From Pedobacter planticolens (GTDB lineage Bacteria > Bacteroidota > Bacteroidia > Sphingobacteriales > Sphingobacteriaceae), in assembly GCF_014172375.1 (NCBI RefSeq), contig NZ_WNXD01000001.1:558001-622000 (forward strand): a stretch of DNA of 64,000 nt. Reading direction: 5' to 3'. Positions 1-64,000 of this stretch are shown here, piece after piece. The notes under the pieces were generated by a model. That model did not search any database, was not told where the DNA came from, and was given only the letters and a program-made list of their open reading frames with translations. The first letter of the stretch is position 1. The number at the start of each line of letters is the position of its first letter. A program made the position numbers and the translations under genes.

Positions 1-48
1 TTCCAAATGGAACGGTGATTTAATAAAGTTAACCTTTTGATAAATTCA

Positions 49-78
49 AAGCCTTTACTGAAAAGTAAGGGCTTTTTT
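49..78 (+). terminator. Rho-independent terminator of an upstream gene outside the window
   Basis: An 11-bp stem (AAGCCTTTACT with AGTAAGGGCTT, one G-U pair) and a GAAA loop are followed by TTTTTT. It must belong to a gene left of the window. Because it lies before codon 115, it argues against the earlier TTG at 37 as start of the next gene. Confidence 0.75.
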
Positions 79-114
79 GTTATCTTGAAAATATATTCAG
101 CTAACATCATCCCT

Positions 115-714
115 ATGAGTATTCCCTATTTATTAATTCTATTTCGATTTTTATTAGCTCCAATCATTATTTTTCTCTCTTATGTTTGGAGAGAAGAAGT
201 TACTTATATCGTATTAATACTGATGTTTTTAGGCTTACTATCTGATATTTTTGATGGTATTATTGCTAGAAAAATGAAAATAGATACCGAGAAAATGAGA
301 AGATTGGATAGTCAGACGGATTTGATTTTTTGGCTGAGTATTTCTGTGAGTTGTTATCTCATTTATCCCGAATTGATTAAAGAAAACTTAATTGGAGTAC
401 TTGCAATTGTATTAATGGAAGCGGTTTGTTATGGTGTTAGTTTAATCAAATTTGGAAAAGAAACGTGTACGCATGCCTTTGTTTCTAAAATGTGGGGACT
501 TACTTTGTTAGCTACTTTTACGTGTTTATTAGGTTTCGCTTACGGCGGATGGATGATGAAAATTTGTATTATTTTGGGTTTAATTTCTCAGATAGATGTG
601 ATTTTAATCATCTTGTTTTTACCAAAATGGACACATGATATTCCGAGTTTTTACCATGCTATTTTAATAAGAAAAGGTATTGAATTTAAGAAAAGTAAGT
701 ATTTGAATAGCTGA
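115..714 (+). CDS. CDP-alcohol phosphatidyltransferase family membrane protein
   Basis: This 199-residue polytopic membrane protein carries the CDP-alcohol phosphatidyltransferase signature: an aspartate-rich start (DIFDGIIAR) and a closing D-S-Q-T-D, which in the family bind divalent metal and the CDP-alcohol. The family swaps CMP for an alcohol head group in phospholipid synthesis at the inner membrane; the acceptor here cannot be told. The signature is normally DG-x2-AR-x8-G-x3-D-x3-D, and the central glycine is methionine here, so it may be a divergent member. The ATG at 115 is preferred over the TTG at 37 because a terminator lies between them and the 115 start opens directly on a membrane segment. 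It stands alone and ends at its own terminator. Confidence 0.75.
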   Translation: MSIPYLLILFRFLLAPIIIFLSYVWREEVTYIVLILMFLGLLSDIFDGIIARKMKIDTEKMRRLDSQTDLIFWLSISVSCYLIYPELIKENLIGVLAIVLMEAVCYGVSLIKFGKETCTHAFVSKMWGLTLLATFTCLLGFAYGGWMMKICIILGLISQIDVILIILFLPKWTHDIPSFYHAILIRKGIEFKKSKYLNS

Positions 715-724
715 TATTTATACT

Positions 725-761
725 AAGAAAGCGGCTTCCCATCCAGGTAGCCGCTTTTCTT
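725..761 (+). terminator. Rho-independent terminator
   Basis: Arms AAGAAAGCGGCT and AGCCGCTTTTCTT enclose a 12-nt loop. The structure is nearly symmetric, so it could also stop transcription from the right, but it lies just after the phosphatidyltransferase stop at 714. Confidence 0.75.
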
Positions 762-879
762 AAACCAAATATAAATGTGTATGAACAGGACAAATATAGA
801 AAAATAAAATAAAGACTACTAATTTAGTCGTATTTATTTTAAAATAATTTCACTTAATTTTTTGATGGAGTTTTGTAAG

Positions 880-1085
880 AGCTGAAAGTTGTTTTTTGCA
901 CCAACTTTGTTCATAAGCCTGATAGTAGCGAACACGAAATGAAATGGAGTAAAGCGAATAGCAGGGCTGATGTTGCCAAGAATTACTGGAGTTCACTTTC
1001 AAAAGATCCTCAATGTTAGTCTGAGTTTATCGAAGACTACTGTGCGGTTAAAATGTCCTTCGACAAGCTCAGGATGATAGGTTTA
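880..1085. repeat. Intergenic repeat-rich stretch with TCATCCTGAGCTTGTCGAAG-type arms
   Basis: No gene is seen in 715-1086. Its right part holds two opposed arms of a repeat found elsewhere in the window: a degenerate AGTCTGAGTTTATCGAAGAC near 1018-1037 and CCTTCGACAAGCTCAGGATGA near 1058-1078. Other copies occur near 22667, 35186 and 46150. The arms could fold into a long imperfect hairpin between the convergent transcripts. The remainder (about 780-1010) shows nothing recognisable. Confidence 0.55.
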
Positions 1086-1086
1086 A

Positions 1087-2445
1087 CTAAGCATAATTAA
1101 ACACCAAAGAAAAAGTTGTTTGCTGATTTGGAATAGAATTTACTTCTAAACTACCACCATGCATTTTCATAATATTACGCGTAATCGTTAGGCCAATTCC
1201 AGATCCATTTTTGCGTGTGGTATAAAAAGGCACAAATATTTTCTCAATATTACTTGCTTCGATGCCGTTTCCATTATCAATTACATCAATGTATACTTTA
1301 TTGTGTGCTAAGCGATAAGTCACCTCAATAATGGGTTGCTCTACACTTTCAAGCGCATACATGCTATTGGTAATTAAGTTAATTAATGCTTGCTCCACTA
1401 ATTTAAAATCTATTTGTAGCGAAATTTTTGAGGAAGTTTGCAAAACCTGTAATTTAATATGTTTAGCACTTACCATCGGCTGCATTAGCACTTTTACATG
1501 CTGTAAGATTTCGCCAACACTATGCTGTTCTGCATTTGGAGTAGGTAATTCGGCAATTAATCGATAATCTTTTACGAAATCTAATAAACCTTCGGAGCGA
1601 CGTTTAATGGTTTGTAAAGCTGGTTTTAAATCTTCCAGATCTTCACTGTTTAAACTTGTTTTATCGCTAATCATTTGGTTAACGGTAGCAGAAAGTGAGC
1701 TGATAGGAGTGATAGAATTTAAAATTTCGTGAGAGATTACGCCAATCAAACGGTTCCAAGCTTCGGTTTCTTTTTGCTCAATTTCATCTTTAATATTTTG
1801 GAATGAAATGATAATATGATCAGCACCATAAAGATTAAGTGGAATAACTTCTATAGAAAGTTGAATAAATTTGTCTTGTATTTTTAGTTCGAGAAAACGT
1901 TTTCCGCCTGTATATATTTTTTCTATTTCTTGAGCGAAAATTGGTAAATGTTGCTCAAATCTATGCCAGTAACTATATGCAGGAACATTTAATAAATTAC
2001 TTGCGGCTAAATTGAAGAAAGAGATTTCAGATTTTTCTTGTTCAATTTTATTTTTTTTGACCACGATTACACCAACAGGAACTTGCTCTAATATGGTTTT
2101 AATAAGTTGAAAAATAGAGTCTTGCTCTAACTGAATGTCTTTATGAATTTGTATGATTTCATTAAATGATTCGTATAATTCTGGAAAACTTCCTTTAGTA
2201 GCTTTATTCTTAAAATTTAAAGTATGATCTCTTGTTTTAACAGCTAATATGAAGCGTTTAATATCTTCTCTAATCTGATTAATGTAAAAATAGAGCGAAA
2301 TAATACTGCCCAATAAAATGATGCTTACGCCCGTAATCGTAAACCATAACTGAGTATTACGAATAAGGTAAAACAACAATATGCCGAGCAAATTGATCAA
2401 TAATAAGCGGCTTATTAAACGAAAAGTAAATCTTTGATAAAACAT
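1087..2445 (-). CDS. Sensor histidine kinase (NtrB/AtoS-like), partner of the sigma-54 activator
   Basis: A 452-residue membrane histidine kinase. Two membrane segments occupy about residues 12-55, followed by a PAS-like segment, the phospho-acceptor H box (GVISHEILNS), the N box (LINLITNSMYAL), G1 (DNGNGIE), F box (FVPFYTTR) and G2 (GSGIGLTI). It should autophosphorylate the H-box histidine and pass phosphate to the response regulator whose stop lies 58 bp upstream. Little protein lies between the two membrane segments, so the signal is more likely sensed in or near the membrane, or by the cytoplasmic PAS part, than by a large periplasmic domain. Given the neighbouring efflux cluster, an envelope or toxic-compound cue is a plausible inference. 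Confidence 0.9.
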   Translation of the reverse strand: MFYQRFTFRLISRLLLINLLGILLFYLIRNTQLWFTITGVSIILLGSIISLYFYINQIREDIKRFILAVKTRDHTLNFKNKATKGSFPELYESFNEIIQIHKDIQLEQDSIFQLIKTILEQVPVGVIVVKKNKIEQEKSEISFFNLAASNLLNVPAYSYWHRFEQHLPIFAQEIEKIYTGGKRFLELKIQDKFIQLSIEVIPLNLYGADHIIISFQNIKDEIEQKETEAWNRLIGVISHEILNSITPISSLSATVNQMISDKTSLNSEDLEDLKPALQTIKRRSEGLLDFVKDYRLIAELPTPNAEQHSVGEILQHVKVLMQPMVSAKHIKLQVLQTSSKISLQIDFKLVEQALINLITNSMYALESVEQPIIEVTYRLAHNKVYIDVIDNGNGIEASNIEKIFVPFYTTRKNGSGIGLTITRNIMKMHGGSLEVNSIPNQQTTFSLVFNYA

Positions 2446-2503
2446 TGGGTAAGTGAAAGTTTAAAGTTCGAGCCGAAAATTAGTTGTTTAAATATAGAAG
2501 TTT

Positions 2504-3877
2504 TTAAAGTCCAAATTTCTCAATTCTGCGATATAAGGCGGCACGAGTTAAACCCAATTCGGCTGCGGCTCTAGAAATATTGCCTTTATGCTTTTCTATC
2601 GCTTTATTTACCATCATTTTTTCCATTTCTTCTAAAGGCATATCTGCTTGTAAAACTCCTTGATTACCAAATTTTTGTGGAGATAATTGCAAATCATTTT
2701 CAGTAATTTCTAGTCCATCGGTCATAATTATGGCTCTTTCTATTACATGTTGTAACTCGCGAATATTTCCTGGCCAACTGTAGTTAAGCAAAGTTTGCTC
2801 GGCTTTAGCAGTAATATTTTTGATTGCTTTATGATACTTACTACTAAAAACTTGCAAAAAATGATAGGCTAAAAGCACAATATCATTACCTCGTTGACGT
2901 AAAGGAGGTAAAAGCAATTCTACCGTATTAATGCGGAATAATAAATCTTGTCTAAAAGTGCCTTTTGCAACCATTTCATTTAATGGCATATTTGTGGCGC
3001 TAATTAAACGAACATCAATTTTTCGTTCTTTACTTTCGCCTAAACGAGTAACAGTTCGATTTTGTAAAACACTTAATAATTTGGCTTGTAGCGGTAAAGA
3101 AAGATTTCCAATTTCATCTAAGAAAATTGTACCACCATCTGCCATTTCAAAACGACCAGGTTTATCTTCTCTTGCATCGGTAAAAGCACCTTTTGCATAA
3201 CCAAAAAGCTCACTTTCGAATAAATTTTCATTTAAGGAACCTAAATCAACATGCATAAAAATCTGCTTTCTTCTTAATGAGTTTTTATGCAGTTCATACG
3301 CAAAAACCTGTTTTCCAGTACCATTTTCGCCTAAAATTAAAACATTAGCATCGGTAGGGGCTACTTTTATTAAGGTTTTTTGAAGCTGTTGCACACTATC
3401 ATTGTTACCCACAATATGTTCAAATTTCCGAGCCATATCACTTTGCATTGAGGTATGGATTTTCTCTAATTTTTTAACTTTTTTGTTCGATTGCCTTAAT
3501 CTAGTAGCTGCAGAAAGCGTTGCATACAATTTTTCGTTTTCCCAAGGTTTGAGTATAAAATCTGTTGCTCCTTTTTTTATGGCCTGAACTGCTAATTCTA
3601 CATTTCCGAAAGCAGTCATAAGAATTACCACGTAATCTTTGTCGATAGATAAAATATGTTCTAACCAATACAATCCCTCACGACCATCACTTGCGCCTTT
3701 TTGATAATTCATATCTAGCAAAATGATATCAACCTCATTTTTACTTAACAATACATTAATTTCTCGTGGAGATTTACAAGTAAGTATTTGATTAAAATGC
3801 TGCTTTAAAAAAAGCCTAGCACTTAACAGGATGTCATCGTCATCATCAATTACTAAAATATTGGCATCTATCATCAT
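2504..3877 (-). CDS. Sigma-54-dependent response regulator, NtrC/AtoC family
   Basis: A 457-residue activator with three domains. The receiver (about 5-120) has an acidic pocket DDDDD and phospho-acceptor in IILLDMN. The AAA+ domain (about 150-380) has Walker A GENGTGKQ, the sigma-54 contact loop as GAFTDA rather than GAFTGA, and Walker B GGTIFLDEIG. A Fis-type helix-turn-helix ends the protein (NISRAAAELGLTRAALYRRI). This architecture remodels sigma-54 RNA polymerase from upstream enhancers. It is transcribed away from the efflux cluster, together with its kinase. Paired 16-bp palindromes and a -24/-12 promoter upstream of the adaptor gene are the obvious targets. GAFTDA-type loops occur in real activators, so it is probably functional. 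Confidence 0.93.
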   Translation of the reverse strand: MMIDANILVIDDDDDILLSARLFLKQHFNQILTCKSPREINVLLSKNEVDIILLDMNYQKGASDGREGLYWLEHILSIDKDYVVILMTAFGNVELAVQAIKKGATDFILKPWENEKLYATLSAATRLRQSNKKVKKLEKIHTSMQSDMARKFEHIVGNNDSVQQLQKTLIKVAPTDANVLILGENGTGKQVFAYELHKNSLRRKQIFMHVDLGSLNENLFESELFGYAKGAFTDAREDKPGRFEMADGGTIFLDEIGNLSLPLQAKLLSVLQNRTVTRLGESKERKIDVRLISATNMPLNEMVAKGTFRQDLLFRINTVELLLPPLRQRGNDIVLLAYHFLQVFSSKYHKAIKNITAKAEQTLLNYSWPGNIRELQHVIERAIIMTDGLEITENDLQLSPQKFGNQGVLQADMPLEEMEKMMVNKAIEKHKGNISRAAAELGLTRAALYRRIEKFGL

Positions 3878-3892
3878 ATCTTTAAATTTAAA

Positions 3893-4372
3893 ACCTCACC
3901 ACCCCAAACCCCTCTCCTTGAAGAGAGGGGCTTACAAGTGTATTATAAAATCTTTTACCTTTTCTATAACGTTAGGTAACTTGTTTAATACCTCTTCATT
4001 TGTAAACCTTAAGGTGGTAATCCCTTCTTCTTTTAATTCCTTGTTTCGCTCGTTATCATATTCCTTATTTTCTCTAGAATTATGAATTTTACCATCAATT
4101 TCTATAACTAATTTTATTTCATGACAATAGAAATCTGCAATGTAATTAACTATTGGATGTTGCCTTCTAAATTTTAATCCATTTAATCTCCTATTTCTTA
4201 AAATCTCCCAAATAATTTCCTCAGGTTTAGTATGTCTTTGACGTAATTCTTTTGAGAATTCAAATTGTTTAGCATTCGCACCTTTAAATAAATTCTCATT
4301 GTAATCTTTCATAGTATGAATCATATTTAATCCTTCTCCATATGGAGAAGGTGGCTGAAAGCCGGATGAGGT
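3893..4372. mobile_element. Palindrome-bounded 480-bp element carrying a DUF559 gene
   Basis: The element starts ACCTCA at 3893 and ends TGAGGT at 4372, a 6-bp inverted terminus. Inside the left end is a hairpin CCCCTCTC/GAGAGGGG (3909-3930) and inside the right end CCTTCTCC-ATAT-GGAGAAGG (about 4332-4351). The DUF559 gene fills the space between. A related pair of palindromes without a gene lies at 16409-16545. No clear target-site duplication is visible, so calling it mobile is inference. It sits between the regulator gene and the enhancer sites of the efflux cluster. Confidence 0.45.
3932..4324 (-). CDS. DUF559 (Vsr/restriction-endonuclease-fold) domain protein
   Basis: A 130-residue protein of the DUF559 type, related to very-short-patch-repair-like nucleases. 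The recognisable core is LKFRRQHPIVNYIADFYC, then KLVIEIDGKIH and a C-terminal strand around ITTLRFTNEEV. The D of ADFYC and E-x-D of IEIDGK fit a PD-(D/E)xK-like site. The family function is not established. The 5' flanking palindrome supplies GGAGAAGG just before the ATG at 4324, and the 3' palindrome begins right after the stop, so gene and repeats look like one unit. A second ATG at 4312 is possible. Confidence 0.75.
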   Translation of the reverse strand: MIHTMKDYNENLFKGANAKQFEFSKELRQRHTKPEEIIWEILRNRRLNGLKFRRQHPIVNYIADFYCHEIKLVIEIDGKIHNSRENKEYDNERNKELKEEGITTLRFTNEEVLNKLPNVIEKVKDFIIHL

Positions 4373-4387
4373 AAAATTAATTGAAAC

Positions 4388-4403
4388 TGTTCGATGATGT
4401 ACA
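4388..4403 (+). promoter_or_regulatory. Upstream enhancer-like site 1 for the sigma-54 activator
   Basis: TGTTC-GATGAT-GTACA is an imperfect 16-bp palindrome. It is the same design as the perfect site at 4409 and sits exactly 21 bp (two helical turns) from it, about 97-112 bp before the -12 element. Paired, helix-phased palindromes at this distance are typical of NtrC-family enhancers. The link to the activator at 2504-3877 is inference. Confidence 0.6.
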
Positions 4404-4408
4404 GCTAC

Positions 4409-4424
4409 TGTTCGATATTGAACA
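4409..4424 (+). promoter_or_regulatory. Upstream enhancer-like site 2 for the sigma-54 activator
   Basis: TGTTC-GATATT-GAACA, perfect in its 5-bp arms. With site 1 it would let two activator dimers bind the same DNA face. It lies about 84 bp upstream of the -12 GC, leaving room for DNA looping to the sigma-54 promoter. Confidence 0.65.
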
Positions 4425-4486
4425 TAATATTTTGCGTATTAATTTTAATTAACTGATTTACAGGTGATTAAAATTTATCTCGCTCT

Positions 4487-4502
4487 TGGCACAAACTTGG
4501 CA
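4487..4502 (+). promoter_or_regulatory. Sigma-54 (-24/-12) promoter of the efflux cluster
   Basis: TGGCACAAACTTGGCA matches the consensus TGGCACG-N4-TTGCW at every defined position but two. The invariant GG (4488-4489) and GC (4500-4501) are correctly spaced. The start point would be near 4512-4514. It lies inside the longest reading frame of the adaptor, so translation must begin downstream, at the ATG at 4533. Confidence 0.75.
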
Positions 4503-4532
4503 AAAGGCATAGCATTAACAGCATATATCCAC

Positions 4533-5777
4533 ATGGACAAAGTAGTACAGAAAAAAAGATTTAATAAGAAAACAATACTAATTATTGTTGGTACAATAGT
4601 TTTTATCGGGTTAGTAGCTTATGGATACAGTTTATCCTTAAGTAAAGTTTATAAAGCAGAGGCTGATAAAATTACAATTAGCAAAGTGCAATATGGCGAT
4701 TTTGAGGATGTGGTTTTGCTAAACGCAAGTGTTGTACCATTAACATCCGTTATTGTAAGTTCATCTGAAGGTGGAACGGTTGCACAGATTTTTACAGAGA
4801 ATGGCGCTACAGTTGTTGCCGGAACTCCATTGCTAAGAATTGCTAATCCAAATGCATTATCGAATTATACTTCAAGCGAAACTAGCATTACAGAACAGAT
4901 TAATCAATTGCGCAAGTTAAGATTGGATTTAGAAACTAATCAGAGGATAATGAGCCAAGATATGATGGACATTGAGAATAGCTTAAGAACATCAACCCGA
5001 AAATATAAAATTGATAGTGCTTTATTTTCAAAAAAGGTAATCACTAAAGAAGAATTTAATACTTCGAGTCAAGATTATGAATATTATCAAGGTAGAAAAG
5101 CGTTATTAAAACAAGCGGTTAAACAAGAAAATCAAAGTCGTGTAATGCAATTGCAGCAAATAGAGGTTTCTATTTCGAGAATGAATGAAAGTTTGCAAAC
5201 GATTAGACAAAATATCGAAAACATGACGATTAAAGCACCAGTTTCAGGTCGTTTATCATCCTATGATCCTATCATCGGAAAATCATATGGAGCAAATGAA
5301 ATGTTGGGTAAAATTGATGTTTTGCAAGGATATAAATTACAAGCTGGTGTTGATGAATATTATCTCAACCGTGTAAAAGAAGGACAAACGGCTCAATGTG
5401 AATTCAATGGAAAAACGTATTCACTTACGGTTAGAAAGGTAATTCCAGAAATTATTGCTGGTCAGTTTCAAGTAGAATTATCATTTGAAGGCAAATCGCC
5501 AGACGAATTAAGACGTGGTTTATCGATGCAAGTAAAATTGACTTTATCAGATAATAGTAAATCACTTTTATTAGCACAAGGACAGTTCTTCCAAAGTACT
5601 GGCGGAAGTTGGGTATTTGTTGTAAAAGATGGAAAAGCTAGTAAACGAAATGTGAAAATTGGACGAAAAAACTACTTGTATTATGAAGTATTAGAAGGAT
5701 TGCAGAAAGACGAAGAAGTAATTACTTCATCATATGATCAGTTTAACCAATACGATGTAATAGAAATTAATAAATAG
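4533..5777 (+). CDS. Membrane-fusion (MacA/HlyD-like) periplasmic adaptor of an ABC efflux system
   Basis: With the ATG at 4533 the protein has 414 residues: a basic tail, one membrane anchor (about 13-33), a split biotinyl-lipoyl domain, a long coiled-coil hairpin rich in Q, N and R (about 105-220), and barrel and membrane-proximal domains. Such adaptors link an inner-membrane MacB-type ABC permease to an outer-membrane TolC channel. The 4464 start is rejected because the sigma-54 promoter lies between 4464 and 4533. It heads the cluster; an ATPase gene follows after 131 bp that include a hairpin. No TolC homologue is present in the window, so the outer-membrane part must be elsewhere or absent. 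Confidence 0.88.
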   Translation: MDKVVQKKRFNKKTILIIVGTIVFIGLVAYGYSLSLSKVYKAEADKITISKVQYGDFEDVVLLNASVVPLTSVIVSSSEGGTVAQIFTENGATVVAGTPLLRIANPNALSNYTSSETSITEQINQLRKLRLDLETNQRIMSQDMMDIENSLRTSTRKYKIDSALFSKKVITKEEFNTSSQDYEYYQGRKALLKQAVKQENQSRVMQLQQIEVSISRMNESLQTIRQNIENMTIKAPVSGRLSSYDPIIGKSYGANEMLGKIDVLQGYKLQAGVDEYYLNRVKEGQTAQCEFNGKTYSLTVRKVIPEIIAGQFQVELSFEGKSPDELRRGLSMQVKLTLSDNSKSLLLAQGQFFQSTGGSWVFVVKDGKASKRNVKIGRKNYLYYEVLEGLQKDEEVITSSYDQFNQYDVIEINK

Positions 5778-5786
5778 AAAATTTAG

Positions 5787-5834
5787 GTTGGTTAAGCTCC
5801 GTATCAGGTGCGTTGATCGGAGCACCAACTTTTA
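5787..5834 (+). terminator. Terminator- or attenuator-like hairpin inside the efflux operon
   Basis: Arms GTTGGT-TAA-GCTCCG and CGGAGC-ACCAAC close a 16-nt loop and are followed by TTTT. The T-run is short, so it may only reduce read-through from the adaptor gene into the first ATPase gene. Confidence 0.4.
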
Positions 5835-5908
5835 AAAAATATGAGTATTGAGATGTGAGATTTGACAACGTTTCAACTTTACAACATTAAAACCTTACAA
5901 CAATTATT

Positions 5909-6607
5909 ATGATAAAAATTGAAAATCTGGAAAAAGTTTACAAAACAGAAGAAATAGAAACTACTGCATTAAATGGTATTAATCTTCATGTAAAAGAAGG
6001 CGAATTTGTTTCTATTATGGGACCTTCGGGTTGCGGGAAATCAACTTTGTTAAATGTTATGGGACTTTTGGATAAACCTGAAAGTGGTAGTTATAAATTT
6101 ATAGAAACAGAGCTTTTAACGTTAAATGATAGAGAACGTTCAAATTTTAGAAAAAGAAATATGGGATTTGTATTTCAAAACTTCAATTTAATTGATGAGT
6201 TGACCGTATTCGAAAACATCGAATTGCCTTTAATTTATAACAAAGTTCCGGCAGGTGAACGTAAAAAACTGGTGAATGAAATTATCGGACGAATGAATAT
6301 TGTAAATCGTTCTGGTCATTTTCCTCAACAATTATCAGGTGGTCAGCAACAACGTGTGGCTGTTGCAAGAGCTTTAGTAACCAAACCAAAATTAGTTTTA
6401 GCCGATGAGCCAACTGGAAATTTGGATAGTACACATGGTAATGAAGTAATGGAATTGCTTTGTGAGTTAAATGAAACGGGAACAACTATCGTGATGGTTA
6501 CACACTCTAGTCATGATGCAAGTTTCTCGAACAGAATCATTAACCTGAAAGATGGTCATGTAATTTCTGAGAAAATTAACAAAGGAAGAACGGAAGAATT
6601 GATTTAA
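5909..6607 (+). CDS. ABC transporter ATP-binding protein (MacB/LolD class), first copy
   Basis: A 232-residue nucleotide-binding protein with all core motifs: Walker A GPSGCGKST, Q-loop VFQNFN, signature LSGGQQQR, Walker B LVLADEPTG with catalytic glutamate, and switch histidine MVTHSSHD. It belongs to the LolD/MacB/FtsE class that powers permeases with one large periplasmic domain instead of pumping through the membrane. It is followed by permease 1 after 71 bp and should energise one or more of the five permeases. A second, divergent ATPase lies at 16547. Confidence 0.93.
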   Translation: MIKIENLEKVYKTEEIETTALNGINLHVKEGEFVSIMGPSGCGKSTLLNVMGLLDKPESGSYKFIETELLTLNDRERSNFRKRNMGFVFQNFNLIDELTVFENIELPLIYNKVPAGERKKLVNEIIGRMNIVNRSGHFPQQLSGGQQQRVAVARALVTKPKLVLADEPTGNLDSTHGNEVMELLCELNETGTTIVMVTHSSHDASFSNRIINLKDGHVISEKINKGRTEELI

Positions 6608-6678
6608 TCAGTTGCCAGTTATGAGTTTCCAGTTGTCAGTCTGGGCTCATAACTCGTAACACATAACCCACAACACAA
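6608..6678. repeat. Phrase-type intergenic hairpin repeat
   Basis: The left half uses CAGTTATGAGTTT/CCAGTTGTCAGT words and the right half the opposite ATAACTCGTAACACATAACC words. The halves can pair imperfectly. Related segments lie at 11467-11588 and 23618-23698, each directly before a start codon. Confidence 0.5.
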
Positions 6679-9057
6679 ATGTTTAAACTCAACTTAAAAA
6701 TCGCTTTGCGCAACTTGTGGAAGAATAAAACTTCTTCATTTATAAATGTAATTGGCTTGGCTATTGGACTAGCTGCATGTTTAATGTTGCTTTTATATGT
6801 TACTTACGAGTTGAATTTCGATAAAGAATCTAAGAATTCAGAAAACGTTTATACCGTAATGACCAATATTCCAGGGGATAATGGAAAAGTTTCTAATACG
6901 TTTGAGGGTTCTACAACGGCACTTGGACCATTGTTAAAAGAAGAAATTCCAGAAATTAAGCATTTAGCTAGAATGAATTACCTCAAAAAGGCATTGATTG
7001 CTGTTGGGGAAAATAGTTTTAAAAAACTCGGAAAATTTGCTGAACCAGAAATACTCAAATTGTTTGATTACCAATATATAGTAGGTAATGCAGCAACTGC
7101 GATGCAAAATCCTAAATCGGTAATTCTTACAGAAAGCACCGCGAAAGTGTTATTTGGCTCTACGCAAGTGTTAAATAGGGTTGTTAAATATCAAGATAAA
7201 GAAGATTTGACTGTCTCTGCAGTAATTAAAGATTTGCCTGATAATACTTCTGCAACCTTAAAATTTGATTATCTAATGCCTTGGGCTTTTTACGAGATGG
7301 TTGATGCCAGCGCAAAAGAGCTTAATTGGGGAAATTTCAGTTTTGTTACTATGGCTTTATTAGATCCAAATACAGATGTAACTAGGGTTAATGAAAAAAT
7401 AGATAAAGTAGTAAAAACACATTTAGAGCAAGCAAATCAGCCTTATTTCCTTTACCCATTAAGCAAGCTTCATCTATATGGTAAGTTTGAAAATGGGGTA
7501 AATGTTGGCGGTGATATTGAGCAAATTTATCTATTTGTAGCATTGGCATTTGGTATTTTGATGATTGCCTGTATCAATTTTATGAATATGGCTACGGCAA
7601 AATCAGAGAAACGTGCAAAAGAAGTAGGTATAAAAAAGACGATTGGTGCAAATAGAGTTTCATTAATTATGCAATTTTTAACAGAATCAATGGTGTTAAC
7701 TTTCATTGCTGTAATTGTTGCAATTGCTCTCTTAGAAATTTTCTTGCCCACCTTTAACAATCTCTTAAACATTAAGTTAAGTATTGGATATTTTAGTGCA
7801 TCAAGCTGGATGTGGATTTTAGGAATAGTATTCTTAACTGGTTTAATTGCTGGAAGTTATCCTGCATTTTACTTGTCGGCATTTAATCCTATCCAAACTT
7901 TAAAAAAGAGGATAAAATCTGGTGGAATTTTAGCCATCAACTTAAGGCAAGTGCTTGTTGTAGGACAGTTTTGTTTTGCAATTGTGTTGATTATTTCTAC
8001 AATGGTTATTTATCGTCAAATACAGTTTATAAAAAATAGACCAATGGGAATTGATGTTAATGCGCTTGTAGAGATTCCGCAAGATGGCGAGTTAAAAACA
8101 AAGTTCGAGGTTGTTAAATCTCAACTATTGAAGTCTGGAGCTGTGAAGGCTGTGTCTCAATCATCAGTAGGTTTATCACATCGTGGGCAAAATTTCATGG
8201 ATGTTAAGTGGGAGGGAATGGCTAAACCATTAAATACACAATTGTTTAATCAAGTAGCAACTACTTATGATTTCATTAAAACCAATGGAATTAAATTAAA
8301 AGAGGGAAGAGATTTTTCTAAGAATTTCGCATCAGATTCTGCTGGCGTATTGATTAGTGCTACAGCCCTAAAAGTATTTGGTTATACTAATCCTATTGGC
8401 AAAACAGTTACAATATTTGATGACAAATATACTATTGTTGGTGTTTTTGATGATTATGTATGGGATTCTCCTTATCAATCAAATAATCCTGTGATTGTAT
8501 TTTTTGACCCAAACAGAACGGGAACAATTACTATGCGCTTAAATGAAGCAAACTCAATAGCACAAAACATTGCTACAATTACCGAAATCACAAAACAAGT
8601 TAATCCTGCATATCCAACCGATATTAAGTTCTTAAATTCAATTTATTTAGAGAAATATAATTCTGAAAAAACACTAGGTATTTTATCGAACCTTTTCGGC
8701 GGATTAGCAATTTTTGTTTCTTGTTTGGGTTTATTTGGTTTAGTTGCCTACAGTGCAGAACAGCGTACTAAGGAATTTGGTGTGCGTAAAGTACTTGGTG
8801 CATCTGTTACTAATTTGATGCAATTGCTTTCATTATCCTTCGTCAAAATGATAGTTGTAGCAATTATTATTGCTGTTCCATTAAGCTATTATGCGATGGG
8901 AAAATGGTTATCGAAATTTGAATTCCATACCGAAATAAATTGGTGGATTATGCTATTAGCGGCATTTGGAACTTTAGCAATGGCATTGATAACTGTAAGC
9001 TTTCAAGCGTATAAATCGGCCAAAGCTAACCCGGTTGATGCATTGAAATACGAATAG
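6679..9057 (+). CDS. FtsX/MacB-like ABC permease, paralogue 1
   Basis: A 792-residue permease of the large two-repeat type found in Bacteroidota. It has a cytoplasmic start (MFKLNLKIALRNLWKNK), TM1 about 21-43, a first periplasmic core domain, three membrane segments (about 282-302, 335-355, 378-400), TM5 about 427-447, a second periplasmic domain, and three last segments from about 670. It ends in NPVDALKYE like all five paralogues. FtsX modules occur twice, each with a KEVG/KEFG-type coupling stretch (AKEVGIKKTIGA and TKEFGVRKVLGA). Such MacB-like permeases move substrates from the periplasmic face through an adaptor; the substrate is unknown. Confidence 0.9.
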   Translation: MFKLNLKIALRNLWKNKTSSFINVIGLAIGLAACLMLLLYVTYELNFDKESKNSENVYTVMTNIPGDNGKVSNTFEGSTTALGPLLKEEIPEIKHLARMNYLKKALIAVGENSFKKLGKFAEPEILKLFDYQYIVGNAATAMQNPKSVILTESTAKVLFGSTQVLNRVVKYQDKEDLTVSAVIKDLPDNTSATLKFDYLMPWAFYEMVDASAKELNWGNFSFVTMALLDPNTDVTRVNEKIDKVVKTHLEQANQPYFLYPLSKLHLYGKFENGVNVGGDIEQIYLFVALAFGILMIACINFMNMATAKSEKRAKEVGIKKTIGANRVSLIMQFLTESMVLTFIAVIVAIALLEIFLPTFNNLLNIKLSIGYFSASSWMWILGIVFLTGLIAGSYPAFYLSAFNPIQTLKKRIKSGGILAINLRQVLVVGQFCFAIVLIISTMVIYRQIQFIKNRPMGIDVNALVEIPQDGELKTKFEVVKSQLLKSGAVKAVSQSSVGLSHRGQNFMDVKWEGMAKPLNTQLFNQVATTYDFIKTNGIKLKEGRDFSKNFASDSAGVLISATALKVFGYTNPIGKTVTIFDDKYTIVGVFDDYVWDSPYQSNNPVIVFFDPNRTGTITMRLNEANSIAQNIATITEITKQVNPAYPTDIKFLNSIYLEKYNSEKTLGILSNLFGGLAIFVSCLGLFGLVAYSAEQRTKEFGVRKVLGASVTNLMQLLSLSFVKMIVVAIIIAVPLSYYAMGKWLSKFEFHTEINWWIMLLAAFGTLAMALITVSFQAYKSAKANPVDALKYE

Positions 9058-9097
9058 TATACAGGTCTAAATACTATGTACTAACTACTAAGAAAAG

Positions 9098-11467
9098 ATG
9101 TTCAAATTAAACTTAAAAATCGCATTGCGAAACCTTTGGAAGAATAAAGGTTTTTCTCTTATAAATATTGGCGGCTTAGCTATTGGTTTGGCTAGCTGCA
9201 TGGTGTTGTTAATTTACGTAGCTTATGAGTGGAGCTACGATAAACAATTTACCAATAACGACAAAACATATATAGTTTATCAAAATGCACCAGCAAATGG
9301 TAAAATTTTTAGCTGGGCATGGACCCCAAATGTCATGGCTAAAGAAGTGCAAGAAAAAATCCCTGGCGTTAAATATGCATCACATTCTACTTATCCAAGA
9401 GCAAAGCTAATTACTGTTGGCGAGAATAAATTAAGTAGTAAAGCTGTTTTTGCAGACCAAGCATATCTCAAAATATTAGACTATAAATTTATTAAAGGTA
9501 ATGAAACACAGGTTTTAAAAAACGTAAATTCTATCATCCTTACCAAATCTTTCGCCCAAAAATTATTTGGTAACGAAGACCCTATTAATAAAACAGTAAA
9601 ATTAGAAAATCAAGAAGTTTTAAATGTTGAAGCTGTAATTGAGGATATTCCAAACAATAGCAGTATTATTTTTGATTGTATCATGCCATGGGCGTTGTTC
9701 GAAAAAACTGAAACTTGGGCTAAAGAAGGCAATTGGGGTAATAATATGTGTTTAACATTTGTGCAATTGCAAGATAATAAATTTTTTGCAGCCGCAAATG
9801 CTTCAATGTTAGGTATTTACAAAAGAAATCAAAAGGATAATTTGGCAGAAGCTATATTACATCCATTAACTAAGTGGCATTTATATAGCGATTTTGAAAA
9901 TGGTAAATCTGTAGGTGGTAAAATAGATCAACTTAAAATATTCCTATTACTTGCCTTTTGCATTTTGTTAATCGCTTGTGTAAACTTCATGAATTTATCC
10001 ACTGCTCGTTCTGAAGGCAGAGCAAAAGAGGTTGGTGTCCGTAAGGCGATTGGTTCAAGCCGCAAATCATTAATTAGTCAGTTTTTTTTAGAATCCATAC
10101 TCATCACATTTATCTCTACCGTTTTAGCTTTTATATTGGTTGAAATCAGTTTGCCATATTTTAATAATCTATTAAATATTAAGTTAGTTATTGATTACAA
10201 TAATAGTGGGTTTTGGATAACACTTTTTGCTTTAATGATTTTCACTGGGTTTATTGCAGGCAGTTACCCTGCACTATACTTATCTTCTTTTGAGCCGATT
10301 AAAGTATTAAAAGGTTTCAAAATTAAAACAGATTCATCAGTTTCTGTGAGGAAAGTATTAGTAGTAGGGCAATTTGTTTTTGCCGCATGTTTAATTATTT
10401 GTACAGCTGTAATTTATCAACAACTTAATTACGTTAAAAATAAACCAATTGGTTATGATCAATCTAATTTGGTACAAATAGCAATACAAGGTAAAATGGC
10501 TGATAATAAAAAGTTAGAGTTACTTAAAACTCAACTATTGGCATCAGGAGCAACAACCAAAGTAACTTTTTTTAGTAATGATATAACTGAGAGCGGAAAT
10601 AATACAACAGATGTAGAATGGGAAGGTAAAAATCCTAATGATGTTATTTCATTTAATAACAGAGGAATTGGGAGTGATTTTATAAAAACAATAGGTACAG
10701 AACTTGTTGCTGGAAGAGAATTTTTAATAAATGCTGCTAACGATACTAATAGTGTCATGTTGAATGAAGCTGCAGTTAAAATGATGAAACTTAAAAACCC
10801 TGTTGGAGCTAAAATTAGACATTGGGGTAATGAAAGAATAAATGTGGGTGTAATTAAAGATTTTGTGGTAGAAAGTGCTTATCAAAAAGTAGCCCCAATG
10901 ATATTTTTTCCGAGTTCTACTTGGGGTTCCAATATGATCATCGCTCGCTTAAACCCAAATCAAAATATAAGTTCATCATTAGAAAAAATAGATGCATTGG
11001 TTAAAGAAATGGAACCTAATTATCCTGTTAATCGCAAATTCGTAAACGAATCTTTCGAAGCTAAGTTTCAGGATGAAAAGTTGCTAGGCACACTTTCTAA
11101 CTGGTTCGGGGGTTTCGCCATTTTTATTTCTTGCCTAGGTTTACTTGGTTTAGCCCTATTTATGGCTGAACAACGTAAAAAAGAAATCAGTATCAGAAAA
11201 GTTTTAGGCGCAAGTACAGGTAATATCCTCACGTTGTTGAATAAAGATTTTATCAAGTTGGTTGCAATAGCCAATATCATCGCTTTCCCACTAGCTTATA
11301 TTATTATTAATAAATGGCTTTCTGCTTTTGAATATCGAGTACCCATTTCATTTTTGCCTTTTGCATTGGCTATCATTATCTCAGTTATAATTGCTGTTTT
11401 AACTGTTAGCATCCAATCTATTAAAGTTGCAAAAGCAAACCCAATAGATGCCTTAAAATACGAATAA
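9098..11467 (+). CDS. FtsX/MacB-like ABC permease, paralogue 2
   Basis: A 789-residue permease with the layout of paralogue 1: MFKLNLKIALRNLWKNKG start, eight predicted membrane segments, two periplasmic core domains, and coupling stretches AKEVGVRKAIGS and KKEISIRKVLGA. It ends NPIDALKYE. It follows paralogue 1 after 40 bp, so the two are surely co-transcribed. The first 45 nt are almost the same in all five genes, while the periplasmic domains have diverged widely. This suggests that different permeases handle different ligands while keeping a common ATPase-facing surface. Confidence 0.9.
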   Translation: MFKLNLKIALRNLWKNKGFSLINIGGLAIGLASCMVLLIYVAYEWSYDKQFTNNDKTYIVYQNAPANGKIFSWAWTPNVMAKEVQEKIPGVKYASHSTYPRAKLITVGENKLSSKAVFADQAYLKILDYKFIKGNETQVLKNVNSIILTKSFAQKLFGNEDPINKTVKLENQEVLNVEAVIEDIPNNSSIIFDCIMPWALFEKTETWAKEGNWGNNMCLTFVQLQDNKFFAAANASMLGIYKRNQKDNLAEAILHPLTKWHLYSDFENGKSVGGKIDQLKIFLLLAFCILLIACVNFMNLSTARSEGRAKEVGVRKAIGSSRKSLISQFFLESILITFISTVLAFILVEISLPYFNNLLNIKLVIDYNNSGFWITLFALMIFTGFIAGSYPALYLSSFEPIKVLKGFKIKTDSSVSVRKVLVVGQFVFAACLIICTAVIYQQLNYVKNKPIGYDQSNLVQIAIQGKMADNKKLELLKTQLLASGATTKVTFFSNDITESGNNTTDVEWEGKNPNDVISFNNRGIGSDFIKTIGTELVAGREFLINAANDTNSVMLNEAAVKMMKLKNPVGAKIRHWGNERINVGVIKDFVVESAYQKVAPMIFFPSSTWGSNMIIARLNPNQNISSSLEKIDALVKEMEPNYPVNRKFVNESFEAKFQDEKLLGTLSNWFGGFAIFISCLGLLGLALFMAEQRKKEISIRKVLGASTGNILTLLNKDFIKLVAIANIIAFPLAYIIINKWLSAFEYRVPISFLPFALAIIISVIIAVLTVSIQSIKVAKANPIDALKYE

Positions 11468-11588
11468 GGTTTTGTGTTGCGTGTTACAGGTTGCAAGCCT
11501 GAGCGCAAACTTTAAACCTATAAATAAAATTAGTGAATTAATATACGTCATTACCCGCAACTTATAACACATAACCCGTAACCCAGCT
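11467..11588. repeat. Phrase-type intergenic hairpin repeat
   Basis: The left arm carries GTGTTGCGTGTTACAGGTTG and the right arm ACCCGCAACTTATAACACAT followed by AACCCGTAACCC. The arms are roughly complementary over a central AT-rich 60-nt loop. It is placed directly before the ATG at 11589. Confidence 0.5.
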
Positions 11589-13982
11589 ATGTTCAAATTA
11601 AACTTAAAAATTGCCCTTCGCAACCTTTGGAAATACAAAGGATATACCTCAATAAATGTTTTTGGCCTAGCAATTGGCCTAGCAAGCTGCATACTCATTT
11701 TTATTTTTGTGAGGTATCAATTGAGCTTCGATAAAGATTATGCCAATGGCGATAGAATCTATCGTATGGTTACTTCTTGGAAATATGCAGATGGAAACGA
11801 ATTTTATTCTCAAGGTGTTCCTCTACCTTTGCCAGCAGCAGTTAGAAACGATTTCTCGCAATTTGAAAAAGTTGCAGCTATACAACAAAGTAGTGGAATT
11901 GTTAAAGCTAAAGCATTACCTGGCAAAGCCGAAGTTAAAAAATCGGAATCAATATATTATGCAGAGCCCTCATTTTTCGAAATATTCGATTATAAATGGC
12001 TAGCGGGAAATCCCAATCAATCGCTAACTGCACCAAATACAGTTGTACTATCAGAAAAAGCAGCTAATACTTACTTCGGCGATTGGCGCAAAGCGATAGG
12101 CAATACTTTAATTCTGGACAATAAAACCGATTTTAAAGTAACTGGTATTATAAAAGATAATCCACAAAACAGCAGTTTCCCATTAGAAATCATTTTTAGT
12201 TACGTTAGTTTTAACTCAAAAAACAGTAAAGATTGGGGCTCTGTTTCTTCAAGTTGGGAATGTTATGTGTTGTTAAAAAAAGGTGTTCTACTTAGTGAAT
12301 TGGATAAACCTATACAACAATTTCTAAATAAATATGAAAATGATAAAGATGCCTCAGGTAAAGTTGGTCACACTGTTCAACCATTAAAAACCATTCATCA
12401 TAATGATAATTATGGGAATTTTGCCAATAAGTATATGCCCTACAAACAAATTATTGGTTTGGTAATCATTGGTTTGTTCTTGCTTTTAACGGCTTGTATC
12501 AACTTTATTAATTTGGCAACTGCACAAGCAATTAGTAGGAGCAAAGAGGTTGGTGTACGCAAAGTTATGGGCAGCAGGCGCAAGCAATTGATATGGCAAT
12601 TTTTAAGTGAAACAGCTTTAATTACTTTTATAGCACTTTTATTAGCCTGTGTTTTATCAGAATTAACTTTGCCAAAAATGGAAAATCTATTTGGTGGCGA
12701 TGTTACTTTTAGTCTATTTGGTCACCCAATTATTTTTGTATTCTTATTGGTTATGTTGGTGGTGGTAAGTTTCCTAGCGGGATTATACCCAGCCTTAATT
12801 ATGTCGGGTTTTAGCCCTGCATTGGCCATTAAAAATAAAGTTACAGCAAACGCTGGAGGAGTAGGTTTGCGTAAAACCTTAGTAGTTGTGCAATTTGCAA
12901 TTACTGCAATTCTAATCATAGGTACATTGGTAGTAATTAAACAAATGAGTTTTATCCGTAATAAATCTCTAGGTTTTGATACACAAGCCATTTCACTGGT
13001 TAGCTTACCACAAGACAGTTTAAGTAAGTTAAAATATAATGGATTCAAAGAAAGATTAAGTGGCATTAAAGGTGTAAAAAACATTAGTTTTTGCTCTGCC
13101 GCTCCATCGTCTGATAGTAATAACGAAACTAGTTTTACTTATAATAGCTCCAAAAGGGTAGATTTTCAAGCTAATGTTAAAGCTGTAGATGAAGCTTATT
13201 TTAAAACATTTGGTTTGCAACTTATAGCTGGCAGACCAATAGCAAAGAGCGATACCATTAAAGAATTTGTGGTAAACGAAACATTGATTAAAAAGCTGAA
13301 TGTCAAAAATCCAAATGAGGCTATTGGTAAAATAATGACGCTATGGGGCGGAAAAGGTCCAATTGTAGGTGTGGTTAAAGATTTCAATAATTATTCACTT
13401 CACGAAAAAATAGCTCCTATGGCTATGTTCTCTAGAAAAAGCAATTACAGAGGTATAGCCATAAAATTAGACGTTGCAGATATAGGTAATACGATGAAAC
13501 AGGTAGAAAGCACTTTTAATACCATGTTTCCAGATTATGTGTATGAAAATGAATTCTTCGATGAAAACTTAAAAGGTTTTTATGAAACAGAACAAATTAT
13601 GGGAACACTTTTTAAGGTTTTCGCAAGTGTAGTAATTTTCATTTCCTTTATTGGGTTGTTTGGTCTGATTTCCTTTGTAGCAACGCAACGCACCAAAGAA
13701 ATTGCCATTCGCAAGGTTTTAGGAGCATCAAACTTAGAGTTAATCAAAATGCTAAATAACTCATTTCTGTGGATGGTGTTAATTGCCAATATGGTGGCCT
13801 GGCCAGTCGCTTACATCTTTGTTAAAAACTGGTTGGCTGGCTTCGAATATCGCATTGATTTAAGCATTTGGCCTTTCATTTTTGCAATGTTAATATCAAT
13901 GTCCATCACCATTATAACAGTTACACTAAGAAGTTATAGAGCTGCAAAAGCCAATACAATTGATGCCTTGAAATACGAGTAA
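11589..13982 (+). CDS. FtsX/MacB-like ABC permease, paralogue 3
   Basis: A 797-residue permease of the same eight-segment, two-repeat type (MFKLNLKIALRNLWKYKG start, NTIDALKYE end). Coupling stretches are SKEVGVRKVMGS and TKEIAIRKVLGA. The first periplasmic domain opens with FDKDYANGDRIYRM, close to the MacB_PCD family opening. It lies 121 bp after paralogue 2, with a phrase-type hairpin between, and 55 bp before paralogue 4. No frameshift or lost motif is visible, so all copies look intact. Confidence 0.9.
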   Translation: MFKLNLKIALRNLWKYKGYTSINVFGLAIGLASCILIFIFVRYQLSFDKDYANGDRIYRMVTSWKYADGNEFYSQGVPLPLPAAVRNDFSQFEKVAAIQQSSGIVKAKALPGKAEVKKSESIYYAEPSFFEIFDYKWLAGNPNQSLTAPNTVVLSEKAANTYFGDWRKAIGNTLILDNKTDFKVTGIIKDNPQNSSFPLEIIFSYVSFNSKNSKDWGSVSSSWECYVLLKKGVLLSELDKPIQQFLNKYENDKDASGKVGHTVQPLKTIHHNDNYGNFANKYMPYKQIIGLVIIGLFLLLTACINFINLATAQAISRSKEVGVRKVMGSRRKQLIWQFLSETALITFIALLLACVLSELTLPKMENLFGGDVTFSLFGHPIIFVFLLVMLVVVSFLAGLYPALIMSGFSPALAIKNKVTANAGGVGLRKTLVVVQFAITAILIIGTLVVIKQMSFIRNKSLGFDTQAISLVSLPQDSLSKLKYNGFKERLSGIKGVKNISFCSAAPSSDSNNETSFTYNSSKRVDFQANVKAVDEAYFKTFGLQLIAGRPIAKSDTIKEFVVNETLIKKLNVKNPNEAIGKIMTLWGGKGPIVGVVKDFNNYSLHEKIAPMAMFSRKSNYRGIAIKLDVADIGNTMKQVESTFNTMFPDYVYENEFFDENLKGFYETEQIMGTLFKVFASVVIFISFIGLFGLISFVATQRTKEIAIRKVLGASNLELIKMLNNSFLWMVLIANMVAWPVAYIFVKNWLAGFEYRIDLSIWPFIFAMLISMSITIITVTLRSYRAAKANTIDALKYE

Positions 13983-14037
13983 TTTAAGAAACTCAGAGGT
14001 TTCTAAATACATTGTACTAACTACTAAATACTAAAAG

Positions 14038-16407
14038 ATGTTCAAATTAAACCTAAAAATCGCATTGCGAAACCTTTGGAAAAACAGAACAATAACTGCT
14101 ATTAATGTTGGTGGATTGGCCGTGGCTTTATCAGCATTTATTTTAGTAATGATGTATGCTACGTATGAAACAAGTTTTGATAAGGAAAATCCGAACTACG
14201 ATAATATTTATGTTGTTGGTATAACCTATCCAGAATTTAAAACGTATTACACCGCTGCTCCATTTGCAAAAGCCATTAAACAAAATTTCCCCGAAGTTGA
14301 GTCGGCTGGTTTGGTAAAGGAAGGTTCTTTTGAGCTCACCATTAAAAATGGAAAGAACACACTTTTTACAAATAAAATTCTAGCAGCTGATTATAATGCG
14401 GCCAAAATTCTCAATATAAATCCAAATGGTGGTCTAATAAAACCAGCTGGAGATGTAGAAAGACTTACTTATTTGAGTAATGAAAGCATGAAAACGCTTT
14501 TTCCAAATAAAAAAGATAATAAGCCCGAAATGGTTGGATTTGGAGCGAGTAATTCAGGGATCACAGGAATAATAGCCGGTTCGATAAAAAATAACTTGCA
14601 TTCGAACTTTACTTTCGATGGTGTTTCCATCGCCAACGAATTAGGTAAGAACGATAACTATGATATGAACGATTACACCATCTGCGTACAGGTAAAGCCT
14701 GAAACACAAGTGGTAAATCTCGAGCAAAAAATCACTAATTTATACCAAGCAGAATTACTAAAAAGTAAAGCAGGTAAAAGAATTGATGAAGTAAAAGGAA
14801 TTTCTACCTTTTTAGACCCGCTTTCAAACCTGCATTTAAAACCAAAAGCTGGTAATGATGCACCTTACAAAACATTAATAGCACTTTCTGTTTTAGGGGT
14901 TCTAATTTTGGTTATTGCCTCTATTAATTTTACCAATTTAAGTATTGCTCAGGCAACAAAACGTGCCAAAGAAGTTGGCGTTAAAAAAGTACTGGGCGCT
15001 TATCGATTTCAATTAACAACACAGTTTTTGGTCGAGATATTTATGCAATGTTTTGCAGCTACTATTTTGGCCTTAATTTTAGCAGAATTGGTATTGCCAA
15101 ACTTTAATAATTTGTTTCAAACCCACCTATCTATTTGGCATATCAATAATGGTTTGTATTGGCAGTTGCCGTTAATTTTAGGAGTAATTACCCTTATTGC
15201 GGGTATTTATCCAGCAATGATTTTGTCAGGTTTTAAACCCGCGGTGGTTTTAAAGGGAAACTTCTCTACCAGTAAACAAAGCTATTGGTTACGTAATGGA
15301 TTGCTAGTTTTTCAGTTCAGTGTTGCCGTAGTTTTCATCATTGGTTTATTCATTATCAATTCGCAACTGAAATATATGAGTAAAGAAGATCTTGGTTTTA
15401 CAGCAAATCAAGTAGTTTACATTAAAAATATTTCAATTTTTAACGATCCTATCAAGTTCGAACCAGTTAGAGAAAAGATCCTTAAAATTCCTGGAATTAA
15501 ATCGGCAACTGTAGCCACATTTATACCTGGTGGTATAAATGGAATAAATAACTACACAGCAAATGGTATAAAAGCAAATATTGATTTTGTAGATGTAGAC
15601 TTCGACTATTTCGAAACGCTTGAAATTAAACTAAAAGAAGGGCGCCTTTTCTCAAATGAATTTAAAACAGATACCATAAATTCTGCTGTTATAAATGAAA
15701 GTGCCGTAGCTAAATACGGAATTAAAAACCCTATCGGACAAACCATTAGAGGCTGCAATATCGATTATAAAATAATTGGTGTGATTAAAGATTTTAAAAC
15801 GCAAGGCTTCGAAACTGCCATTCAGCCCACAATTTATACTATTAAAGATCCTTGCGGAGGTTATAAAACACAAATCATGCTTAAAATAGAAGAAAGTAAA
15901 ATGACCGAAGCCTTAGCCAATTTAAAATCACAGTGGTCAACTATCAATAAATTGGATGGAGAAGATTTTCGTTATCAATTTTTAGATGAATTGTATGGCA
16001 AGCTTTTCAAAAAACAAGAACAATTACAATCTATATTTTTCGCAGCCGCGATACTAACCATTTTCATTGCTATTTTAGGCCTTTTCGCCTTTGCAAAATA
16101 CATCACCAACGGGCGGATGAAAGAGATCGCAGTACGAAAAATATTAGGCGCAAGCGATATTCAAATCCTGAAGCTGTTAAATACTTCATTCTTTGCAATA
16201 GTAGTTATAGCCAACTTAATTTCTTGGCCATTAGCTTACATTTTAACTAAAAAATGGCTAGAAACATTCGCATATCGAATAGAAATGCCAATACTTCCTT
16301 TTGCGCTAAGTGCATTAATTACAATTTGTCTAACAGTAATTACTGTAAGCATTCAAGCTCAAAAAGCAGTAAAATCAAATCCCGTCGATGCACTTAAATA
16401 TGAATAA
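14038..16407 (+). CDS. FtsX/MacB-like ABC permease, paralogue 4
   Basis: A 789-residue permease. It keeps the common start (MFKLNLKIALRNLWKNR), coupling stretches AKEVGVKKVLGA and MKEIAVRKILGA, and the end NPVDALKYE. Its first periplasmic domain is more divergent than in copies 1-3. By motif wording it is closest to paralogue 5 (both have AKEVGVKKVLGAY and an NGL or NGLV stretch in TM5), so copies 4 and 5 with the second ATPase may be a separate duplication. A repeat-rich gap separates it from that ATPase. Confidence 0.9.
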   Translation: MFKLNLKIALRNLWKNRTITAINVGGLAVALSAFILVMMYATYETSFDKENPNYDNIYVVGITYPEFKTYYTAAPFAKAIKQNFPEVESAGLVKEGSFELTIKNGKNTLFTNKILAADYNAAKILNINPNGGLIKPAGDVERLTYLSNESMKTLFPNKKDNKPEMVGFGASNSGITGIIAGSIKNNLHSNFTFDGVSIANELGKNDNYDMNDYTICVQVKPETQVVNLEQKITNLYQAELLKSKAGKRIDEVKGISTFLDPLSNLHLKPKAGNDAPYKTLIALSVLGVLILVIASINFTNLSIAQATKRAKEVGVKKVLGAYRFQLTTQFLVEIFMQCFAATILALILAELVLPNFNNLFQTHLSIWHINNGLYWQLPLILGVITLIAGIYPAMILSGFKPAVVLKGNFSTSKQSYWLRNGLLVFQFSVAVVFIIGLFIINSQLKYMSKEDLGFTANQVVYIKNISIFNDPIKFEPVREKILKIPGIKSATVATFIPGGINGINNYTANGIKANIDFVDVDFDYFETLEIKLKEGRLFSNEFKTDTINSAVINESAVAKYGIKNPIGQTIRGCNIDYKIIGVIKDFKTQGFETAIQPTIYTIKDPCGGYKTQIMLKIEESKMTEALANLKSQWSTINKLDGEDFRYQFLDELYGKLFKKQEQLQSIFFAAAILTIFIAILGLFAFAKYITNGRMKEIAVRKILGASDIQILKLLNTSFFAIVVIANLISWPLAYILTKKWLETFAYRIEMPILPFALSALITICLTVITVSIQAQKAVKSNPVDALKYE

Positions 16408-16408
16408 A

Positions 16409-16545
16409 TGCCCCACATAACCTCTCCAAGGGGGAGGAATAATAAGGTGGGAAAGCATAACTTAAATTATATAAATAAACTAATAAATTAACGTACCTCG
16501 ATGCTTTTAGGTATCGAGGGGTAAAGCCCCTTTAGGGGTTTGGGG
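16409..16545. repeat. Composite palindromic repeat without a gene
   Basis: Three hairpins in a row: CCTCTCC-AA-GGGGGAGG (about 16420-16436), CCTCGAT/ATCGAGG (16496-16519) and CCCC-TTTA-GGGG (16527-16538). Read on the minus strand, the last part (ACCCCAAACCCCT..AGGGGCTT) matches the left end of the DUF559 element at 3893. It may be an empty or deleted copy of that element. Confidence 0.5.
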
Positions 16546-16546
16546 T

Positions 16547-17230
16547 ATGATCGAACTTAAAAACATAGAAAAATACTACGCAAACAAAGGTGTAAAAAGT
16601 TACATCCTTCGTCACGTAACAACCAGTATTAAACAAGGCGAATTTGTTTCCATCATGGGCCCATCTGGTGCCGGAAAATCAACCCTGTTAAATATTTTAG
16701 GTATGCTCGAAGAACCAACCTATGGCGAATACCATTTTATGGGAGAAGATGTAACAGCAATGAAAGAGCGACAAAGAATAGAGTTATATCGTAATCATAT
16801 TGGTTTTGTGTTTCAAGCGTACCATTTAATTGATGAAATGACAGTTGCCGAAAATATCGAAGCGCCTCTATTGTATAAGAAAATTCCTGGAGCCGAGCGT
16901 AAAAGTCGCATAGCGGATGTTTTAGATCGCTTTAACATGGTGGCAAAAAAAGATCTATTCCCCAACCAACTCTCCGGCGGACAACAACAATTAGTAGGTA
17001 TTGCAAGAGCATTAGTTGCGCAGCCATCTATTATTTTGGCAGATGAACCAACTGGAAACCTACAATCTGCACAAGCAGAACAAATAATGGATTTATTTAA
17101 AAAACTAAATCAAGAAGAAAATATCACCATTCTTCAAGTTACACACTCAGAAAAAAATGCACAATACGGTAATCGAATTTTAACAATAGAAGATGGAGTA
17201 ATTAAAGAAGACGTTTCAGTTAACGGTTAA
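16547..17230 (+). CDS. ABC transporter ATP-binding protein (MacB/LolD class), second copy
   Basis: A 227-residue ATPase with Walker [11 protein letters not shown]-loop VFQAYH, Walker [10 protein letters not shown] and switch QVTHSEKN. The signature reads [15 protein letters not shown]: the arginine usual after LSGGQQQ is leucine, unlike copy one. The catalytic glutamate is kept, so it should hydrolyse ATP. It starts a second ATPase-permease pair with the gene at 17283 (52 bp on). Either it serves paralogues 4 and 5, or it forms a heterodimer with copy one; the sequence does not decide. Confidence 0.92.
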
Positions 17231-17282
17231 GCCTAATCAACTAACCAACCAAACATCCAAAAACCTAATAAACCAACCAACT

Positions 17283-19703
17283 ATGTTTAAACTCAACTTA
17301 AAAATCGCCCTGCGTAATTTATTTAAAAACAAAGTTTATGCAGCCATAAATATTGGTGGTTTAGCACTTGGATTAACAGCCTTTGTACTTTTATTGTTAT
17401 TCATTAATCATGAAACTAATTACGATAAATGGAACCCAGATTTAGATAAAGTTTATCAAATAAGAGAACATCATGATTCTTTCACACCAGACAATCAACA
17501 ACATTGGATGGAATCTGTCGAATCGAGAGTAGGTGCTTTAGTGACAAATAAAGTACCTCAATTTAAACAGGTAACCAAAGTAGGGATAAGCTGGGGGGAT
17601 GGATATTCTGTGAAATTAGCTAACGCAGATCCCATACTTATTAAAGATATTAGAGATGCCGACTCACTATTTTTCAAGGTTTTTCCTTACAAATTCGTTC
17701 AAGGAGATCAGTTAACAGCTATTAGTACGCCAAATACAATTGTGTTAAAAAGAAGTGTAGCCTTAAAGCTTTTTGGAACAGAGAAAGTCTTGGGCAAGCA
17801 GTTAAAACTACTCATGTGGCGAACAGATGAAGGAAGAATGGTTACCGTTACAGGTGTTGTAGAAGATCCGTCAACCCCGCAAAGCGTAAACTTTAATGCT
17901 ATTTTACATTCAGGAGAACGAGAACAAGATCCAGATCAGATAAGTAACACTAATCATTGTGAAGTATATGCTTTAGCAGCGCAAAAATTAGATACAACGG
18001 CAGTAAATAAAGTGTTGCAAAAAGTATATGTCGACTATAAAAAAAGAACAATTGTTGATCAAAAAGGAATTGATTTTAAAGACTATTATAAAAATGGTAA
18101 AACGCCAGGCTTAAAAATAGTTCCACTTCAAGAAGTATATTCAACCCCATCACTTACTCCAAGCTGGCTAGATAAGATTAAACCAATAATTGCGCTTTCC
18201 ATATTTCTGTTATTGGTATCAATTATCAACTTTGTGAATTTATCAACTGCGCAATCCGTACAAAGAGCAAAAGAAGTTGGAGTTAAGAAAGTTTTAGGCG
18301 CTTATAAAAAGCAATTGGTTATTCAGTTTTTGCTCGAATCTGCTATACAAACATTAGCATCTTTATTTATCTGCGTAATTTTAGTAGAGATTTTACTGCC
18401 CGCATTTAGCAACCAATTCGATGTACAATTAAGCTTTTGGCATAGTAAGCAATTACTATCCATGCTGTTCCAATTAGTTGGCTTATTTATATTCATCACA
18501 CTATTAGCAGGCTTTTATCCCGCGTGGATGTTATCAAAATATAACCCCGTCAAAGTATTGAAAGGAAATTACGAAAACGGATTTAAAGGCATCGCATTAA
18601 GAAACGGATTGGTAATCGTACAATTTATTATTGCCGTTACCTTTATTATTGGCATAGGAGTAATGCAGCAACAAACCAGTTATGTAGCCAATAAAGATTT
18701 AGGTTTTAATAGAGATAAGCTAATTAATATCTCGACAAACTATAATGATGGAGATCCATTTGGTGAAAGGGTAAAACGAGTTACAGGTGTAAAATATGTA
18801 GCTACAACCACACAAGTAATGGGTAACACATTTAATTTTTCGAATGAAATTACATTTAATAATCAAAAATACGACCTCAATACAGTAACCGTAACTATGG
18901 ATGCTTTGCCTGCATTGGGGGTACAAGTAGTAAAAGGTCGAATTTTTTCAAGAGCATACGGTCAAGACACCATCAATAGTGTGGTAATCAACCAATCCGC
19001 AGAAAGACTACTAGGAAAAAATATGGTTGGTAAACAATACAAAACCTTTAAGGGAACAAATGTTTTTCAGGTAGTTGGAGTAATTAAAGATTATAATAAC
19101 GAAGGGTTTGATAAAGCCGTTTTACCAACTATTTATAAGGTTACGCATTTGGGCGGATCATCAAATACCAATAACCTATTAATAAGATTTGAGAGCGAAA
19201 ATTATAAACCAGCAATGAAAGCAATAGAAGGGATATGGAAAGAATTATATCCAGCTTTTCCGATGAGATATATTGCAGTTGAAGATGCCTTTCAAAACGA
19301 ATTAAAAGCTACACGCAGGCAAATGCAAATTATAGTTTTATTTAGCGTAATCTCAGTTATCCTTTCCTTATTAGGTCTATTTGCCCTGTCAGCCTTTATA
19401 GCAAAACGAAAAACTAAGGAAATAGCAATTAGGAAAATACTAGGCGCATCAAATTTTCAAGTAATTAATATGTTAAATCGATCATTTTTGATACTAGTAA
19501 TTATCGCAAATTTAATTAGCTGGCCCATTGCTTTTATTTTAACTCGTAAATGGCTAGAAGGATTTGCCTACCGGATTGATATGCCAATTTGGCCTTTCTT
19601 AATGGCCACTTTATTGTCTGTTGTGATAGCTGTATTTACAGTAAGCTTACAAGCCAGAAAAGCTGCGGTAAATAATCCAGTTGATGCCTTGAAATACGAA
19701 TAA
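17283..19703 (+). CDS. FtsX/MacB-like ABC permease, paralogue 5
   Basis: An 806-residue permease, last of the array, with start MFKLNLKIALRNLFKNK, coupling stretches AKEVGVKKVLGA and TKEIAIRKILGA, and end NPVDALKYE. Its first periplasmic domain is the longest of the set and shows FDK replaced by YDKWNPDLDKVYQI. It ends 98 bp before a strong terminator, which closes the transcription unit that began at the sigma-54 promoter about 15 kb upstream, unless internal promoters exist. Confidence 0.9.
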   Translation: MFKLNLKIALRNLFKNKVYAAINIGGLALGLTAFVLLLLFINHETNYDKWNPDLDKVYQIREHHDSFTPDNQQHWMESVESRVGALVTNKVPQFKQVTKVGISWGDGYSVKLANADPILIKDIRDADSLFFKVFPYKFVQGDQLTAISTPNTIVLKRSVALKLFGTEKVLGKQLKLLMWRTDEGRMVTVTGVVEDPSTPQSVNFNAILHSGEREQDPDQISNTNHCEVYALAAQKLDTTAVNKVLQKVYVDYKKRTIVDQKGIDFKDYYKNGKTPGLKIVPLQEVYSTPSLTPSWLDKIKPIIALSIFLLLVSIINFVNLSTAQSVQRAKEVGVKKVLGAYKKQLVIQFLLESAIQTLASLFICVILVEILLPAFSNQFDVQLSFWHSKQLLSMLFQLVGLFIFITLLAGFYPAWMLSKYNPVKVLKGNYENGFKGIALRNGLVIVQFIIAVTFIIGIGVMQQQTSYVANKDLGFNRDKLINISTNYNDGDPFGERVKRVTGVKYVATTTQVMGNTFNFSNEITFNNQKYDLNTVTVTMDALPALGVQVVKGRIFSRAYGQDTINSVVINQSAERLLGKNMVGKQYKTFKGTNVFQVVGVIKDYNNEGFDKAVLPTIYKVTHLGGSSNTNNLLIRFESENYKPAMKAIEGIWKELYPAFPMRYIAVEDAFQNELKATRRQMQIIVLFSVISVILSLLGLFALSAFIAKRKTKEIAIRKILGASNFQVINMLNRSFLILVIIANLISWPIAFILTRKWLEGFAYRIDMPIWPFLMATLLSVVIAVFTVSLQARKAAVNNPVDALKYE

Positions 19704-19801
19704 GGTATACACCGTCTATTCTTTTACACACGTCATTCCCGTGAAAACGAGAATCGTAATGCAATTGGTTTTCATTAAATAAGTTAGTCTATACGTATCC
19801 T

Positions 19802-19839
19802 AAAAGCAGTTGAAACTATAAATCAACTGCTTTTATATT
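19802..19839 (+). terminator. Strong Rho-independent terminator of the efflux cluster
   Basis: A perfect 12-bp stem AAAAGCAGTTGA/TCAACTGCTTTT with a 9-nt loop, followed by TATATTTT. Because the stem is A/T-flanked on both sides it may work in both directions. Confidence 0.85.
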
Positions 19840-19867
19840 TTAAAAGTATAAAACTACGACCTGCAAA

Positions 19868-20161
19868 AAGAAACCTAGCCCTGTCAACAAGAAACCTGGC
19901 GCCTGCAAGAAGAAACCCAGCACCCGCAATAAGAAACCTAGCCTTGTCAGAAAGAAACCTAGCCCTGTCAACAAGAAACCTGGCGCCTGCAAGAAGAAAC
20001 CTAGCCTTGTCAGAAAGAAACCTAGCCCTGTCAACAAGAAACCTAGCGTCTGCAAAAAGAAACCTAGCCTTGTCAACAAGAAACCTATCGTTTGCAAGAA
20101 GAAACCTAGCCTTGTCAGAAAGAAACCTAGCGTCTGCAAGAAGAAACCCAGCACCTGCAAC
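19868..20161. repeat. Minisatellite: 14 tandem units of exactly 21 bp
   Basis: Fourteen contiguous units, each starting AAGAAACC(T/C), with a variable 3' half. Main types are AGCCYTGTCAAC, AGCCTTGTCAGA, GGCGCCTGCAAG, AGCGTCTGCAAR and CAGCACCYGCAAY. The three-unit order (AGA, AAC, then a GCNNCTGCAA type) recurs, so blocks as well as single units have been copied. It ends 28 bp before the start codon at 20190. Two forward frames and at least one reverse frame stay open (heptads KKPSLVN, RNLALST, and GFFLTRL on the reverse), because 21 is a multiple of three. Confidence 0.9.
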
Positions 20162-20189
20162 TCTGCAACAAAACCCATAACTTTACCAA

Positions 20190-20993
20190 ATGCAAAAGAC
20201 CTTCACAGATCAACTTGGTAATGAAGTAACAATTAATTATCCACCTAAAAGGATTGTGTCTATTGTGCCATCACAAACCGAATTGTTGTTCGATTTAGGT
20301 TTAGATGAAGAAGTTATTGGTATAACTAAATTTTGTATTCATCCGATAGAAAAATTTGCATCTAAAACTAAAATAGGAGGAACTAAAAAACTACTAATAG
20401 AAAAAATTAGAGATCTAAAACCTGATTTAATCATTGGTAATAAAGAAGAAAATACGCGGGGCGAAATTGAATTACTGATGCAAGAATTCCCAGTATGGAT
20501 AAGTGATATCCATAATTTGGAAGAATCAATGAAAACCATTACCGAAATAGGAGAGTTGATAAACCGAGAACCTGAAGCCGCTTATTTAAATCACCTCATT
20601 CATGCTGGTTTTACAGATCTACAAACACTAGCAGTCACAAAAAACATTCATCAAAGCGTTGCCTATTTAATATGGAAAGACCCTTACATGTTTGCAGGCC
20701 GAAACACATTTATAGATGATATTCTACGAAAAATAGGACTACAAAACATAATTGAACAAAGTAGATATCCAGAATTAACACTCGATGAACTGAAAACTCT
20801 TAACCCGCAATTCATTTTCCTCTCTTCCGAACCCTATCCTTTTAAAGGAAAACATATTGAAGAAATTCAATCCGCTTTACCAAATGCAAAAGTTAGACTA
20901 GTAGATGGAGAAATGTTTTCGTGGTATGGAAGCAGATTAGTTAAAGCGGTAAATTATCTTTTTCATTTGCAAGATGACTTGATAATTAGCTAA
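20190..20993 (+). CDS. BtuF/TroA-like helical-backbone metal-receptor protein without signal peptide
   Basis: A 267-residue protein of the periplasmic-binding-protein-like family that holds B12 and iron-siderophore receptors. Recognisable parts are PKRIVSIVPSQTELLFDLGL near the start, IGGTKK..IEKIRDLKPDLII, and a C-terminal LKTLNPQFIFLSSEPYPF. Unlike transported receptors it has no signal peptide or lipobox: the first residues are MQKTFTDQLGNEVTINYP. No permease or ATPase lies beside it. It could be cytoplasmic with a non-transport role, or use a ligand scavenged inside the cell. A 21-bp minisatellite lies 28 bp upstream. Confidence 0.8.
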   Translation: MQKTFTDQLGNEVTINYPPKRIVSIVPSQTELLFDLGLDEEVIGITKFCIHPIEKFASKTKIGGTKKLLIEKIRDLKPDLIIGNKEENTRGEIELLMQEFPVWISDIHNLEESMKTITEIGELINREPEAAYLNHLIHAGFTDLQTLAVTKNIHQSVAYLIWKDPYMFAGRNTFIDDILRKIGLQNIIEQSRYPELTLDELKTLNPQFIFLSSEPYPFKGKHIEEIQSALPNAKVRLVDGEMFSWYGSRLVKAVNYLFHLQDDLIIS

Positions 20994-21040
20994 TTAGCTA
21001 ATTAGGTGATTAACTAGTAAAAATAATTAAGCCTTACTTT

Positions 21041-21069
21041 TTGATTATTGATGCAAAACGCTATCTTTG
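21041..21069 (+). promoter_or_regulatory. Sigma-A promoter of tRNA-Leu(UAG)
   Basis: TTG at 21041-21043, 18 nt, then TATCTTTG at 21062-21069, a perfect match to the Bacteroidota TAnnTTTG element. The tRNA begins 23 nt after the -7 box. Confidence 0.8.
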
Positions 21070-21091
21070 CAATCCAAAATAAATCCTAACT

Positions 21092-21173
21092 GCGGATGTG
21101 GCGTAATTGGTAGCCGCACCAGACTTAGGATCTGGCGCTTCACGGCGTGGGGGTTCGAGTCCCTTCATCCGCA
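21092..21173 (+). tRNA. tRNA-Leu (anticodon UAG)
   Basis: Acceptor arms GCGGATG and CATCCGC pair fully. The D arm contains AATTGGTAG. The anticodon arm is CCAGA-CTTAGGA-TCTGG, giving UAG at positions 34-36. A long variable arm (class II) is followed by GGTTCGAGTCCC. CCA is not encoded. The read is about 82 nt with discriminator A. Confidence 0.95.
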
Positions 21174-21184
21174 CAAACAAATGA

Positions 21185-21216
21185 AGCCGTTCCGATGTAA
21201 GTCAGAACGGTTTTAA
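21185..21216 (+). terminator. Terminator after tRNA-Leu(UAG)
   Basis: Stem AGCCGTTC/GAACGGTT with a 12-nt loop and TTTTAATTTT after it, 12 nt beyond the tRNA 3' end. Confidence 0.75.
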
Positions 21217-21311
21217 TTTTATAAAGACATTGAAAAAAAATAAAGATGTGTGTTTGAGTCTATACAATTTGTCTCATATCTCATATCTCAATACTCAAAT
21301 CTAATTAAGAA

Positions 21312-22658
21312 ATGAACATCACACAGGAAAAAGTTAACGATTTAAATGCAGTAGTAAAAATTACTATCGCACCTGAAGATTATAGCCCAAGAGTAGAAAA
21401 AGCACTTAAAGAGCAAGCTAAAAAAGCAAATCTACCTGGTTTTCGTAAAGGAATGGTTCCAGTTGCCCACATGAAAAGAATGTATGGCAAAAGCATTTTG
21501 GTTGAAGAAATCAACAATATGTTAAGCGAAAATTTATCTAAACACCTAACAGATAACAAAGTTGAAGTTTTAGGTCAGCCTTTACCAGTAATGGACGATA
21601 CTAAAGAATTTAAATGGGATAATACAGATGAATTTGAGTTTAACTACGAGTTAGGTTTAGCACCAAAGGTGGATGTTGAAATTACTTCGAAAGATAAATT
21701 TACAGCTTACAATGTTAAAGCTGATAAAGAAACTTTAGAGGCTCGTATCAAAAACATCCGCAAAAGCTATGGCAAAATGACAAATCCTGAAGTTTCGGCA
21801 GAAGGTGATGTGCTTTATGCTGATTTGGCACAACTTTCTCCAGATGGAGCAGTTTTTGAAGGTGGTATTGCAAGCACAGGTTCTATTCGTTTAGACTTAG
21901 TAACTGATAAAAAGATTTTGAAATCTCTTTTAGGCTTAAAGAAAGATGATGTGTTGGAATTAGACATCCAAAAAGCTTTTGATAACAATGAAACAGTAAT
22001 TGCTAAATTGTTAAATATTGGCGAAGAGGATGCAAAAGATTTGAAATCGAAATTTCAAGTAACGGTTAAAAATGTAAATCGTTTAGAAGAATCAGATTTA
22101 AATCAAGAGTTCTTTGATAAAATATTTGGTGCAGATGTAGTAAGTGATGAAGCTGGTTTTAGAGCTAAAATTACTGAAGAAATTGAAAGCATGTTTAAGC
22201 AAGATGCAGATCGTAAATTACAAAACGATATTTATACGCAATTGACTGAGCAAACTAAAATGGAGTTACCTGATGAATTTTTACGTAAATGGTTAAAAGC
22301 TACGAACGAAAAATTAACTGACGAAGAGTTAGAGCAGGGTTACGCTGATTTTGCAAAGAACCTTAAATGGACTTTGATTGAAAACAAAATCATTACGGAT
22401 AACGAAATTAAAATTGACTATAAAGATGTTTTCGAAACTGCTAAACAACGTTTAGATGCACAGTTTAGAATGTACAGCCCACAACCAATGCCAGAAGATC
22501 AGTTAGCACAATACACAACTACTTTCTTGCAAGAAAAAGAAAATGCTAATCGTATTTTTGATGAGGTTAAAGCTTTAAAAGTATTTGAATACATACAATC
22601 GGTAGCAACTTTAGACAAAAAAGACATTGACTATAACAAGTTTATAGAAATGAAGTAA
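21312..22658 (+). CDS. tig: Trigger factor, ribosome-associated chaperone and prolyl isomerase
   Basis: A 448-residue protein that opens MNITQEKVNDLNAVVKITI and carries the ribosome-docking motif as LPGFRKGMVP (family GFRxGKxP). A degenerate FKBP-like middle domain and a helical C-terminal arm region follow. It shelters nascent chains at the ribosome exit. In Bacteroidota the isomerase domain is often poorly conserved, as here. It stands upstream of clpP and clpX, the classic tig-clpP-clpX order, but a terminator at 22723 separates it from clpP. Confidence 0.93.
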   Translation: MNITQEKVNDLNAVVKITIAPEDYSPRVEKALKEQAKKANLPGFRKGMVPVAHMKRMYGKSILVEEINNMLSENLSKHLTDNKVEVLGQPLPVMDDTKEFKWDNTDEFEFNYELGLAPKVDVEITSKDKFTAYNVKADKETLEARIKNIRKSYGKMTNPEVSAEGDVLYADLAQLSPDGAVFEGGIASTGSIRLDLVTDKKILKSLLGLKKDDVLELDIQKAFDNNETVIAKLLNIGEEDAKDLKSKFQVTVKNVNRLEESDLNQEFFDKIFGADVVSDEAGFRAKITEEIESMFKQDADRKLQNDIYTQLTEQTKMELPDEFLRKWLKATNEKLTDEELEQGYADFAKNLKWTLIENKIITDNEIKIDYKDVFETAKQRLDAQFRMYSPQPMPEDQLAQYTTTFLQEKENANRIFDEVKALKVFEYIQSVATLDKKDIDYNKFIEMK

Positions 22659-22663
22659 TTGAG

Positions 22664-22698
22664 ATTTGTCATCCTGAGCTTGTCGAAGGATCTCAATT
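22664..22698. repeat. Dispersed repeat TCATCCTGAGCTTGTCGAAG, copy 2
   Basis: One clean arm, GTCATCCTGAGCTTGTCGAA then GGATCT, directly after the tig stop. Other copies lie near 1018-1078, 35186 and 46150. This is a common intergenic repeat class in this kind of genome. Confidence 0.65.
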
Positions 22699-22722
22699 TA
22701 AGTCTTTTATAGATATCTTTTT

Positions 22723-22752
22723 AAGAGCAGCTTTTTAGCTGCTCTTGCTTTA
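22723..22752 (+). terminator. Terminator of tig
   Basis: A perfect 10-bp stem AAGAGCAGCT/AGCTGCTCTT with TTTT loop and GCTTT tail. Confidence 0.75.
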
Positions 22753-22926
22753 TCTAATCAGTTTGTTAATCGTTATCAGTTTACTCAAATGCTAACTTTA
22801 AAAGAAGATTGCATATAACTGACCAATATTTGTTCATTTATTCGAAGTTTTAAATAATTTAGCATTGACGATAATCGTTACTACACCAAATTAGATACGC
22901 ATTAAAAAGAAAAATATTCACATATT

Positions 22927-23613
22927 ATGAAGATAGATAAAGAAGAATTTAGAAAATACGCAGTTAAACATCATAGAATTAACGGATTAAATGTTGATCG
23001 TTATATTGGAGCAACTAACAGTTCGCCAAAATCAATGACGCCTTATATCATTGAAGAACGCCAGTTAAATGTTGCACAAATGGACGTTTTCTCTCGTTTA
23101 ATGATGGATCGTATCATCTTTTTGGGGGATGCAATTTATGATCAAAATGCAAATATCATCCAAGCTCAATTGTTGTTCTTACAGTCAACTGATGCTAACC
23201 GTGATATTCAAATTTACATCAACTCACCTGGTGGCTCGGTATACGCGGGTTTAGGTATTTATGATACCATGCAATACATCACACCAGATGTGGCAACAAT
23301 TTGTACAGGTATGGCGGCATCAATGGGTGCAGTATTATTAGTAGCGGGCGCAAAAGGTAAACGTGCTGCATTAACACACTCAAGAGTAATGATTCATCAA
23401 CCATCTGGAGGTTCACAAGGTGTTGCTTCAGATATGGAGATTAACTTGAGAGAGATGTTAAAATTGAAAAAAGAATTATACGATATCATTTCAACTCACT
23501 CCGGACAAAGTTACGAATGGGTAGAAAAAGCTTCAGATCGTGATTACTGGATGAAAGCTGACGAAGCTAAAAGTTTTGGTATGATTGATGAAGTGTTAGG
23601 ATCGACGAAATAA
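22927..23613 (+). CDS. clpP: ATP-dependent Clp protease proteolytic subunit ClpP
   Basis: A 228-residue serine protease. The catalytic serine lies in CTGMAASMGAVLL, histidine in SRVMIHQPSGG and aspartate in ASDRDYWMKADEA, giving the full Ser-His-Asp triad. The substrate-channel stretch YINSPGGSVYAGLGIYDTM is typical. ClpP forms a double heptamer that degrades substrates unfolded by ClpX, encoded 87 bp downstream. The N-terminal 25-30 residues before the family core are longer than in E. coli, where a propeptide is removed. Confidence 0.96.
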   Translation: MKIDKEEFRKYAVKHHRINGLNVDRYIGATNSSPKSMTPYIIEERQLNVAQMDVFSRLMMDRIIFLGDAIYDQNANIIQAQLLFLQSTDANRDIQIYINSPGGSVYAGLGIYDTMQYITPDVATICTGMAASMGAVLLVAGAKGKRAALTHSRVMIHQPSGGSQGVASDMEINLREMLKLKKELYDIISTHSGQSYEWVEKASDRDYWMKADEAKSFGMIDEVLGSTK

Positions 23614-23617
23614 AAAT

Positions 23618-23698
23618 AGTTGCGGGTTGCGAGTTATAGGTTGAAGGTTTAGGCTTTCAAACCCAGAACTCGTAACATGCAACTCACAACAAAAAAGA
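23618..23698. repeat. Phrase-type hairpin between clpP and clpX
   Basis: GTTGCGGGTTGCGAGTTATA on the left faces AACTCGTAACATGCAACTCA on the right. The arms are about 24 nt and pair imperfectly. The right arm ends just before the clpX ATG at 23701, so it could affect clpX translation or coupling. Confidence 0.55.
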
Positions 23699-23700
23699 AA

Positions 23701-24939
23701 ATGGCTAAACAAAATAAAGAATCGCGTTGCTCTTTTTGTAACTCTCCAAAGCAAGAAACTTTAATGCTTATAGAGGGTTTGGACGCATATATTTGCGACA
23801 AATGTGTAACGCAAGCTAATGTTTTATTAGCTCAGGAATTGGGGAATAAGAAAAGTGGGTCATTTAGTCAATCATTTACTTTATTAAAACCTGCTGAAAT
23901 AAAAGCACACATTGATCAATATGTAATTGGCCAGGATGATGCTAAAAAAGTACTTTCTGTAGCAGTTTACAATCATTACAAACGTTTAAGTCAAAAAATT
24001 GATAAAGATGAAGTAGAGATTGAAAAATCTAACATCATGTTAGTTGGCGAAACAGGAACAGGAAAAACATTATTGGCAAAAACAATTGCTAAAATTCTGC
24101 ATGTACCTTTTTGTATTGTAGATGCAACTGTTTTAACCGAGGCGGGATATGTTGGAGAAGATGTAGAAAGTATTTTAACGCGTTTATTGCAAGCGGCAGA
24201 TTATGATGTAGCATCTGCAGAACGTGGTATTGTGTATATTGATGAAGTGGATAAAGTTGCCCGCAAGAGCGATAATCCATCAATTACTAGAGACGTATCT
24301 GGAGAAGGTGTACAACAAGCGTTGCTTAAAATTTTAGAAGGAACAATTGTAAACGTGCCACCGCAGGGCGGAAGAAAGCATCCTGACCAGAAAATGATAC
24401 CTGTAAACACCAATAACATTTTATTTATTTGTGGTGGTGCATTTGATGGAATTGAACGTAAAATAGCTAATCGTTTGCGCACACAAGCTGTTGGTTATAA
24501 AGTTAAAAAGGATGAACAAGATTTAGATTTAAAAAATCTGTATAAGTATATTACTCCGCAAGATTTAAAAGCTTTCGGTTTAATACCAGAGTTAATTGGT
24601 CGTGTACCGGTTTTAACACACCTTAATCCGTTAGATATACAAGCACTACGTAATATTTTAACGGAGCCGAAAAACTCTTTAATGCGACAATACGCCAAGT
24701 TATTTGAATATGAAAATGTAAATCTTCAATTTGATGACGAGGTATTAGATTTCATTGTAAATAAAGCAATGGAATATAAGTTGGGAGCGAGGGGCTTAAG
24801 ATCAATTTGCGAGGCGATTATGTTGGATGCGATGTACGACACTCCATCTGATGAAAGTGTTAAAGAATTACACATTACATTAGATTACGCCATGGAGAAA
24901 TTTGAAAAGGCCGATTTTAAAAAGCTAAAAGCAGCATAA
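23701..24939 (+). CDS. clpX: ClpX ATPase subunit of the Clp protease
   Basis: A 412-residue AAA+ unfoldase, taken from the ATG at 23701 ([18 protein letters not shown]). An in-frame ATG at 23677 lies inside the repeat arm and adds eight residues with no family counterpart. It has an N-terminal four-cysteine zinc finger (CSFC..CDKC), Walker A GETGTGKT, pore loop GYVGEDVE, Walker B VYIDEVDK, sensor-1 and RRRR-like arginine region, and a C-terminal D2 domain ([11 protein letters not shown]). It feeds substrates to ClpP. A perfect terminator follows. Confidence 0.96.
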
Positions 24940-24942
24940 ATT

Positions 24943-24974
24943 AAATCCTCTAGAATTTCTAGGGGATTTTTTTT
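24943..24974 (+). terminator. Terminator of clpX
   Basis: A 12-bp stem AAATCCTCTAGA/TCTAGGGGATTT (one G-U pair) with a 3-nt loop and a long T-run. Confidence 0.85.
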
Positions 24975-25054
24975 AACCCGTTAGTTTGGAAGTCAATGGT
25001 CGATAGTCCATTGACCATTAGCCAAACTGATTTAATTTTAATATATTTATAAAA

Positions 25055-25059
25055 AGGAG
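25055..25059 (+). promoter_or_regulatory. Shine-Dalgarno sequence of the AMP nucleosidase gene
   Basis: AGGAG lies 8 nt before the ATG at 25068. Strong sites like this are rare among the other starts in this window and fix this start firmly. Confidence 0.65.
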
Positions 25060-25067
25060 TACAAAAG

Positions 25068-25931
25068 ATGAACGAAGAAAAAGACGTAAAAAAAGACGCA
25101 ACAGTTGCTGATAAAGCAAAAAAAGTAAAAGAAGTAGAAACTCCAGTAAAATCAGGCTTAAAGTCTAAAGATGATATTGTTAAAAACTGGTTGCCACGTT
25201 ATACAGGCAGACCATTAGAAGATTTTAGTCAATATATTTTATTAACCAATTTCAGTAAATACTTAACCATGTTTTCTGAATGGAATGGTAACGCACCAAT
25301 TATGGGCTTAGATAAGCCTATGCAAAGTGTTACTGCAAATGGTATTACAATTATTAATTTCGGTATGGGAAGCCCACTTGCAGCTACTATGATGGATTTA
25401 TTAACTGCAATTACACCAAAAGCAGTTTTGTTTTTAGGCAAATGTGGTGGTTTAAAAAAGAAAAATCAATTAGGCGATTTAATTTTGCCAATCGCAGCGA
25501 TTAGGGGAGAAGGAACATCAAATGATTATTTACCAGCAGAAGTTCCTGCATTGCCATCATTTGCTTTACAAAAAGCGATTTCAACAACAATTAGAGATCA
25601 TTCTAGAGATTATTGGACTGGAACATGTTATACCACCAACCGCAGAGTTTGGGAGCACGATAAAGAATTTAAAAAATACTTGAAAACTTTACGTGCAATG
25701 GCTGTAGATATGGAAACTGCTACAATTTTCACCACAGGTTTTGCGAATAAAATTCCAACTGGTGCTTTGTTATTAGTTTCAGACCAACCGATGATACCAG
25801 AAGGCGTTAAAACTGCAGAAAGTGATAGTTCTGTAACAACAAATTATGTAGAAAGCCACCTTAAAATAGGAATTGATTCATTAAAACAGCTAATTAATGG
25901 TGGTTTAACGGTTAAACACCTTAAGTTTTAA
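25068..25931 (+). CDS. amn: AMP nucleosidase
   Basis: A 287-residue member of the purine nucleoside phosphorylase/nucleosidase fold. AMP nucleosidase splits AMP to adenine and ribose 5-phosphate and so adjusts adenylate pools. Family features are VTANGITIINFGMGSP, LFLGKCGGLKKKNQLGDLILP, the specificity/catalytic stretch MAVDMETATIF and LLLVSDQPM. A lysine-rich tail of about 30 residues precedes the core and has no obvious role. It lies alone between two terminators with its own Shine-Dalgarno. Confidence 0.87.
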   Translation: MNEEKDVKKDATVADKAKKVKEVETPVKSGLKSKDDIVKNWLPRYTGRPLEDFSQYILLTNFSKYLTMFSEWNGNAPIMGLDKPMQSVTANGITIINFGMGSPLAATMMDLLTAITPKAVLFLGKCGGLKKKNQLGDLILPIAAIRGEGTSNDYLPAEVPALPSFALQKAISTTIRDHSRDYWTGTCYTTNRRVWEHDKEFKKYLKTLRAMAVDMETATIFTTGFANKIPTGALLLVSDQPMIPEGVKTAESDSSVTTNYVESHLKIGIDSLKQLINGGLTVKHLKF

Positions 25932-25973
25932 GAAACAATCATTTATTTCTACAATAGTATAAATCCGTAATAG

Positions 25974-26001
25974 AGAAACTTAGAAATAAGTTTCTTTTTT
26001 T
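25974..26001 (+). terminator. Terminator of the AMP nucleosidase gene
   Basis: A perfect 9-bp stem AGAAACTTA/TAAGTTTCT with GAAA loop and T7. Confidence 0.85.
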
Positions 26002-26029
26002 ATTTAGAGTTTTTGACTTTTATCATAGT

Positions 26030-26542
26030 TTACAAATTTTCTTCATCCATAGAATGGATTACTAATTTATTCCACTTATTTTTCCATTTTTTATCTTCAA
26101 TTCTACGCTGATAGGTATCTAAATTAAAATTAGGTGTAGGTCTAACCTGTAAATTAAATAAATCATCCAATCCATAAGGAGCAATATATTGAATTTGCCC
26201 TTCCATACTCAATTTTATTGCAATTGCAGTAGCAGTTTCTGGCCAAAATGAAATTGCATGATTACAGTCATTATATGGCGTATGCCCATTTCTTGTATGC
26301 ATTAATGCCTGATTTTTCACTGACCAATTAATTGTAAAATCTATCAACTTTAGCTTTTCTTCAATTAGTAAATCCTCTTGTTTGTCTAGTTTATTACAAT
26401 CAAAATAAATAACATCAACATCATTAAGTGCCGTTGGTGCCATTTGATGTTTAACATCCCAAATTTTGTTTCTTACAAATCCAGCACCTACCCAGCAATC
26501 ATTTAAATCTAAATTCTTAATGATGCTTAAAATATTCATCAT
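26030..26542 (-). CDS. Nucleotidyltransferase family protein (COG3575 type)
   Basis: A 170-residue protein with features of the small nucleotidyltransferase-fold family: a GAGFVRNKIWD turn followed by NDVDVIYFD, where the D-x-D would bind metal, and the conserved W-x-VKNQALMHTRNGHTPY. Its natural substrate is unknown for the whole family. It is last in the minus-strand run that begins with the PolX-like gene, 50 bp after its neighbour, so it may be co-transcribed or have its own promoter. Confidence 0.72.
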   Translation of the reverse strand: MMNILSIIKNLDLNDCWVGAGFVRNKIWDVKHQMAPTALNDVDVIYFDCNKLDKQEDLLIEEKLKLIDFTINWSVKNQALMHTRNGHTPYNDCNHAISFWPETATAIAIKLSMEGQIQYIAPYGLDDLFNLQVRPTPNFNLDTYQRRIEDKKWKNKWNKLVIHSMDEENL

Positions 26543-26592
26543 CCACTTATCTGAAGTTATAATTTCATTAAATTCTTTATTAAAATTTATTC

Positions 26593-26964
26593 CTATTTAA
26601 TATTCTTTTTCTTTTTAGGTTTTGGAATTTTTCCAATCCTAGGATCGTTATTCTTGATCATCTCACAGATTTTGATCGTTTGTTCCTCAAAATTATCATC
26701 AGCAGAAGATAACATTTGCCATCCTGTTACTCCATCTCCCAGTATTGGGATTGATGTTATTGATGGCAAATCCTTTCTCAAACTTTCATGATGATCTTTA
26801 CTTGTTGCAATCCAGATACCGTTACTTTCCGATGCTTGTGGCTTATCTCGCAAAGCCAATACAATTTTATGGTTCACATAGAGTGTTGACACACCAAACA
26901 TAGATTTGATTTCCACATCCAATGGATATAAATAATCGAGCACAAAGTCGAAAGGAATTTTCAT
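26593..26964 (-). CDS. Small TfoX-N-like protein
   Basis: A 123-residue protein. The stretch VEIKSMFGVSTLYVNHKIVLALRDK resembles the MFGG..Y..GK.FAL core of the TfoX N-terminal domain, but the glycine pair is weak and the C-terminal domain of competence regulators is absent. The tail is very lysine-rich (KIPKPKKKKNIK). No function can be given. It lies 37 bp after the MepB-like gene on the same strand. Confidence 0.55.
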   Translation of the reverse strand: MKIPFDFVLDYLYPLDVEIKSMFGVSTLYVNHKIVLALRDKPQASESNGIWIATSKDHHESLRKDLPSITSIPILGDGVTGWQMLSSADDNFEEQTIKICEMIKNNDPRIGKIPKPKKKKNIK

Positions 26965-27001
26965 ATACCAAGATAAAAAACAATGCTAAACTTAAACAGG
27001 G

Positions 27002-27505
27002 CTAAGATAAACTTATCAATTTATTTACGTTATTGATGTCGATTAGTTGACTTGAAATCTCAATGAAATAATCTAACTGCCATTGCTGAGTTTTTTGAGC
27101 TTGCTTATTGGTAGTTATATCCCAAGGTGGATAAACTCTAATTCCTCTTTTACCTTGCTTTTTGCTGTCAGAAATTACTCCTTTTTCCAATAAAATGGAT
27201 TTAGGAAAAATGAACTGACCAAATAAATCTTGATTTTTCGTACTGATGATTATCAAATCAAAATCGTCATCAATATGGAAAGGTTCAGTTTGTTCATTTA
27301 TATTTCTTTTCCAAATGGTAACAAACTGGCCAATTTTGGTTGGAGTAATTTTGGCAGTTCTATGGATAATTGATTTTCCATTTAATTTAAAACGACAAGC
27401 ATCATATTCAACACTTTCTTTCTCTATTTTTAATTCAGAAAAGTCAAACCCACATTTATCATAAACTAAAGTTTTTGCAAGAAATAGACTGTTATTGATG
27501 TTCAT
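27002..27505 (-). CDS. MepB family protein
   Basis: A 167-residue protein of the MepB family, named after a gene in the Staphylococcus mepRAB multidrug operon; its biochemical role is unknown. Family stretches include RTAKITPTKIGQFVTIWKR, DDFDLIIIST, GQFIFPKSILLEKG and GKRGIRVYPPWD. Its start overlaps the end of the cupin gene by 14 bp, so the two are translationally coupled. No MepA transporter or MarR regulator lies nearby. Confidence 0.82.
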   Translation of the reverse strand: MNINNSLFLAKTLVYDKCGFDFSELKIEKESVEYDACRFKLNGKSIIHRTAKITPTKIGQFVTIWKRNINEQTEPFHIDDDFDLIIISTKNQDLFGQFIFPKSILLEKGVISDSKKQGKRGIRVYPPWDITTNKQAQKTQQWQLDYFIEISSQLIDINNVNKLISLS

Positions 27506-27845
27506 CTAATTTTAAAAAGTCGCCATCGATAATTAATAATTTAACCCCACTTTTAGATATGGAACGATGAGAACTTAAATCATCAGAAACAATGTAGCTC
27601 ATCCCTTTGGTTAAAAAAAATACTTCTCCATTTTCAAGTTCGCTACTGAATTCTCCATCTAGACAATGTAAAATATGCCCTTTTTGACACCAATGATCTG
27701 CTACATAACCTGCAGAATATTCAACTAAACGAACACGAAGGCCTGCAAATTGAAGAGTTTGCCAATAGGCGATTCCAGTTTCTCCTTGATGTTCAGTTTT
27801 CTCAATTTTGCTCCAGTCTATGGATTGGAAGGGAATATTACTCAT
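27492..27845 (-). CDS. DHCW-motif cupin-fold protein
   Basis: A 117-residue single-domain cupin. The motif ADHWCQKGHILHCLDGEF gives the name of this subfamily, with possible metal ligands H, C and H; the second half (GMSYIVSDDLSSHRS) supplies another histidine. Substrate and reaction are unknown. It overlaps the MepB-like gene by 14 bp and follows the SixA-like gene after 32 bp. Confidence 0.75.
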   Translation of the reverse strand: MSNIPFQSIDWSKIEKTEHQGETGIAYWQTLQFAGLRVRLVEYSAGYVADHWCQKGHILHCLDGEFSSELENGEVFFLTKGMSYIVSDDLSSHRSISKSGVKLLIIDGDFLKLDEHQ

Positions 27846-27877
27846 TTATTTTGTTTGTACTATGGGGTGATAAAGGT

Positions 27878-28378
27878 TTAATCATCCAAACTTTTAGGAT
27901 AATCAAATAGCAAAACTTTCCCCGTATTCGCACTTATTTCTTCCCAATTATCAAATGGAAATTCTATAATTACCACACTAGAAGTAGGCATATTGTAAAT
28001 ATGACCATTGCTTAAATAGTTAGCTAGATCTGTTAATCCTGGATTATGACCAAATAAAGCAATCTGATTAAATTGGTTATCAAAATTAGTAATAACGGTT
28101 AAAAGTGATTTTACATTAGCTTCGTATATTTCAGATTCCTGCAAAATACTATCCGAAGGAATTCCCCAAACCTCTGCGAAGTATTTAGCAGTAGTTAGAG
28201 CTCTTAATGCTGGGCTACTTACAATAAGTTCGGGCACAATTTGCTGTTTAACTAAGCGTTCTGCCATTTCTGGAGCATTCGCATGACCTCTTTTATTTAA
28301 AGGACGGTCAAAATCAGCTAAATCCGCATTGCCCCAATCAGATTTTGCATGTCGAACTATTAATAATTGCTTAGCCAT
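27878..28378 (-). CDS. SixA-like phosphohistidine phosphatase (histidine phosphatase superfamily)
   Basis: A 166-residue protein with the phosphatase signature LLIVRHAKSDW near the N terminus, the conserved arginine in DFDRPLNKRG, and the second catalytic histidine in IALFGHNPGLTDLANYL. SixA in E. coli removes phosphate from histidine-containing phospho-proteins; the target here is unknown. Its first 8 bp overlap the end of the glycosyltransferase gene, so the genes are coupled. An orphan Hpt protein encoded at 34797 is one conceivable partner, but that is speculation. Confidence 0.87.
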   Translation of the reverse strand: MAKQLLIVRHAKSDWGNADLADFDRPLNKRGHANAPEMAERLVKQQIVPELIVSSPALRALTTAKYFAEVWGIPSDSILQESEIYEANVKSLLTVITNFDNQFNQIALFGHNPGLTDLANYLSNGHIYNMPTSSVVIIEFPFDNWEEISANTGKVLLFDYPKSLDD

Positions 28379-29405
28379 TTGTTAACCTTTCTTTTAGTTT
28401 ATTTACAATGCTTTCCGGACTAATTAAGTCTATACAAGGGTAAACACCACAGAGACAAGGTTTGTTTCCGTAAATAGAGTTTGGCCTATTTGGATGATCA
28501 ATTTGAATGCAATCTGCTAGCGACTGACCATAGCCTAAAAACCCAGCATACGGATGTGTTGGTCCCCAAATAGAAACCACTGGTACACCCATTAAAGACG
28601 CCATATGCATTCCGGCTGAATCCATGCTTAGCATTACATCAAGATTAGATATGATATCAAGTTCTTCCCTTAATGTAAATTTACCAATTAAATTTTTAAC
28701 ATTTTTAAATTGATTTTTCCAGCCTTCGGCGATTGCTTTTTCTTCGTTTCCACCACCAAAAATAAAGATTCCATAACCTAAGCTATCTAATTCTTTGATA
28801 GCTTTTTCCATTTTATTGTAAGGATAGACTTTGTAGATGTGTTGTGCAAAAGGCGAAATACCTATTCTCTTTGCGACTTTATTTGCAAATAATTCTTCAG
28901 CATTTGCTGGAATACTTTTTATCGATTTAACTAATTGATGGCTCAACTTTACATTAAAACCTAATACTCTAAAAACATCTGCATAACGTTCTACAGTTTG
29001 TTTTAAAGATTTAAAAATTTTATTCTTTGACCGAGTTAAGGCTTTTTTTTCTGCTCTTCCTTTATCAATTCGTTCAATTTTATAAGTTGCTAAACGGAAA
29101 AACGTGGAGAGTATTCGGCTGCGTAAATTATCGTGTAAATCTGCTATTGCGGTTGGCTTGTATTTGCGTAATTCTCTATACAATTTATACAAACCCACAA
29201 CACCTTTATGCGTTGTTTTAGGCTCAATAGCATGAAATGTTAGGGTTTCTATTTCATCAAAAAAAGGTTTAAAAGCTGCACGACTTACCATCACCAATTC
29301 AACCTCGGGGTTTTGAACTGAAAACTCTCGTAAAACGGAGGCTACCATAGCTACATCGCCCATGGCAGAAAAACGTAAAACGATGACTTTACCTTTTGAA
29401 GGCAT
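28371..29405 (-). CDS. Glycosyltransferase family 9 (heptosyltransferase-like)
   Basis: A 344-residue cytoplasmic GT-B enzyme. The opening KVIVLRFSAMGDVAMVASVLREF is typical of ADP-heptose:LPS transferases, and the C-terminal DAGMHMASLMGVPVVSIWGPTHP stretch binds the sugar nucleotide. It probably adds a sugar to the LPS core or lipid A region. It shares 1 bp with the DUF4254 gene before it and 8 bp with the SixA-like gene after it. DUF4254 next to GT9 suggests a joint role in the envelope. Confidence 0.9.
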   Translation of the reverse strand: MPSKGKVIVLRFSAMGDVAMVASVLREFSVQNPEVELVMVSRAAFKPFFDEIETLTFHAIEPKTTHKGVVGLYKLYRELRKYKPTAIADLHDNLRSRILSTFFRLATYKIERIDKGRAEKKALTRSKNKIFKSLKQTVERYADVFRVLGFNVKLSHQLVKSIKSIPANAEELFANKVAKRIGISPFAQHIYKVYPYNKMEKAIKELDSLGYGIFIFGGGNEEKAIAEGWKNQFKNVKNLIGKFTLREELDIISNLDVMLSMDSAGMHMASLMGVPVVSIWGPTHPYAGFLGYGQSLADCIQIDHPNRPNSIYGNKPCLCGVYPCIDLISPESIVNKLKERLTNG

Positions 29406-30010
29406 TATTTAGTGTTGTTGTATAGAATAGGATTTAAACTTGGATCGTTATACATTTTCATTTGTTTGTATACTTTCATATACTTTTTACCCGCTTCAAT
29501 ATCTACTAAAAGTTCATCAATACTAGCGGATAAATCGGTTCTTTGCGCCAATAAAATGGTTAATTTTTGCAAACATTGCTTGCGATGCTCATCTGTTGCA
29601 GTAGGCCTTTCGGCCTCTTCTTGCATGTGATAAATTTTAAGCGCCAAAATAGACAAACGATCTATTGCCCAAGCAGGACTTTCGGTATTCACTTTTGCGG
29701 TAGATAAAGGAGTTATGTTTTTATATAAATCGAGAAAATAACCATCAATAAATTCAACCATATCGGTACGAACTTGATTTTGTGCATCAATCCGTCTTTT
29801 CCAACTTAAACCTTCAACAGGGTTGATTTCTGGATTTCTAACTACGTCTTCCATGTGCCATTGTGCGGTATCAATCCAATTTTTTAAATACAGCAAATGC
29901 GCTAAACTCGTAGTGTCGTGAGGACTAACTGCAACTTGATCTATATTATCGAACTTGTGATAATCAGTAATTGATTGGTTGAAAATTTTATTGGCTATTT
30001 CACTTATCAT
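29405..30010 (-). CDS. DUF4254 domain-containing protein
   Basis: A 201-residue soluble protein made almost wholly of DUF4254, recognised by the NQSITDYHKFD start, HDTTSLAHLLYLKNWIDTAQWHMED and GLSWKRRIDAQNQVRTDMVEFID. No catalytic motif is evident; it looks all-helical. It lies 1 bp after the PolX-like gene and its stop abuts the GT9 start, so it is translated from a common message. Its function is unknown. Confidence 0.82.
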   Translation of the reverse strand: MISEIANKIFNQSITDYHKFDNIDQVAVSPHDTTSLAHLLYLKNWIDTAQWHMEDVVRNPEINPVEGLSWKRRIDAQNQVRTDMVEFIDGYFLDLYKNITPLSTAKVNTESPAWAIDRLSILALKIYHMQEEAERPTATDEHRKQCLQKLTILLAQRTDLSASIDELLVDIEAGKKYMKVYKQMKMYNDPSLNPILYNNTK

Positions 30011-30011
30011 C

Positions 30012-31700
30012 TCACAAAGATATTTTTTTTTGATTAAAGTAATTGGTAATTTCTACCAAAGAAAAGGCATTTAAGCATTTTTTAGAAGTTAATCCGCCTT
30101 TGCGAGCTACCATTACACCATAGCGCATATCATGGAAACCTTCTTTACGATGCGCATCTGGATTAATTGAAAGTAAAACACCTTTTTCTAACGCATAGCG
30201 ATGCCAACGCCAATCTAAATCTAAACGTAGTGGATTTGCATTAATTTCGATAACGACATTATTTGCTGCACAAGCGTCAATTACTTTTTTATAATCGATG
30301 TCGTAACCTTTCCGGCTCAATAATAATCTCCCAGTTGGGTGACCTAAAATAGTGGTATACGGATTTTCTATAGCTTTAATTAAACGAGCAGTTGCTTTTT
30401 CTTCATCCATTCGTAAATTACTGTGGACAGATGCCACTACAAAATCGAAAGTTTTTAAAATATCATCGCTATAATCTAAAGAACCATCGTTTAAAATATC
30501 ACTCTCAATTCCTTTAAAAATTTTAAAAGGAGCAAGTTTGATATTTAATTCCTCAATTTGTTGGTGTTGGGCAAAAACGCGTTGTTCATTTAATCCTTTT
30601 GCATAAAATGCAGATTTAGAATGATCGCAAATACCTAAATATTCTAGTTTTAAATCATCTTTGCAATACACTGCCATTTCTTCCAAAGTATGCACACCAT
30701 CGCTCCAATCAGAGTGATTATGTAAACTTCCTTTTAAATCAGCATAGGTAATTAAATTTGGTAATTGATGATTTTTAGCTAACTCAATTTCATCTAAACC
30801 TTCACGTAATTCGGGTTCAATAAAATCTAATCCAGCTTTTGTATAAATTTCTTCTTCGCTTTTAAATGTACCATTTCCTGCTAGTTTTAAAACTTCATTT
30901 ACATGATTTTCATTGCCAGTTAGTTTAAAATAATCGAGATAAAAATCAGATTTTGGTACGATTGACAACTTAATTTGCAAACCACTTTCTGTATGTGCAG
31001 TAAATGTGCTTTCTCCGTTATTTTTAAATTCTAAACCGTCAAATGCTAGAATTTTTTCTGCTAAATCATTAACATCATCAGTTCCAATAACAAAAACAAG
31101 TTCTTCAATTATCTCAACACAACGTCTAAATTCTCCAACTAATCCTAAAAAAGCATCAATATGATCAACTGTGTTTAGCCAAGCAGAAATAGTAGAGCGT
31201 AGCTGATTCGCAATTGATTCTACATGTGCATATAGAAACTTACCATTGGCAGCCATTTTAAACTCAATCTTTTGCTTAATTTCTTCTTGAGTTTTAAGTC
31301 CGAAACCTTTGGCTTCAATTAATCGGTTTTCGTTGCAAGCGTAGTAAAGTTCGCCGACATTTTCTATTTGAAGATCGTGCCAAATTATGCCAACTTTTTT
31401 TGCTCCAATACCTTTTATACTTAACATTTCTACAACACCTGGAGGAGTTTGCTGCAAAATATTTTCTAATTCCTGAATAGTACCCTTTTCTAGAAGTTCG
31501 ATAATTTTGCCTGCGATACTTTTACCAATACCATCAACTTTATCAATCTCTTCGAAAGGTTTTTTAGCAATTGGAAAAGGGAGTTTATCTATTTTAAATG
31601 CAGCATTGGCTACAGATTTAACCTTAAAAGGATTTTCTTCATGCAACTCCATAAGTTGCGATAAAAGCCTTAATGTACGTGATATGGTTTTGTTTTCCAT
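30012..31700 (-). CDS. PolX-like protein with PHP phosphoesterase domain; polymerase site degenerate
   Basis: A 562-residue protein with the PolX layout: helix-hairpin-helix repeats (about 1-150), a polymerase palm and thumb (about 160-320), and a C-terminal PHP domain (about 335-560). All PHP motifs are present: HNHSDWSDG, CDHS, IESDI, ASVHSN, LGHPTGR, INANPLRLD and NPDAH. The polymerase motif GS-x-RR..D-x-D reads GEFRRCVEIIEELVFV, and the third aspartate position is in QIKLS. All three metal carboxylates thus look replaced, so this protein may act only as a nuclease or phosphoesterase. Confidence 0.88.
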   Translation of the reverse strand: MENKTISRTLRLLSQLMELHEENPFKVKSVANAAFKIDKLPFPIAKKPFEEIDKVDGIGKSIAGKIIELLEKGTIQELENILQQTPPGVVEMLSIKGIGAKKVGIIWHDLQIENVGELYYACNENRLIEAKGFGLKTQEEIKQKIEFKMAANGKFLYAHVESIANQLRSTISAWLNTVDHIDAFLGLVGEFRRCVEIIEELVFVIGTDDVNDLAEKILAFDGLEFKNNGESTFTAHTESGLQIKLSIVPKSDFYLDYFKLTGNENHVNEVLKLAGNGTFKSEEEIYTKAGLDFIEPELREGLDEIELAKNHQLPNLITYADLKGSLHNHSDWSDGVHTLEEMAVYCKDDLKLEYLGICDHSKSAFYAKGLNEQRVFAQHQQIEELNIKLAPFKIFKGIESDILNDGSLDYSDDILKTFDFVVASVHSNLRMDEEKATARLIKAIENPYTTILGHPTGRLLLSRKGYDIDYKKVIDACAANNVVIEINANPLRLDLDWRWHRYALEKGVLLSINPDAHRKEGFHDMRYGVMVARKGGLTSKKCLNAFSLVEITNYFNQKKISL

Positions 31701-31776
31701 TGTTGTAAAATTATAAAACTAAAACCTTAAAATTAAATTTATGAACACAATAAGAGAGTTATTTTGTTTTTTAAGG

Positions 31777-32388
31777 ATGAAACTTAAATATCTCTTAATT
31801 CCATGCATTGTAGTACTTTTTTCATGCAATTCAGATTCTAATTCGATAAAACTAAATGCTGATAGTTTGGCAACCGATAGCGTAAAAGCAAAATTTTTGG
31901 TTACACCTGGTAAATCTATTGGTCGAATTTATTTGGGACAAAATGTGAATGAATTGGATAGTATTTTAGGTAAACCAGATGCTGGTGATGGGGCAATGGG
32001 AAAGGCGTGGGGTATTTGGTATGGTAAAAACAATACTAAATATGGAAGAAATGAAATTGCTGTTTATTCCTCTTATATAGATAGTACTATGATGGGAAAA
32101 GATGTGAAACAAATTAGAGTGAATTCAAGTAAATTCACAACAGTTACTGGTTTAAATACAGAGAATTCGCTAGCTAATTTTACTGAAAAATATACTGACT
32201 TTAAGAAAATTGCTACGTATGTAAATGATGGAATTGGGGATACGATTTTACTATACGATTCAAAAGAGAATGGGATTGCTGTAGAATTTATTAGAGATAT
32301 AAGTAGAGCAATTACCGTTCACAAAAAAGGTGAGACTGTTAATGAAACCTATCTCACCCTTCATCCCGAATGGAGAAAATTAGAGTAA
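31777..32388 (+). CDS. Predicted lipoprotein of unknown function
   Basis: A 203-residue protein read from the ATG at 31777, which gives a textbook lipoprotein signal (MKLKYLLIPCIVVLFSC, cysteine at 17); the ATG at 31741 adds 12 residues that spoil it. The mature part begins NSDSNSIKLNADS and carries GKSIGRIYLGQNVNELDSILGKP, a pattern like that of small SmpA/BamE-type folds, though I cannot assign it. Its stop lies 1 bp from the stop of sppA on the other strand; no terminator is seen between them. Confidence 0.72.
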   Translation: MKLKYLLIPCIVVLFSCNSDSNSIKLNADSLATDSVKAKFLVTPGKSIGRIYLGQNVNELDSILGKPDAGDGAMGKAWGIWYGKNNTKYGRNEIAVYSSYIDSTMMGKDVKQIRVNSSKFTTVTGLNTENSLANFTEKYTDFKKIATYVNDGIGDTILLYDSKENGIAVEFIRDISRAITVHKKGETVNETYLTLHPEWRKLE

Positions 32389-32389
32389 C

Positions 32390-34156
32390 TTACTTAATTT
32401 TCACTTCATAATCCATTCTAGCTTGAACACCAGAATTAACAATTGCTTTTTGCATTTGCTTGAAGATGAGATAGTTTTCTCCTAACTCTTTTTTAGTATA
32501 ATACACACTAATATTCTCTTTTGCACTAGCTAAAAACCCTTTCAATGGGTCTATTTTTTCAGGATATTCTACTACTTTAAAATCTGATATTTTAGCTTTT
32601 TTAGCAGCCGCTTTTATGGCATCATTAAAACTACCCAAACGATCTGCTAATCCATTTTTCACCGCATCCGTTCCAATCCATACATGACCACCACCAATGC
32701 TATCCACTTGTGCTTTTGTCTTTTTGCGACCATCTGCCACACGAGTAATAAAACTATCGTACACATGGTTTACATCCGTTTGAATAATAAAACGTTCGCC
32801 AGCAGTTAAAGGACGATTTACGCTCATAATATCAGCATATTGTCCAGTTTTAACGCCATCAAAAGTAATTCCCAGTTTATTATTTAACAGGTTTTGGAAG
32901 TTAGGAATGATACCAAACACACCGATTGAACCTGTAATGGTATTAGGCTGAACAAAAATACTATCTGCAGCACAACCAATATAATATCCGCCAGATGCGG
33001 CAACATCTCCAAAGGAAGCAATTACTGGCTTCACTTTCTTGCTTAAAATAACTTCTCGCCAAATTACATCAGATGCTAATGCGCTACCGCCACCAGAGTT
33101 TACGCGTAAAACGATTGCCTTAATATCATCATCTAAACGAGCTTTTCTAATTGCTCTAGAAATACGTTCAGAACCAATTTGATGATCAGAACCTTCGCCG
33201 CCAACAATATCGCCATTGGCATAAATTACCGCTATTTCATCTTTACTTGTTGATGAAGTTTCTGCAGGTAAATTGGCAATATAATCGTTAATACTAACCG
33301 TATTTAAACTGCTTTTTTTGTCTTTACCAGTAATGTTTTTTAACTCATTTAAAATTTCATCTTTATAACGCAAACCATCCACCATTTTATAGGTTAGTGC
33401 ATCTTTTGGCAGCTGTATTTTATAATCGTTGGCTAACATAGAAAGACTATCTGTGCTGATATGTCTTGTTTCTGAAATTCCTTGTAAAAAAGTTTGGTAT
33501 AATCCTCCAACATAAGCCGTTACTTGTTGACGATTATAGTCGCTCATTTTAGTAGTAATAAAAGGCTCAACCGCACTTTTGTAATTACCAACTCTAATAA
33601 TTTGAGCTTCAATACCTAATTTATCAAGCGCACCTTTAAAAAAAGTAAGTTCAGAACTGAAACCTTTAAACTCTAATGCGCCTTGAGGATTTAAATACAC
33701 TTTATTTGCAGCTGAAGCTAAATAATAAGCGCCTTGACTATAAATTTCGCTATACGCGATGATAGGTTTTTTACTTTTCTTAAAATCGATTAATGCATTT
33801 CTCACTTCGAGCATGGTGGCCATACCCGCATTTGGAGCGCTTACATTGATATAAACGCATTCAATTTTATCGTCTGTTTTAGCTGCTTTTAAAGCTTTAA
33901 TAACATCATAAAATCCAATGCTTTTTTCTTCTCCTCCAATATATTTATCTAGAATTGAATTTTCTGGAGTACGTTCTGTAATTGCCTGATCTAAATCTAA
34001 ATAGAGGACAGAATTGTTTTTAACAACTACTGCCTTTTCTTCGCCTATTGAGGATACAAAACCTATAATAATAACAACAAACAGTAAAGTTATCACGAAT
34101 GTAGAAATCACAATTCCTACTACTGTTGCAAAAACATATTTAAAAAATTCTCTCAT
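32390..34156 (-). CDS. sppA: Signal peptide peptidase SppA, 67-kDa type
   Basis: A 588-residue inner-membrane serine protease with one N-terminal membrane anchor (about 9-32) and two tandem ClpP-like domains. The catalytic lysine is in IRVGNYKSAVEPF in the first half and the serine in VAASGGYYIGCAADS in the second, as in E. coli SppA, where domains from two subunits form each site. It degrades signal peptides left in the membrane. It faces folK across 128 bp that should hold both promoters. Confidence 0.93.
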   Translation of the reverse strand: MREFFKYVFATVVGIVISTFVITLLFVVIIIGFVSSIGEEKAVVVKNNSVLYLDLDQAITERTPENSILDKYIGGEEKSIGFYDVIKALKAAKTDDKIECVYINVSAPNAGMATMLEVRNALIDFKKSKKPIIAYSEIYSQGAYYLASAANKVYLNPQGALEFKGFSSELTFFKGALDKLGIEAQIIRVGNYKSAVEPFITTKMSDYNRQQVTAYVGGLYQTFLQGISETRHISTDSLSMLANDYKIQLPKDALTYKMVDGLRYKDEILNELKNITGKDKKSSLNTVSINDYIANLPAETSSTSKDEIAVIYANGDIVGGEGSDHQIGSERISRAIRKARLDDDIKAIVLRVNSGGGSALASDVIWREVILSKKVKPVIASFGDVAASGGYYIGCAADSIFVQPNTITGSIGVFGIIPNFQNLLNNKLGITFDGVKTGQYADIMSVNRPLTAGERFIIQTDVNHVYDSFITRVADGRKKTKAQVDSIGGGHVWIGTDAVKNGLADRLGSFNDAIKAAAKKAKISDFKVVEYPEKIDPLKGFLASAKENISVYYTKKELGENYLIFKQMQKAIVNSGVQARMDYEVKIK

Positions 34157-34284
34157 GTGCTAGGTAAATATTTAATTTGTAAAGATATAAAACGGAATGG
34201 GCATCTTATAGTAAATTTATGCGACCATTTATAAATAAAAACAATTGATTTTTTTAATAAAAGTGACGATATAAAACAGCTAAT

Positions 34285-34779
34285 ATGCATTTAGATATAA
34301 ATAGAACTTATTTGTTACTTGGTAGTAATTTGGGCGACCGCGAATTATATCTAGATAGGGCAGTGCAATTGATTTCGGAGAAAGTTGGGGATGTGATTAT
34401 CAAATCTGCGGTTTATGAAACTGAACCTTGGGGTAATGCTAATCAGCCAGGTTTTTTAAATTTAGCTTTAGGAGTCGATACGCGATTATTGCCTTTTGAA
34501 TTACTAGAAACAGTGCTGGAAATTGAAATAGTATTGGGAAGAGTGAGGCATGAGAAATGGGGTTCGAGGTTAATTGATATAGATATTATTTTTTACGGCG
34601 ACGAAATTATTACGGTTGATGATAAACTTCAAATTCCACATCCCGAAATGCAACATAGAAAATTTGTATTAGAACCTTTGGCAGAAATTGCTCCGAATTT
34701 AATTCATCCCATATTGGGAAAAAGTATAACAGAATTATTAGTAACATTAACAGACACTTTATCGGTTTCAAAAAGATAA
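34285..34779 (+). CDS. folK: 2-amino-4-hydroxy-6-hydroxymethyldihydropteridine diphosphokinase
   Basis: A 164-residue HPPK, which transfers pyrophosphate from ATP to the pterin in folate synthesis. Motifs are YLLLGSNLGDR, the YETEPWGNANQPGFLN substrate stretch, RHEKWGSRLIDIDIIFYG with the metal-binding D-x-D, and IPHPEMQHRKFVLEPL. Length is normal. The Hpt gene starts 17 bp after its stop, so the pair is probably one transcript. Confidence 0.94.
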   Translation: MHLDINRTYLLLGSNLGDRELYLDRAVQLISEKVGDVIIKSAVYETEPWGNANQPGFLNLALGVDTRLLPFELLETVLEIEIVLGRVRHEKWGSRLIDIDIIFYGDEIITVDDKLQIPHPEMQHRKFVLEPLAEIAPNLIHPILGKSITELLVTLTDTLSVSKR

Positions 34780-34796
34780 TTATTAGCTTTACGTAA

Positions 34797-35174
34797 ATGA
34801 TTGACGAACAAAAAAACAACCAACCTCTTAATTTATCTTATTTAAGAGATATGTCTGGCGATAGTGCCGACTTTATGATTGAAATGTTAGAAGCTTTTCA
34901 GAAGCAAACGCCAATTTATATGGCCGATTTAGAAAGGGCTATCCATGCGCAAGACTGGAAAGCAACATCTGAATATGCGCATAAAATGAAACCTACTTTT
35001 TACTACGTGGGTAGGGAAGATGTGAGAGATCACATTCAAGAAATTGAACGAAATTCTCGTGAATTAAGAGAATTAGAAAGCATACCGACTGCTTTTCAGG
35101 AAGCGAAAGAATTTGTAGATATTTTATACAAACAGCTTGACGACGCAAAAGTAGAGCTGCAAAAACAACTTTAA
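34797..35174 (+). CDS. Orphan Hpt (histidine phosphotransfer) domain protein
   Basis: A 125-residue all-helical protein with the Hpt signature: the phospho-acceptor histidine in SEYAHKMKPTFYYVG, with the usual lysine two residues after it. Hpt proteins relay phosphate between response regulators or hybrid kinases. No kinase or regulator gene lies next to it, so its partners are encoded elsewhere. Linkage to folK may be only transcriptional convenience. Confidence 0.8.
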   Translation: MIDEQKNNQPLNLSYLRDMSGDSADFMIEMLEAFQKQTPIYMADLERAIHAQDWKATSEYAHKMKPTFYYVGREDVRDHIQEIERNSRELRELESIPTAFQEAKEFVDILYKQLDDAKVELQKQL

Positions 35175-35183
35175 TTTAGCTTA

Positions 35184-35240
35184 ATGTCATGCTGAGCGAG
35201 CTTGCACTGAGCGTAGCCGAAGTGAAGCATCTCTATAAAG
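35184..35240. repeat. Dispersed repeat, TCATGCTGAGC type, copy 3
   Basis: ATGTCATGCTGAGCGAGC then TTGCACTGAGCGTAGCCGAAG and AAGCATCT: a longer variant of the TCATCCTGAGCTTGTCGAAG repeat, placed between convergent genes. Confidence 0.55.
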
Positions 35241-35283
35241 TCTTCGACAGTTGTAAGGTCTAACTGAAATATAATCAGTTTCT

Positions 35284-35973
35284 CTACTTAATTTTTGAGC
35301 TCTCATTTTTAAAATGTAGAACTGATAATGCAATATAAAGTACCAAAACAAATGGTACTGCAACAAACTGTAAAAAAGCAATTAGCAATGCTGATAAAAT
35401 GAGAAAAATAAACTTGAATTTGTTTTTCGCCCATGTCATATTGCTAAACTTTAGCGAAAATATTTTGATTTCACTTACCAGTAAAAAACTAGTGATAGCA
35501 ACAATCGCGAGTAGTAAAATACTAGAACCTATAACTGTGGGATAATCTTTTGCGATAAATGGCAAGGAAACAATAAATAACGTATTCATTGGTGTGTTTA
35601 AACCAATAAATTCTTCCGTTTGTCTTTCGTCAATATTAAATTTAGCTAAGCGCAAAGCGGAAAAAACAGTAATAATGAAACCTAAATAAGGTAAATATTC
35701 AGAGCTATAATCACTAGTTTTTAGTAGTTGAAACATCACTACGCCTGGCAAAAAGCCAAAACTAACCATGTCTGCAAGCGAATCTAATTCTTTTCCAATA
35801 GCTGATTTTACATGTAGTAAACGAGCAACCATTCCGTCGAAAAAATCGAAAACACCAGAAAGTAAAACGAAATAAGCGGCAATTTCTAATTCACCCTTAA
35901 AAGCGAAAACAATCCCTACACAGCCAGAAAATAGGTTGGCGCAGGTAATGGCGTTGGGAATGTGTTTTTTCAT
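35284..35973 (-). CDS. pssA: CDP-diacylglycerol-serine O-phosphatidyltransferase
   Basis: A 229-residue polytopic membrane enzyme carrying the complete CDP-alcohol phosphatidyltransferase motif (DFFDGMVAR, x8, G, x3, D-SLA-D), in contrast to the altered motif of the gene at 115. The start MKKHIPNAITCANLFSGCVGI is typical of PssA, which makes phosphatidylserine as precursor of phosphatidylethanolamine. It lies downstream of rho on the same strand, with 91 bp of phrase-type repeat between. Confidence 0.9.
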   Translation of the reverse strand: MKKHIPNAITCANLFSGCVGIVFAFKGELEIAAYFVLLSGVFDFFDGMVARLLHVKSAIGKELDSLADMVSFGFLPGVVMFQLLKTSDYSSEYLPYLGFIITVFSALRLAKFNIDERQTEEFIGLNTPMNTLFIVSLPFIAKDYPTVIGSSILLLAIVAITSFLLVSEIKIFSLKFSNMTWAKNKFKFIFLILSALLIAFLQFVAVPFVLVLYIALSVLHFKNESSKIK

Positions 35974-35974
35974 A

Positions 35975-36062
35975 AAGTTGTAATGTTAAAAAGTTGTAAT
36001 GTTGTAAAGTTAGGCGTTAGTATAGCACCTTCCAATATTTCAACCTTACAACTTTTCAATAT
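35975..36062. repeat. Phrase-type hairpin between rho and pssA
   Basis: GTTGTAATGTTAAAAAGTTG repeats on the left oppose CAACCTTACAACTTTTCAAT on the right. The words resemble the segment at 5870-5908 before the first ATPase gene. Confidence 0.5.
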
Positions 36063-36064
36063 TT

Positions 36065-37879
36065 TTATCCGTTCATTCCCAATAAAAATTCTTCATTGGT
36101 TTTAGTGCCTTTTATTTGCGCTTGTACCAATTCCATTGCTTCTTGAGAATTCATATCTGCCAAGTGATTACGCAACACCCAAATTCTTTGTAGGTTTTCT
36201 CTATCCAATAATAAATCTTCTCTACGCGTACTCGAAGCTGTAATATCGATAGCAGGGAAAATACGTTTGTTAGATAATTTACGATCCAACTGAAGCTCCA
36301 TATTACCAGTACCTTTAAATTCTTCGAAAATTACCTCATCCATTTTAGAGCCCGTATCTGTTAATGCAGTTGCTAAAATAGTTAATGAGCCACCTTTTTC
36401 GATATTACGAGCAGCACCGAAGAAACGTTTAGGTTTATGCAATGCATTCGCATCAACACCACCTGATAATATTTTACCAGATGCAGGTGCAGTAGTATTA
36501 TACGCTCTCGCTAAACGAGTAATAGAATCTAAAAGGATAACCACATCATGACCACATTCTACCAAACGTTTAGATTTCTCTAAAACAATGTTGGCAATTT
36601 TCACATGGCGTTCTGCTGGTTCATCAAAAGTAGAAGCAATAACCTCTGCTCTTACACTACGAGCCATATCAGTTACCTCTTCCGGACGTTCATCAATTAA
36701 TAGAATAATTAAATAAACTTCTGGGTGATTTTTAGCAATCGCGTTAGCAACTTCTTTTAATAAATTGGTTTTACCAGTTTTTGGCTGTGCTACAATTAAA
36801 CCACGCTGACCTTTACCAATTGGGGTAAACAAATCCATGATGCGGGTAGAATAATTGGATGCATCGGTGAATAAATTTAATTTTTCTGTAGGGAAAAGTG
36901 GGGTTAAATAATCAAAAGGAACGCGATCACGTACATCAGCAGGGATACGACCATTGATGCTTACCACTTTTACCAAAGGGAAATATTTTTCACCTTCTTT
37001 TGGTGGACGAATGCTTCCGTTAACGGTATCGCCAGTTTTTAGACCAAATAATTTTATCTGCGATTGCGATACATAAATATCATCTGGTGATGACAAATAA
37101 TTGTAATCTGCAGAACGTAAAAAGCCATATCCATCTGGCATAATTTCTAAAACACCTTCGTTAGTAATGGTGTTATCAAAATCAAGGTTAGAATAACTTG
37201 TTTCGTTTTGTTTATGATTTCCGCCGTTTTGGTTTGGATTATTTTGCCCTTTTTGCGGGCGGTTATTATTTTCTTCTCTTGGAGCTCTTTCTTCACGAGC
37301 TGGTTTTTCTTCGCCAACTGCAACTTCCTTAGCTTCTTTAACAGGTCTTGCTTCTCTTGGCAATCTGTCTTTTTTATTTTGCTGATTAGGATTAGGTTGA
37401 GCAGGTTTATTCGCTTGATTTTGCAACTTCTCAGCAATTGTTTCCAATCGTTCAGGATCATCTACAAAATCTGGAGGTAAAGTTACCACTGGAGGTTCAA
37501 CCTCAGGGACTTCAATTTCAACTTCTGGTTCAGTTTCAGGTTGACGCGTTTGCGGTTCATCAAATAATGTAATCCTTTCGCGTTCTGGTTGTTGTGGCTG
37601 TGGTTTGTCGTCTTTAGAAATACGAGCTCTCTTTTTTGCCAATGGTTTATCGGAAGAAGCAGTATTTTCTTTCACCATTTTAGGTTTAGCAGCTGCTACA
37701 ATTGGTCTTGCAGTTTCTGTTACAACCTCAGTAACGGTACTTTTATTTGCTTGTTGCTGTAGAATTTGTTCAATTAGGTCGTTTTTGCGCAAATCGTCTG
37801 CGTTGTTTATACCTTCATTTTTTGCTAACTCACGTAATTCTGCAGTAAGCTTTTCAGTTAATTCTGTTTTATTAAACAT
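36065..37879 (-). CDS. rho: Transcription termination factor Rho with long disordered insertion
   Basis: A 604-residue Rho. The N-terminal SAP-like Rho_N helix region (1-45) is followed by a low-complexity insert of about 170 residues rich in P, Q, E, K and N. Then come the RNA-binding OB domain ([15 protein letters not shown]..) and the hexameric ATPase with Walker A AQPKTGKT, Walker [17 protein letters not shown] and the Q/R loops. Long inserts are known in Bacteroidota Rho and may add RNA contacts. It is divergent from pyrF across about 270 bp. Confidence 0.95.
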
Positions 37880-38121
37880 TTATATGTGTTTGTCGAGAAA
37901 TTTTAAATTGGGTTTATCAAAAGAATATAACGGAAAAATGTCTTTAAAAACATTTATATAACAATTTCGGTTGAGATTTTTCTGGGATATTCAGATAAAC
38001 ATTCGGGAATTATGGCACAATTGTATGTATTTGAAAATTAATAACCAACTAAAATTGAAAATTGTTTAAAAAAAAATTTGTTTGTGCAAACATTCTAGCC
38101 TTAAAAACCGCTAAAAATTGG

Positions 38122-38129
38122 CATCTTTG
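38122..38129 (+). promoter_or_regulatory. -7 element of the pyrF promoter
   Basis: CATCTTTG matches TAnnTTTG at seven of eight positions. A start near 38136 would exclude the ATG at 38118 and support 38151 as the pyrF start. Confidence 0.5.
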
Positions 38130-38150
38130 TGCACCAATTCTCCCATTAAA

Positions 38151-38981
38151 ATGAACAAGGAACAGCTTTTTGAGCAGATACAAAAGAAAAAATCTTTTTT
38201 GTGTATTGGTCTAGATCCAGTGCTAGATAAATTACCAAAACATTTGTTAAAGTATAACGATCCAATTTTAGAGTTTAATAAACAGCTAATAGATGCTACG
38301 TATGATTTGTGCATTGCCTATAAACCTAATACAGCATTTTACGAAAGTAGGGGAGTTAAAGGTTGGGAAACCTTGGTAAATACATGGAAACACATTCCAA
38401 AAGATGTTTTTACCATTGCTGATGCGAAACGTGGTGATATTGGAAACACATCCGCTATGTATGCCGAAGCTTTTTTTAACGAAGAAAGTTCGCAAATGAG
38501 TTTCGATTCTATTACGGTAGCGCCGTATATGGGTAAAGATTCTGTTTCTCCTTTTTTAGAACATCCAAATAAATGGGTTATCCTTTTAGCGTTAACCTCA
38601 AATGAGGGTAGTCAAGATTTTCAAATCAAGCAAAGCGATGACCAGAAATTATACGAACAGGTACTAACAACATCGCAAAAATGGGCTAACAGCGAACAAA
38701 TGATGTATGTTGTTGGCGCAACAAAACCTGAAGAATTTCAGAATATCCGCCGATTGGTGCCAGATCACTTTTTATTAGTTCCAGGAATTGGCGCACAAGG
38801 TGGAAGTTTATCGGCTGTTTGCCAAAATGGATTAAACTCACGATGTGGATTATTAGTTAATTCTGCTAGAAATATAATTTATGCAGGCAATGGTTTAGAT
38901 TTTGCCGAAAAAGCAAGAGAAGAAGCTTTGGTTTTACAACAAGAAATGGAGCAAATTTTAATAGCTTCTAAATTGATATGA
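38151..38981 (+). CDS. pyrF: Orotidine 5'-phosphate decarboxylase
   Basis: A 276-residue enzyme of the longer OMP decarboxylase type, making UMP in pyrimidine synthesis. Motifs are [24 protein letters not shown] and the catalytic [13 protein letters not shown] with its D-x-K-x-x-D core. The ATG at 38151 gives the usual start [10 protein letters not shown]; the ATG at 38118 lies upstream of the likely transcription start. Its last 4 bp overlap the next gene (ATGA), showing translational coupling. Confidence 0.95.
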
Positions 38982-39883
38982 AATCAAAACCAGATTTCAA
39001 GTTAATTGCAGCATTATTAGCCGTCGCAATTGTTTGGGGTACAACCTATTTAGGTATCCGAATTGCTGTGCAAACCATACCTCCATGGTTCGTAACTGCC
39101 ATGCGTCAAACTATTGCATCACTTATTTTATTAATCGTATTACTGCGTAAGCAAGAATTAAAATGGATTGGCTGGCCAGCTTTTAGAAGGCAAATGCTAC
39201 TTTCTATTTTGATGATTGTTATCGCCAATGGCATGACAACCGTAGCAGAACAAAATATCCCAAGTGGATTAACGTCATTGTTAAATGCACTATCACCAAT
39301 TATTGTTTTTATTGGAAGTGTAGTAATAGGATTGCAAAAACCAAGTTTAAAGGGTTTTATTGGTGTAACGATCGGGTTTTTAGGCGTAGCTTTTATTTTT
39401 AGAGATGGTTTAAGTGATTTGCTAGATCCTAATTATAAAACGGGAATTATGTATTTGGCTATGGCTATTTTGGGCTGGGCAACTGGAACGATCTACACTA
39501 AAAAATACACACATAAAAGCTCTAATATCTTTCTCGATTTATTTTATCAATTTGTCTTTTCCGCAGTTGTTCAATTAGTTTTAGCATTACTATTTTCAGA
39601 AAAAATACAACCAAGTGCATGGAGTATTGAAAGTCTTTCGGCAGTGGTTTACTTAGGTTTATTTGGTTCGGTTATTGGTTATTTCTGTTATAATTACGCA
39701 CTTAAAAAAGTAACCGCAACAGAGGTTTCTATACTTTCTTATTTTAATACCATTATTGCCATATTTTTAGGTTGGCTTATTTTAGATGAAGTAATTACAT
39801 TCGATTTACTCATTGCAACTGCACTTATTATTACTGGAGTTTTTATTACCAACTACAAGAAAAAACAAGAAGGAACAGTTTAG
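38978..39883 (+). CDS. EamA/DMT-family transporter
   Basis: A 301-residue protein with ten predicted membrane segments in two EamA repeats, each of about 140 residues. Family stretches are [21 protein letters not shown] at the start and [26 protein letters not shown] with LDEVITF in the second repeat. DMT permeases export amino acids, metabolites or drugs; the substrate is unknown. Overlap with pyrF means co-translation, not proof of a nucleotide-related role. Confidence 0.88.
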
Positions 39884-40010
39884 TCTCTCTTTAAAAGTAA
39901 TTTCATTAACCAATAGTAAATTTTCATTTCTTTTAAATTTATTTCTGATATCTATTAGTTAAATTTTGCAATAAAGTATTTAGGATGCTTTTTATTGTAT
40001 AATTTCATTC

Positions 40011-41291
40011 ATGAACTTTCCCGAAGAATTTTTGCATTTCATTTGGCAATTTAGATTATATGGTGCCCAAAAACTATACACCACTGATGGAGATGTTATC
40101 GAAATTATACAACAAGGTATTTTAAATAAAAATGCTGGACCAGATTTCAATAATGTCAAACTAAAAATAAAAGACACAACTTGGGTTGGTAACGTAGAAA
40201 TTCATATTAAATCATCAGATTGGCTATTACATAAACATGAGCTTGACAGCGCTTACGAAAATGTAATTTTGCATGTAGTTTACGAAGATGATGCTCCAAT
40301 TTATAGAAAGGATGGGACACTAATTCCCGTATTAGTGTTAAAAGGGCTTTTTCCTTTGCGTTTATTAGCTAACTATGAACAATTAATCTCTTCAACCAAT
40401 AATTTTCCATGCGAAAAACAAATTCATGAAGTAGATGAATTTCAAATTAATGGATTTTTATCTCGTGTTTTAGTAGAACGTTTAGAGCAAAAATCTGGAG
40501 AAGTTAGAGAGAAACTAACCGTTTTAAAAGGCGATTGGGACGAAACATTTTATCATTTTATGGCCAAAAACTTTGGGTTTAAATTAAATGCTACCCCGAT
40601 GGAAATGTTAGCTCAATCTTTACCCCAACAATTATTTGGTAAACACAAAGACAATCCTTTACAAATTGAGGCTTTAATTTTTGGTCAGGCAGGATTTTTA
40701 AATCAAGTTTTTGAAGATGAATATCCACAACAACTCAAAAGAGAATATCAGTTTTTGCAAAAGAAATATAATCTCGTACCCATAGATATTTCACTTTGGA
40801 AATTCATGCGAACTCGACCTCAAAACTTCCCAACGATAAGGTTAGCTCAATTTGCAGCACTTATTGTGAATTCTAACCATTTATTTTCTAAAATTTTGCT
40901 GATTAAAAGTCACAGAGATTTACAACAAATTTTCGAAAATTTACCTGTACATCCATTTTGGAAAACGCATTACCATTTTAATAAACAAGCAGAAGATGTT
41001 AGCGTACAATTAGGGAAGAAATCTATTCATAACATCCTTATTAATACATTGAGCTTGTTTTTATTTACCTACGGCAAGGTGATGGATCAATACAAATTGA
41101 TAAATAGAACATTTGCTTTATTAGAAAATTTACCTACCGAAAGCAATGTAATTATACAACAATATGTAGCCGCAGGAGTTAATATTAAGAATGCCTTTAA
41201 CTCCCAAGCAATATTACAATTGAAAAAAGCGTACTGTAATGAAAAAAAATGCTTAAATTGTGTTATCGGAATTAAAATTTTAAAACAATAA
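40011..41291 (+). CDS. DUF2851 family protein
   Basis: A 426-residue cytoplasmic protein matching DUF2851, common in Bacteroidota. The conserved opening is FPEEFLHFIWQFRLY, then LNKNAGPDFNNVKLKI, NVEIHIKSSDW and ENVILHVVYEDD. The NAGPDF and E-x-H stretches may mark a nuclease-like fold, but no function is established. The C terminus has a C-x5-C-x2-C group (YCNEKKCLNCVIG), which suggests a metal site. The PspC-like gene starts 2 bp after its stop. Confidence 0.83.
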   Translation: MNFPEEFLHFIWQFRLYGAQKLYTTDGDVIEIIQQGILNKNAGPDFNNVKLKIKDTTWVGNVEIHIKSSDWLLHKHELDSAYENVILHVVYEDDAPIYRKDGTLIPVLVLKGLFPLRLLANYEQLISSTNNFPCEKQIHEVDEFQINGFLSRVLVERLEQKSGEVREKLTVLKGDWDETFYHFMAKNFGFKLNATPMEMLAQSLPQQLFGKHKDNPLQIEALIFGQAGFLNQVFEDEYPQQLKREYQFLQKKYNLVPIDISLWKFMRTRPQNFPTIRLAQFAALIVNSNHLFSKILLIKSHRDLQQIFENLPVHPFWKTHYHFNKQAEDVSVQLGKKSIHNILINTLSLFLFTYGKVMDQYKLINRTFALLENLPTESNVIIQQYVAAGVNIKNAFNSQAILQLKKAYCNEKKCLNCVIGIKILKQ

Positions 41292-41292
41292 A

Positions 41293-41514
41293 ATGTTTCA
41301 GCGTATTGTTACCTTTTTCGAACAACAAAGTTTTGGGGTCTCTACCTATTTAGCTAATAAATTTAACATGAGCACAAACAAAGTACGTTTGTTCTTTATC
41401 TACTCCTCTTTTTTAGCAGTTGGGTTTCCAATTTTATTTTACTTATTAGCGGCCGTAGTTTTAGATATTAGAAACTATGTGAAAAAAGTAAGGTTAAGAG
41501 TTTGGGATATATAA
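41293..41514 (+). CDS. PspC-domain-like small membrane protein
   Basis: A 73-residue protein. Its N-terminal part (GVSTYLANKFNMSTNKVRLFFIYSSF) matches the PspC pattern of a short amphipathic stretch before one membrane segment (about 38-58), with a basic tail. PspC proteins take part in envelope stress responses in other bacteria. The 1-nt gap after DUF2851 suggests a coupled pair. Confidence 0.7.
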   Translation: MFQRIVTFFEQQSFGVSTYLANKFNMSTNKVRLFFIYSSFLAVGFPILFYLLAAVVLDIRNYVKKVRLRVWDI

Positions 41515-41580
41515 AGGTAGAAGGTTAGAAGGCGGAAGGTTTAAGGTCTCCTGTCTTTATACTAACTACTAAATACTTCT

Positions 41581-42237
41581 CTAGTCCTCAGGCATTAAAA
41601 TCTCAGCAATTTCATGAAATCCTTTATCCTCAGCTAAATCTGCCGGTAGTTTTCCGCCTTCCATGCGCAAATAAACTTCAGCGCCATGTTCTAATAATAA
41701 GATAATCAGCTCGATATTACCCAATTGCGCTGCAGAATGCAAAGGTGCAACACCAGACTTTTGACAAACATTAGGATATGCTCCAGCATCTAACAACATT
41801 TTGGTAATGTTAAAATTATTTGCAGCTACGGCAGAATGAATTGGGAAAACGTTAAAACCATTTTTACTTGGAACATTTACTTCAGCCCCTTTTAAAACCA
41901 AAAAGCGAGCAATATCTTCATGTCCAAAATAACAAGCTAATCCCAATGGGGTAAAACCATCTACAGAATAAGAATTTATGCTTTGAGGATCTTTAAAAAT
42001 CAACAACGTCACATCGTCAAATTTTCCTATTGCACAAGCTTCGAAAATGTTTAACTCTTGAACAAACTCTGCAATCACATTCGCTATTTCTTGTTTTTTA
42101 TAATAACAAGCCAATAAAACTGGAGATATTTGATGAGAAGTTGTTTGAGCCGCTAGTTCTGGTTTTTGCGTAAGTAGCGCCTTAATTTCTTCTAAATGAT
42201 CATTTTCTATAAGCGTTTCGAGATGCGTAATATCCAT
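41581..42237 (-). CDS. Ankyrin-repeat protein
   Basis: A 218-residue soluble protein made of about five ankyrin repeats, clear in DGFTPLGLACYFGHEDIARFL, NGFNVFPIHSAVAANNFNI and SGVAPLHSAAQLGNIELIILLLEHGAEV. There is no signal peptide and no other domain, so it likely binds a protein partner in the cytoplasm. It stands alone; a repeat stretch follows its start region. Confidence 0.88.
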   Translation of the reverse strand: MDITHLETLIENDHLEEIKALLTQKPELAAQTTSHQISPVLLACYYKKQEIANVIAEFVQELNIFEACAIGKFDDVTLLIFKDPQSINSYSVDGFTPLGLACYFGHEDIARFLVLKGAEVNVPSKNGFNVFPIHSAVAANNFNITKMLLDAGAYPNVCQKSGVAPLHSAAQLGNIELIILLLEHGAEVYLRMEGGKLPADLAEDKGFHEIAEILMPED

Positions 42238-42314
42238 TTTAAAATAGTTTTAAAACTAATACGTTAAATTAACAAAAATAAATTGAGATTGTTAAATGAA
42301 AACTACAGATTTAG

Positions 42315-42440
42315 CCTCCTTAAACATTAAGGCATTAAGAAGAATGAAGAAGTAATGTGTTTTTAGGATTACTTTAATATTTTAAACATTAAAATTAAAA
42401 AAGTGAAAAACTTAATGTTCCTTCATTTCTTAATGTTTAA
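42315..42440. repeat. Inverted ACATTAAG repeat
   Basis: Left arm TTAAACATTAAGGCATTAAG (about 42322) and right arm CTTCATTTCTTAATGTTTAA (42421-42440) oppose each other across AT-rich DNA. A second copy of this family lies at 46030-46105 (TTAAACATTAAGGAATGAAG). The rest of 42238-42447 has no gene. Confidence 0.55.
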
Positions 42441-42447
42441 GCAAAAA

Positions 42448-42476
42448 AATCCTGCCCAATAAAATCGAGCAGGATT
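42448..42476 (-). terminator. Orphan terminator on the minus strand
   Basis: Stem AATCCTGC/GCAGGATT with a 13-nt loop. The T-run (TTTTTTT) is on the minus strand. No minus-strand gene lies in the 200 bp that would feed it, so an unannotated small RNA from about 42660 to 42448 is possible. Confidence 0.6.
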
Positions 42477-42644
42477 AACCTAAAACAAAACTATTCAAAC
42501 CGATATTATTCAGCTTTTAATTATGACAGTTGTTTTTAAGGAAAGTTTAATACTGCTGTATAAATTTTAAAAAAGGCTTTTGGCAATTCAAAATAATTTG
42601 TTTAAATCGTATGCGTTTTATACATCACAAACAAGTATATGTTT

Positions 42645-42652
42645 TATATTTG
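42645..42652 (+). promoter_or_regulatory. -7 element of the ftsK promoter
   Basis: TATATTTG matches TAnnTTTG exactly. A start near 42659 leaves a leader of under 20 nt before the ATG at 42676. The -33 TTG is not clear. Confidence 0.5.
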
Positions 42653-42675
42653 TTGATTAATATAGTTAACGAAAG

Positions 42676-45249
42676 ATGTCTGTAAAGGGGAATCAATTTA
42701 GGTCAAATTCATTTAAACAAGATACTGAACCATCAAAAGCTGGCCAGAAACAAACTACAAGTAAAGCGCCCCGAGCTAAGGCTGATATTTTACCATCTTT
42801 TGATTTGCAAAATGGTAGACTGTTTAAAATCATTGGGCTTTTCTTCGTTATCCTTTCAATCTACTTTTTAGTCGCATTTACCTCTTATTTATTTACCTGG
42901 CAGGAAGATCAAAGCTATGTAATTGATGCAAATGGCGGTTGGAGTAATTTATTTAAAACGGTTGATGAATTAAAAAACAACGGAGTAGATGCCCCAGTAA
43001 TACAAAATTGGCTAGGTAAAATCGGCGCATTATTATCACATCAATTTATATATGAATGGTTTGGTGTTGCATCATTCTTATTCATTTTTGTATTTTTTGT
43101 AATCGGATATCGTTTATTATTCAAGGTTAGAATATTTGCAATTGAGAAAGTTTTAGGCTATGGATTTTTCTTTTTACTATTCATTTCTTTAGCTTTTGGT
43201 TTCGGACATTCATTTTTTAAAGATACACCACACTTTTTAGAAGGAGAATTTGGCTATTGGAGCAATAAATTATTGGTAGCTCAAATTGGACAAACTGGTG
43301 TTGGTGGATTAATTGTTTTTTTAGGGTTAACCATTTTAATTATTGCTTATAATATCGATTTCAAAATCCCGAAAAGAAATAAAGAAGTTTATTTAGATAA
43401 CGAAGTTCCAGGTTATGTGGAGGAAATAAGAGCCGACGCCGCAAAAAATAAGGAAGATGATGATTTAGCAGCTGTGCCAGTTGAATTTAGTATTAATGAT
43501 AGATTTAAAAACGAGCCTAAAAAAGATCAGAATATTGTATTAACAACTAATCGCTTTGAGAAAAGAGAAGAGGATGAGGAAGATATTATAGCAGCTCCAT
43601 TGGGTACAAATGTGATGTTAACGCCAACAGCTGCTGCGGCTGCAACACCTTTAGAAGTTACACCAGAACCAGCTTTTTCTGTAGAGAAAAGTGAGGATGA
43701 AATAAAAGCAAATGGATTAGTGGAACAATTTGGTAATTATGATGAGAAATTAGATTTATCAGGTTATCAATACCCAAATTTAGATTTACTAGAGAATTAT
43801 GGTTCCAACAAAATCTCAGTAAATGCCGAAGAATTGGAAGCCAATAAGAATAAAATTGTAGAAACGTTAAATCACTACAATATAGAAATCGATAAAATTA
43901 AAGCGACAATTGGTCCAACGGTTACTTTGTATGAGATTATTCCAGCTCCTGGAGTTCGTATTTCGAAAATCAAAAACCTAGAAGACGATATTGCATTGAG
44001 TTTAGCGGCTTTGGGTATTCGTATTATTGCGCCAATGCCTGGTAAAGGAACAATCGGTATTGAAGTTCCAAATCAGCATCCAGAAATGGTGTCGATGCGA
44101 AGTATATTAAATACGGAGAAGTGGGCGACAAATACTATGGATTTGCCAATTGCTTTGGGTAAGACAATTAGTAATGAGGTTTTTATTGCTGATTTAGCTA
44201 AAATGCCTCACTTATTGGTGGCAGGAGCGACTGGCCAGGGTAAATCTGTAGGTATTAATGCTATTTTGGTTTCATTACTGTATAAAAAACATCCAGCGCA
44301 GCTGAAATTTGTATTGGTTGACCCTAAAAAAGTAGAGCTAACCTTATTTAATAGAATTGAAAGACACTTTTTAGCGAAACTTCCAGGCGAAGCCGATGCG
44401 ATTATTACTGATACTAAAAAAGTTGTAAATACATTAAATTCATTGTGTATAGAAATGGATCAGCGTTATGATTTATTGAAAGATGCGCAGGTTAGAAACT
44501 TAAAAGAATACAACGATAAATTCATCAAGCGTAAGCTTAACCCAAATAATGGACACCGCTTTTTACCTTTCATTGTTTTGGTGGTGGATGAGTTTGCCGA
44601 TTTAATGATGACCGCGGGTAAAGAAGTAGAAGCACCAATTGCTCGATTAGCACAATTAGCTCGTGCAATCGGTATACATTTAGTTCTAGCCACACAACGA
44701 CCTTCGGTAAATATCATTACAGGTACCATAAAAGCCAATTTCCCTGCTAGGTTAGCGTTTAGAGTATTATCAAAAATCGATTCGAGAACTATTTTGGATA
44801 GTGGTGGTGCCGATCAATTAATTGGTAGAGGGGACATGCTTTTGTCAACGGGTAGCGACTTAATAAGGCTACAGTGTGCTTTTGTTGATACACCTGAAGT
44901 TGATCGTATTTCTGAATTTATTGGTAACCAACGCGGCTATCCTGATGCGTATCAATTGCCAGAATATATAGACGAAAATGCAGAATCTACTAGAGGTGAT
45001 TTTGACCCTGATGACAGAGATCCACTGTTTGAAGATGCAGCGCAATTGATTGTAACGCACCAACAAGGCTCTACTTCGTTAATTCAACGTAAAATGAAAT
45101 TAGGCTATAATAGGGCAGGTAGAATTATCGATCAGTTGGAAGCAGCAGGAGTTGTTGGTCCGTTTGAAGGAAGTAAAGCTAGAGAAGTTTTATTGCCAGA
45201 TCAGTATGCTTTGGAACAGTTCTTGAATAACCTAAATAACAAACAATAG
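42676..45249 (+). CDS. ftsK: FtsK/SpoIIIE-type DNA translocase
   Basis: An 857-residue protein with four N-terminal membrane segments (about 51-235), a charged linker, then alpha and beta motor domains with Walker A AGATGQGKSV and Walker B FIVLVVDEFADLM, and the TQRPSVNIITGTIKANFPARLAF stretch. A C-terminal gamma winged-helix domain reads FEDAAQLIVTHQQGSTSLIQRKMKLGYNRAGRIIDQLE and ends near GPFEGSKAREVLL. It pumps chromosome dimers at the septum and reads KOPS-like sites. lolA follows after 57 bp. Confidence 0.95.
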   Translation: MSVKGNQFRSNSFKQDTEPSKAGQKQTTSKAPRAKADILPSFDLQNGRLFKIIGLFFVILSIYFLVAFTSYLFTWQEDQSYVIDANGGWSNLFKTVDELKNNGVDAPVIQNWLGKIGALLSHQFIYEWFGVASFLFIFVFFVIGYRLLFKVRIFAIEKVLGYGFFFLLFISLAFGFGHSFFKDTPHFLEGEFGYWSNKLLVAQIGQTGVGGLIVFLGLTILIIAYNIDFKIPKRNKEVYLDNEVPGYVEEIRADAAKNKEDDDLAAVPVEFSINDRFKNEPKKDQNIVLTTNRFEKREEDEEDIIAAPLGTNVMLTPTAAAAATPLEVTPEPAFSVEKSEDEIKANGLVEQFGNYDEKLDLSGYQYPNLDLLENYGSNKISVNAEELEANKNKIVETLNHYNIEIDKIKATIGPTVTLYEIIPAPGVRISKIKNLEDDIALSLAALGIRIIAPMPGKGTIGIEVPNQHPEMVSMRSILNTEKWATNTMDLPIALGKTISNEVFIADLAKMPHLLVAGATGQGKSVGINAILVSLLYKKHPAQLKFVLVDPKKVELTLFNRIERHFLAKLPGEADAIITDTKKVVNTLNSLCIEMDQRYDLLKDAQVRNLKEYNDKFIKRKLNPNNGHRFLPFIVLVVDEFADLMMTAGKEVEAPIARLAQLARAIGIHLVLATQRPSVNIITGTIKANFPARLAFRVLSKIDSRTILDSGGADQLIGRGDMLLSTGSDLIRLQCAFVDTPEVDRISEFIGNQRGYPDAYQLPEYIDENAESTRGDFDPDDRDPLFEDAAQLIVTHQQGSTSLIQRKMKLGYNRAGRIIDQLEAAGVVGPFEGSKAREVLLPDQYALEQFLNNLNNKQ

Positions 45250-45306
45250 ATGTATAGCGCTGCTAACCAGTTAATGAAGTGTTGTTAGTAGCTAATTAAA
45301 GAAAAC

Positions 45307-45957
45307 ATGAAAAAGATAATAGTAGGATTAGTAATGGTGGCTGCGTTTGGTTTTGCAGCAAATGCACAAACAGATGCAAAGGCAAAAGCGATTTTAGCCG
45401 AGGTGAGTAAAAAATATCGTTCTTATGATGTAGTGAAAACAGATTTTACGTTCACGTTGAACAATGCACAAGCTAAAGTTAAAGAAACGCAACAAGGTAC
45501 TTTATATGTGAAAGCTAACGCGAATAAATATAAAGTAGCAATGACTAATCAGGATTTGATTAGTGATGGTAAAGTTCAATGGACTTACCTTAAAAGCGAT
45601 AAAGAAGTACAAATATCTAATGTAGATAATAGTGGTGATGCTATTAATCCGGCTAAGATTTTTACTATTTATGAAAAAGGCTTTAAATATTTATATACTG
45701 GCGAAAGCAAAGTAGGAACTAAAGTTTATCAAATGATAGATTTATCTCCGTTAGATGCGAAGAAAACAGTATTTAAAGTTCGTTTAAGCATTGATAAAGT
45801 TTCTAAACAAATAGCCAATGTGGTTATTTTTGAGAAAAACGGAAATACATACACGTATAATGTTAAAACATTCTCACCTAATGTAAAAGTACCAGAAACT
45901 ACTTTTGCTTTCGATGCTAAAAAATATCCTGGTGTTGAGGTGGTAGATTTAAGATAA
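45307..45957 (+). CDS. lolA: Outer-membrane lipoprotein carrier protein LolA
   Basis: A 216-residue periplasmic protein with a signal peptide (MKKIIVGLVMVAAFGFAANAQ) and the LolA fold, in which a concave beta sheet carries lipoproteins from LolCDE to the outer membrane. Family features are KKYRSYDVVKTDFTFTL, QQGTLYVKANANKYKV and the mid-protein YLKSDKEVQISN. The gene order ftsK-lolA is widespread. A terminator follows. Confidence 0.88.
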   Translation: MKKIIVGLVMVAAFGFAANAQTDAKAKAILAEVSKKYRSYDVVKTDFTFTLNNAQAKVKETQQGTLYVKANANKYKVAMTNQDLISDGKVQWTYLKSDKEVQISNVDNSGDAINPAKIFTIYEKGFKYLYTGESKVGTKVYQMIDLSPLDAKKTVFKVRLSIDKVSKQIANVVIFEKNGNTYTYNVKTFSPNVKVPETTFAFDAKKYPGVEVVDLR

Positions 45958-45977
45958 TTTTAATTCAATTACATGTT

Positions 45978-46014
45978 AAAAGGGTTTGGACTAGTGTTCA
46001 AACCCTTTTTATTT
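45978..46014 (+). terminator. Terminator of ftsK-lolA
   Basis: A perfect 11-bp stem AAAAGGGTTTG/CAAACCCTTTT with a 10-nt loop and T-rich tail. Confidence 0.85.
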
Positions 46015-46029
46015 TAGATTAATTTGGCT

Positions 46030-46175
46030 CAACCTTAAACATTAAGGAATGAAGAAAATTGAGATTGTTTACTTAATGAATCTTAATATCTTCATGTTTA
46101 AACCTTTTTATTTTAGCAATTTTTTAGGTAGTATTGCCTATAGTTCAATTGTCATGTTGAGCTTGTCGAAACATC
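46030..46175. repeat. ACATTAAG inverted repeat followed by TCATGTTGAGCTTGTCGAA arm
   Basis: TTAAACATTAAGGAATGAAG and CTTAATATCTTCATGTTTAA face each other (46030-46100), then TGTCATGTTGAGCTTGTCGA lies near 46150-46169. Both families recur elsewhere in the window. Confidence 0.55.
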
Positions 46176-46191
46176 AATATAAACATCAATT

Positions 46192-46956
46192 TTGAAAATC
46201 ACATTTTTAGGTACAGGTACATCACAAGGCATTCCAGTAATTGGATGTAGTTGTTCTGTATGCCTATCTGCAGATCATCGTGATAAAAGATTAAGAGTTT
46301 CTGTTTTAATAGAAACTGGAGATAAAATTATTGTAATTGATAGCGGTCCTGATTTTAGATATCAAATGCTGAGGGCAGGAGTTAAAGATTTAGATGCTAT
46401 TTTGTTTACTCATGAGCATAAAGATCATGTTGCAGGTTTGGATGATATTAGACCATTTAATTATATCCTTAAAAAACGAATAGATATTTATGCTACTGAA
46501 CGTGTAGAGGAAGCGTTAAAAAGAGAGTTCTCGTATATTTTTGCTGACATCAAATACCATGGTTTGCCACAAATAAATATGAATTCAGTAACTGACAAAC
46601 CTTTTAAGATTGGGGAAACAAGTATCACACCAATTGAAGTTTTGCATTATAAACTGCCAGTCCTTGGTTATCGACTTAATGACTTTACATACATCACCGA
46701 TGCTAAAACAATTTCTGAAGAGTCGTTAGCAAAAATAAAAGGCAGTAAATATTTAGTGATAAACGCTTTACAAAAAGAAGAACATATTTCTCATTTTACA
46801 TTAGATGAAGCAATTGCCTTCGCGAATAAAGCAGGTGCAGAAACTACTTATTTTACGCACATGAGCCATAACTTAGGTTTGCATGCTGATGTAGAGAAAG
46901 AATTACCTTCTCATATCAAATTAGCATATGATGGTTTGAGTTTTGAACTAGATTGA
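46192..46956 (+). CDS. MBL-fold metal-dependent hydrolase (PhnP-like)
   Basis: A 254-residue metallo-beta-lactamase-fold enzyme starting at a TTG codon; no in-frame ATG lies near. Metal ligands are in FTHEHKDHVAGLDDI, with further histidines in HYKLPVLGYR and YFTHMSHNLGLH. A GCSCSVC cysteine cluster lies near residue 18, as in PhnP-type cyclic phosphodiesterases, where it binds zinc. Substrate is unknown; a phosphodiester is likely. The promoter of the next tRNA begins inside its last codons. Confidence 0.87.
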   Translation: MKITFLGTGTSQGIPVIGCSCSVCLSADHRDKRLRVSVLIETGDKIIVIDSGPDFRYQMLRAGVKDLDAILFTHEHKDHVAGLDDIRPFNYILKKRIDIYATERVEEALKREFSYIFADIKYHGLPQINMNSVTDKPFKIGETSITPIEVLHYKLPVLGYRLNDFTYITDAKTISEESLAKIKGSKYLVINALQKEEHISHFTLDEAIAFANKAGAETTYFTHMSHNLGLHADVEKELPSHIKLAYDGLSFELD

Positions 46957-46964
46957 TATATTTG
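46936..46964 (+). promoter_or_regulatory. Sigma-A promoter of tRNA-Leu(GAG)
   Basis: TTG at 46936, 18 nt, then TATATTTG at 46957-46964, same geometry as the promoter at 21041. The -33 box and spacer lie in the end of the MBL gene, and the start would fall near 46971. Confidence 0.75.
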
Positions 46965-46973
46965 CACTCCATT

Positions 46974-47019
46974 TATCCAGGTGGCGATCCCGGTAGTTAT
47001 CGGGATGGTGACTTTTAAT
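46974..47019 (+). repeat. tRNA-like leader segment with hairpin before tRNA-Leu(GAG)
   Basis: Bases 46974-46996 match the tRNA 5' end (47021-47043) at 18 of 23 positions (TATCCAGGTGGCGAT.. versus TACCCAGGTGGCGAA..), then ATCCCGGTAGTTATCGGGAT folds into a hairpin. It looks like a partial copy of the tRNA 5' part in the transcribed leader. Confidence 0.5.
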
Positions 47020-47021
47020 AT

Positions 47022-47105
47022 ACCCAGGTGGCGAAATTGGTAGACGCACCAGCTTGAGGGGCTGGCGCCCTTATGGGTGTGGGAGTTCGAATCTCCTCTT
47101 GGGTA
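47022..47105 (+). tRNA. tRNA-Leu (anticodon GAG)
   Basis: Acceptor ACCCAGG pairs with CTTGGGT (one G-U). The anticodon arm CCAGC-TTGAGGG-GCTGG gives GAG. It has a long variable arm and GAGTTCGAATCTC for the T arm. It is class II with no encoded CCA. The first base A is unusual but pairs with the T of the 3' strand. Confidence 0.92.
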
Positions 47106-47131
47106 CTAACCAGATTCATGGTTAATTTTTT

Positions 47132-47165
47132 AAAGGGTTGCTCATTAAAAAGCAACCCTTTCTTG
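47132..47165 (+). terminator. Terminator of tRNA-Leu(GAG)
   Basis: A perfect 11-bp stem AAAGGGTTGCT/AGCAACCCTTT with an 8-nt loop. Confidence 0.85.
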
Positions 47166-47411
47166 TTAACTTTCACTAGGTTATAATGGAAGGTTTTTTT
47201 AGACGAGGTAACAAACGTTCAATAATATCCTTTTGATTTAATCCTTGGTTTCTCATCTCCATTCATCTGTAATGGAGGTAATATTCCCTCGTATCCTTTT
47301 TGTCCACCCAGAGATCATTTTCTACCCACACCAGCATTTAAGACATCCCTTAATGGAAAGTATTCAACAGGCTATTCGCGTTTCCTACGTTTCTTTGTAT
47401 TCTATGGTGTC
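47166..47411. other. Gene-less stretch with possible coding remnant
   Basis: No intact gene. A frame from 47302 to 47415 reads VHPEIIFYPHQHLRHPLMES and on to a stop without a start codon and could be the tail of a lost gene. Nothing else is recognised. Confidence 0.3.
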
Positions 47412-48548
47412 TTAGTCTCTTGATGGAATTAGTGTAAATCGATTTTTCAATTTTAAAAACGGTTTCTCAAAAAGTTTGTATGACAATGTTGCAAGTGTTA
47501 CCGTTACGAAAAAAGCAAAAATAAACCCTAACCAATTTTTCCATTCCAACAGGTTTATCTGTAGGCTAAAGGTTGTTAATTCATCTTTAAAAATTTTAAA
47601 AACTAACCAATATATTGTGATGTGAAAAACATACATACCGTAAGATATACGCCCGAGGTAAACCAGTATTGAGGGCATATATTTTTCGGATGCTCCATAC
47701 AATGAGCAAAACATTAGTATTACCCCTATAAGTATCAATAGCCATCCGCCAATGGATTGTAGGATTGTTGCAAGATGTGGCGCATCTGCATTAATTTCAC
47801 AAACTATAGATGCAATTAACCAGCACATTATGCCTACTATAAATGAAAAAATTCGAGCAACTACATGCCATTTCGGTTGAGAACCTTTTAGATATACTGA
47901 TAGTAAAATCCCTGCAGCAAAAAATTGGAATTGCACAAAGCTGTTTGTCCATTGGCCACTAAAATTGGTTGTAGGCCGTGATGCATAGTAAACTATTGTC
48001 CCGTATGCAACAACAATTGCAAGTATTGAAAAAATCTTTAACCCTCTTTTTCCTGTAAAAAATATAATTACAGGAAGCAAAATATAAAGCTGCTCTTCAA
48101 CCGATACACTCCACAATGGATTGATACAATACGATTGCCACTTATGAAAGGTTATATACCAATTGCCAGAGAATAAAGTAAAAGCTAATTGGGCGCCTGG
48201 AGAAATTATTCTTCCAAAATAATTGGTGGTAGATGTTAGCAGCACCATTCCAAAAAAGAATGTAAAATACAGTGGCCAAATACGCAAAATACGTCGTATA
48301 TAAAACGACTTTACATTGATTTTTCCATATTGATCTTGTTCTTTTGTAAGTAATTCTGTAATTAAGAAGGCACTCAAAAAAAAGAATAACGGTACGCCAT
48401 AATTACCTATCAAACTTAAATGATATCCCCAATAATATTTTTCAGGGTCAATGGGAGCTAAGTCTAATCGATGAACAAAAAATACAAAAAGAAATGCACA
48501 CAAGCGTAGAACATCTAATTCGGGTTTGTAATAACGGGTTACTGTCAT
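47412..48548 (-). CDS. Acyltransferase family 3 membrane protein (OafA/YrhL-like)
   Basis: A 378-residue protein with about ten membrane segments. The family opening is PELDVLRLCAFLFVFFVHRL with the catalytic-type histidine; RRILRIWPLYF and NPLWSVSVEEQLYILLP are also typical. Such enzymes transfer acetyl or other acyl groups to sugars of LPS, exopolysaccharide or peptidoglycan. It is alone, flanked by gene-less DNA on both sides and by the tRNA-Leu gene, so it may be a later arrival. Confidence 0.9.
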   Translation of the reverse strand: MTVTRYYKPELDVLRLCAFLFVFFVHRLDLAPIDPEKYYWGYHLSLIGNYGVPLFFFLSAFLITELLTKEQDQYGKINVKSFYIRRILRIWPLYFTFFFGMVLLTSTTNYFGRIISPGAQLAFTLFSGNWYITFHKWQSYCINPLWSVSVEEQLYILLPVIIFFTGKRGLKIFSILAIVVAYGTIVYYASRPTTNFSGQWTNSFVQFQFFAAGILLSVYLKGSQPKWHVVARIFSFIVGIMCWLIASIVCEINADAPHLATILQSIGGWLLILIGVILMFCSLYGASEKYMPSILVYLGRISYGMYVFHITIYWLVFKIFKDELTTFSLQINLLEWKNWLGFIFAFFVTVTLATLSYKLFEKPFLKLKNRFTLIPSRD

Positions 48549-49042
48549 GTTTATAAATTCAGGTATAATAGGTTATCTAAAGCTTGGTGCCAACGTTTGA
48601 GGCTTTGTGTCGTTTTGGGTAATTAAATATACAAAAGTTCACTAAAGTACAGTGAGTTACAATAAAAGATCGGTAAAGAAAAGAGACGAGTTACAGGTGA
48701 GTTTCAAAAAAACCAATGTCTTCAGCAAATTGACCTCTTGATCTCTTTCCAGATAATCAACGGAATGCTTACTGTTACACCTTCATTTTTTTAGTCGATT
48801 AATAATGAAAAAGAATATTTAAAATCTTGGTCAACGAATTAATGCCAAAACTACTATTTTCCATATTTGCCAACTTTTTTGTTCTATTATAATCTGCTCA
48901 AGGTGATCTAATCGAAAATCACCTTGATTTTTGACACCTGATTAAATGAATCCTTTTCGTTCCAAATTCTCAATTATGGGCTCTATAAGCAATAAAAAGC
49001 GTTTCAAATGTTCAAAATATTCCTGCTAATCGGTACAACAGA
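48549..49042. other. Gene-less stretch with orphan terminator
   Basis: Short frames only; none supported. It includes the plus-strand terminator at 48898, and a second follows at 49043, yet no plus-strand gene precedes either. It may hold small RNAs or the decayed end of an inserted segment. Confidence 0.35.
48898..48931 (+). terminator. Orphan terminator 1
   Basis: A 10-bp stem TCAAGGTGAT/ATCACCTTGA with a 10-nt loop and TTTTT on the plus strand. Confidence 0.65.
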
Positions 49043-49068
49043 AACCTTCCTAATTTGGAAGGTTTTTT
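49043..49068 (+). terminator. Orphan terminator 2
   Basis: An 8-bp stem AACCTTCC/GGAAGGTT with a 6-nt loop and a T-run on the plus strand. Confidence 0.65.
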
Positions 49069-49078
49069 GTTTCTATCC

Positions 49079-49105
49079 TTGTAACATTTAAACGATATCG
49101 TTTTG
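49079..49105 (+). promoter_or_regulatory. Probable promoter with overlapping palindrome AAACGATATCGTTT
   Basis: The 14-bp perfect palindrome at 49090-49103 overlaps a -7-like TCGTTTTG (49098-49105), with TTG at 49079. The layout suggests a repressor site, possibly LacI-type, controlling the serine hydrolase gene at 49152. Spacing (16 nt) is a little short. Confidence 0.4.
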
Positions 49106-49151
49106 TCATTTAGCCAAAATGTTTAAGTTTATTAAACTAATCCATAAGTAA

Positions 49152-50300
49152 ATGAACAAGGCAATTTCTCTACGTTATTTTTTAACCTTTCTGTTCGTCA
49201 TTTCATTCGTTTTTAATGGCTTTGGTCAAGCAGAAAAGGCAGAAACCGAAATACGACAAATTATGAAGCAACTTGAGGTTGTAGGTGTAAGTGTAGCTGT
49301 TGTAAAAAAGGGTGAAATTATTTATACGCATTCTTTTGGTTTAAAAAATATCGAACAAAATACTCCACTTCAAGATAAAGATATTTTCAGAATAGCCTCT
49401 ATTTCTAAGTCTTTCTCGGCAACATCGATAATGCAATTGATAGAGGCTGGTAAACTTTCTTTAGATGATGATATGAGTAAGCTTGTTGGGTTTAAAATCA
49501 GAAATCCAAAGTTTCCAGAAACCGTAATCACACTTAAAATGGCCATGTCGCACCGCTCAAGCCTAAACGATAGCGAAGGTTATTTAAACCTTGATGCTAT
49601 TAACCCTGATAAAAATCCTAATTGGGCTAAATGTTATAGCGATTATGAACCAGGTACAGGCTATAAATATTGCAACTTAAACTATAATTTAATCGGAACA
49701 ATTATCGAAAAACAATCAGGAGAACGTTTCGATAATTATGTAAAACACCATATTTTAAAACCGCTAAACTTAAATGCAGGCTATTGTGTAGATTCATTGG
49801 ATAATAATCTATTTACTACACTTTATGAATACGATGGAAAAACAAAGCAGTTTACCGCTGCACCTACTGCTTATGCCCCACGTAGAGAAGAGATAAAAAA
49901 TTATGTAATGGGATACAGTACGCCAATTTTTTCTCCAACAGGTGGTATGAAAATTTCTGCAACCGATTTGGCTAAATATATGACTATGCATATGTATTAT
50001 GGGAATTACAAAGGCAAAAAAATCATTTCGAAAAAGAATTCAAAAATTATGCAGACCAAATTATCTGATGAAGAGGGGTATGGCTTGGCCATTCGTACTA
50101 TTGACGATTTAATCCCTGGTATAGTAATGAAAGGTCATACTGGCTCAGCATACGGTTTATATAGTGCCATGTTTTTTCAGCCAGAAGATAAATTTGGTTT
50201 TGTGGTGATAACAAATGGTTGCAACCCCACATATACCAATGGTATGAATAATGTTTTAAAACAAACAATAGCAGTGCTTTATAATAATTTTATCAAATAG
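49152..50300 (+). CDS. Secreted serine hydrolase, class C beta-lactamase/D-Ala-D-Ala peptidase-like
   Basis: A 382-residue protein with a signal peptide ending near FNGFGQ. The beta-lactamase superfamily motifs are present: S83-x-x-K86 in IASISKSFSAT, Y173-C-N175 in GYKYCNLNYNLIG, and HTGS as third motif near the C terminus. The fold includes peptidases, esterases and beta-lactamases; which one cannot be told. It lies downstream of a palindromic promoter region and convergent with the DUF4440-like gene. Confidence 0.88.
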   Translation: MNKAISLRYFLTFLFVISFVFNGFGQAEKAETEIRQIMKQLEVVGVSVAVVKKGEIIYTHSFGLKNIEQNTPLQDKDIFRIASISKSFSATSIMQLIEAGKLSLDDDMSKLVGFKIRNPKFPETVITLKMAMSHRSSLNDSEGYLNLDAINPDKNPNWAKCYSDYEPGTGYKYCNLNYNLIGTIIEKQSGERFDNYVKHHILKPLNLNAGYCVDSLDNNLFTTLYEYDGKTKQFTAAPTAYAPRREEIKNYVMGYSTPIFSPTGGMKISATDLAKYMTMHMYYGNYKGKKIISKKNSKIMQTKLSDEEGYGLAIRTIDDLIPGIVMKGHTGSAYGLYSAMFFQPEDKFGFVVITNGCNPTYTNGMNNVLKQTIAVLYNNFIK

Positions 50301-50315
50301 ATTAAATTAGATGCA

Positions 50316-50744
50316 TTATCCTGAATGGTCGTGCAGAATTTTCCAACCATTAGCTTCTCTAGTAAAGATTACCGTAAAGGTTCCTTTGCGCTCTTTCAAC
50401 TTATCGTTGGCCTTTAAGATAAATATGCCAGTCAGTATTGCGTTGTTCTTATCCAGCATGGTCACTTCATAGTTCGCATAGTTCAGCTCTTGTTTGGCTT
50501 TACCGTCCACAAAGTAATATTTTTCGTACATTTCACGGATGCTCTTTAATCCTGCTCTGCCTTCAGTCAACATTATCGTTGCCTTTGGAGAATACAGCGC
50601 CATATAGCTATCCAAATCGCCCTTATTCCAAGCTACTGTTGCCTCATTCATCAGCTTAATCAGTTGCGCACTTGTATCCTGCGCTTTGAGCCCAGTACTG
50701 TAAATCAGTACGCATCCTAAAAGAAAGAATTTTAGTGTTTTCAT
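50316..50744 (-). CDS. Secreted SnoaL/DUF4440-like protein
   Basis: A 142-residue protein from the ATG at 50744 with a clear signal peptide (MKTLKFFLLGCVLIYSTGLKAQ); an upstream frame to 50807 would add 21 residues and hide it. The mature part is an NTF2-like domain (LMNEATVAWNKGDLDSYMALYSP.. then GTFTVIFTREANGWKILHDHSG). Family members are binding proteins or small enzymes; no reaction can be named. Confidence 0.8.
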   Translation of the reverse strand: MKTLKFFLLGCVLIYSTGLKAQDTSAQLIKLMNEATVAWNKGDLDSYMALYSPKATIMLTEGRAGLKSIREMYEKYYFVDGKAKQELNYANYEVTMLDKNNAILTGIFILKANDKLKERKGTFTVIFTREANGWKILHDHSG

Positions 50745-50797
50745 AATTGCTGTGGTTATTTGGTTAAATCGTAGTTTAAAGAAACAGAAAAATTGAA

Positions 50798-50893
50798 TTA
50801 GCAACAACTACCTTTCAGTAATTTTACGCAAATCAGCACTCCAATTAAACTACCGATTAAGATTAAACCAAATAACATTATTACTAAGTACAT
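50798..50893 (-). CDS. Possible 31-residue membrane peptide ending in Cys-Cys
   Basis: A short frame MYLVIMLFGLILIGSLIGVL then ICVKLLKGSCC. It consists of one membrane segment and a basic, double-cysteine tail. No ribosome site is evident and no family is recognised. It fills most of the gap between two same-strand genes, which is the main support. Confidence 0.3.
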   Translation of the reverse strand: MYLVIMLFGLILIGSLIGVLICVKLLKGSCC

Positions 50894-50928
50894 CTTGCTT
50901 TGCAGAACATGCCGAACAATACTAATCT

Positions 50929-51249
50929 TTAATCAGTTCGTTTTATTTTTCCAATAACATAGTGGATAATCAAGGCAAGTATGGTCCAGTAAAATGCAAA
51001 TCCCAGAAGAAAAAATGGAGGAGGTGTATCTGGATCTTGGTGCAAAAATTTAATAAAGGGTAATAATGGGCCAATCAGAATTATTTTAATGGGAGATAAA
51101 ATGGTAGATATAGTCGCTTTCCAAACACCTTGTGATGCCACTCCTAATAAAGATTCAGTTGGTTGACCTAATAACAAGTTGGTGCCAAAAAGAAAGGCAA
51201 AAGCGAAAGCAAGAAAGATGAAAACAAATTTTATTCTTGAAATATTCAT
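50929..51249 (-). CDS. Small membrane protein of unknown function
   Basis: A 106-residue protein with two or three membrane segments (about 7-27, 45-68, 78-98) and a basic end (GKIKRTD). The proline-rich HQDPDTPPPFF lies between segments. It matches no family I know. Upstream are two identical 15-bp palindromes, so it may be repressor-controlled. Confidence 0.6.
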   Translation of the reverse strand: MNISRIKFVFIFLAFAFAFLFGTNLLLGQPTESLLGVASQGVWKATISTILSPIKIILIGPLLPFIKFLHQDPDTPPPFFLLGFAFYWTILALIIHYVIGKIKRTD

Positions 51250-51354
51250 ATGCTGATATAGTTAAATTTAATGTTGTTTAATTAATGTAAATACTGACAC
51301 TACTAATTGCAGTGCTAATGTTATTTTAATATAGATCCTTAGTTATTAAAAGTA

Positions 51355-51396
51355 CTTTGTATTTCAAAGTTAAGTAGATTGCTTTGTATTTCAAAG
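51355..51396. promoter_or_regulatory. Pair of identical palindromes CTTTGTATTTCAAAG
   Basis: Two copies at 51355-51369 and 51382-51396, 27 bp apart, each CTTTG-TATTT-CAAAG. The repeated identical sites suggest binding of a dimeric regulator. They lie 105-150 bp before the minus-strand gene at 50929 and within the upstream region of the DUF6266 gene, so either could be the target. Confidence 0.5.
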
Positions 51397-51497
51397 TGTT
51401 TTAGTTAAAAATATCTGCGCCCATGTTTGCTTCATCTTTGTCGTATAAAGTGTCTAAAAAGTATATCTCTTAAAACGGGCTTTAGACGGGGTTGGTT

Positions 51498-51542
51498 CGG
51501 GGTTAGTTCGGACTTGTGACAATTCAATCCGAACTAACCCCG
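51498..51542. repeat. Perfect 15-bp inverted repeat upstream of the DUF6266 gene
   Basis: CGGGGTTAGTTCGGA and TCCGAACTAACCCCG enclose a 15-nt loop. A third related arm (ACGGGGTTGGTTCGG) lies just before. There is no T-run. It would be a very stable RNA hairpin in the gene leader. Confidence 0.7.
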
Positions 51543-51632
51543 ACCTTAATGCGAATTAAATTTGAGGAGATAAATAGGTTGTTATTATTCTTTTAGTATC
51601 TTGCTACTAATCATCCCATAATCTCAAAAATT

Positions 51633-52271
51633 ATGGCAACATTCAACAATGGAATCAACGGTGGTTTCACCGGAAAAGTAGGTAGTGCAATAGGCTACCA
51701 GCTAAATGGCAAATGGGTAATGAAAAGCTTACCCAAACTAAGTCCAAAAAACAAAAAAGGAACGACCAGTCAAAAGGCTTGTAGGTCTGGTTTTACGAAG
51801 ATGCAGTACTTCCTTAGCCCTTTAATTGGCTTTGTTAGAGTCGGATTCAATTTAGAATCCAAACTGAGGCAAATGACCGCACACAATGTGGCCAAATCTT
51901 ACAACATGCGCAACGCACAAGATGCAAGCGGAGAAATAGATTACTCAAAAGTCTGTTTAACGTATGGCAACTTAATTGGGGTAGAAAATCCAAACGTAGC
52001 AAAAGATGATGTGGGGTTTCATTTCAGCTGGACTAATCATTTGGAAAACATGTGGCTTAGAGAGACCGACCAAGTAATGTTGGTAGCCTACAATGTAAAT
52101 GACAAACGGGTGTATTGCATAGTAAGTGGGGCTCGGAGACAGGTAGGTTTCGATACTTTGATTATCCCAACTATTGAAAAAGGAAATGAATTCCATACCT
52201 GGATTTCATTTATCTCAGATGATAGAGAAAGCATTGCGATGAGTAGTTATGCTGGGAGCTTTATTTTTTGA
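51633..52271 (+). CDS. DUF6266 family protein
   Basis: A 212-residue protein with the DUF6266 opening MATFNNGINGGFTGKVGSAI then GYQLNGKWVMKSLPKLS, and a beta-rich C-terminal half (FSWTNHL..DQVMLVAYN..). The family is common in Pedobacter-like genomes, often in many copies; its function is unknown. There is no signal peptide or catalytic motif. A hairpin-rich leader precedes it and a perfect terminator follows, so it is a single-gene unit. Confidence 0.8.
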   Translation: MATFNNGINGGFTGKVGSAIGYQLNGKWVMKSLPKLSPKNKKGTTSQKACRSGFTKMQYFLSPLIGFVRVGFNLESKLRQMTAHNVAKSYNMRNAQDASGEIDYSKVCLTYGNLIGVENPNVAKDDVGFHFSWTNHLENMWLRETDQVMLVAYNVNDKRVYCIVSGARRQVGFDTLIIPTIEKGNEFHTWISFISDDRESIAMSSYAGSFIF

Positions 52272-52293
52272 ATAAGCTGAAACTGATTTTACG

Positions 52294-52325
52294 ATAAAGC
52301 CTCTCATTTGAGAGGCTTTATTATT
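52294..52325 (+). terminator. Terminator of the DUF6266 gene
   Basis: A perfect 12-bp stem ATAAAGCCTCTC/GAGAGGCTTTAT with ATTT loop. It is symmetric enough to stop the opposing caspase operon as well. Confidence 0.85.
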
Positions 52326-52350
52326 TTAAGAGATTAGGTTAATTCTTCTC

Positions 52351-53136
52351 TTACAACATCAATTTATCTATTTGATCTTGACTTAATTTGCCATAATTAT
52401 CGAAAATGTGAGCAGTTACAGCTGCTGCAATTAACTTTTTGTTTAAGCCTAAATTTGTAGTAAGCACTTTAATTTCGTTTTTTAAATCAGCTTTATTAGC
52501 GATTATAGGGGTAAACTCAACAACTGAGCTTGATTTCGGTTTACCTGCTATTTGAGCTTGATAACACAGCATTACTTTCTGCGGAATTCCTTCAGTAAAT
52601 AGCTTTGTAGTAAAGACTAAACCTTTATCACTTTGGTCTATCTTTTTGGTAATTGTTTTACCACTAGTAACATATTGAATAAAAAAGAAGTTGTTCTCAT
52701 CTATTTTGTAAGTTGGAGAGATAGGTAATACTTCATCTAAAAGCAATAAAATGCGGTTATCAGTTTCTGTACTCTGAAAATAAGTTTTAGGGTCATACCC
52801 ATCAAACATTAAAGAGCGAGAACTTAAATGATAGGTGCTTGTAGATGGTACTAAGTTATTTTTTAGCACTGCAAGCAGCTCTCCGTTTGAACTAGGCTTT
52901 GTTTTTTGCGCATTTATTTCAAACCTGCCTTTTCCCGGACTGATACATGATAATTTTGCGGTTTGCTCTTTAAAAATGAGCGCATCTGTCGATTGTAAAA
53001 TATCTCCGACTTTTATAGGTTTTCCTGTTTTTTTTAGGGTAACAGATCCTTTAACAAAAGTTACATAATATTTTTCTCCATCTACAAATGAGAGACTAAT
53101 GCTGATCATCAGCAAAAAAATTAATTTCCTTACCAT
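52351..53136 (-). CDS. Secreted FecR-like protein, last gene of the caspase operon
   Basis: A 261-residue protein with a signal peptide (MVRKLIFLLMISISLSFVDG). The next 60 residues (YYVTFVKGSVTLKKTGKPIK..VGDILQSTDALIFKEQTAKLSC) match the pattern of FecR/SH3-like envelope domains. The remainder is beta-rich with no known motif. It begins 1 bp after the CHASE2-like gene, so it belongs to the same operon. FecR-like parts usually sense or relay envelope signals, but a direct role here is inference. Confidence 0.6.
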   Translation of the reverse strand: MVRKLIFLLMISISLSFVDGEKYYVTFVKGSVTLKKTGKPIKVGDILQSTDALIFKEQTAKLSCISPGKGRFEINAQKTKPSSNGELLAVLKNNLVPSTSTYHLSSRSLMFDGYDPKTYFQSTETDNRILLLLDEVLPISPTYKIDENNFFFIQYVTSGKTITKKIDQSDKGLVFTTKLFTEGIPQKVMLCYQAQIAGKPKSSSVVEFTPIIANKADLKNEIKVLTTNLGLNKKLIAAAVTAHIFDNYGKLSQDQIDKLML

Positions 53137-53137
53137 A

Positions 53138-54316
53138 TTATTTAAAGTTAAAATAAGTTTCTCTTAATTCTAATAACCATTTTTTAAATTGGGTTTTATT
53201 CCATTCTACTTGTCTCATTTGAATAATGAACCTTAACGTGTTAATGTATAGTGTAATTATTAATACTTGTATATGCTGATTAAAAAGGAGATAAGATACG
53301 ATTGAAAATATAGCTAAATAAGATGCACTTGCTAATAAAGGGCCAAACCAGCTTGGGTTATTTTCATCTTCATCTGGTGCTGGAAATAGCATTAGCCTAG
53401 AAAAAACGGTGTAACCAATAATTAAAAATAAAACCCACCACATACTCACTATATGCTGACCATCTTTTAACGTAAGATAAATGTTTAACAAAATTAATGT
53501 TCCTGGCGTTGAACCATAAATTGTATCATGCGCATCTGCATTAAAATCTCCTATTACAACAATTCGATCTTTTAAAAATTCATTAAAAATAACATCTTCG
53601 GGAAGTAATAATATTTCTGATAAAGTAACTACTGGATACTCTTTCTCCTCAAAAACCTCATGCGCTCTAATCTGATAATCGATAATCATAGAATTATGAC
53701 TTGCTTTACCATTATCCCAATGAATACCGTTTGAATAATTGAACTTTCTATGGTTTAGCTTTTCGTATAATAATACAGGGATAGTAGGTAAACTGTCGCT
53801 TTGAAATAGTTTAAACTTCAAAAAACCACTATTGGCCATTCTATAATCAGCAATTGCTTTTGGGACATGTAGATCTAATTTTTCTATATTTCCGTTTTTA
53901 TCAAAATGAGTTGGGAAAATAATATTATTCATTCCACTTACCGCATTTTGAAGTAAACTATCTTGGTCTGATTTTCCTTGTAAAAAAATATCACATATCG
54001 TAAATCTAATATCTTGCTGATGTTTTTTTATCACCTGAAATAGTTGTGCTAATTTTTCTCTATCAGTAATTACTTCATTTCCAAGTCCATCTTCTAAAGG
54101 TATCAATGCTTTATCATACGCTACATTGATAAAAATGAAATCTTTTTTTGGTGGGTCTTTATCGATGTGTAAAGCCAGTCGTTTAAAAATAGAAGACCAT
54201 TTGATTACTAGTTGTTCATCGCCATAAGTAAACCCTGTGCCCATCCAATATGCTGTAAAAGCTAAGAGTAAAAAGGCATGAAAGAAACTAATTAACCATT
54301 TAAATTTAGGACGCAT
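53138..54316 (-). CDS. CHASE2-domain-like membrane sensor protein
   Basis: A 392-residue protein from the ATG at 54316; the frame open to 54358 would overlap the caspase gene and has no better start. One N-terminal membrane segment (about 6-26) is followed by an extracytoplasmic CHASE2-like domain (FIFINVAYD.. to KDRIVVIGDFNADAHDTIYG with GTLILLNIYLTLKDG), then three membrane segments (about 295-375) and a short cytoplasmic tail. CHASE2 is a sensor domain normally attached to kinases, cyclases or caspases. Here no output domain is fused, so it may signal through the co-encoded proteases. Confidence 0.75.
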   Translation of the reverse strand: MRPKFKWLISFFHAFLLLAFTAYWMGTGFTYGDEQLVIKWSSIFKRLALHIDKDPPKKDFIFINVAYDKALIPLEDGLGNEVITDREKLAQLFQVIKKHQQDIRFTICDIFLQGKSDQDSLLQNAVSGMNNIIFPTHFDKNGNIEKLDLHVPKAIADYRMANSGFLKFKLFQSDSLPTIPVLLYEKLNHRKFNYSNGIHWDNGKASHNSMIIDYQIRAHEVFEEKEYPVVTLSEILLLPEDVIFNEFLKDRIVVIGDFNADAHDTIYGSTPGTLILLNIYLTLKDGQHIVSMWWVLFLIIGYTVFSRLMLFPAPDEDENNPSWFGPLLASASYLAIFSIVSYLLFNQHIQVLIITLYINTLRFIIQMRQVEWNKTQFKKWLLELRETYFNFK

Positions 54317-54323
54317 ATTGAAT

Positions 54324-56462
54324 TTACTTCTTACTAAAAATAAAATCACCGCCCACATGCCCTGCCAATTCTAGTGTTCCATAGCGTGGTTCTGTTTTGC
54401 TTTCTGTCATTACAGCCTCAATAATTTGATTAATGAACATTTTCTGGGCAGTTAGGTATTTCTCTTTGTTTTCGCTCAATGCTTTTACTAAGTACTTCAT
54501 AAATATACTTACATCTGGTACTTCGGTATCATTACCAGAGGTGATGGCAACACGAGTAATTTTGCTATCCATTTCTTTCATCGCCGCTGGCGCATCTGCA
54601 CCTAACCCACGAGATTTAAATACAGAACCAGAAAAACAGGCATCGGTAATGAGTAGGGTATGTCTTGCGGGTAATTCAGCAATCATGTCCAATACTTCTT
54701 TATTAGGCACCCAAGTATTTATGTCATTTCTCAAAGCATCGGTTAATAGCCAATAGCCTTTCTTTTCCTTGTCTACCCATATACCATGACCAGCATAAAA
54801 AATAACTAAGTTGTCTTCAGGTTGTAAAGCTTCCTTTAGCTCTAAAAATTTCTTTTTAAAATCTGTTCGTTGTGGATTAAATAGTGTGTAGATGTTTTCA
54901 TCAATGAAATTGTAATTGTTTTTAAGAATGAGTTTTAACTTGATTGCATCAGCAATAGGATTTTCTAAAGATGGAATAGTGGCATCATCATAATTTTGAC
55001 TAGCAATAAATACTGCATAGTTTTTGCCTTGTTTTTCTGTTACAGCAATTGGTGTTGCAGCTACTGTTGCAGAAGCTTTTTCTATTTCGAAAACTTGCTT
55101 AGTTGTATTTCCAGCAAGGTCAGTTGCTGCAATTTCAAATTTGTTTACCCCTTCGGCTAAGGGCACGGTTCCCCAAAAATCACCCACCTCTTTTACGTAA
55201 ACAGACAATCCGTTAATAGTAACAGATTTTAAACCAGAAGGATCTGGTGCCATTCCTTTAATCATTACATCTTTTCCTGCGGCAACAATTTTTAATCCAC
55301 GGGTATTGGTTGGTTCTAATATCTTTATTTCTGGTCCAGTTTTATCTGTTCTTCGAATAGTAACTTGATTGCCTTCCAGTTTAGCTAAACCCTCTAATGC
55401 GGGCTGGTAATCGGGATTAAAAATCAAGGCAGCTTCATAGTCTTTTTTGGCATTTGCAAAGTCATTTAGCCCAACATAAGCTTCAGCTCTTTTAGTATAG
55501 TGTCTAAATTTTCCAGGCCTTGGATATTTTGCCCAAAGTACTGTAAGCGGTTTCATTGCCTCCGTTAATAATGGTATTGCGATTTCATATTGCTTACGAC
55601 TCAAAGCTAATAGACTTTTATAGTATGATATGTTCTCTACACTTTGAATTCTACCAATATCTTCAATACTTTTTGCTAAATTTTCTGTATCACCTTTTCC
55701 ATAATAAGCGAGTGGTAATAATGTTTTTGCTAAACCTTTAGAGAGCATAAAATTTTCTCCACCAGAATTTAGCGTATTGGTAAGTAAACCAATCACTTCA
55801 TCATATTTTTTTTCAACCAGTAAAGCATAAATTTTTGTTTCAAAAATCCCTCTATCAAATTTTGCTTTTTCGCATGCTTCTTTTAAAATTTTCAAGCCTT
55901 CTACATCATCAGTAAAGTAGCACGATTGTAAGGTTTGAACGTATAATGCTTTTTCCGAATCTAAATTCATTGAGCCTTTGAAACCATTTTTTATCAATTT
56001 CATATATTCGGACTGGGCTACCCTAATATCTCCTCTAGAAAAATTAGTATTAGCTTTAAATGATCGAATACCTTCTATATATTCAGTGGAAGGACGATAA
56101 GAAAGTTTTACCATGGGCCCTATATTAGTATCATGTTCAATCAAAACTTGTGGGTAATTGATCAGGATGGTAATTAGATTGTCCAAAAGCTTATTAGCAC
56201 CTCTAATATCTCCTATTTCCATTTTTTTAAATGCGAGGTTATAAGCCCCATTGGTGATTGGATAAGTCTTTAGCGATTGATTATATAGTTTTTCAGCTTC
56301 AATTAAGTCGCCATTTTTTATTGCTTTATCTACTCTTTTTAATATTTCTTCTGCAGATCTATACAATTCTTTATCAGCCTTTTCCTGGGCTGCATCTTGT
56401 GCATAAAGAGATGAGAATGTTAATAAACACAATGTAAATAGGAGAAGTAGTTTTATTTTCAT
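54324..56462 (-). CDS. Secreted TPR/Ig-like/caspase-fold (C14) protease A
   Basis: A 712-residue protein; the ATG at 56462 gives a clean signal peptide (MKIKLLLLFTLCLLTFSSLYAQ), while 56468 is TTG. TPR-type helices fill about 25-370, an Ig-like domain about 373-465, and the caspase domain about 478-708. The dyad is intact: histidine 559 in FYAGHGIWVD and cysteine 609 in ITDACFSGS. The C-terminal half is nearly identical to that of the paralogue at 56523. Exported caspase-like enzymes cleave after a basic or acidic residue; specificity is unknown. Confidence 0.88.
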   Translation of the reverse strand: MKIKLLLLFTLCLLTFSSLYAQDAAQEKADKELYRSAEEILKRVDKAIKNGDLIEAEKLYNQSLKTYPITNGAYNLAFKKMEIGDIRGANKLLDNLITILINYPQVLIEHDTNIGPMVKLSYRPSTEYIEGIRSFKANTNFSRGDIRVAQSEYMKLIKNGFKGSMNLDSEKALYVQTLQSCYFTDDVEGLKILKEACEKAKFDRGIFETKIYALLVEKKYDEVIGLLTNTLNSGGENFMLSKGLAKTLLPLAYYGKGDTENLAKSIEDIGRIQSVENISYYKSLLALSRKQYEIAIPLLTEAMKPLTVLWAKYPRPGKFRHYTKRAEAYVGLNDFANAKKDYEAALIFNPDYQPALEGLAKLEGNQVTIRRTDKTGPEIKILEPTNTRGLKIVAAGKDVMIKGMAPDPSGLKSVTINGLSVYVKEVGDFWGTVPLAEGVNKFEIAATDLAGNTTKQVFEIEKASATVAATPIAVTEKQGKNYAVFIASQNYDDATIPSLENPIADAIKLKLILKNNYNFIDENIYTLFNPQRTDFKKKFLELKEALQPEDNLVIFYAGHGIWVDKEKKGYWLLTDALRNDINTWVPNKEVLDMIAELPARHTLLITDACFSGSVFKSRGLGADAPAAMKEMDSKITRVAITSGNDTEVPDVSIFMKYLVKALSENKEKYLTAQKMFINQIIEAVMTESKTEPRYGTLELAGHVGGDFIFSKK

Positions 56463-56522
56463 GTCCAAGTTTTTTTAATGTTGTAATGACTTCATAGATT
56501 GTTCGTTGCTTTTTCTTTATAC

Positions 56523-58703
56523 TTATTTCTTGCTAAATATAAAATCCCCACCAACATGCCCAGCCAGTTCTAATGTTCCATACCTTGGTTCTGTTTTGCT
56601 TTCTGTCATTACTGCCTCAATAATTTGGGTAATGAACATTTTCTGTGCGGTTAGGTATTTCTCTTTGTTTTCGCTCAACGCTTTTACTAGATACTTCATA
56701 AAAACACTTACATCAGGTACTTCGGTGTCGTTACCAGAGGTGATGGCAACACGAGTAATTTTGCTGTCCATTTCTTTCATCGCTGCTGGCGCATCTGCTC
56801 CTAAACCACGAGATTTAAATACAGAGCCAGAAAAACAGGCATCGGTAATTAATAAAGTGTGCCTAGCAGGAAGCTCTGCAATCATATCTAACACTTGTTT
56901 GTTGGGCACCCAAGTATTTACATCATTTCTCAAAGCATCGGTTAATAACCAATAGCCTTTCTTTTCTTTATCAACCCAAATACCATGACCGGCATAAAAA
57001 ATAACTAGGTTATCTTCTGGCTGTAAAACTTCCTTTAGCTCTAAAAACTTCTTTTTAAAATCATCACGTTGTGGATTAAACAAGTTATAGATATTATCTT
57101 CGGAGAAATTATAATTGTTTTTAAGAATGAGTTTTAACTTGATTGCATCTGCAATCGGGTTTTCTAAAGATGGTATTGTCGCATCATCATAATTTTGACT
57201 AGCAATAAATACCGCATAGTTTTTGCCTTGTTTTTCTGTTACGGCAATTGGTGTTGCAGCTACAGTTGCAGAAGCTTTTTCAATTTCGAAGATTTGTTTG
57301 GTTACATTTCCCGCTAGATCTGTTGCCGCAATCTCAAATTTATTTACTCCATCGGCTAAGGGCACGGTTCCCCAAAAATCACCCACCTCTTTTACGTAAA
57401 CAGACAATCCATTAATAGTAACAGATTTTAAACCAGAAGGATCTAGTGCCATCCCTTTAATCATTACATCTTTTCCTGCAGCAACAATTTTTAATCCACG
57501 AGTATTTGTTGGTTCTAATATTTTAATTTCTGGACCAGTCTTATCTGTTTTTCGAATAGTTACTTGATTACCCTCAAGTTTTGCTAATCCATTAATTGCT
57601 GGGCTGTAATCTGGAAAGTAAAGCAATGCAGTTTCATAACTCTGTTTAGCATTTACTAAGTCATTTAAACCTAAATAAGCCTCAGCTTTTTTGGTATAAG
57701 TTACTTGTTGAGCATATAAAGTTCCATATTTAAAAGACCCAGGTTTAAAGCTAAGATTTACACTGAAGCGCTCTAATGCTCCTGGATAATTTTTTTCTGC
57801 AAGGGCTATTAAACCACCTAAAAATGCAATATCTGGCGAATTTCTTGAATAGACTATGTTTTTAATTGCTGCTTCATAATATATTTTTGATTGCTCAATA
57901 TTTCCCAATCCTAATTGAGCTTCAGAATTTATGAGGTTAGACTTTACAGTCCAAATATGCTTATCAGACCTATCTGCTTCTTTCAATTGTTCTGAAAATT
58001 TAACAGCATTTGTATAATCGCCTTTGGCTAGTGCTAATTTTGCTGTAAGGTAAATTGGTGTAAGTTGGGTGCCTTGGCCCAACAAAAGTGTTTTATTCTT
58101 ATTGTTAACATAGAATTTAGTAAGCTCATTTATTACTTCTTGTGTAATAGTGTAATCTGAAACTTGCAAAGAGGTTTCTCCTAGCATAGCCATACTAACT
58201 GGATCTAATGTGCCATCCCTTTTTAATAGCAACATTTCTTCATGCGCAATTTTAATGTCTCCTTTATCAAAGTTGTTTTTAGCCTTCGCCAAGTGTAAAA
58301 ATTTAATATATTCGGCAGAAGGTTGATACGAAAGTTTTGCAATACCTCCTATATTAGTATAATTTTCTATCAAAATTTGTGGTCGACTTGCTAAACTATT
58401 AATTAAATTATCCCAAACCTTATTAGCGCCTTTAATGTCTCCTATTTCTATTTTTTTTAATGAAAGGGTACTAAATCCGATTGGGATAGGATATATTTTT
58501 AATGATTCGTTAAAAAATTTTTCAGCTTCAATTAAGTCGTCATTTCTTAGTGCTTTGATACCTTTATTTGATAATTCAAGTGCTTTTAAATACAATTCTT
58601 TATCAGCTTTTTTCTGGTCTTCATCTTGTGCATAAAGAGATAAGGATGTTAAAAAACACAATGCAATTAGCACTATTATTTTAAAAAAGGAAAATTTAAT
58701 CAT
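56523..58703 (-). CDS. Secreted TPR/Ig-like/caspase-fold (C14) protease B
   Basis: A 726-residue paralogue of protease A, starting at the ATG at 58703 (MIKFSFFKIIVLIALCFLTS, then LSLYAQ, signal peptide); the 58745 start would add 14 residues inside the previous gene. It keeps TPR helices, the Ig-like domain and the caspase domain with dyad histidine 573 and cysteine 623. The last ~335 residues differ from protease A at only about 15 positions, the TPR part at many. It starts 23 bp after the papain-like gene. Confidence 0.88.
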   Translation of the reverse strand: MIKFSFFKIIVLIALCFLTSLSLYAQDEDQKKADKELYLKALELSNKGIKALRNDDLIEAEKFFNESLKIYPIPIGFSTLSLKKIEIGDIKGANKVWDNLINSLASRPQILIENYTNIGGIAKLSYQPSAEYIKFLHLAKAKNNFDKGDIKIAHEEMLLLKRDGTLDPVSMAMLGETSLQVSDYTITQEVINELTKFYVNNKNKTLLLGQGTQLTPIYLTAKLALAKGDYTNAVKFSEQLKEADRSDKHIWTVKSNLINSEAQLGLGNIEQSKIYYEAAIKNIVYSRNSPDIAFLGGLIALAEKNYPGALERFSVNLSFKPGSFKYGTLYAQQVTYTKKAEAYLGLNDLVNAKQSYETALLYFPDYSPAINGLAKLEGNQVTIRKTDKTGPEIKILEPTNTRGLKIVAAGKDVMIKGMALDPSGLKSVTINGLSVYVKEVGDFWGTVPLADGVNKFEIAATDLAGNVTKQIFEIEKASATVAATPIAVTEKQGKNYAVFIASQNYDDATIPSLENPIADAIKLKLILKNNYNFSEDNIYNLFNPQRDDFKKKFLELKEVLQPEDNLVIFYAGHGIWVDKEKKGYWLLTDALRNDVNTWVPNKQVLDMIAELPARHTLLITDACFSGSVFKSRGLGADAPAAMKEMDSKITRVAITSGNDTEVPDVSVFMKYLVKALSENKEKYLTAQKMFITQIIEAVMTESKTEPRYGTLELAGHVGGDFIFSKK

Positions 58704-58725
58704 GTGATGAACGTTTTTATATTTG

Positions 58726-60153
58726 CTACTTATGCTCCAATTCAACCATCATAGGTACAATTGTTTTGCCTTTGCTAAATGCAGTAAAACTGATTTTATC
58801 TTTCGTGAAACTGATATCTGTTGGATTTACGATTTTCTCACCAATTACCTTAAAAATACGCTCGCTAAATGTGCCTTGTTGAGCGCCTATTTTTTTAATG
58901 ATATCGTTAATGTTGAGCTCATTCTTGCTATATAAAACACATAAAAAGTCCTTGCCAGCTTTATTGTCAAATTCTATAAAGTGATCTTCATCTGGTATAG
59001 CAACATCATTTTTCTTATCAGTTAAAGCAGCACTAATTCCATCTTCATAGGGGAATATTTTGGTAATTTCATTAGTTAAATCTGTACTAATGGCATACAC
59101 ATAAGCGGGTTCATTGTTAGAAATATAAATTCTAAATCTTGTGCCAGTAGTATAAACATCAGCAGTTTGATAAACAGTTAATGGTCCAGCAGCGGGTTTA
59201 GCTGGGACAACTTTCAGCCCTCTGGTAGAAGTATATAACGTTGATGGCATGTCTTTTCCATCAGCTAGGGTCAATCTAATTTGTCCACTTAAATCAGCTA
59301 CTGCTGGCTTAACTTCTGGTAAGTCTATAAATTCAAAAGCATACCATGTGTATTTTGCAAAATCGGCATATTTAATCCACATGTAACCTTCATTTCCCCA
59401 ATTTGGACCCCAACTGTTTTGAATTTCGAAAGCGCCACCTTCTTTAGCATCATCATAACCCACTACGCATAAAGCATGTCCCCCAATTTTAGGATCGGCA
59501 GGTTCAGTTGGTTTCCAAACTCCATATGCAGTTACAAATGATGTCGGACAAACCATACCAAATACCACAGGTTTTTTTTCTGAAATAGATTTTTTTACAG
59601 ATTGTATTTTAATTTCATCTGCTGCGTTCGTATCAAAAAGACGCATGTAATCTTTTATTTTACCTGTTTCTGCAGTTGTGTATTGTGCTAGTGTTAAAGT
59701 TGGTGTGCACGCAACAGGTAATTGACTGTAAGGAATTAAGCCCTTATTTTTCATCAATTCGAAAGCTGCAGCAACAGTAGTACCCTTCTTACAAGCCTGG
59801 TCTTCTGGACTGAGCATGCGAAATAGAAACGCTGGAGCAAATGCTTTTGCAGTAATTTCTTTTTTATCTATCCAGTTATTTTTAATAGCCTCAACAATGG
59901 TTCTTCCGCAATATGCCGAAGCCCAAGCTGTACAAGTTCCGTAAGCGCCTTGGCTGCCGGGAATTGGAGCATATTGTTTAAGCGATGCAGATGGGGGAGT
60001 AGATGTTAAACTACGGGTTAATTTTGCCTTTTTGTTAATGGCTTGATAGGCACCATCATCAAAAGTCATACCCATGCCAAATTTCGATTGTGCACTTGCA
60101 AAAAAAGAAAATAGACAAAATAATGCGATGCTAAAAAGTTGTTTCTTTCTCAT
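58726..60153 (-). CDS. Secreted papain-like (C1) cysteine peptidase with DUF4384-like tail
   Basis: A 475-residue protein with a signal peptide (MRKKQLFSIALFCLFSFFASAQ). The papain site is complete and correctly spaced: Q68 and C74 in SQGAYGTCTAWAS (as Q19/C25 in papain), H226 in GGHALCVVGYD and N246 in IQNSWGPNWG. A DUF4384-like beta domain (about 330-430: TGTRFRIYISNNEPAYVYAI..) and a further tail follow. It opens the five-gene minus-strand operon. It could activate or process the caspase-like proteins; this is inference. Confidence 0.9.
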   Translation of the reverse strand: MRKKQLFSIALFCLFSFFASAQSKFGMGMTFDDGAYQAINKKAKLTRSLTSTPPSASLKQYAPIPGSQGAYGTCTAWASAYCGRTIVEAIKNNWIDKKEITAKAFAPAFLFRMLSPEDQACKKGTTVAAAFELMKNKGLIPYSQLPVACTPTLTLAQYTTAETGKIKDYMRLFDTNAADEIKIQSVKKSISEKKPVVFGMVCPTSFVTAYGVWKPTEPADPKIGGHALCVVGYDDAKEGGAFEIQNSWGPNWGNEGYMWIKYADFAKYTWYAFEFIDLPEVKPAVADLSGQIRLTLADGKDMPSTLYTSTRGLKVVPAKPAAGPLTVYQTADVYTTGTRFRIYISNNEPAYVYAISTDLTNEITKIFPYEDGISAALTDKKNDVAIPDEDHFIEFDNKAGKDFLCVLYSKNELNINDIIKKIGAQQGTFSERIFKVIGEKIVNPTDISFTKDKISFTAFSKGKTIVPMMVELEHK

Positions 60154-60202
60154 ACATCTAATCTATTGAAAAATGTGCTGTTATGCATTGATTTTAAACA
60201 AA

Positions 60203-60220
60203 ATACCTAAAAATAGGTAT
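60203..60220. repeat. Small palindrome ATACCTA-AAAA-TAGGTAT
   Basis: A perfect 7-bp palindrome 50 bp before the papain-like gene. It could be an operator for the caspase operon or a leader hairpin. No other copy is seen in the window. Confidence 0.3.
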
Positions 60221-60309
60221 GCCAGTTTTTATTGATTTAGAAAGCAGTATAAAACTGCTACTTTCTTGATAGGTAGCTAAGTTTCTATACACGTTTCGTT
60301 AGTTAAATT

Positions 60310-60342
60310 TTGTATAAATTAATTATTACACAAACGTTTGTG
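60310..60342 (+). promoter_or_regulatory. Galactosidase operon promoter with LacI-type operator
   Basis: CACAAACGTTTGTG (60329-60342) is a perfect palindrome with the AACGTT core common in LacI-family sites. It overlaps the -7-like AACGTTTG (60333-60340; seven of eight matches to TAnnTTTG), with TTG at 60310. A repressor bound here would block the promoter of the GH35-GH27 operon. Confidence 0.5.
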
Positions 60343-60451
60343 CTAAGATTTATGGTTGTAAAAGAGTGCATTAGGCTATTTGTTAAGGTATTAATTCCTA
60401 ATTTGCTCATGCAATACTAAATCAACCAACAGTAAAACCAAGTATAAATTA

Positions 60452-62770
60452 ATGAAGAATCTTAAACTAGCAATCATTGCTTTTGCACTATTTTTTGGTA
60501 GCGAAGTAAAAGCACAACAAGCAAAAACCTTTGCTATAGGTACAGAGCATTTTGAGCTTAATGGTAAACCTTATGTAATTCGCTGCGGTGAAATGCACTT
60601 TGCTCGTATTCCGAAAGCAGAATGGCGTGATCGTTTAAAAATGGCCAAAGCAATGGGCCTAAATACAGTTTGTGCCTATCTTTTTTGGAATATGCACGAA
60701 AATCAAAAGGATCAATTTACGTGGAGTGGACAAGCTGATGCAAAAACCTTTTGTAAAATAGCACAAGAAGAAGGTTTATATGTGATTTTAAGACCTGGAC
60801 CTTATTCTTGCGCCGAGTGGGAATTTGGTGGTTTTCCATGGTGGTTATTGAAAGATAAATCAATCAAATTGCGTACTCAACACCCTTATTTTTTAGAGCG
60901 AAGTAAAAAATACTTACTAGCGGTTGGTAAAGAACTAGCTCCATTACAAATTAATAAAGGCGGTAATATTTTAATGGTTCAGGTAGAAAATGAATACGGC
61001 AGTTATGGAAATGATAAAGCTTATATGAATATCATTAAAGCTGATTTGCAAGAAGCTGGATTTACGGTTCCATTGTTCCATTGCGATGGGCCATCTCAGT
61101 TAAAAGCAGATCACCCAGATGGTTTATTTGCCGTAGTAAATTTTGGTAGTAATCCTGAAGCAAATTTTAAAGCATTAAGAGCAATTCAGCCTACTGGCCC
61201 ATTAATGAGTGGAGAATATTATCCTGGTTGGTTTGATAGCTGGGGTCGCCCGCACCATAAAGGCGATACCAAAAGAATTGTGAATGAATTGAAATACATG
61301 TTAGATCAAAAAGCATCTTTCAGCATTTATATGGTACATGGAGGTACAACTTTTGGAACATACAGCGGTGCAAATTCTCCACCATATTTGCCACAAACCA
61401 GTAGTTACGATTACGATGCGCCGATTGATGAAGCAGGAAATCCGACAGAGAAATTTTATGCATTACGAGAATTATTTGGACAGTATTTACAAGAAGGGGA
61501 AACTTTACCTAACGTTCCTGCTAAACATAAATTTCAAACATTAGCTCCAGTAAAGTTTACATCGTTTGCTAGCTTAAATCAGAATTTACCAAAACCTGTA
61601 TTAAGCGATACAACAATATTGATGGAAGATTTGAATCAAGATTTTGGTTGTGTGTTATATAAATCTACTATTCCGGCAGGGGCAAAAACAATGCTAACTT
61701 TTGATGAAATTCACGATTACGCATTGATTTATATTGATAACAAATTAATCGGAAGCCTTGACAGAAGAAAAGCTAAATACAGTTTAGAAATCCCCGCTAG
61801 AGCGAAAACTGCTCAACTTTCGGTGTTAGTAGAAGCAACAGGTCGTGTAAACTACGGCGGGCATATGCACGATAGAAAAGGTATCCATGGACGTGTATTT
61901 TTAGTGAATGCTAACCAAAAAACTGAAATCAAAAACTGGAAAAATTACCCAATTCGTTTAGGCGATGTCACTATTCCAGTAAAATATCAGGCTTATGCCA
62001 ACCAAAAACCAGAAGCAGGTTTTTACAAAGGTACTTTTATAGTAAATAACATTGAAGACACGTATTTGGATGTAAGCAAATGGAACAAGGGTTTAGTGTG
62101 GGTAAATGGACATTGCTTAAGTCGTTTTTGGAGTATTGGTCCAACGCAAACCATGTTAGTGCCAGAAAGTTGGTTGAAAAAAGGAGCTAACGAAGTGATT
62201 GTGTTTGATTTATATGGTTCGGCGAAACCAGCATTGACGTTCTTGGATCATCCAATATTAGATCAAGTAAATGAACCACAACCAGAAAAACATAGAAATG
62301 CTAACCAAAAATGGGATGCAATTGGGTTAACTGCTTGGGCAGAGGGTACGTTTGAAAATAATAACAAATGGCAAACTGCAGCAGCAAAACCAACTTTAGG
62401 AAGATACTTTGCTTTAGATGCACTTTCAGAACAAAAAGGTCAGCCATTTACAACTATTGCCGAGATAAATATATACGATAAAAACGGCAACGAAATACCT
62501 CGAACCAATTGGAAAGTTGTATTTGCCGATAGCGAAGAAATAGGTGGCGATGATGGTAGTGCGGTAAACGTTTTCGATTTGCAATTTACCAGTGTTTGGC
62601 ATACAGAATGGGAAAATCGTTCGCCAAAACCACCACATCAAATCGTACTAGATTTAGGTAAAAACTATGAAATAGGAAGTATTAAAGTATTGCCTAGACA
62701 AGATAATGCCAACGGGCGAATTAAAGATTACAAAATCTATTTATCAACCACTTTATTTAAAGGATTATAA
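60452..62770 (+). CDS. Secreted GH35 beta-galactosidase
   Basis: A 772-residue glycosidase with signal peptide (MKNLKLAIIAFALFFGSEVKA). The GH35 catalytic barrel has the ELNGKPYVIRCGEMHFARIP substrate loop, acid/base glutamate in QVENEYGSYG and nucleophile glutamate in SGEYYPGWFD. Beta-sandwich domains follow, and the last ~140 residues look like a discoidin-type carbohydrate-binding domain (DLGKNYEIGSIKVLPRQDN). It removes terminal beta-galactose from plant or other glycans. It is co-transcribed with the GH27 gene 12 bp on. Confidence 0.92.
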   Translation: MKNLKLAIIAFALFFGSEVKAQQAKTFAIGTEHFELNGKPYVIRCGEMHFARIPKAEWRDRLKMAKAMGLNTVCAYLFWNMHENQKDQFTWSGQADAKTFCKIAQEEGLYVILRPGPYSCAEWEFGGFPWWLLKDKSIKLRTQHPYFLERSKKYLLAVGKELAPLQINKGGNILMVQVENEYGSYGNDKAYMNIIKADLQEAGFTVPLFHCDGPSQLKADHPDGLFAVVNFGSNPEANFKALRAIQPTGPLMSGEYYPGWFDSWGRPHHKGDTKRIVNELKYMLDQKASFSIYMVHGGTTFGTYSGANSPPYLPQTSSYDYDAPIDEAGNPTEKFYALRELFGQYLQEGETLPNVPAKHKFQTLAPVKFTSFASLNQNLPKPVLSDTTILMEDLNQDFGCVLYKSTIPAGAKTMLTFDEIHDYALIYIDNKLIGSLDRRKAKYSLEIPARAKTAQLSVLVEATGRVNYGGHMHDRKGIHGRVFLVNANQKTEIKNWKNYPIRLGDVTIPVKYQAYANQKPEAGFYKGTFIVNNIEDTYLDVSKWNKGLVWVNGHCLSRFWSIGPTQTMLVPESWLKKGANEVIVFDLYGSAKPALTFLDHPILDQVNEPQPEKHRNANQKWDAIGLTAWAEGTFENNNKWQTAAAKPTLGRYFALDALSEQKGQPFTTIAEINIYDKNGNEIPRTNWKVVFADSEEIGGDDGSAVNVFDLQFTSVWHTEWENRSPKPPHQIVLDLGKNYEIGSIKVLPRQDNANGRIKDYKIYLSTTLFKGL

Positions 62771-62781
62771 AACACACACAA

Positions 62782-63981
62782 ATGAAACTTAAATTATTTA
62801 TCGCTCTGCTTTTGGCAAGCACAACAACCTTTGCACAGGAAGTAAAATTAGCAGCTACACCACCAATGGGATGGATGAGTTGGAACATCATGTCTGAAAA
62901 TCCGAATGAAAAAGACATTAAGGAAATGGCTGATGCTATGGTTGCTAGCGGAATGGTTAAAGCTGGTTATCACTATATCTTCTTAGACGATTGTTGGCAA
63001 GGTGGTCGTGATAACAAAAATAACATCATTGCCGATGCGAAAAAATTTCCTTCTGGAATTAAATCACTAGCAGATTATTTACATAGTAAAGGAATGAAAT
63101 TGGGAATTTATTCTGATGCAGCGCCACTTACTTGTGGAGGTTTTACGGCTAGTTTTAATTTCGAAAACCAAGATGCCAAAACATTTGCATATTGGGGAAT
63201 AGATTACCTGAAATATGATTATTGCAATGCACCTGAGGATGTAGCAACAGCTAAGATTCGTTATGGTAAAATGGCACAAGCGCTACGCAAATCGGGAAGA
63301 GAAATTTTATTGGGTATCTGCGAATGGGGTCCACGTGAGCCATGGAATTGGGGTGCAGAAGTTGGTGGACAAAGTTGGCGTACTACCTACGATATTAGAG
63401 ATAAATGGAATGATACTGAAGGCAAAGGGGGAGTTGGAATTTATAATGTAGTTGATAAAAATGCAGAACTTGCAAAATACTCTGGACCAGGAAAATGGAA
63501 CGATGGAGATATGTTGGTAGCGGGTTTACATGGAGTAAAAGGCCCATCATCTGCATACAACGGTAAGGGTTGTACACAAGCAGAATACCAAAGTCAGATG
63601 AGTTTATATTCGATGCTAAATTCGCCATTATATGCGAGTTGCGACATTCGTAAAATGGATGATGAAGCAAGAACTATTTTTACGAATGAGGAGGTGGTTG
63701 CCTTAAATCAGGATGCTTTAGGAAAACAAGCTGAACGTAAAATTAAAAATGACGTTTGGGACATTTTTGTTCGTCCGTTGGCTAATGGAGATTATGCCAT
63801 TGCTATTTTAAACAAAGCTGCTTCAACACAAAATGCAAAAATAAATTTCGCCGATTTAGGCTTAGCTGATAAATACGAAATCAGAGATTTATGGCAACAT
63901 AAAGTAACAGGAAAAGGTAACAAATGGGCTGGTCAGGTAGCTGCACACGAAACCAAAGTTTTTAGATTGAAGAAAATATAA
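62782..63981 (+). CDS. Secreted GH27 alpha-galactosidase
   Basis: A 399-residue enzyme with signal peptide (MKLKLFIALLLASTTTFAQE). GH27 features are TPPMGWMSWN, YIFLDDCWQGGRD, the nucleophile aspartate in YLKYDYCNAP and the acid/base aspartate in TTYDIRDKW. A C-terminal beta domain follows (VWDIFVRPLANGDYAIAILN). It removes alpha-galactose. With the GH35 gene it suggests use of galactose-rich polymers such as galactomannan or galactan side chains. The end of the window is 19 bp away. Confidence 0.93.
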   Translation: MKLKLFIALLLASTTTFAQEVKLAATPPMGWMSWNIMSENPNEKDIKEMADAMVASGMVKAGYHYIFLDDCWQGGRDNKNNIIADAKKFPSGIKSLADYLHSKGMKLGIYSDAAPLTCGGFTASFNFENQDAKTFAYWGIDYLKYDYCNAPEDVATAKIRYGKMAQALRKSGREILLGICEWGPREPWNWGAEVGGQSWRTTYDIRDKWNDTEGKGGVGIYNVVDKNAELAKYSGPGKWNDGDMLVAGLHGVKGPSSAYNGKGCTQAEYQSQMSLYSMLNSPLYASCDIRKMDDEARTIFTNEEVVALNQDALGKQAERKIKNDVWDIFVRPLANGDYAIAILNKAASTQNAKINFADLGLADKYEIRDLWQHKVTGKGNKWAGQVAAHETKVFRLKKI

Positions 63982-64000
63982 CTAAACACACACAAACACA

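Follow-up and report, generated by a model that had tools for sequence, protein, structure and literature searches.

A recurring cassette of predicted secreted caspases and an output-less CHASE2 sensor, found in Pedobacter planticolens, suggests a protease switch outside the cytoplasm

Duplicated and partly homogenised caspases, encoded beside a CHASE2 sensor that lacks an output domain, suggest a so far undescribed protease switch that would act outside the cytoplasm. The genes lie on the minus strand at positions 52351-60153 of our window, a stretch of 64,000 nucleotides from Pedobacter planticolens (contig NZ_WNXD01000001.1). The content and order of this cassette, its recurrence, the variation in caspase copy number, the mosaic pattern of the paralogues and the catalytic residues can be read from the genomes. 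We put the chances of an extracytoplasmic switch, in which the CHASE2 and FecR-like proteins gate the caspases, at roughly even.

Gene content and predicted export

The five genes are tightly packed, with intergenic gaps of 22, 60, 7 and 1 bp and start codons, taken from the DNA, at 60153, 58703, 56462, 54316 and 53136; the real ATG of the CHASE2 gene is the one at 54316, the listed open reading frame starting upstream at 54358. Gene 1 encodes a predicted secreted papain-family peptidase of 475 aa with a DUF4384 domain (58726-60153), and its orthologues also stand first in their cassettes (L012, L007, L008, L047, L134). Caspases A (56523-58703) and B (54324-56462) follow, both built of a signal peptide, TPR, an Ig-like Glucodextran_B domain and a C14 caspase domain, then the CHASE2 protein (53138-54316) and a secreted FecR-like partner of 261 aa (52351-53136). 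A terminator-like symmetric hairpin, AAAGCCTCTC-AAAT-GAGAGGCTTT, was recognised by eye 3' of the last gene at about 52296-52319; the coordinates of such small features are approximate to a few bases. The first-pass annotation had described a five-gene minus-strand run with gaps of 1-60 bp, holding a papain, two TPR/Ig caspases and a CHASE2 protein without output domain, and both the located reading frames and the Pfam results agree with it.

Both caspases match Peptidase_C14 above the Pfam cut-off (7e-12 and 4e-11), together with TPR and Glucodextran_B. The His-Cys dyad reads YAGHG / DACFSG in A, in B and throughout the remaining core-cassette caspases, apart from DACFAG in two. By profile and dyad alike A and B are C14 caspases, with a putative proteolytic activity. 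The papain gene matches Peptidase_C1 (1.4e-12; 48.6 bits, cut-off 20.7) and DUF4384 (1.7e-9), and its catalytic Cys (GTCTAW), His (GGHA) and Asn (NSWG) are intact and invariant in the papain alignment, so that the full catalytic residues earlier reported for both protease types stand. The closest solved chain to the papain is 3ois, a papain-family peptidase with the same C1 catalytic domain, from which the cassette protein differs in its DUF4384 and its linkage to caspases. For the caspases no solved relative was found by sequence; AlphaFold models of the FecR-like protein and caspase B, made with two and four sequences, were of low confidence (mean pLDDT 58 and 62), and all their Foldseek matches against the PDB had E > 0.001 and were uninformative.

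Between signal peptide and protease domain the papain carries a KAKLTR segment (60013-60030, minus strand) that is invariant across cassette papains and not found in other C1 proteins; the idea that this polybasic segment is a general papain feature was dropped, as it is specific to the cassette. Orthocaspases prefer a basic P1 residue, and we speculate that KAKLTR might be a processing site cleaved by the caspases.

Four of the proteins appear to have classical signal peptides, judged by eye with their orthologues included (Lys/Arg, hydrophobic run, A-Q end), and the fifth, CHASE2, is a membrane protein, as originally predicted. The location at the outer membrane proposed as an option at that time has no support: by eye the four signal peptides have no lipobox Cys, and Pfam finds no Por secretion tail in caspases or papain. 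Bacteroidota export many enzymes, and the secreted proteases might simply attack neighbours or prey, the CHASE2 and FecR-like proteins being an unrelated sensor. However, sorting tail and lipobox are missing, no immunity genes accompany the proteases, their constant C-terminal and variable N-terminal ends are the reverse of those of polymorphic toxins, and the linkage of CHASE2 with caspases recurs; we regard such a weapon as very improbable.

CHASE2 domains are extracytoplasmic sensors. The one in the cassette scores 33.7 bits (cut-off 26.3; 3.8e-8) in Pfam, and its protein has four transmembrane helices according to a Kyte-Doolittle scan and inspection, one N-terminal and the others following. 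Pfam finds no cytoplasmic output domain, such as a kinase or cyclase, and about 25 residues extend past the last helix, with a C-terminal LRETYFNFK tail, a strongly conserved feature of the core cassettes. The product of the last gene has no match in Pfam (PF04773 included), NCBIfam or PADLOC. Its N-terminal part shows the pattern G-x(n)-K-x-G-D-x-L-x(3)-D, common to CHASE2-adjacent proteins elsewhere; the assignment falls below the Pfam threshold, and "FecR-like" is a label at motif level. A pair of this kind turns up again near secreted caspases in divergent loci, which makes joint action of the two proteins plausible.

Elsewhere, FecR proteins send their signal inward, and the conserved cytoplasmic tail might do the same towards an unlinked partner in the cytoplasm; the proteases would then stand upstream, cleaving the FecR-like/CHASE2 complex in a form of regulated proteolysis. 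However, no cassette contains a cytoplasmic regulator, and the tail is not conserved among the divergent CHASE2 proteins of caspase loci, and we consider inward signalling improbable. Control of the secreted caspases by the CHASE2/FecR-like pair is the most parsimonious interpretation, given that an inward output domain is lacking and that export is predicted for all the proteases.

Conservation and patchy distribution

Six genomes, all from one family, share the order papain, variable number of caspases, CHASE2 and FecR-like protein. There are two caspases in the window and in Pedobacter ginsengisoli (L012/G746), three in G738/L134, four in G029/L007, one in G046/L008 and nine in G021/L046-L047. 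Conservation of gene order in relatives, on which the first-pass annotation had staked its proposal, extends to these five further genomes, more than chance would produce. That annotation, made from the window, overlooked what we regard as the chief evolutionary signal: the copy number of 1-9, the mosaic halves, the second CHASE2-FecR-caspase locus of the genome and the patchy presence. The carriers are soil-type bacteria.

A query with the CHASE2 protein identified a relative in 6 of the 251 family genomes searched, and an alignment search, divergent forms included, in 13 of 400; the genomes sampled are a subset, and first-look search filters lose relatives. A single-protein scan of genome contigs recovered P. 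ginsengisoli only. The two closest relatives examined (L114, L115), found via the neighbouring beta-galactosidase (88% identity), have only one small gene between the genes that in the window flank positions 46956 and 60452. The cassette therefore lies within a segment of 13.5 kb (46957-60451) missing at their syntenic site, which also holds acyltransferase, serine hydrolase, SnoaL-like and DUF6266 genes. The G+C content there is no different from that elsewhere in the window (0.338 vs 0.337), so that a distant origin is not indicated, and the CHASE2 protein had no match in plasmid and phage collections. The cassette has probably been acquired horizontally.

This distribution bears on a housekeeping role in the quality control or maturation of envelope proteins, in which peptides that are misfolded or derived from nutrients would be sensed by the CHASE2/FecR-like pair and trimmed by the proteases. 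All parts are predicted to be exported or membrane-bound, and TPR and Ig domains suit protein binding; yet the cassette is rare and patchy, missing from close relatives and strongly variable in copy number, which makes us doubt such a role considerably.

Mosaic evolution of the caspases

The two halves of the caspases appear to differ in their history. Between A and B the TPR half is 42% identical with a dS of 1.33, whereas the Ig and caspase domains are 96% identical with dS of 0.38 and 0.75. Measured in blocks of 30 codons, their nucleotides agree at about 67-79% over aa 1-150, about 33-42% over aa 150-318, about 69% up to aa 378 and 78-97% beyond. In caspase A the TPR core, at aa about 150-318, is highly divergent, with 10-29% aa identity to B, and occupies approximately 57750-58256; the homogenised Ig-caspase halves lie at approximately 56523-57570 in A and 54324-55380 in B, all on the minus strand. 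A similar step separates copies 3 and 4 of G029 at about aa 320, with 62-88% identity before it and 92-98% after it in nearly all blocks.

Phylogenetic trees of the halves disagree accordingly. In the TPR tree, caspase A groups with G029_1/G021_9 and caspase B with Pgin_2, and a clade of A and B (AU p 0.0004) or of G029 copies 3 and 4 (AU p 0.0006) is rejected; the tree of the Ig and caspase half unites each pair as sisters with high support (97/96 and 100/97), and alternative topologies are rejected (p 0.0315, 0.0119 and 5e-9), these p values all being somewhat optimistic because the tested clades were named after the trees had been seen. Recent duplication as the only source of paralogue similarity is rejected for the two pairs, whose N-terminal halves are not sisters. 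A simple reading of these patterns is that one catalytic half is passed around, by recombination or gene conversion, among paralogues whose TPR halves are older and differ from one another. Among the G021 copies the caspase domains are mostly about 80% identical and the TPR halves mostly about 25-40%, with two copies whose caspase has diverged much further (about 44%); synonymous sites are saturated there, so we claim only constraint, and strong constraint on the caspase suffices for these nine copies. The TPR halves have dN/dS below 1 where measurable (about 0.14-0.4) and thus give no evidence of diversifying selection.

A constant effector half joined to a divergent, recognition-type half is what an anti-phage or anti-competitor suicide system might look like: the caspases would be extracytoplasmic immune receptors whose TPRs recognise changes caused by an invader, and the shared caspase would kill the cell via its envelope. 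The patchy presence, the extra segment missing in close relatives and the copy number of 1-9 fit this idea, and caspases occur in described conflict systems (PMC7159879, PMC8195603). However, no genes of defence islands were recognised in its surroundings, the PADLOC matches are weak ones to generic caspase models only (17-20 bits), diversifying selection was not detected, and a periplasmic site would be unusual for described caspase defence. We regard suicide of this kind as rather unlikely. On the same PADLOC scores, assignment to a known anti-phage defence system was rejected. A related version, a periplasmic receptor array for immunity or cell death in which a single sensor pair would act for as many as nine exported caspases, gene conversion would keep the shared killing module and the TPR halves would diverge to recognise different invaders or damage signals, we likewise think rather unlikely.

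CHASE2-caspase linkage beyond the core cassette

The preferred reading, control of secreted caspases by the CHASE2/FecR-like pair, draws on further loci. CHASE2 proteins with 19-28% identity to that of the window are encoded at L010, L011 and L051, where secreted caspases, often with a small secreted protein, stand beside CHASE2, as they do at L118, L119, L137 and L139; some of the divergent loci were recovered by profile. A Pfam search of P. planticolens itself revealed a second output-less CHASE2 gene. At this locus (L087) a secreted caspase-DUF4384 fusion and two small secreted proteins are encoded with CHASE2, and a FecR-like protein with a TPR-like end follows directly after it. Among relatives of this second type, caspase, CHASE2 and FecR-TPR genes are consecutive at L153 and L154, and caspases are nearby at L155. 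Loci of this second type have a caspase (with DUF4384 in most), an output-less CHASE2 and a FecR-like protein with the G/KxGD/D residues.

Across the 23 CHASE2 loci whose surroundings were read, all found via CHASE2 with no use of caspases in the searches, 18 have a caspase within about four genes of the output-less CHASE2. Four have none nearby (L136, L138, L048, L050), and L152 is cut by the contig end. PF00656 detects at least 1-16 caspases per genome in 16 genomes, a search that missed the window pair and eight of the nine G021 copies; with few caspases among about 4,000 genes per genome, proximity by chance should be a few percent at most by our own estimate.

The papain is less firmly tied to the set. 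Of about 33 distant C1 loci in the class to which the family belongs, 9 have a caspase adjacent or within a few genes, and the papains linked to caspases mostly have signal peptides; a common C1 subfamily of 520 aa has a different N-terminus and no caspase nearby. DUF4384, carried by the papain in the cassette and by the caspase in the second locus type, connects the two proteases through domain fusion. The G823/L135 cassette consists of one caspase, CHASE2 and FecR-like protein, with no papain, and papain is also missing from the divergent CHASE2-caspase loci. The proposal that papain and caspase act in series finds no support in this comparison: papain as an obligatory step is rejected by G823, and because of both absences we treat it as an accessory at most.

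Discussion

Discussions of bacterial caspases usually treat them as effectors in the cytoplasm that act downstream of NTPases. No described system of the cassette's composition was found in open-access full texts, in agreement with the first-pass annotation, which knew of none. Its nearest likenesses differ in wiring. The Trichodesmium caspase-CHASE2 fusion (PMC3501461) also ties a caspase domain functionally to CHASE2, but in a single protein with a predicted cytoplasmic caspase, whereas the cassette has separate genes and several caspases predicted to be exported. EACC1-caspase pairs (PMC7159879) and EACC2-caspase-CHASE2 proteins (PMC8195603) likewise join a membrane sensor and a caspase with variable partner domains; in contrast, the cassette has neither EACC domain nor EAD, its variable part is the N-terminal TPR and its caspases are predicted to be extracytoplasmic. 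Membership of the EACC1-caspase group was rejected, similarity to the EACC1-associated caspase model being weak (61 bits against a cut-off of 140) and an EACC1 gene missing. The described caspase-CHASE2 and EACC systems have cytoplasmic caspases or other partners. CHASE2 genes adjoining genes for secreted FecR-domain proteins (and TPR) are known from the BiofilmReg operon, with a CHASE2 histidine kinase and LysM-FecR (PMC5192318), and from a CHASE2 adenylate cyclase, FecR and TPR cluster of Campylobacterota (PMC9239204); their output is a kinase or cyclase, whereas the cassette CHASE2 lacks an output and is linked to caspases. DUF4384 is also found on orthocaspases (PMC7475262), as at the second locus of P. 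planticolens, but in the cassette it sits on the papain.

To our knowledge, the ligands of CHASE2 domains are mostly unknown. The CHASE2 cyclases of Sinorhizobium react to a protein signal by way of an outer membrane barrel (PMC13001267). For the cassette proteins we infer localisation, contacts, activation, substrates and role as follows. Seated in the inner membrane and exposing its sensor domain to the periplasm, the four-helix CHASE2 protein would be paired with the secreted FecR-like protein, and the pair would detect an envelope event, be it a ligand, an invader or damage. Lacking a cytoplasmic output, CHASE2 would pass the signal to the secreted caspases in the periplasm. Their near-uniform Ig-caspase half may dock to a common activator and, cutting probably after Lys/Arg like orthocaspases, provide one type of cleavage; through the divergent TPR halves, partner, trigger or substrate would differ from paralogue to paralogue. 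As an accessory, the papain-DUF4384 protein may modulate or amplify the response. The likely outcome would be controlled envelope proteolysis serving as damage control, action against an invader or self-killing. Against this protease switch stand the four CHASE2 loci with no nearby caspase, a neighbourhood with no evident defence genes, the absence of CHASE2 matches from plasmids and phages, the low confidence of the structure models and the missing sign of diversifying selection.

The homogenised catalytic and divergent TPR halves offer a ready genetic system for questions of TPR recognition, and deletion tests should be feasible, as one of the hosts, Pedobacter ginsengisoli, is a named species in culture. 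The cassette possibly serves defence or stress-triggered self-proteolysis. If its caspases do lie outside the cytoplasm beside an output-less CHASE2, they would represent a different wiring, one that gives CHASE2 a proteolytic output.

Besides the cassette, the strain-variable segment encodes, at 46957-52271 of the window, an acyltransferase and a serine beta-lactamase-like hydrolase, together with one SnoaL-like and one DUF6266 protein. Elsewhere in the window, at 6679-19703, about five MacB/FtsX-type ABC permease genes (each roughly 790-806 aa; three covered by the Pfam check) lie in tandem, with a single 227-aa ORF between them.

Within the cassette, the CHASE2 protein ends, past its last TM helix, in a C-terminal LRETYFNFK tail (53138-53200) that is strongly conserved. 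Among loci that keep the cassette order, L046/L047 (G021:C96) holds nine TPR-Ig-caspase genes in tandem over ~21 kb, flanked by a papain gene and a CHASE2 gene. In both L134 (14441-16162) and the Pedobacter ginsengisoli locus L012 (6182-7906), the papain is directly followed by a caspase paralogue with a non-TPR N-terminal half; in L134 there is a weak 3-keto-disaccharide hydrolase-like match.

The host genome has another locus of the CHASE2-FecR-caspase type at G000:C1:917483-924509 (L087:9484-16509), which encodes a caspase-DUF4384 fusion and two small secreted proteins paralogous to each other, and has relatives in L152-L155.

In unrelated Bacteroidia families (L056, L059 and L072), WD40-type or other caspases adjoin a secreted papain, and DUF4384 is weak or absent on some of these papains. 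From these loci, the papain-caspase partnership is apparently general.
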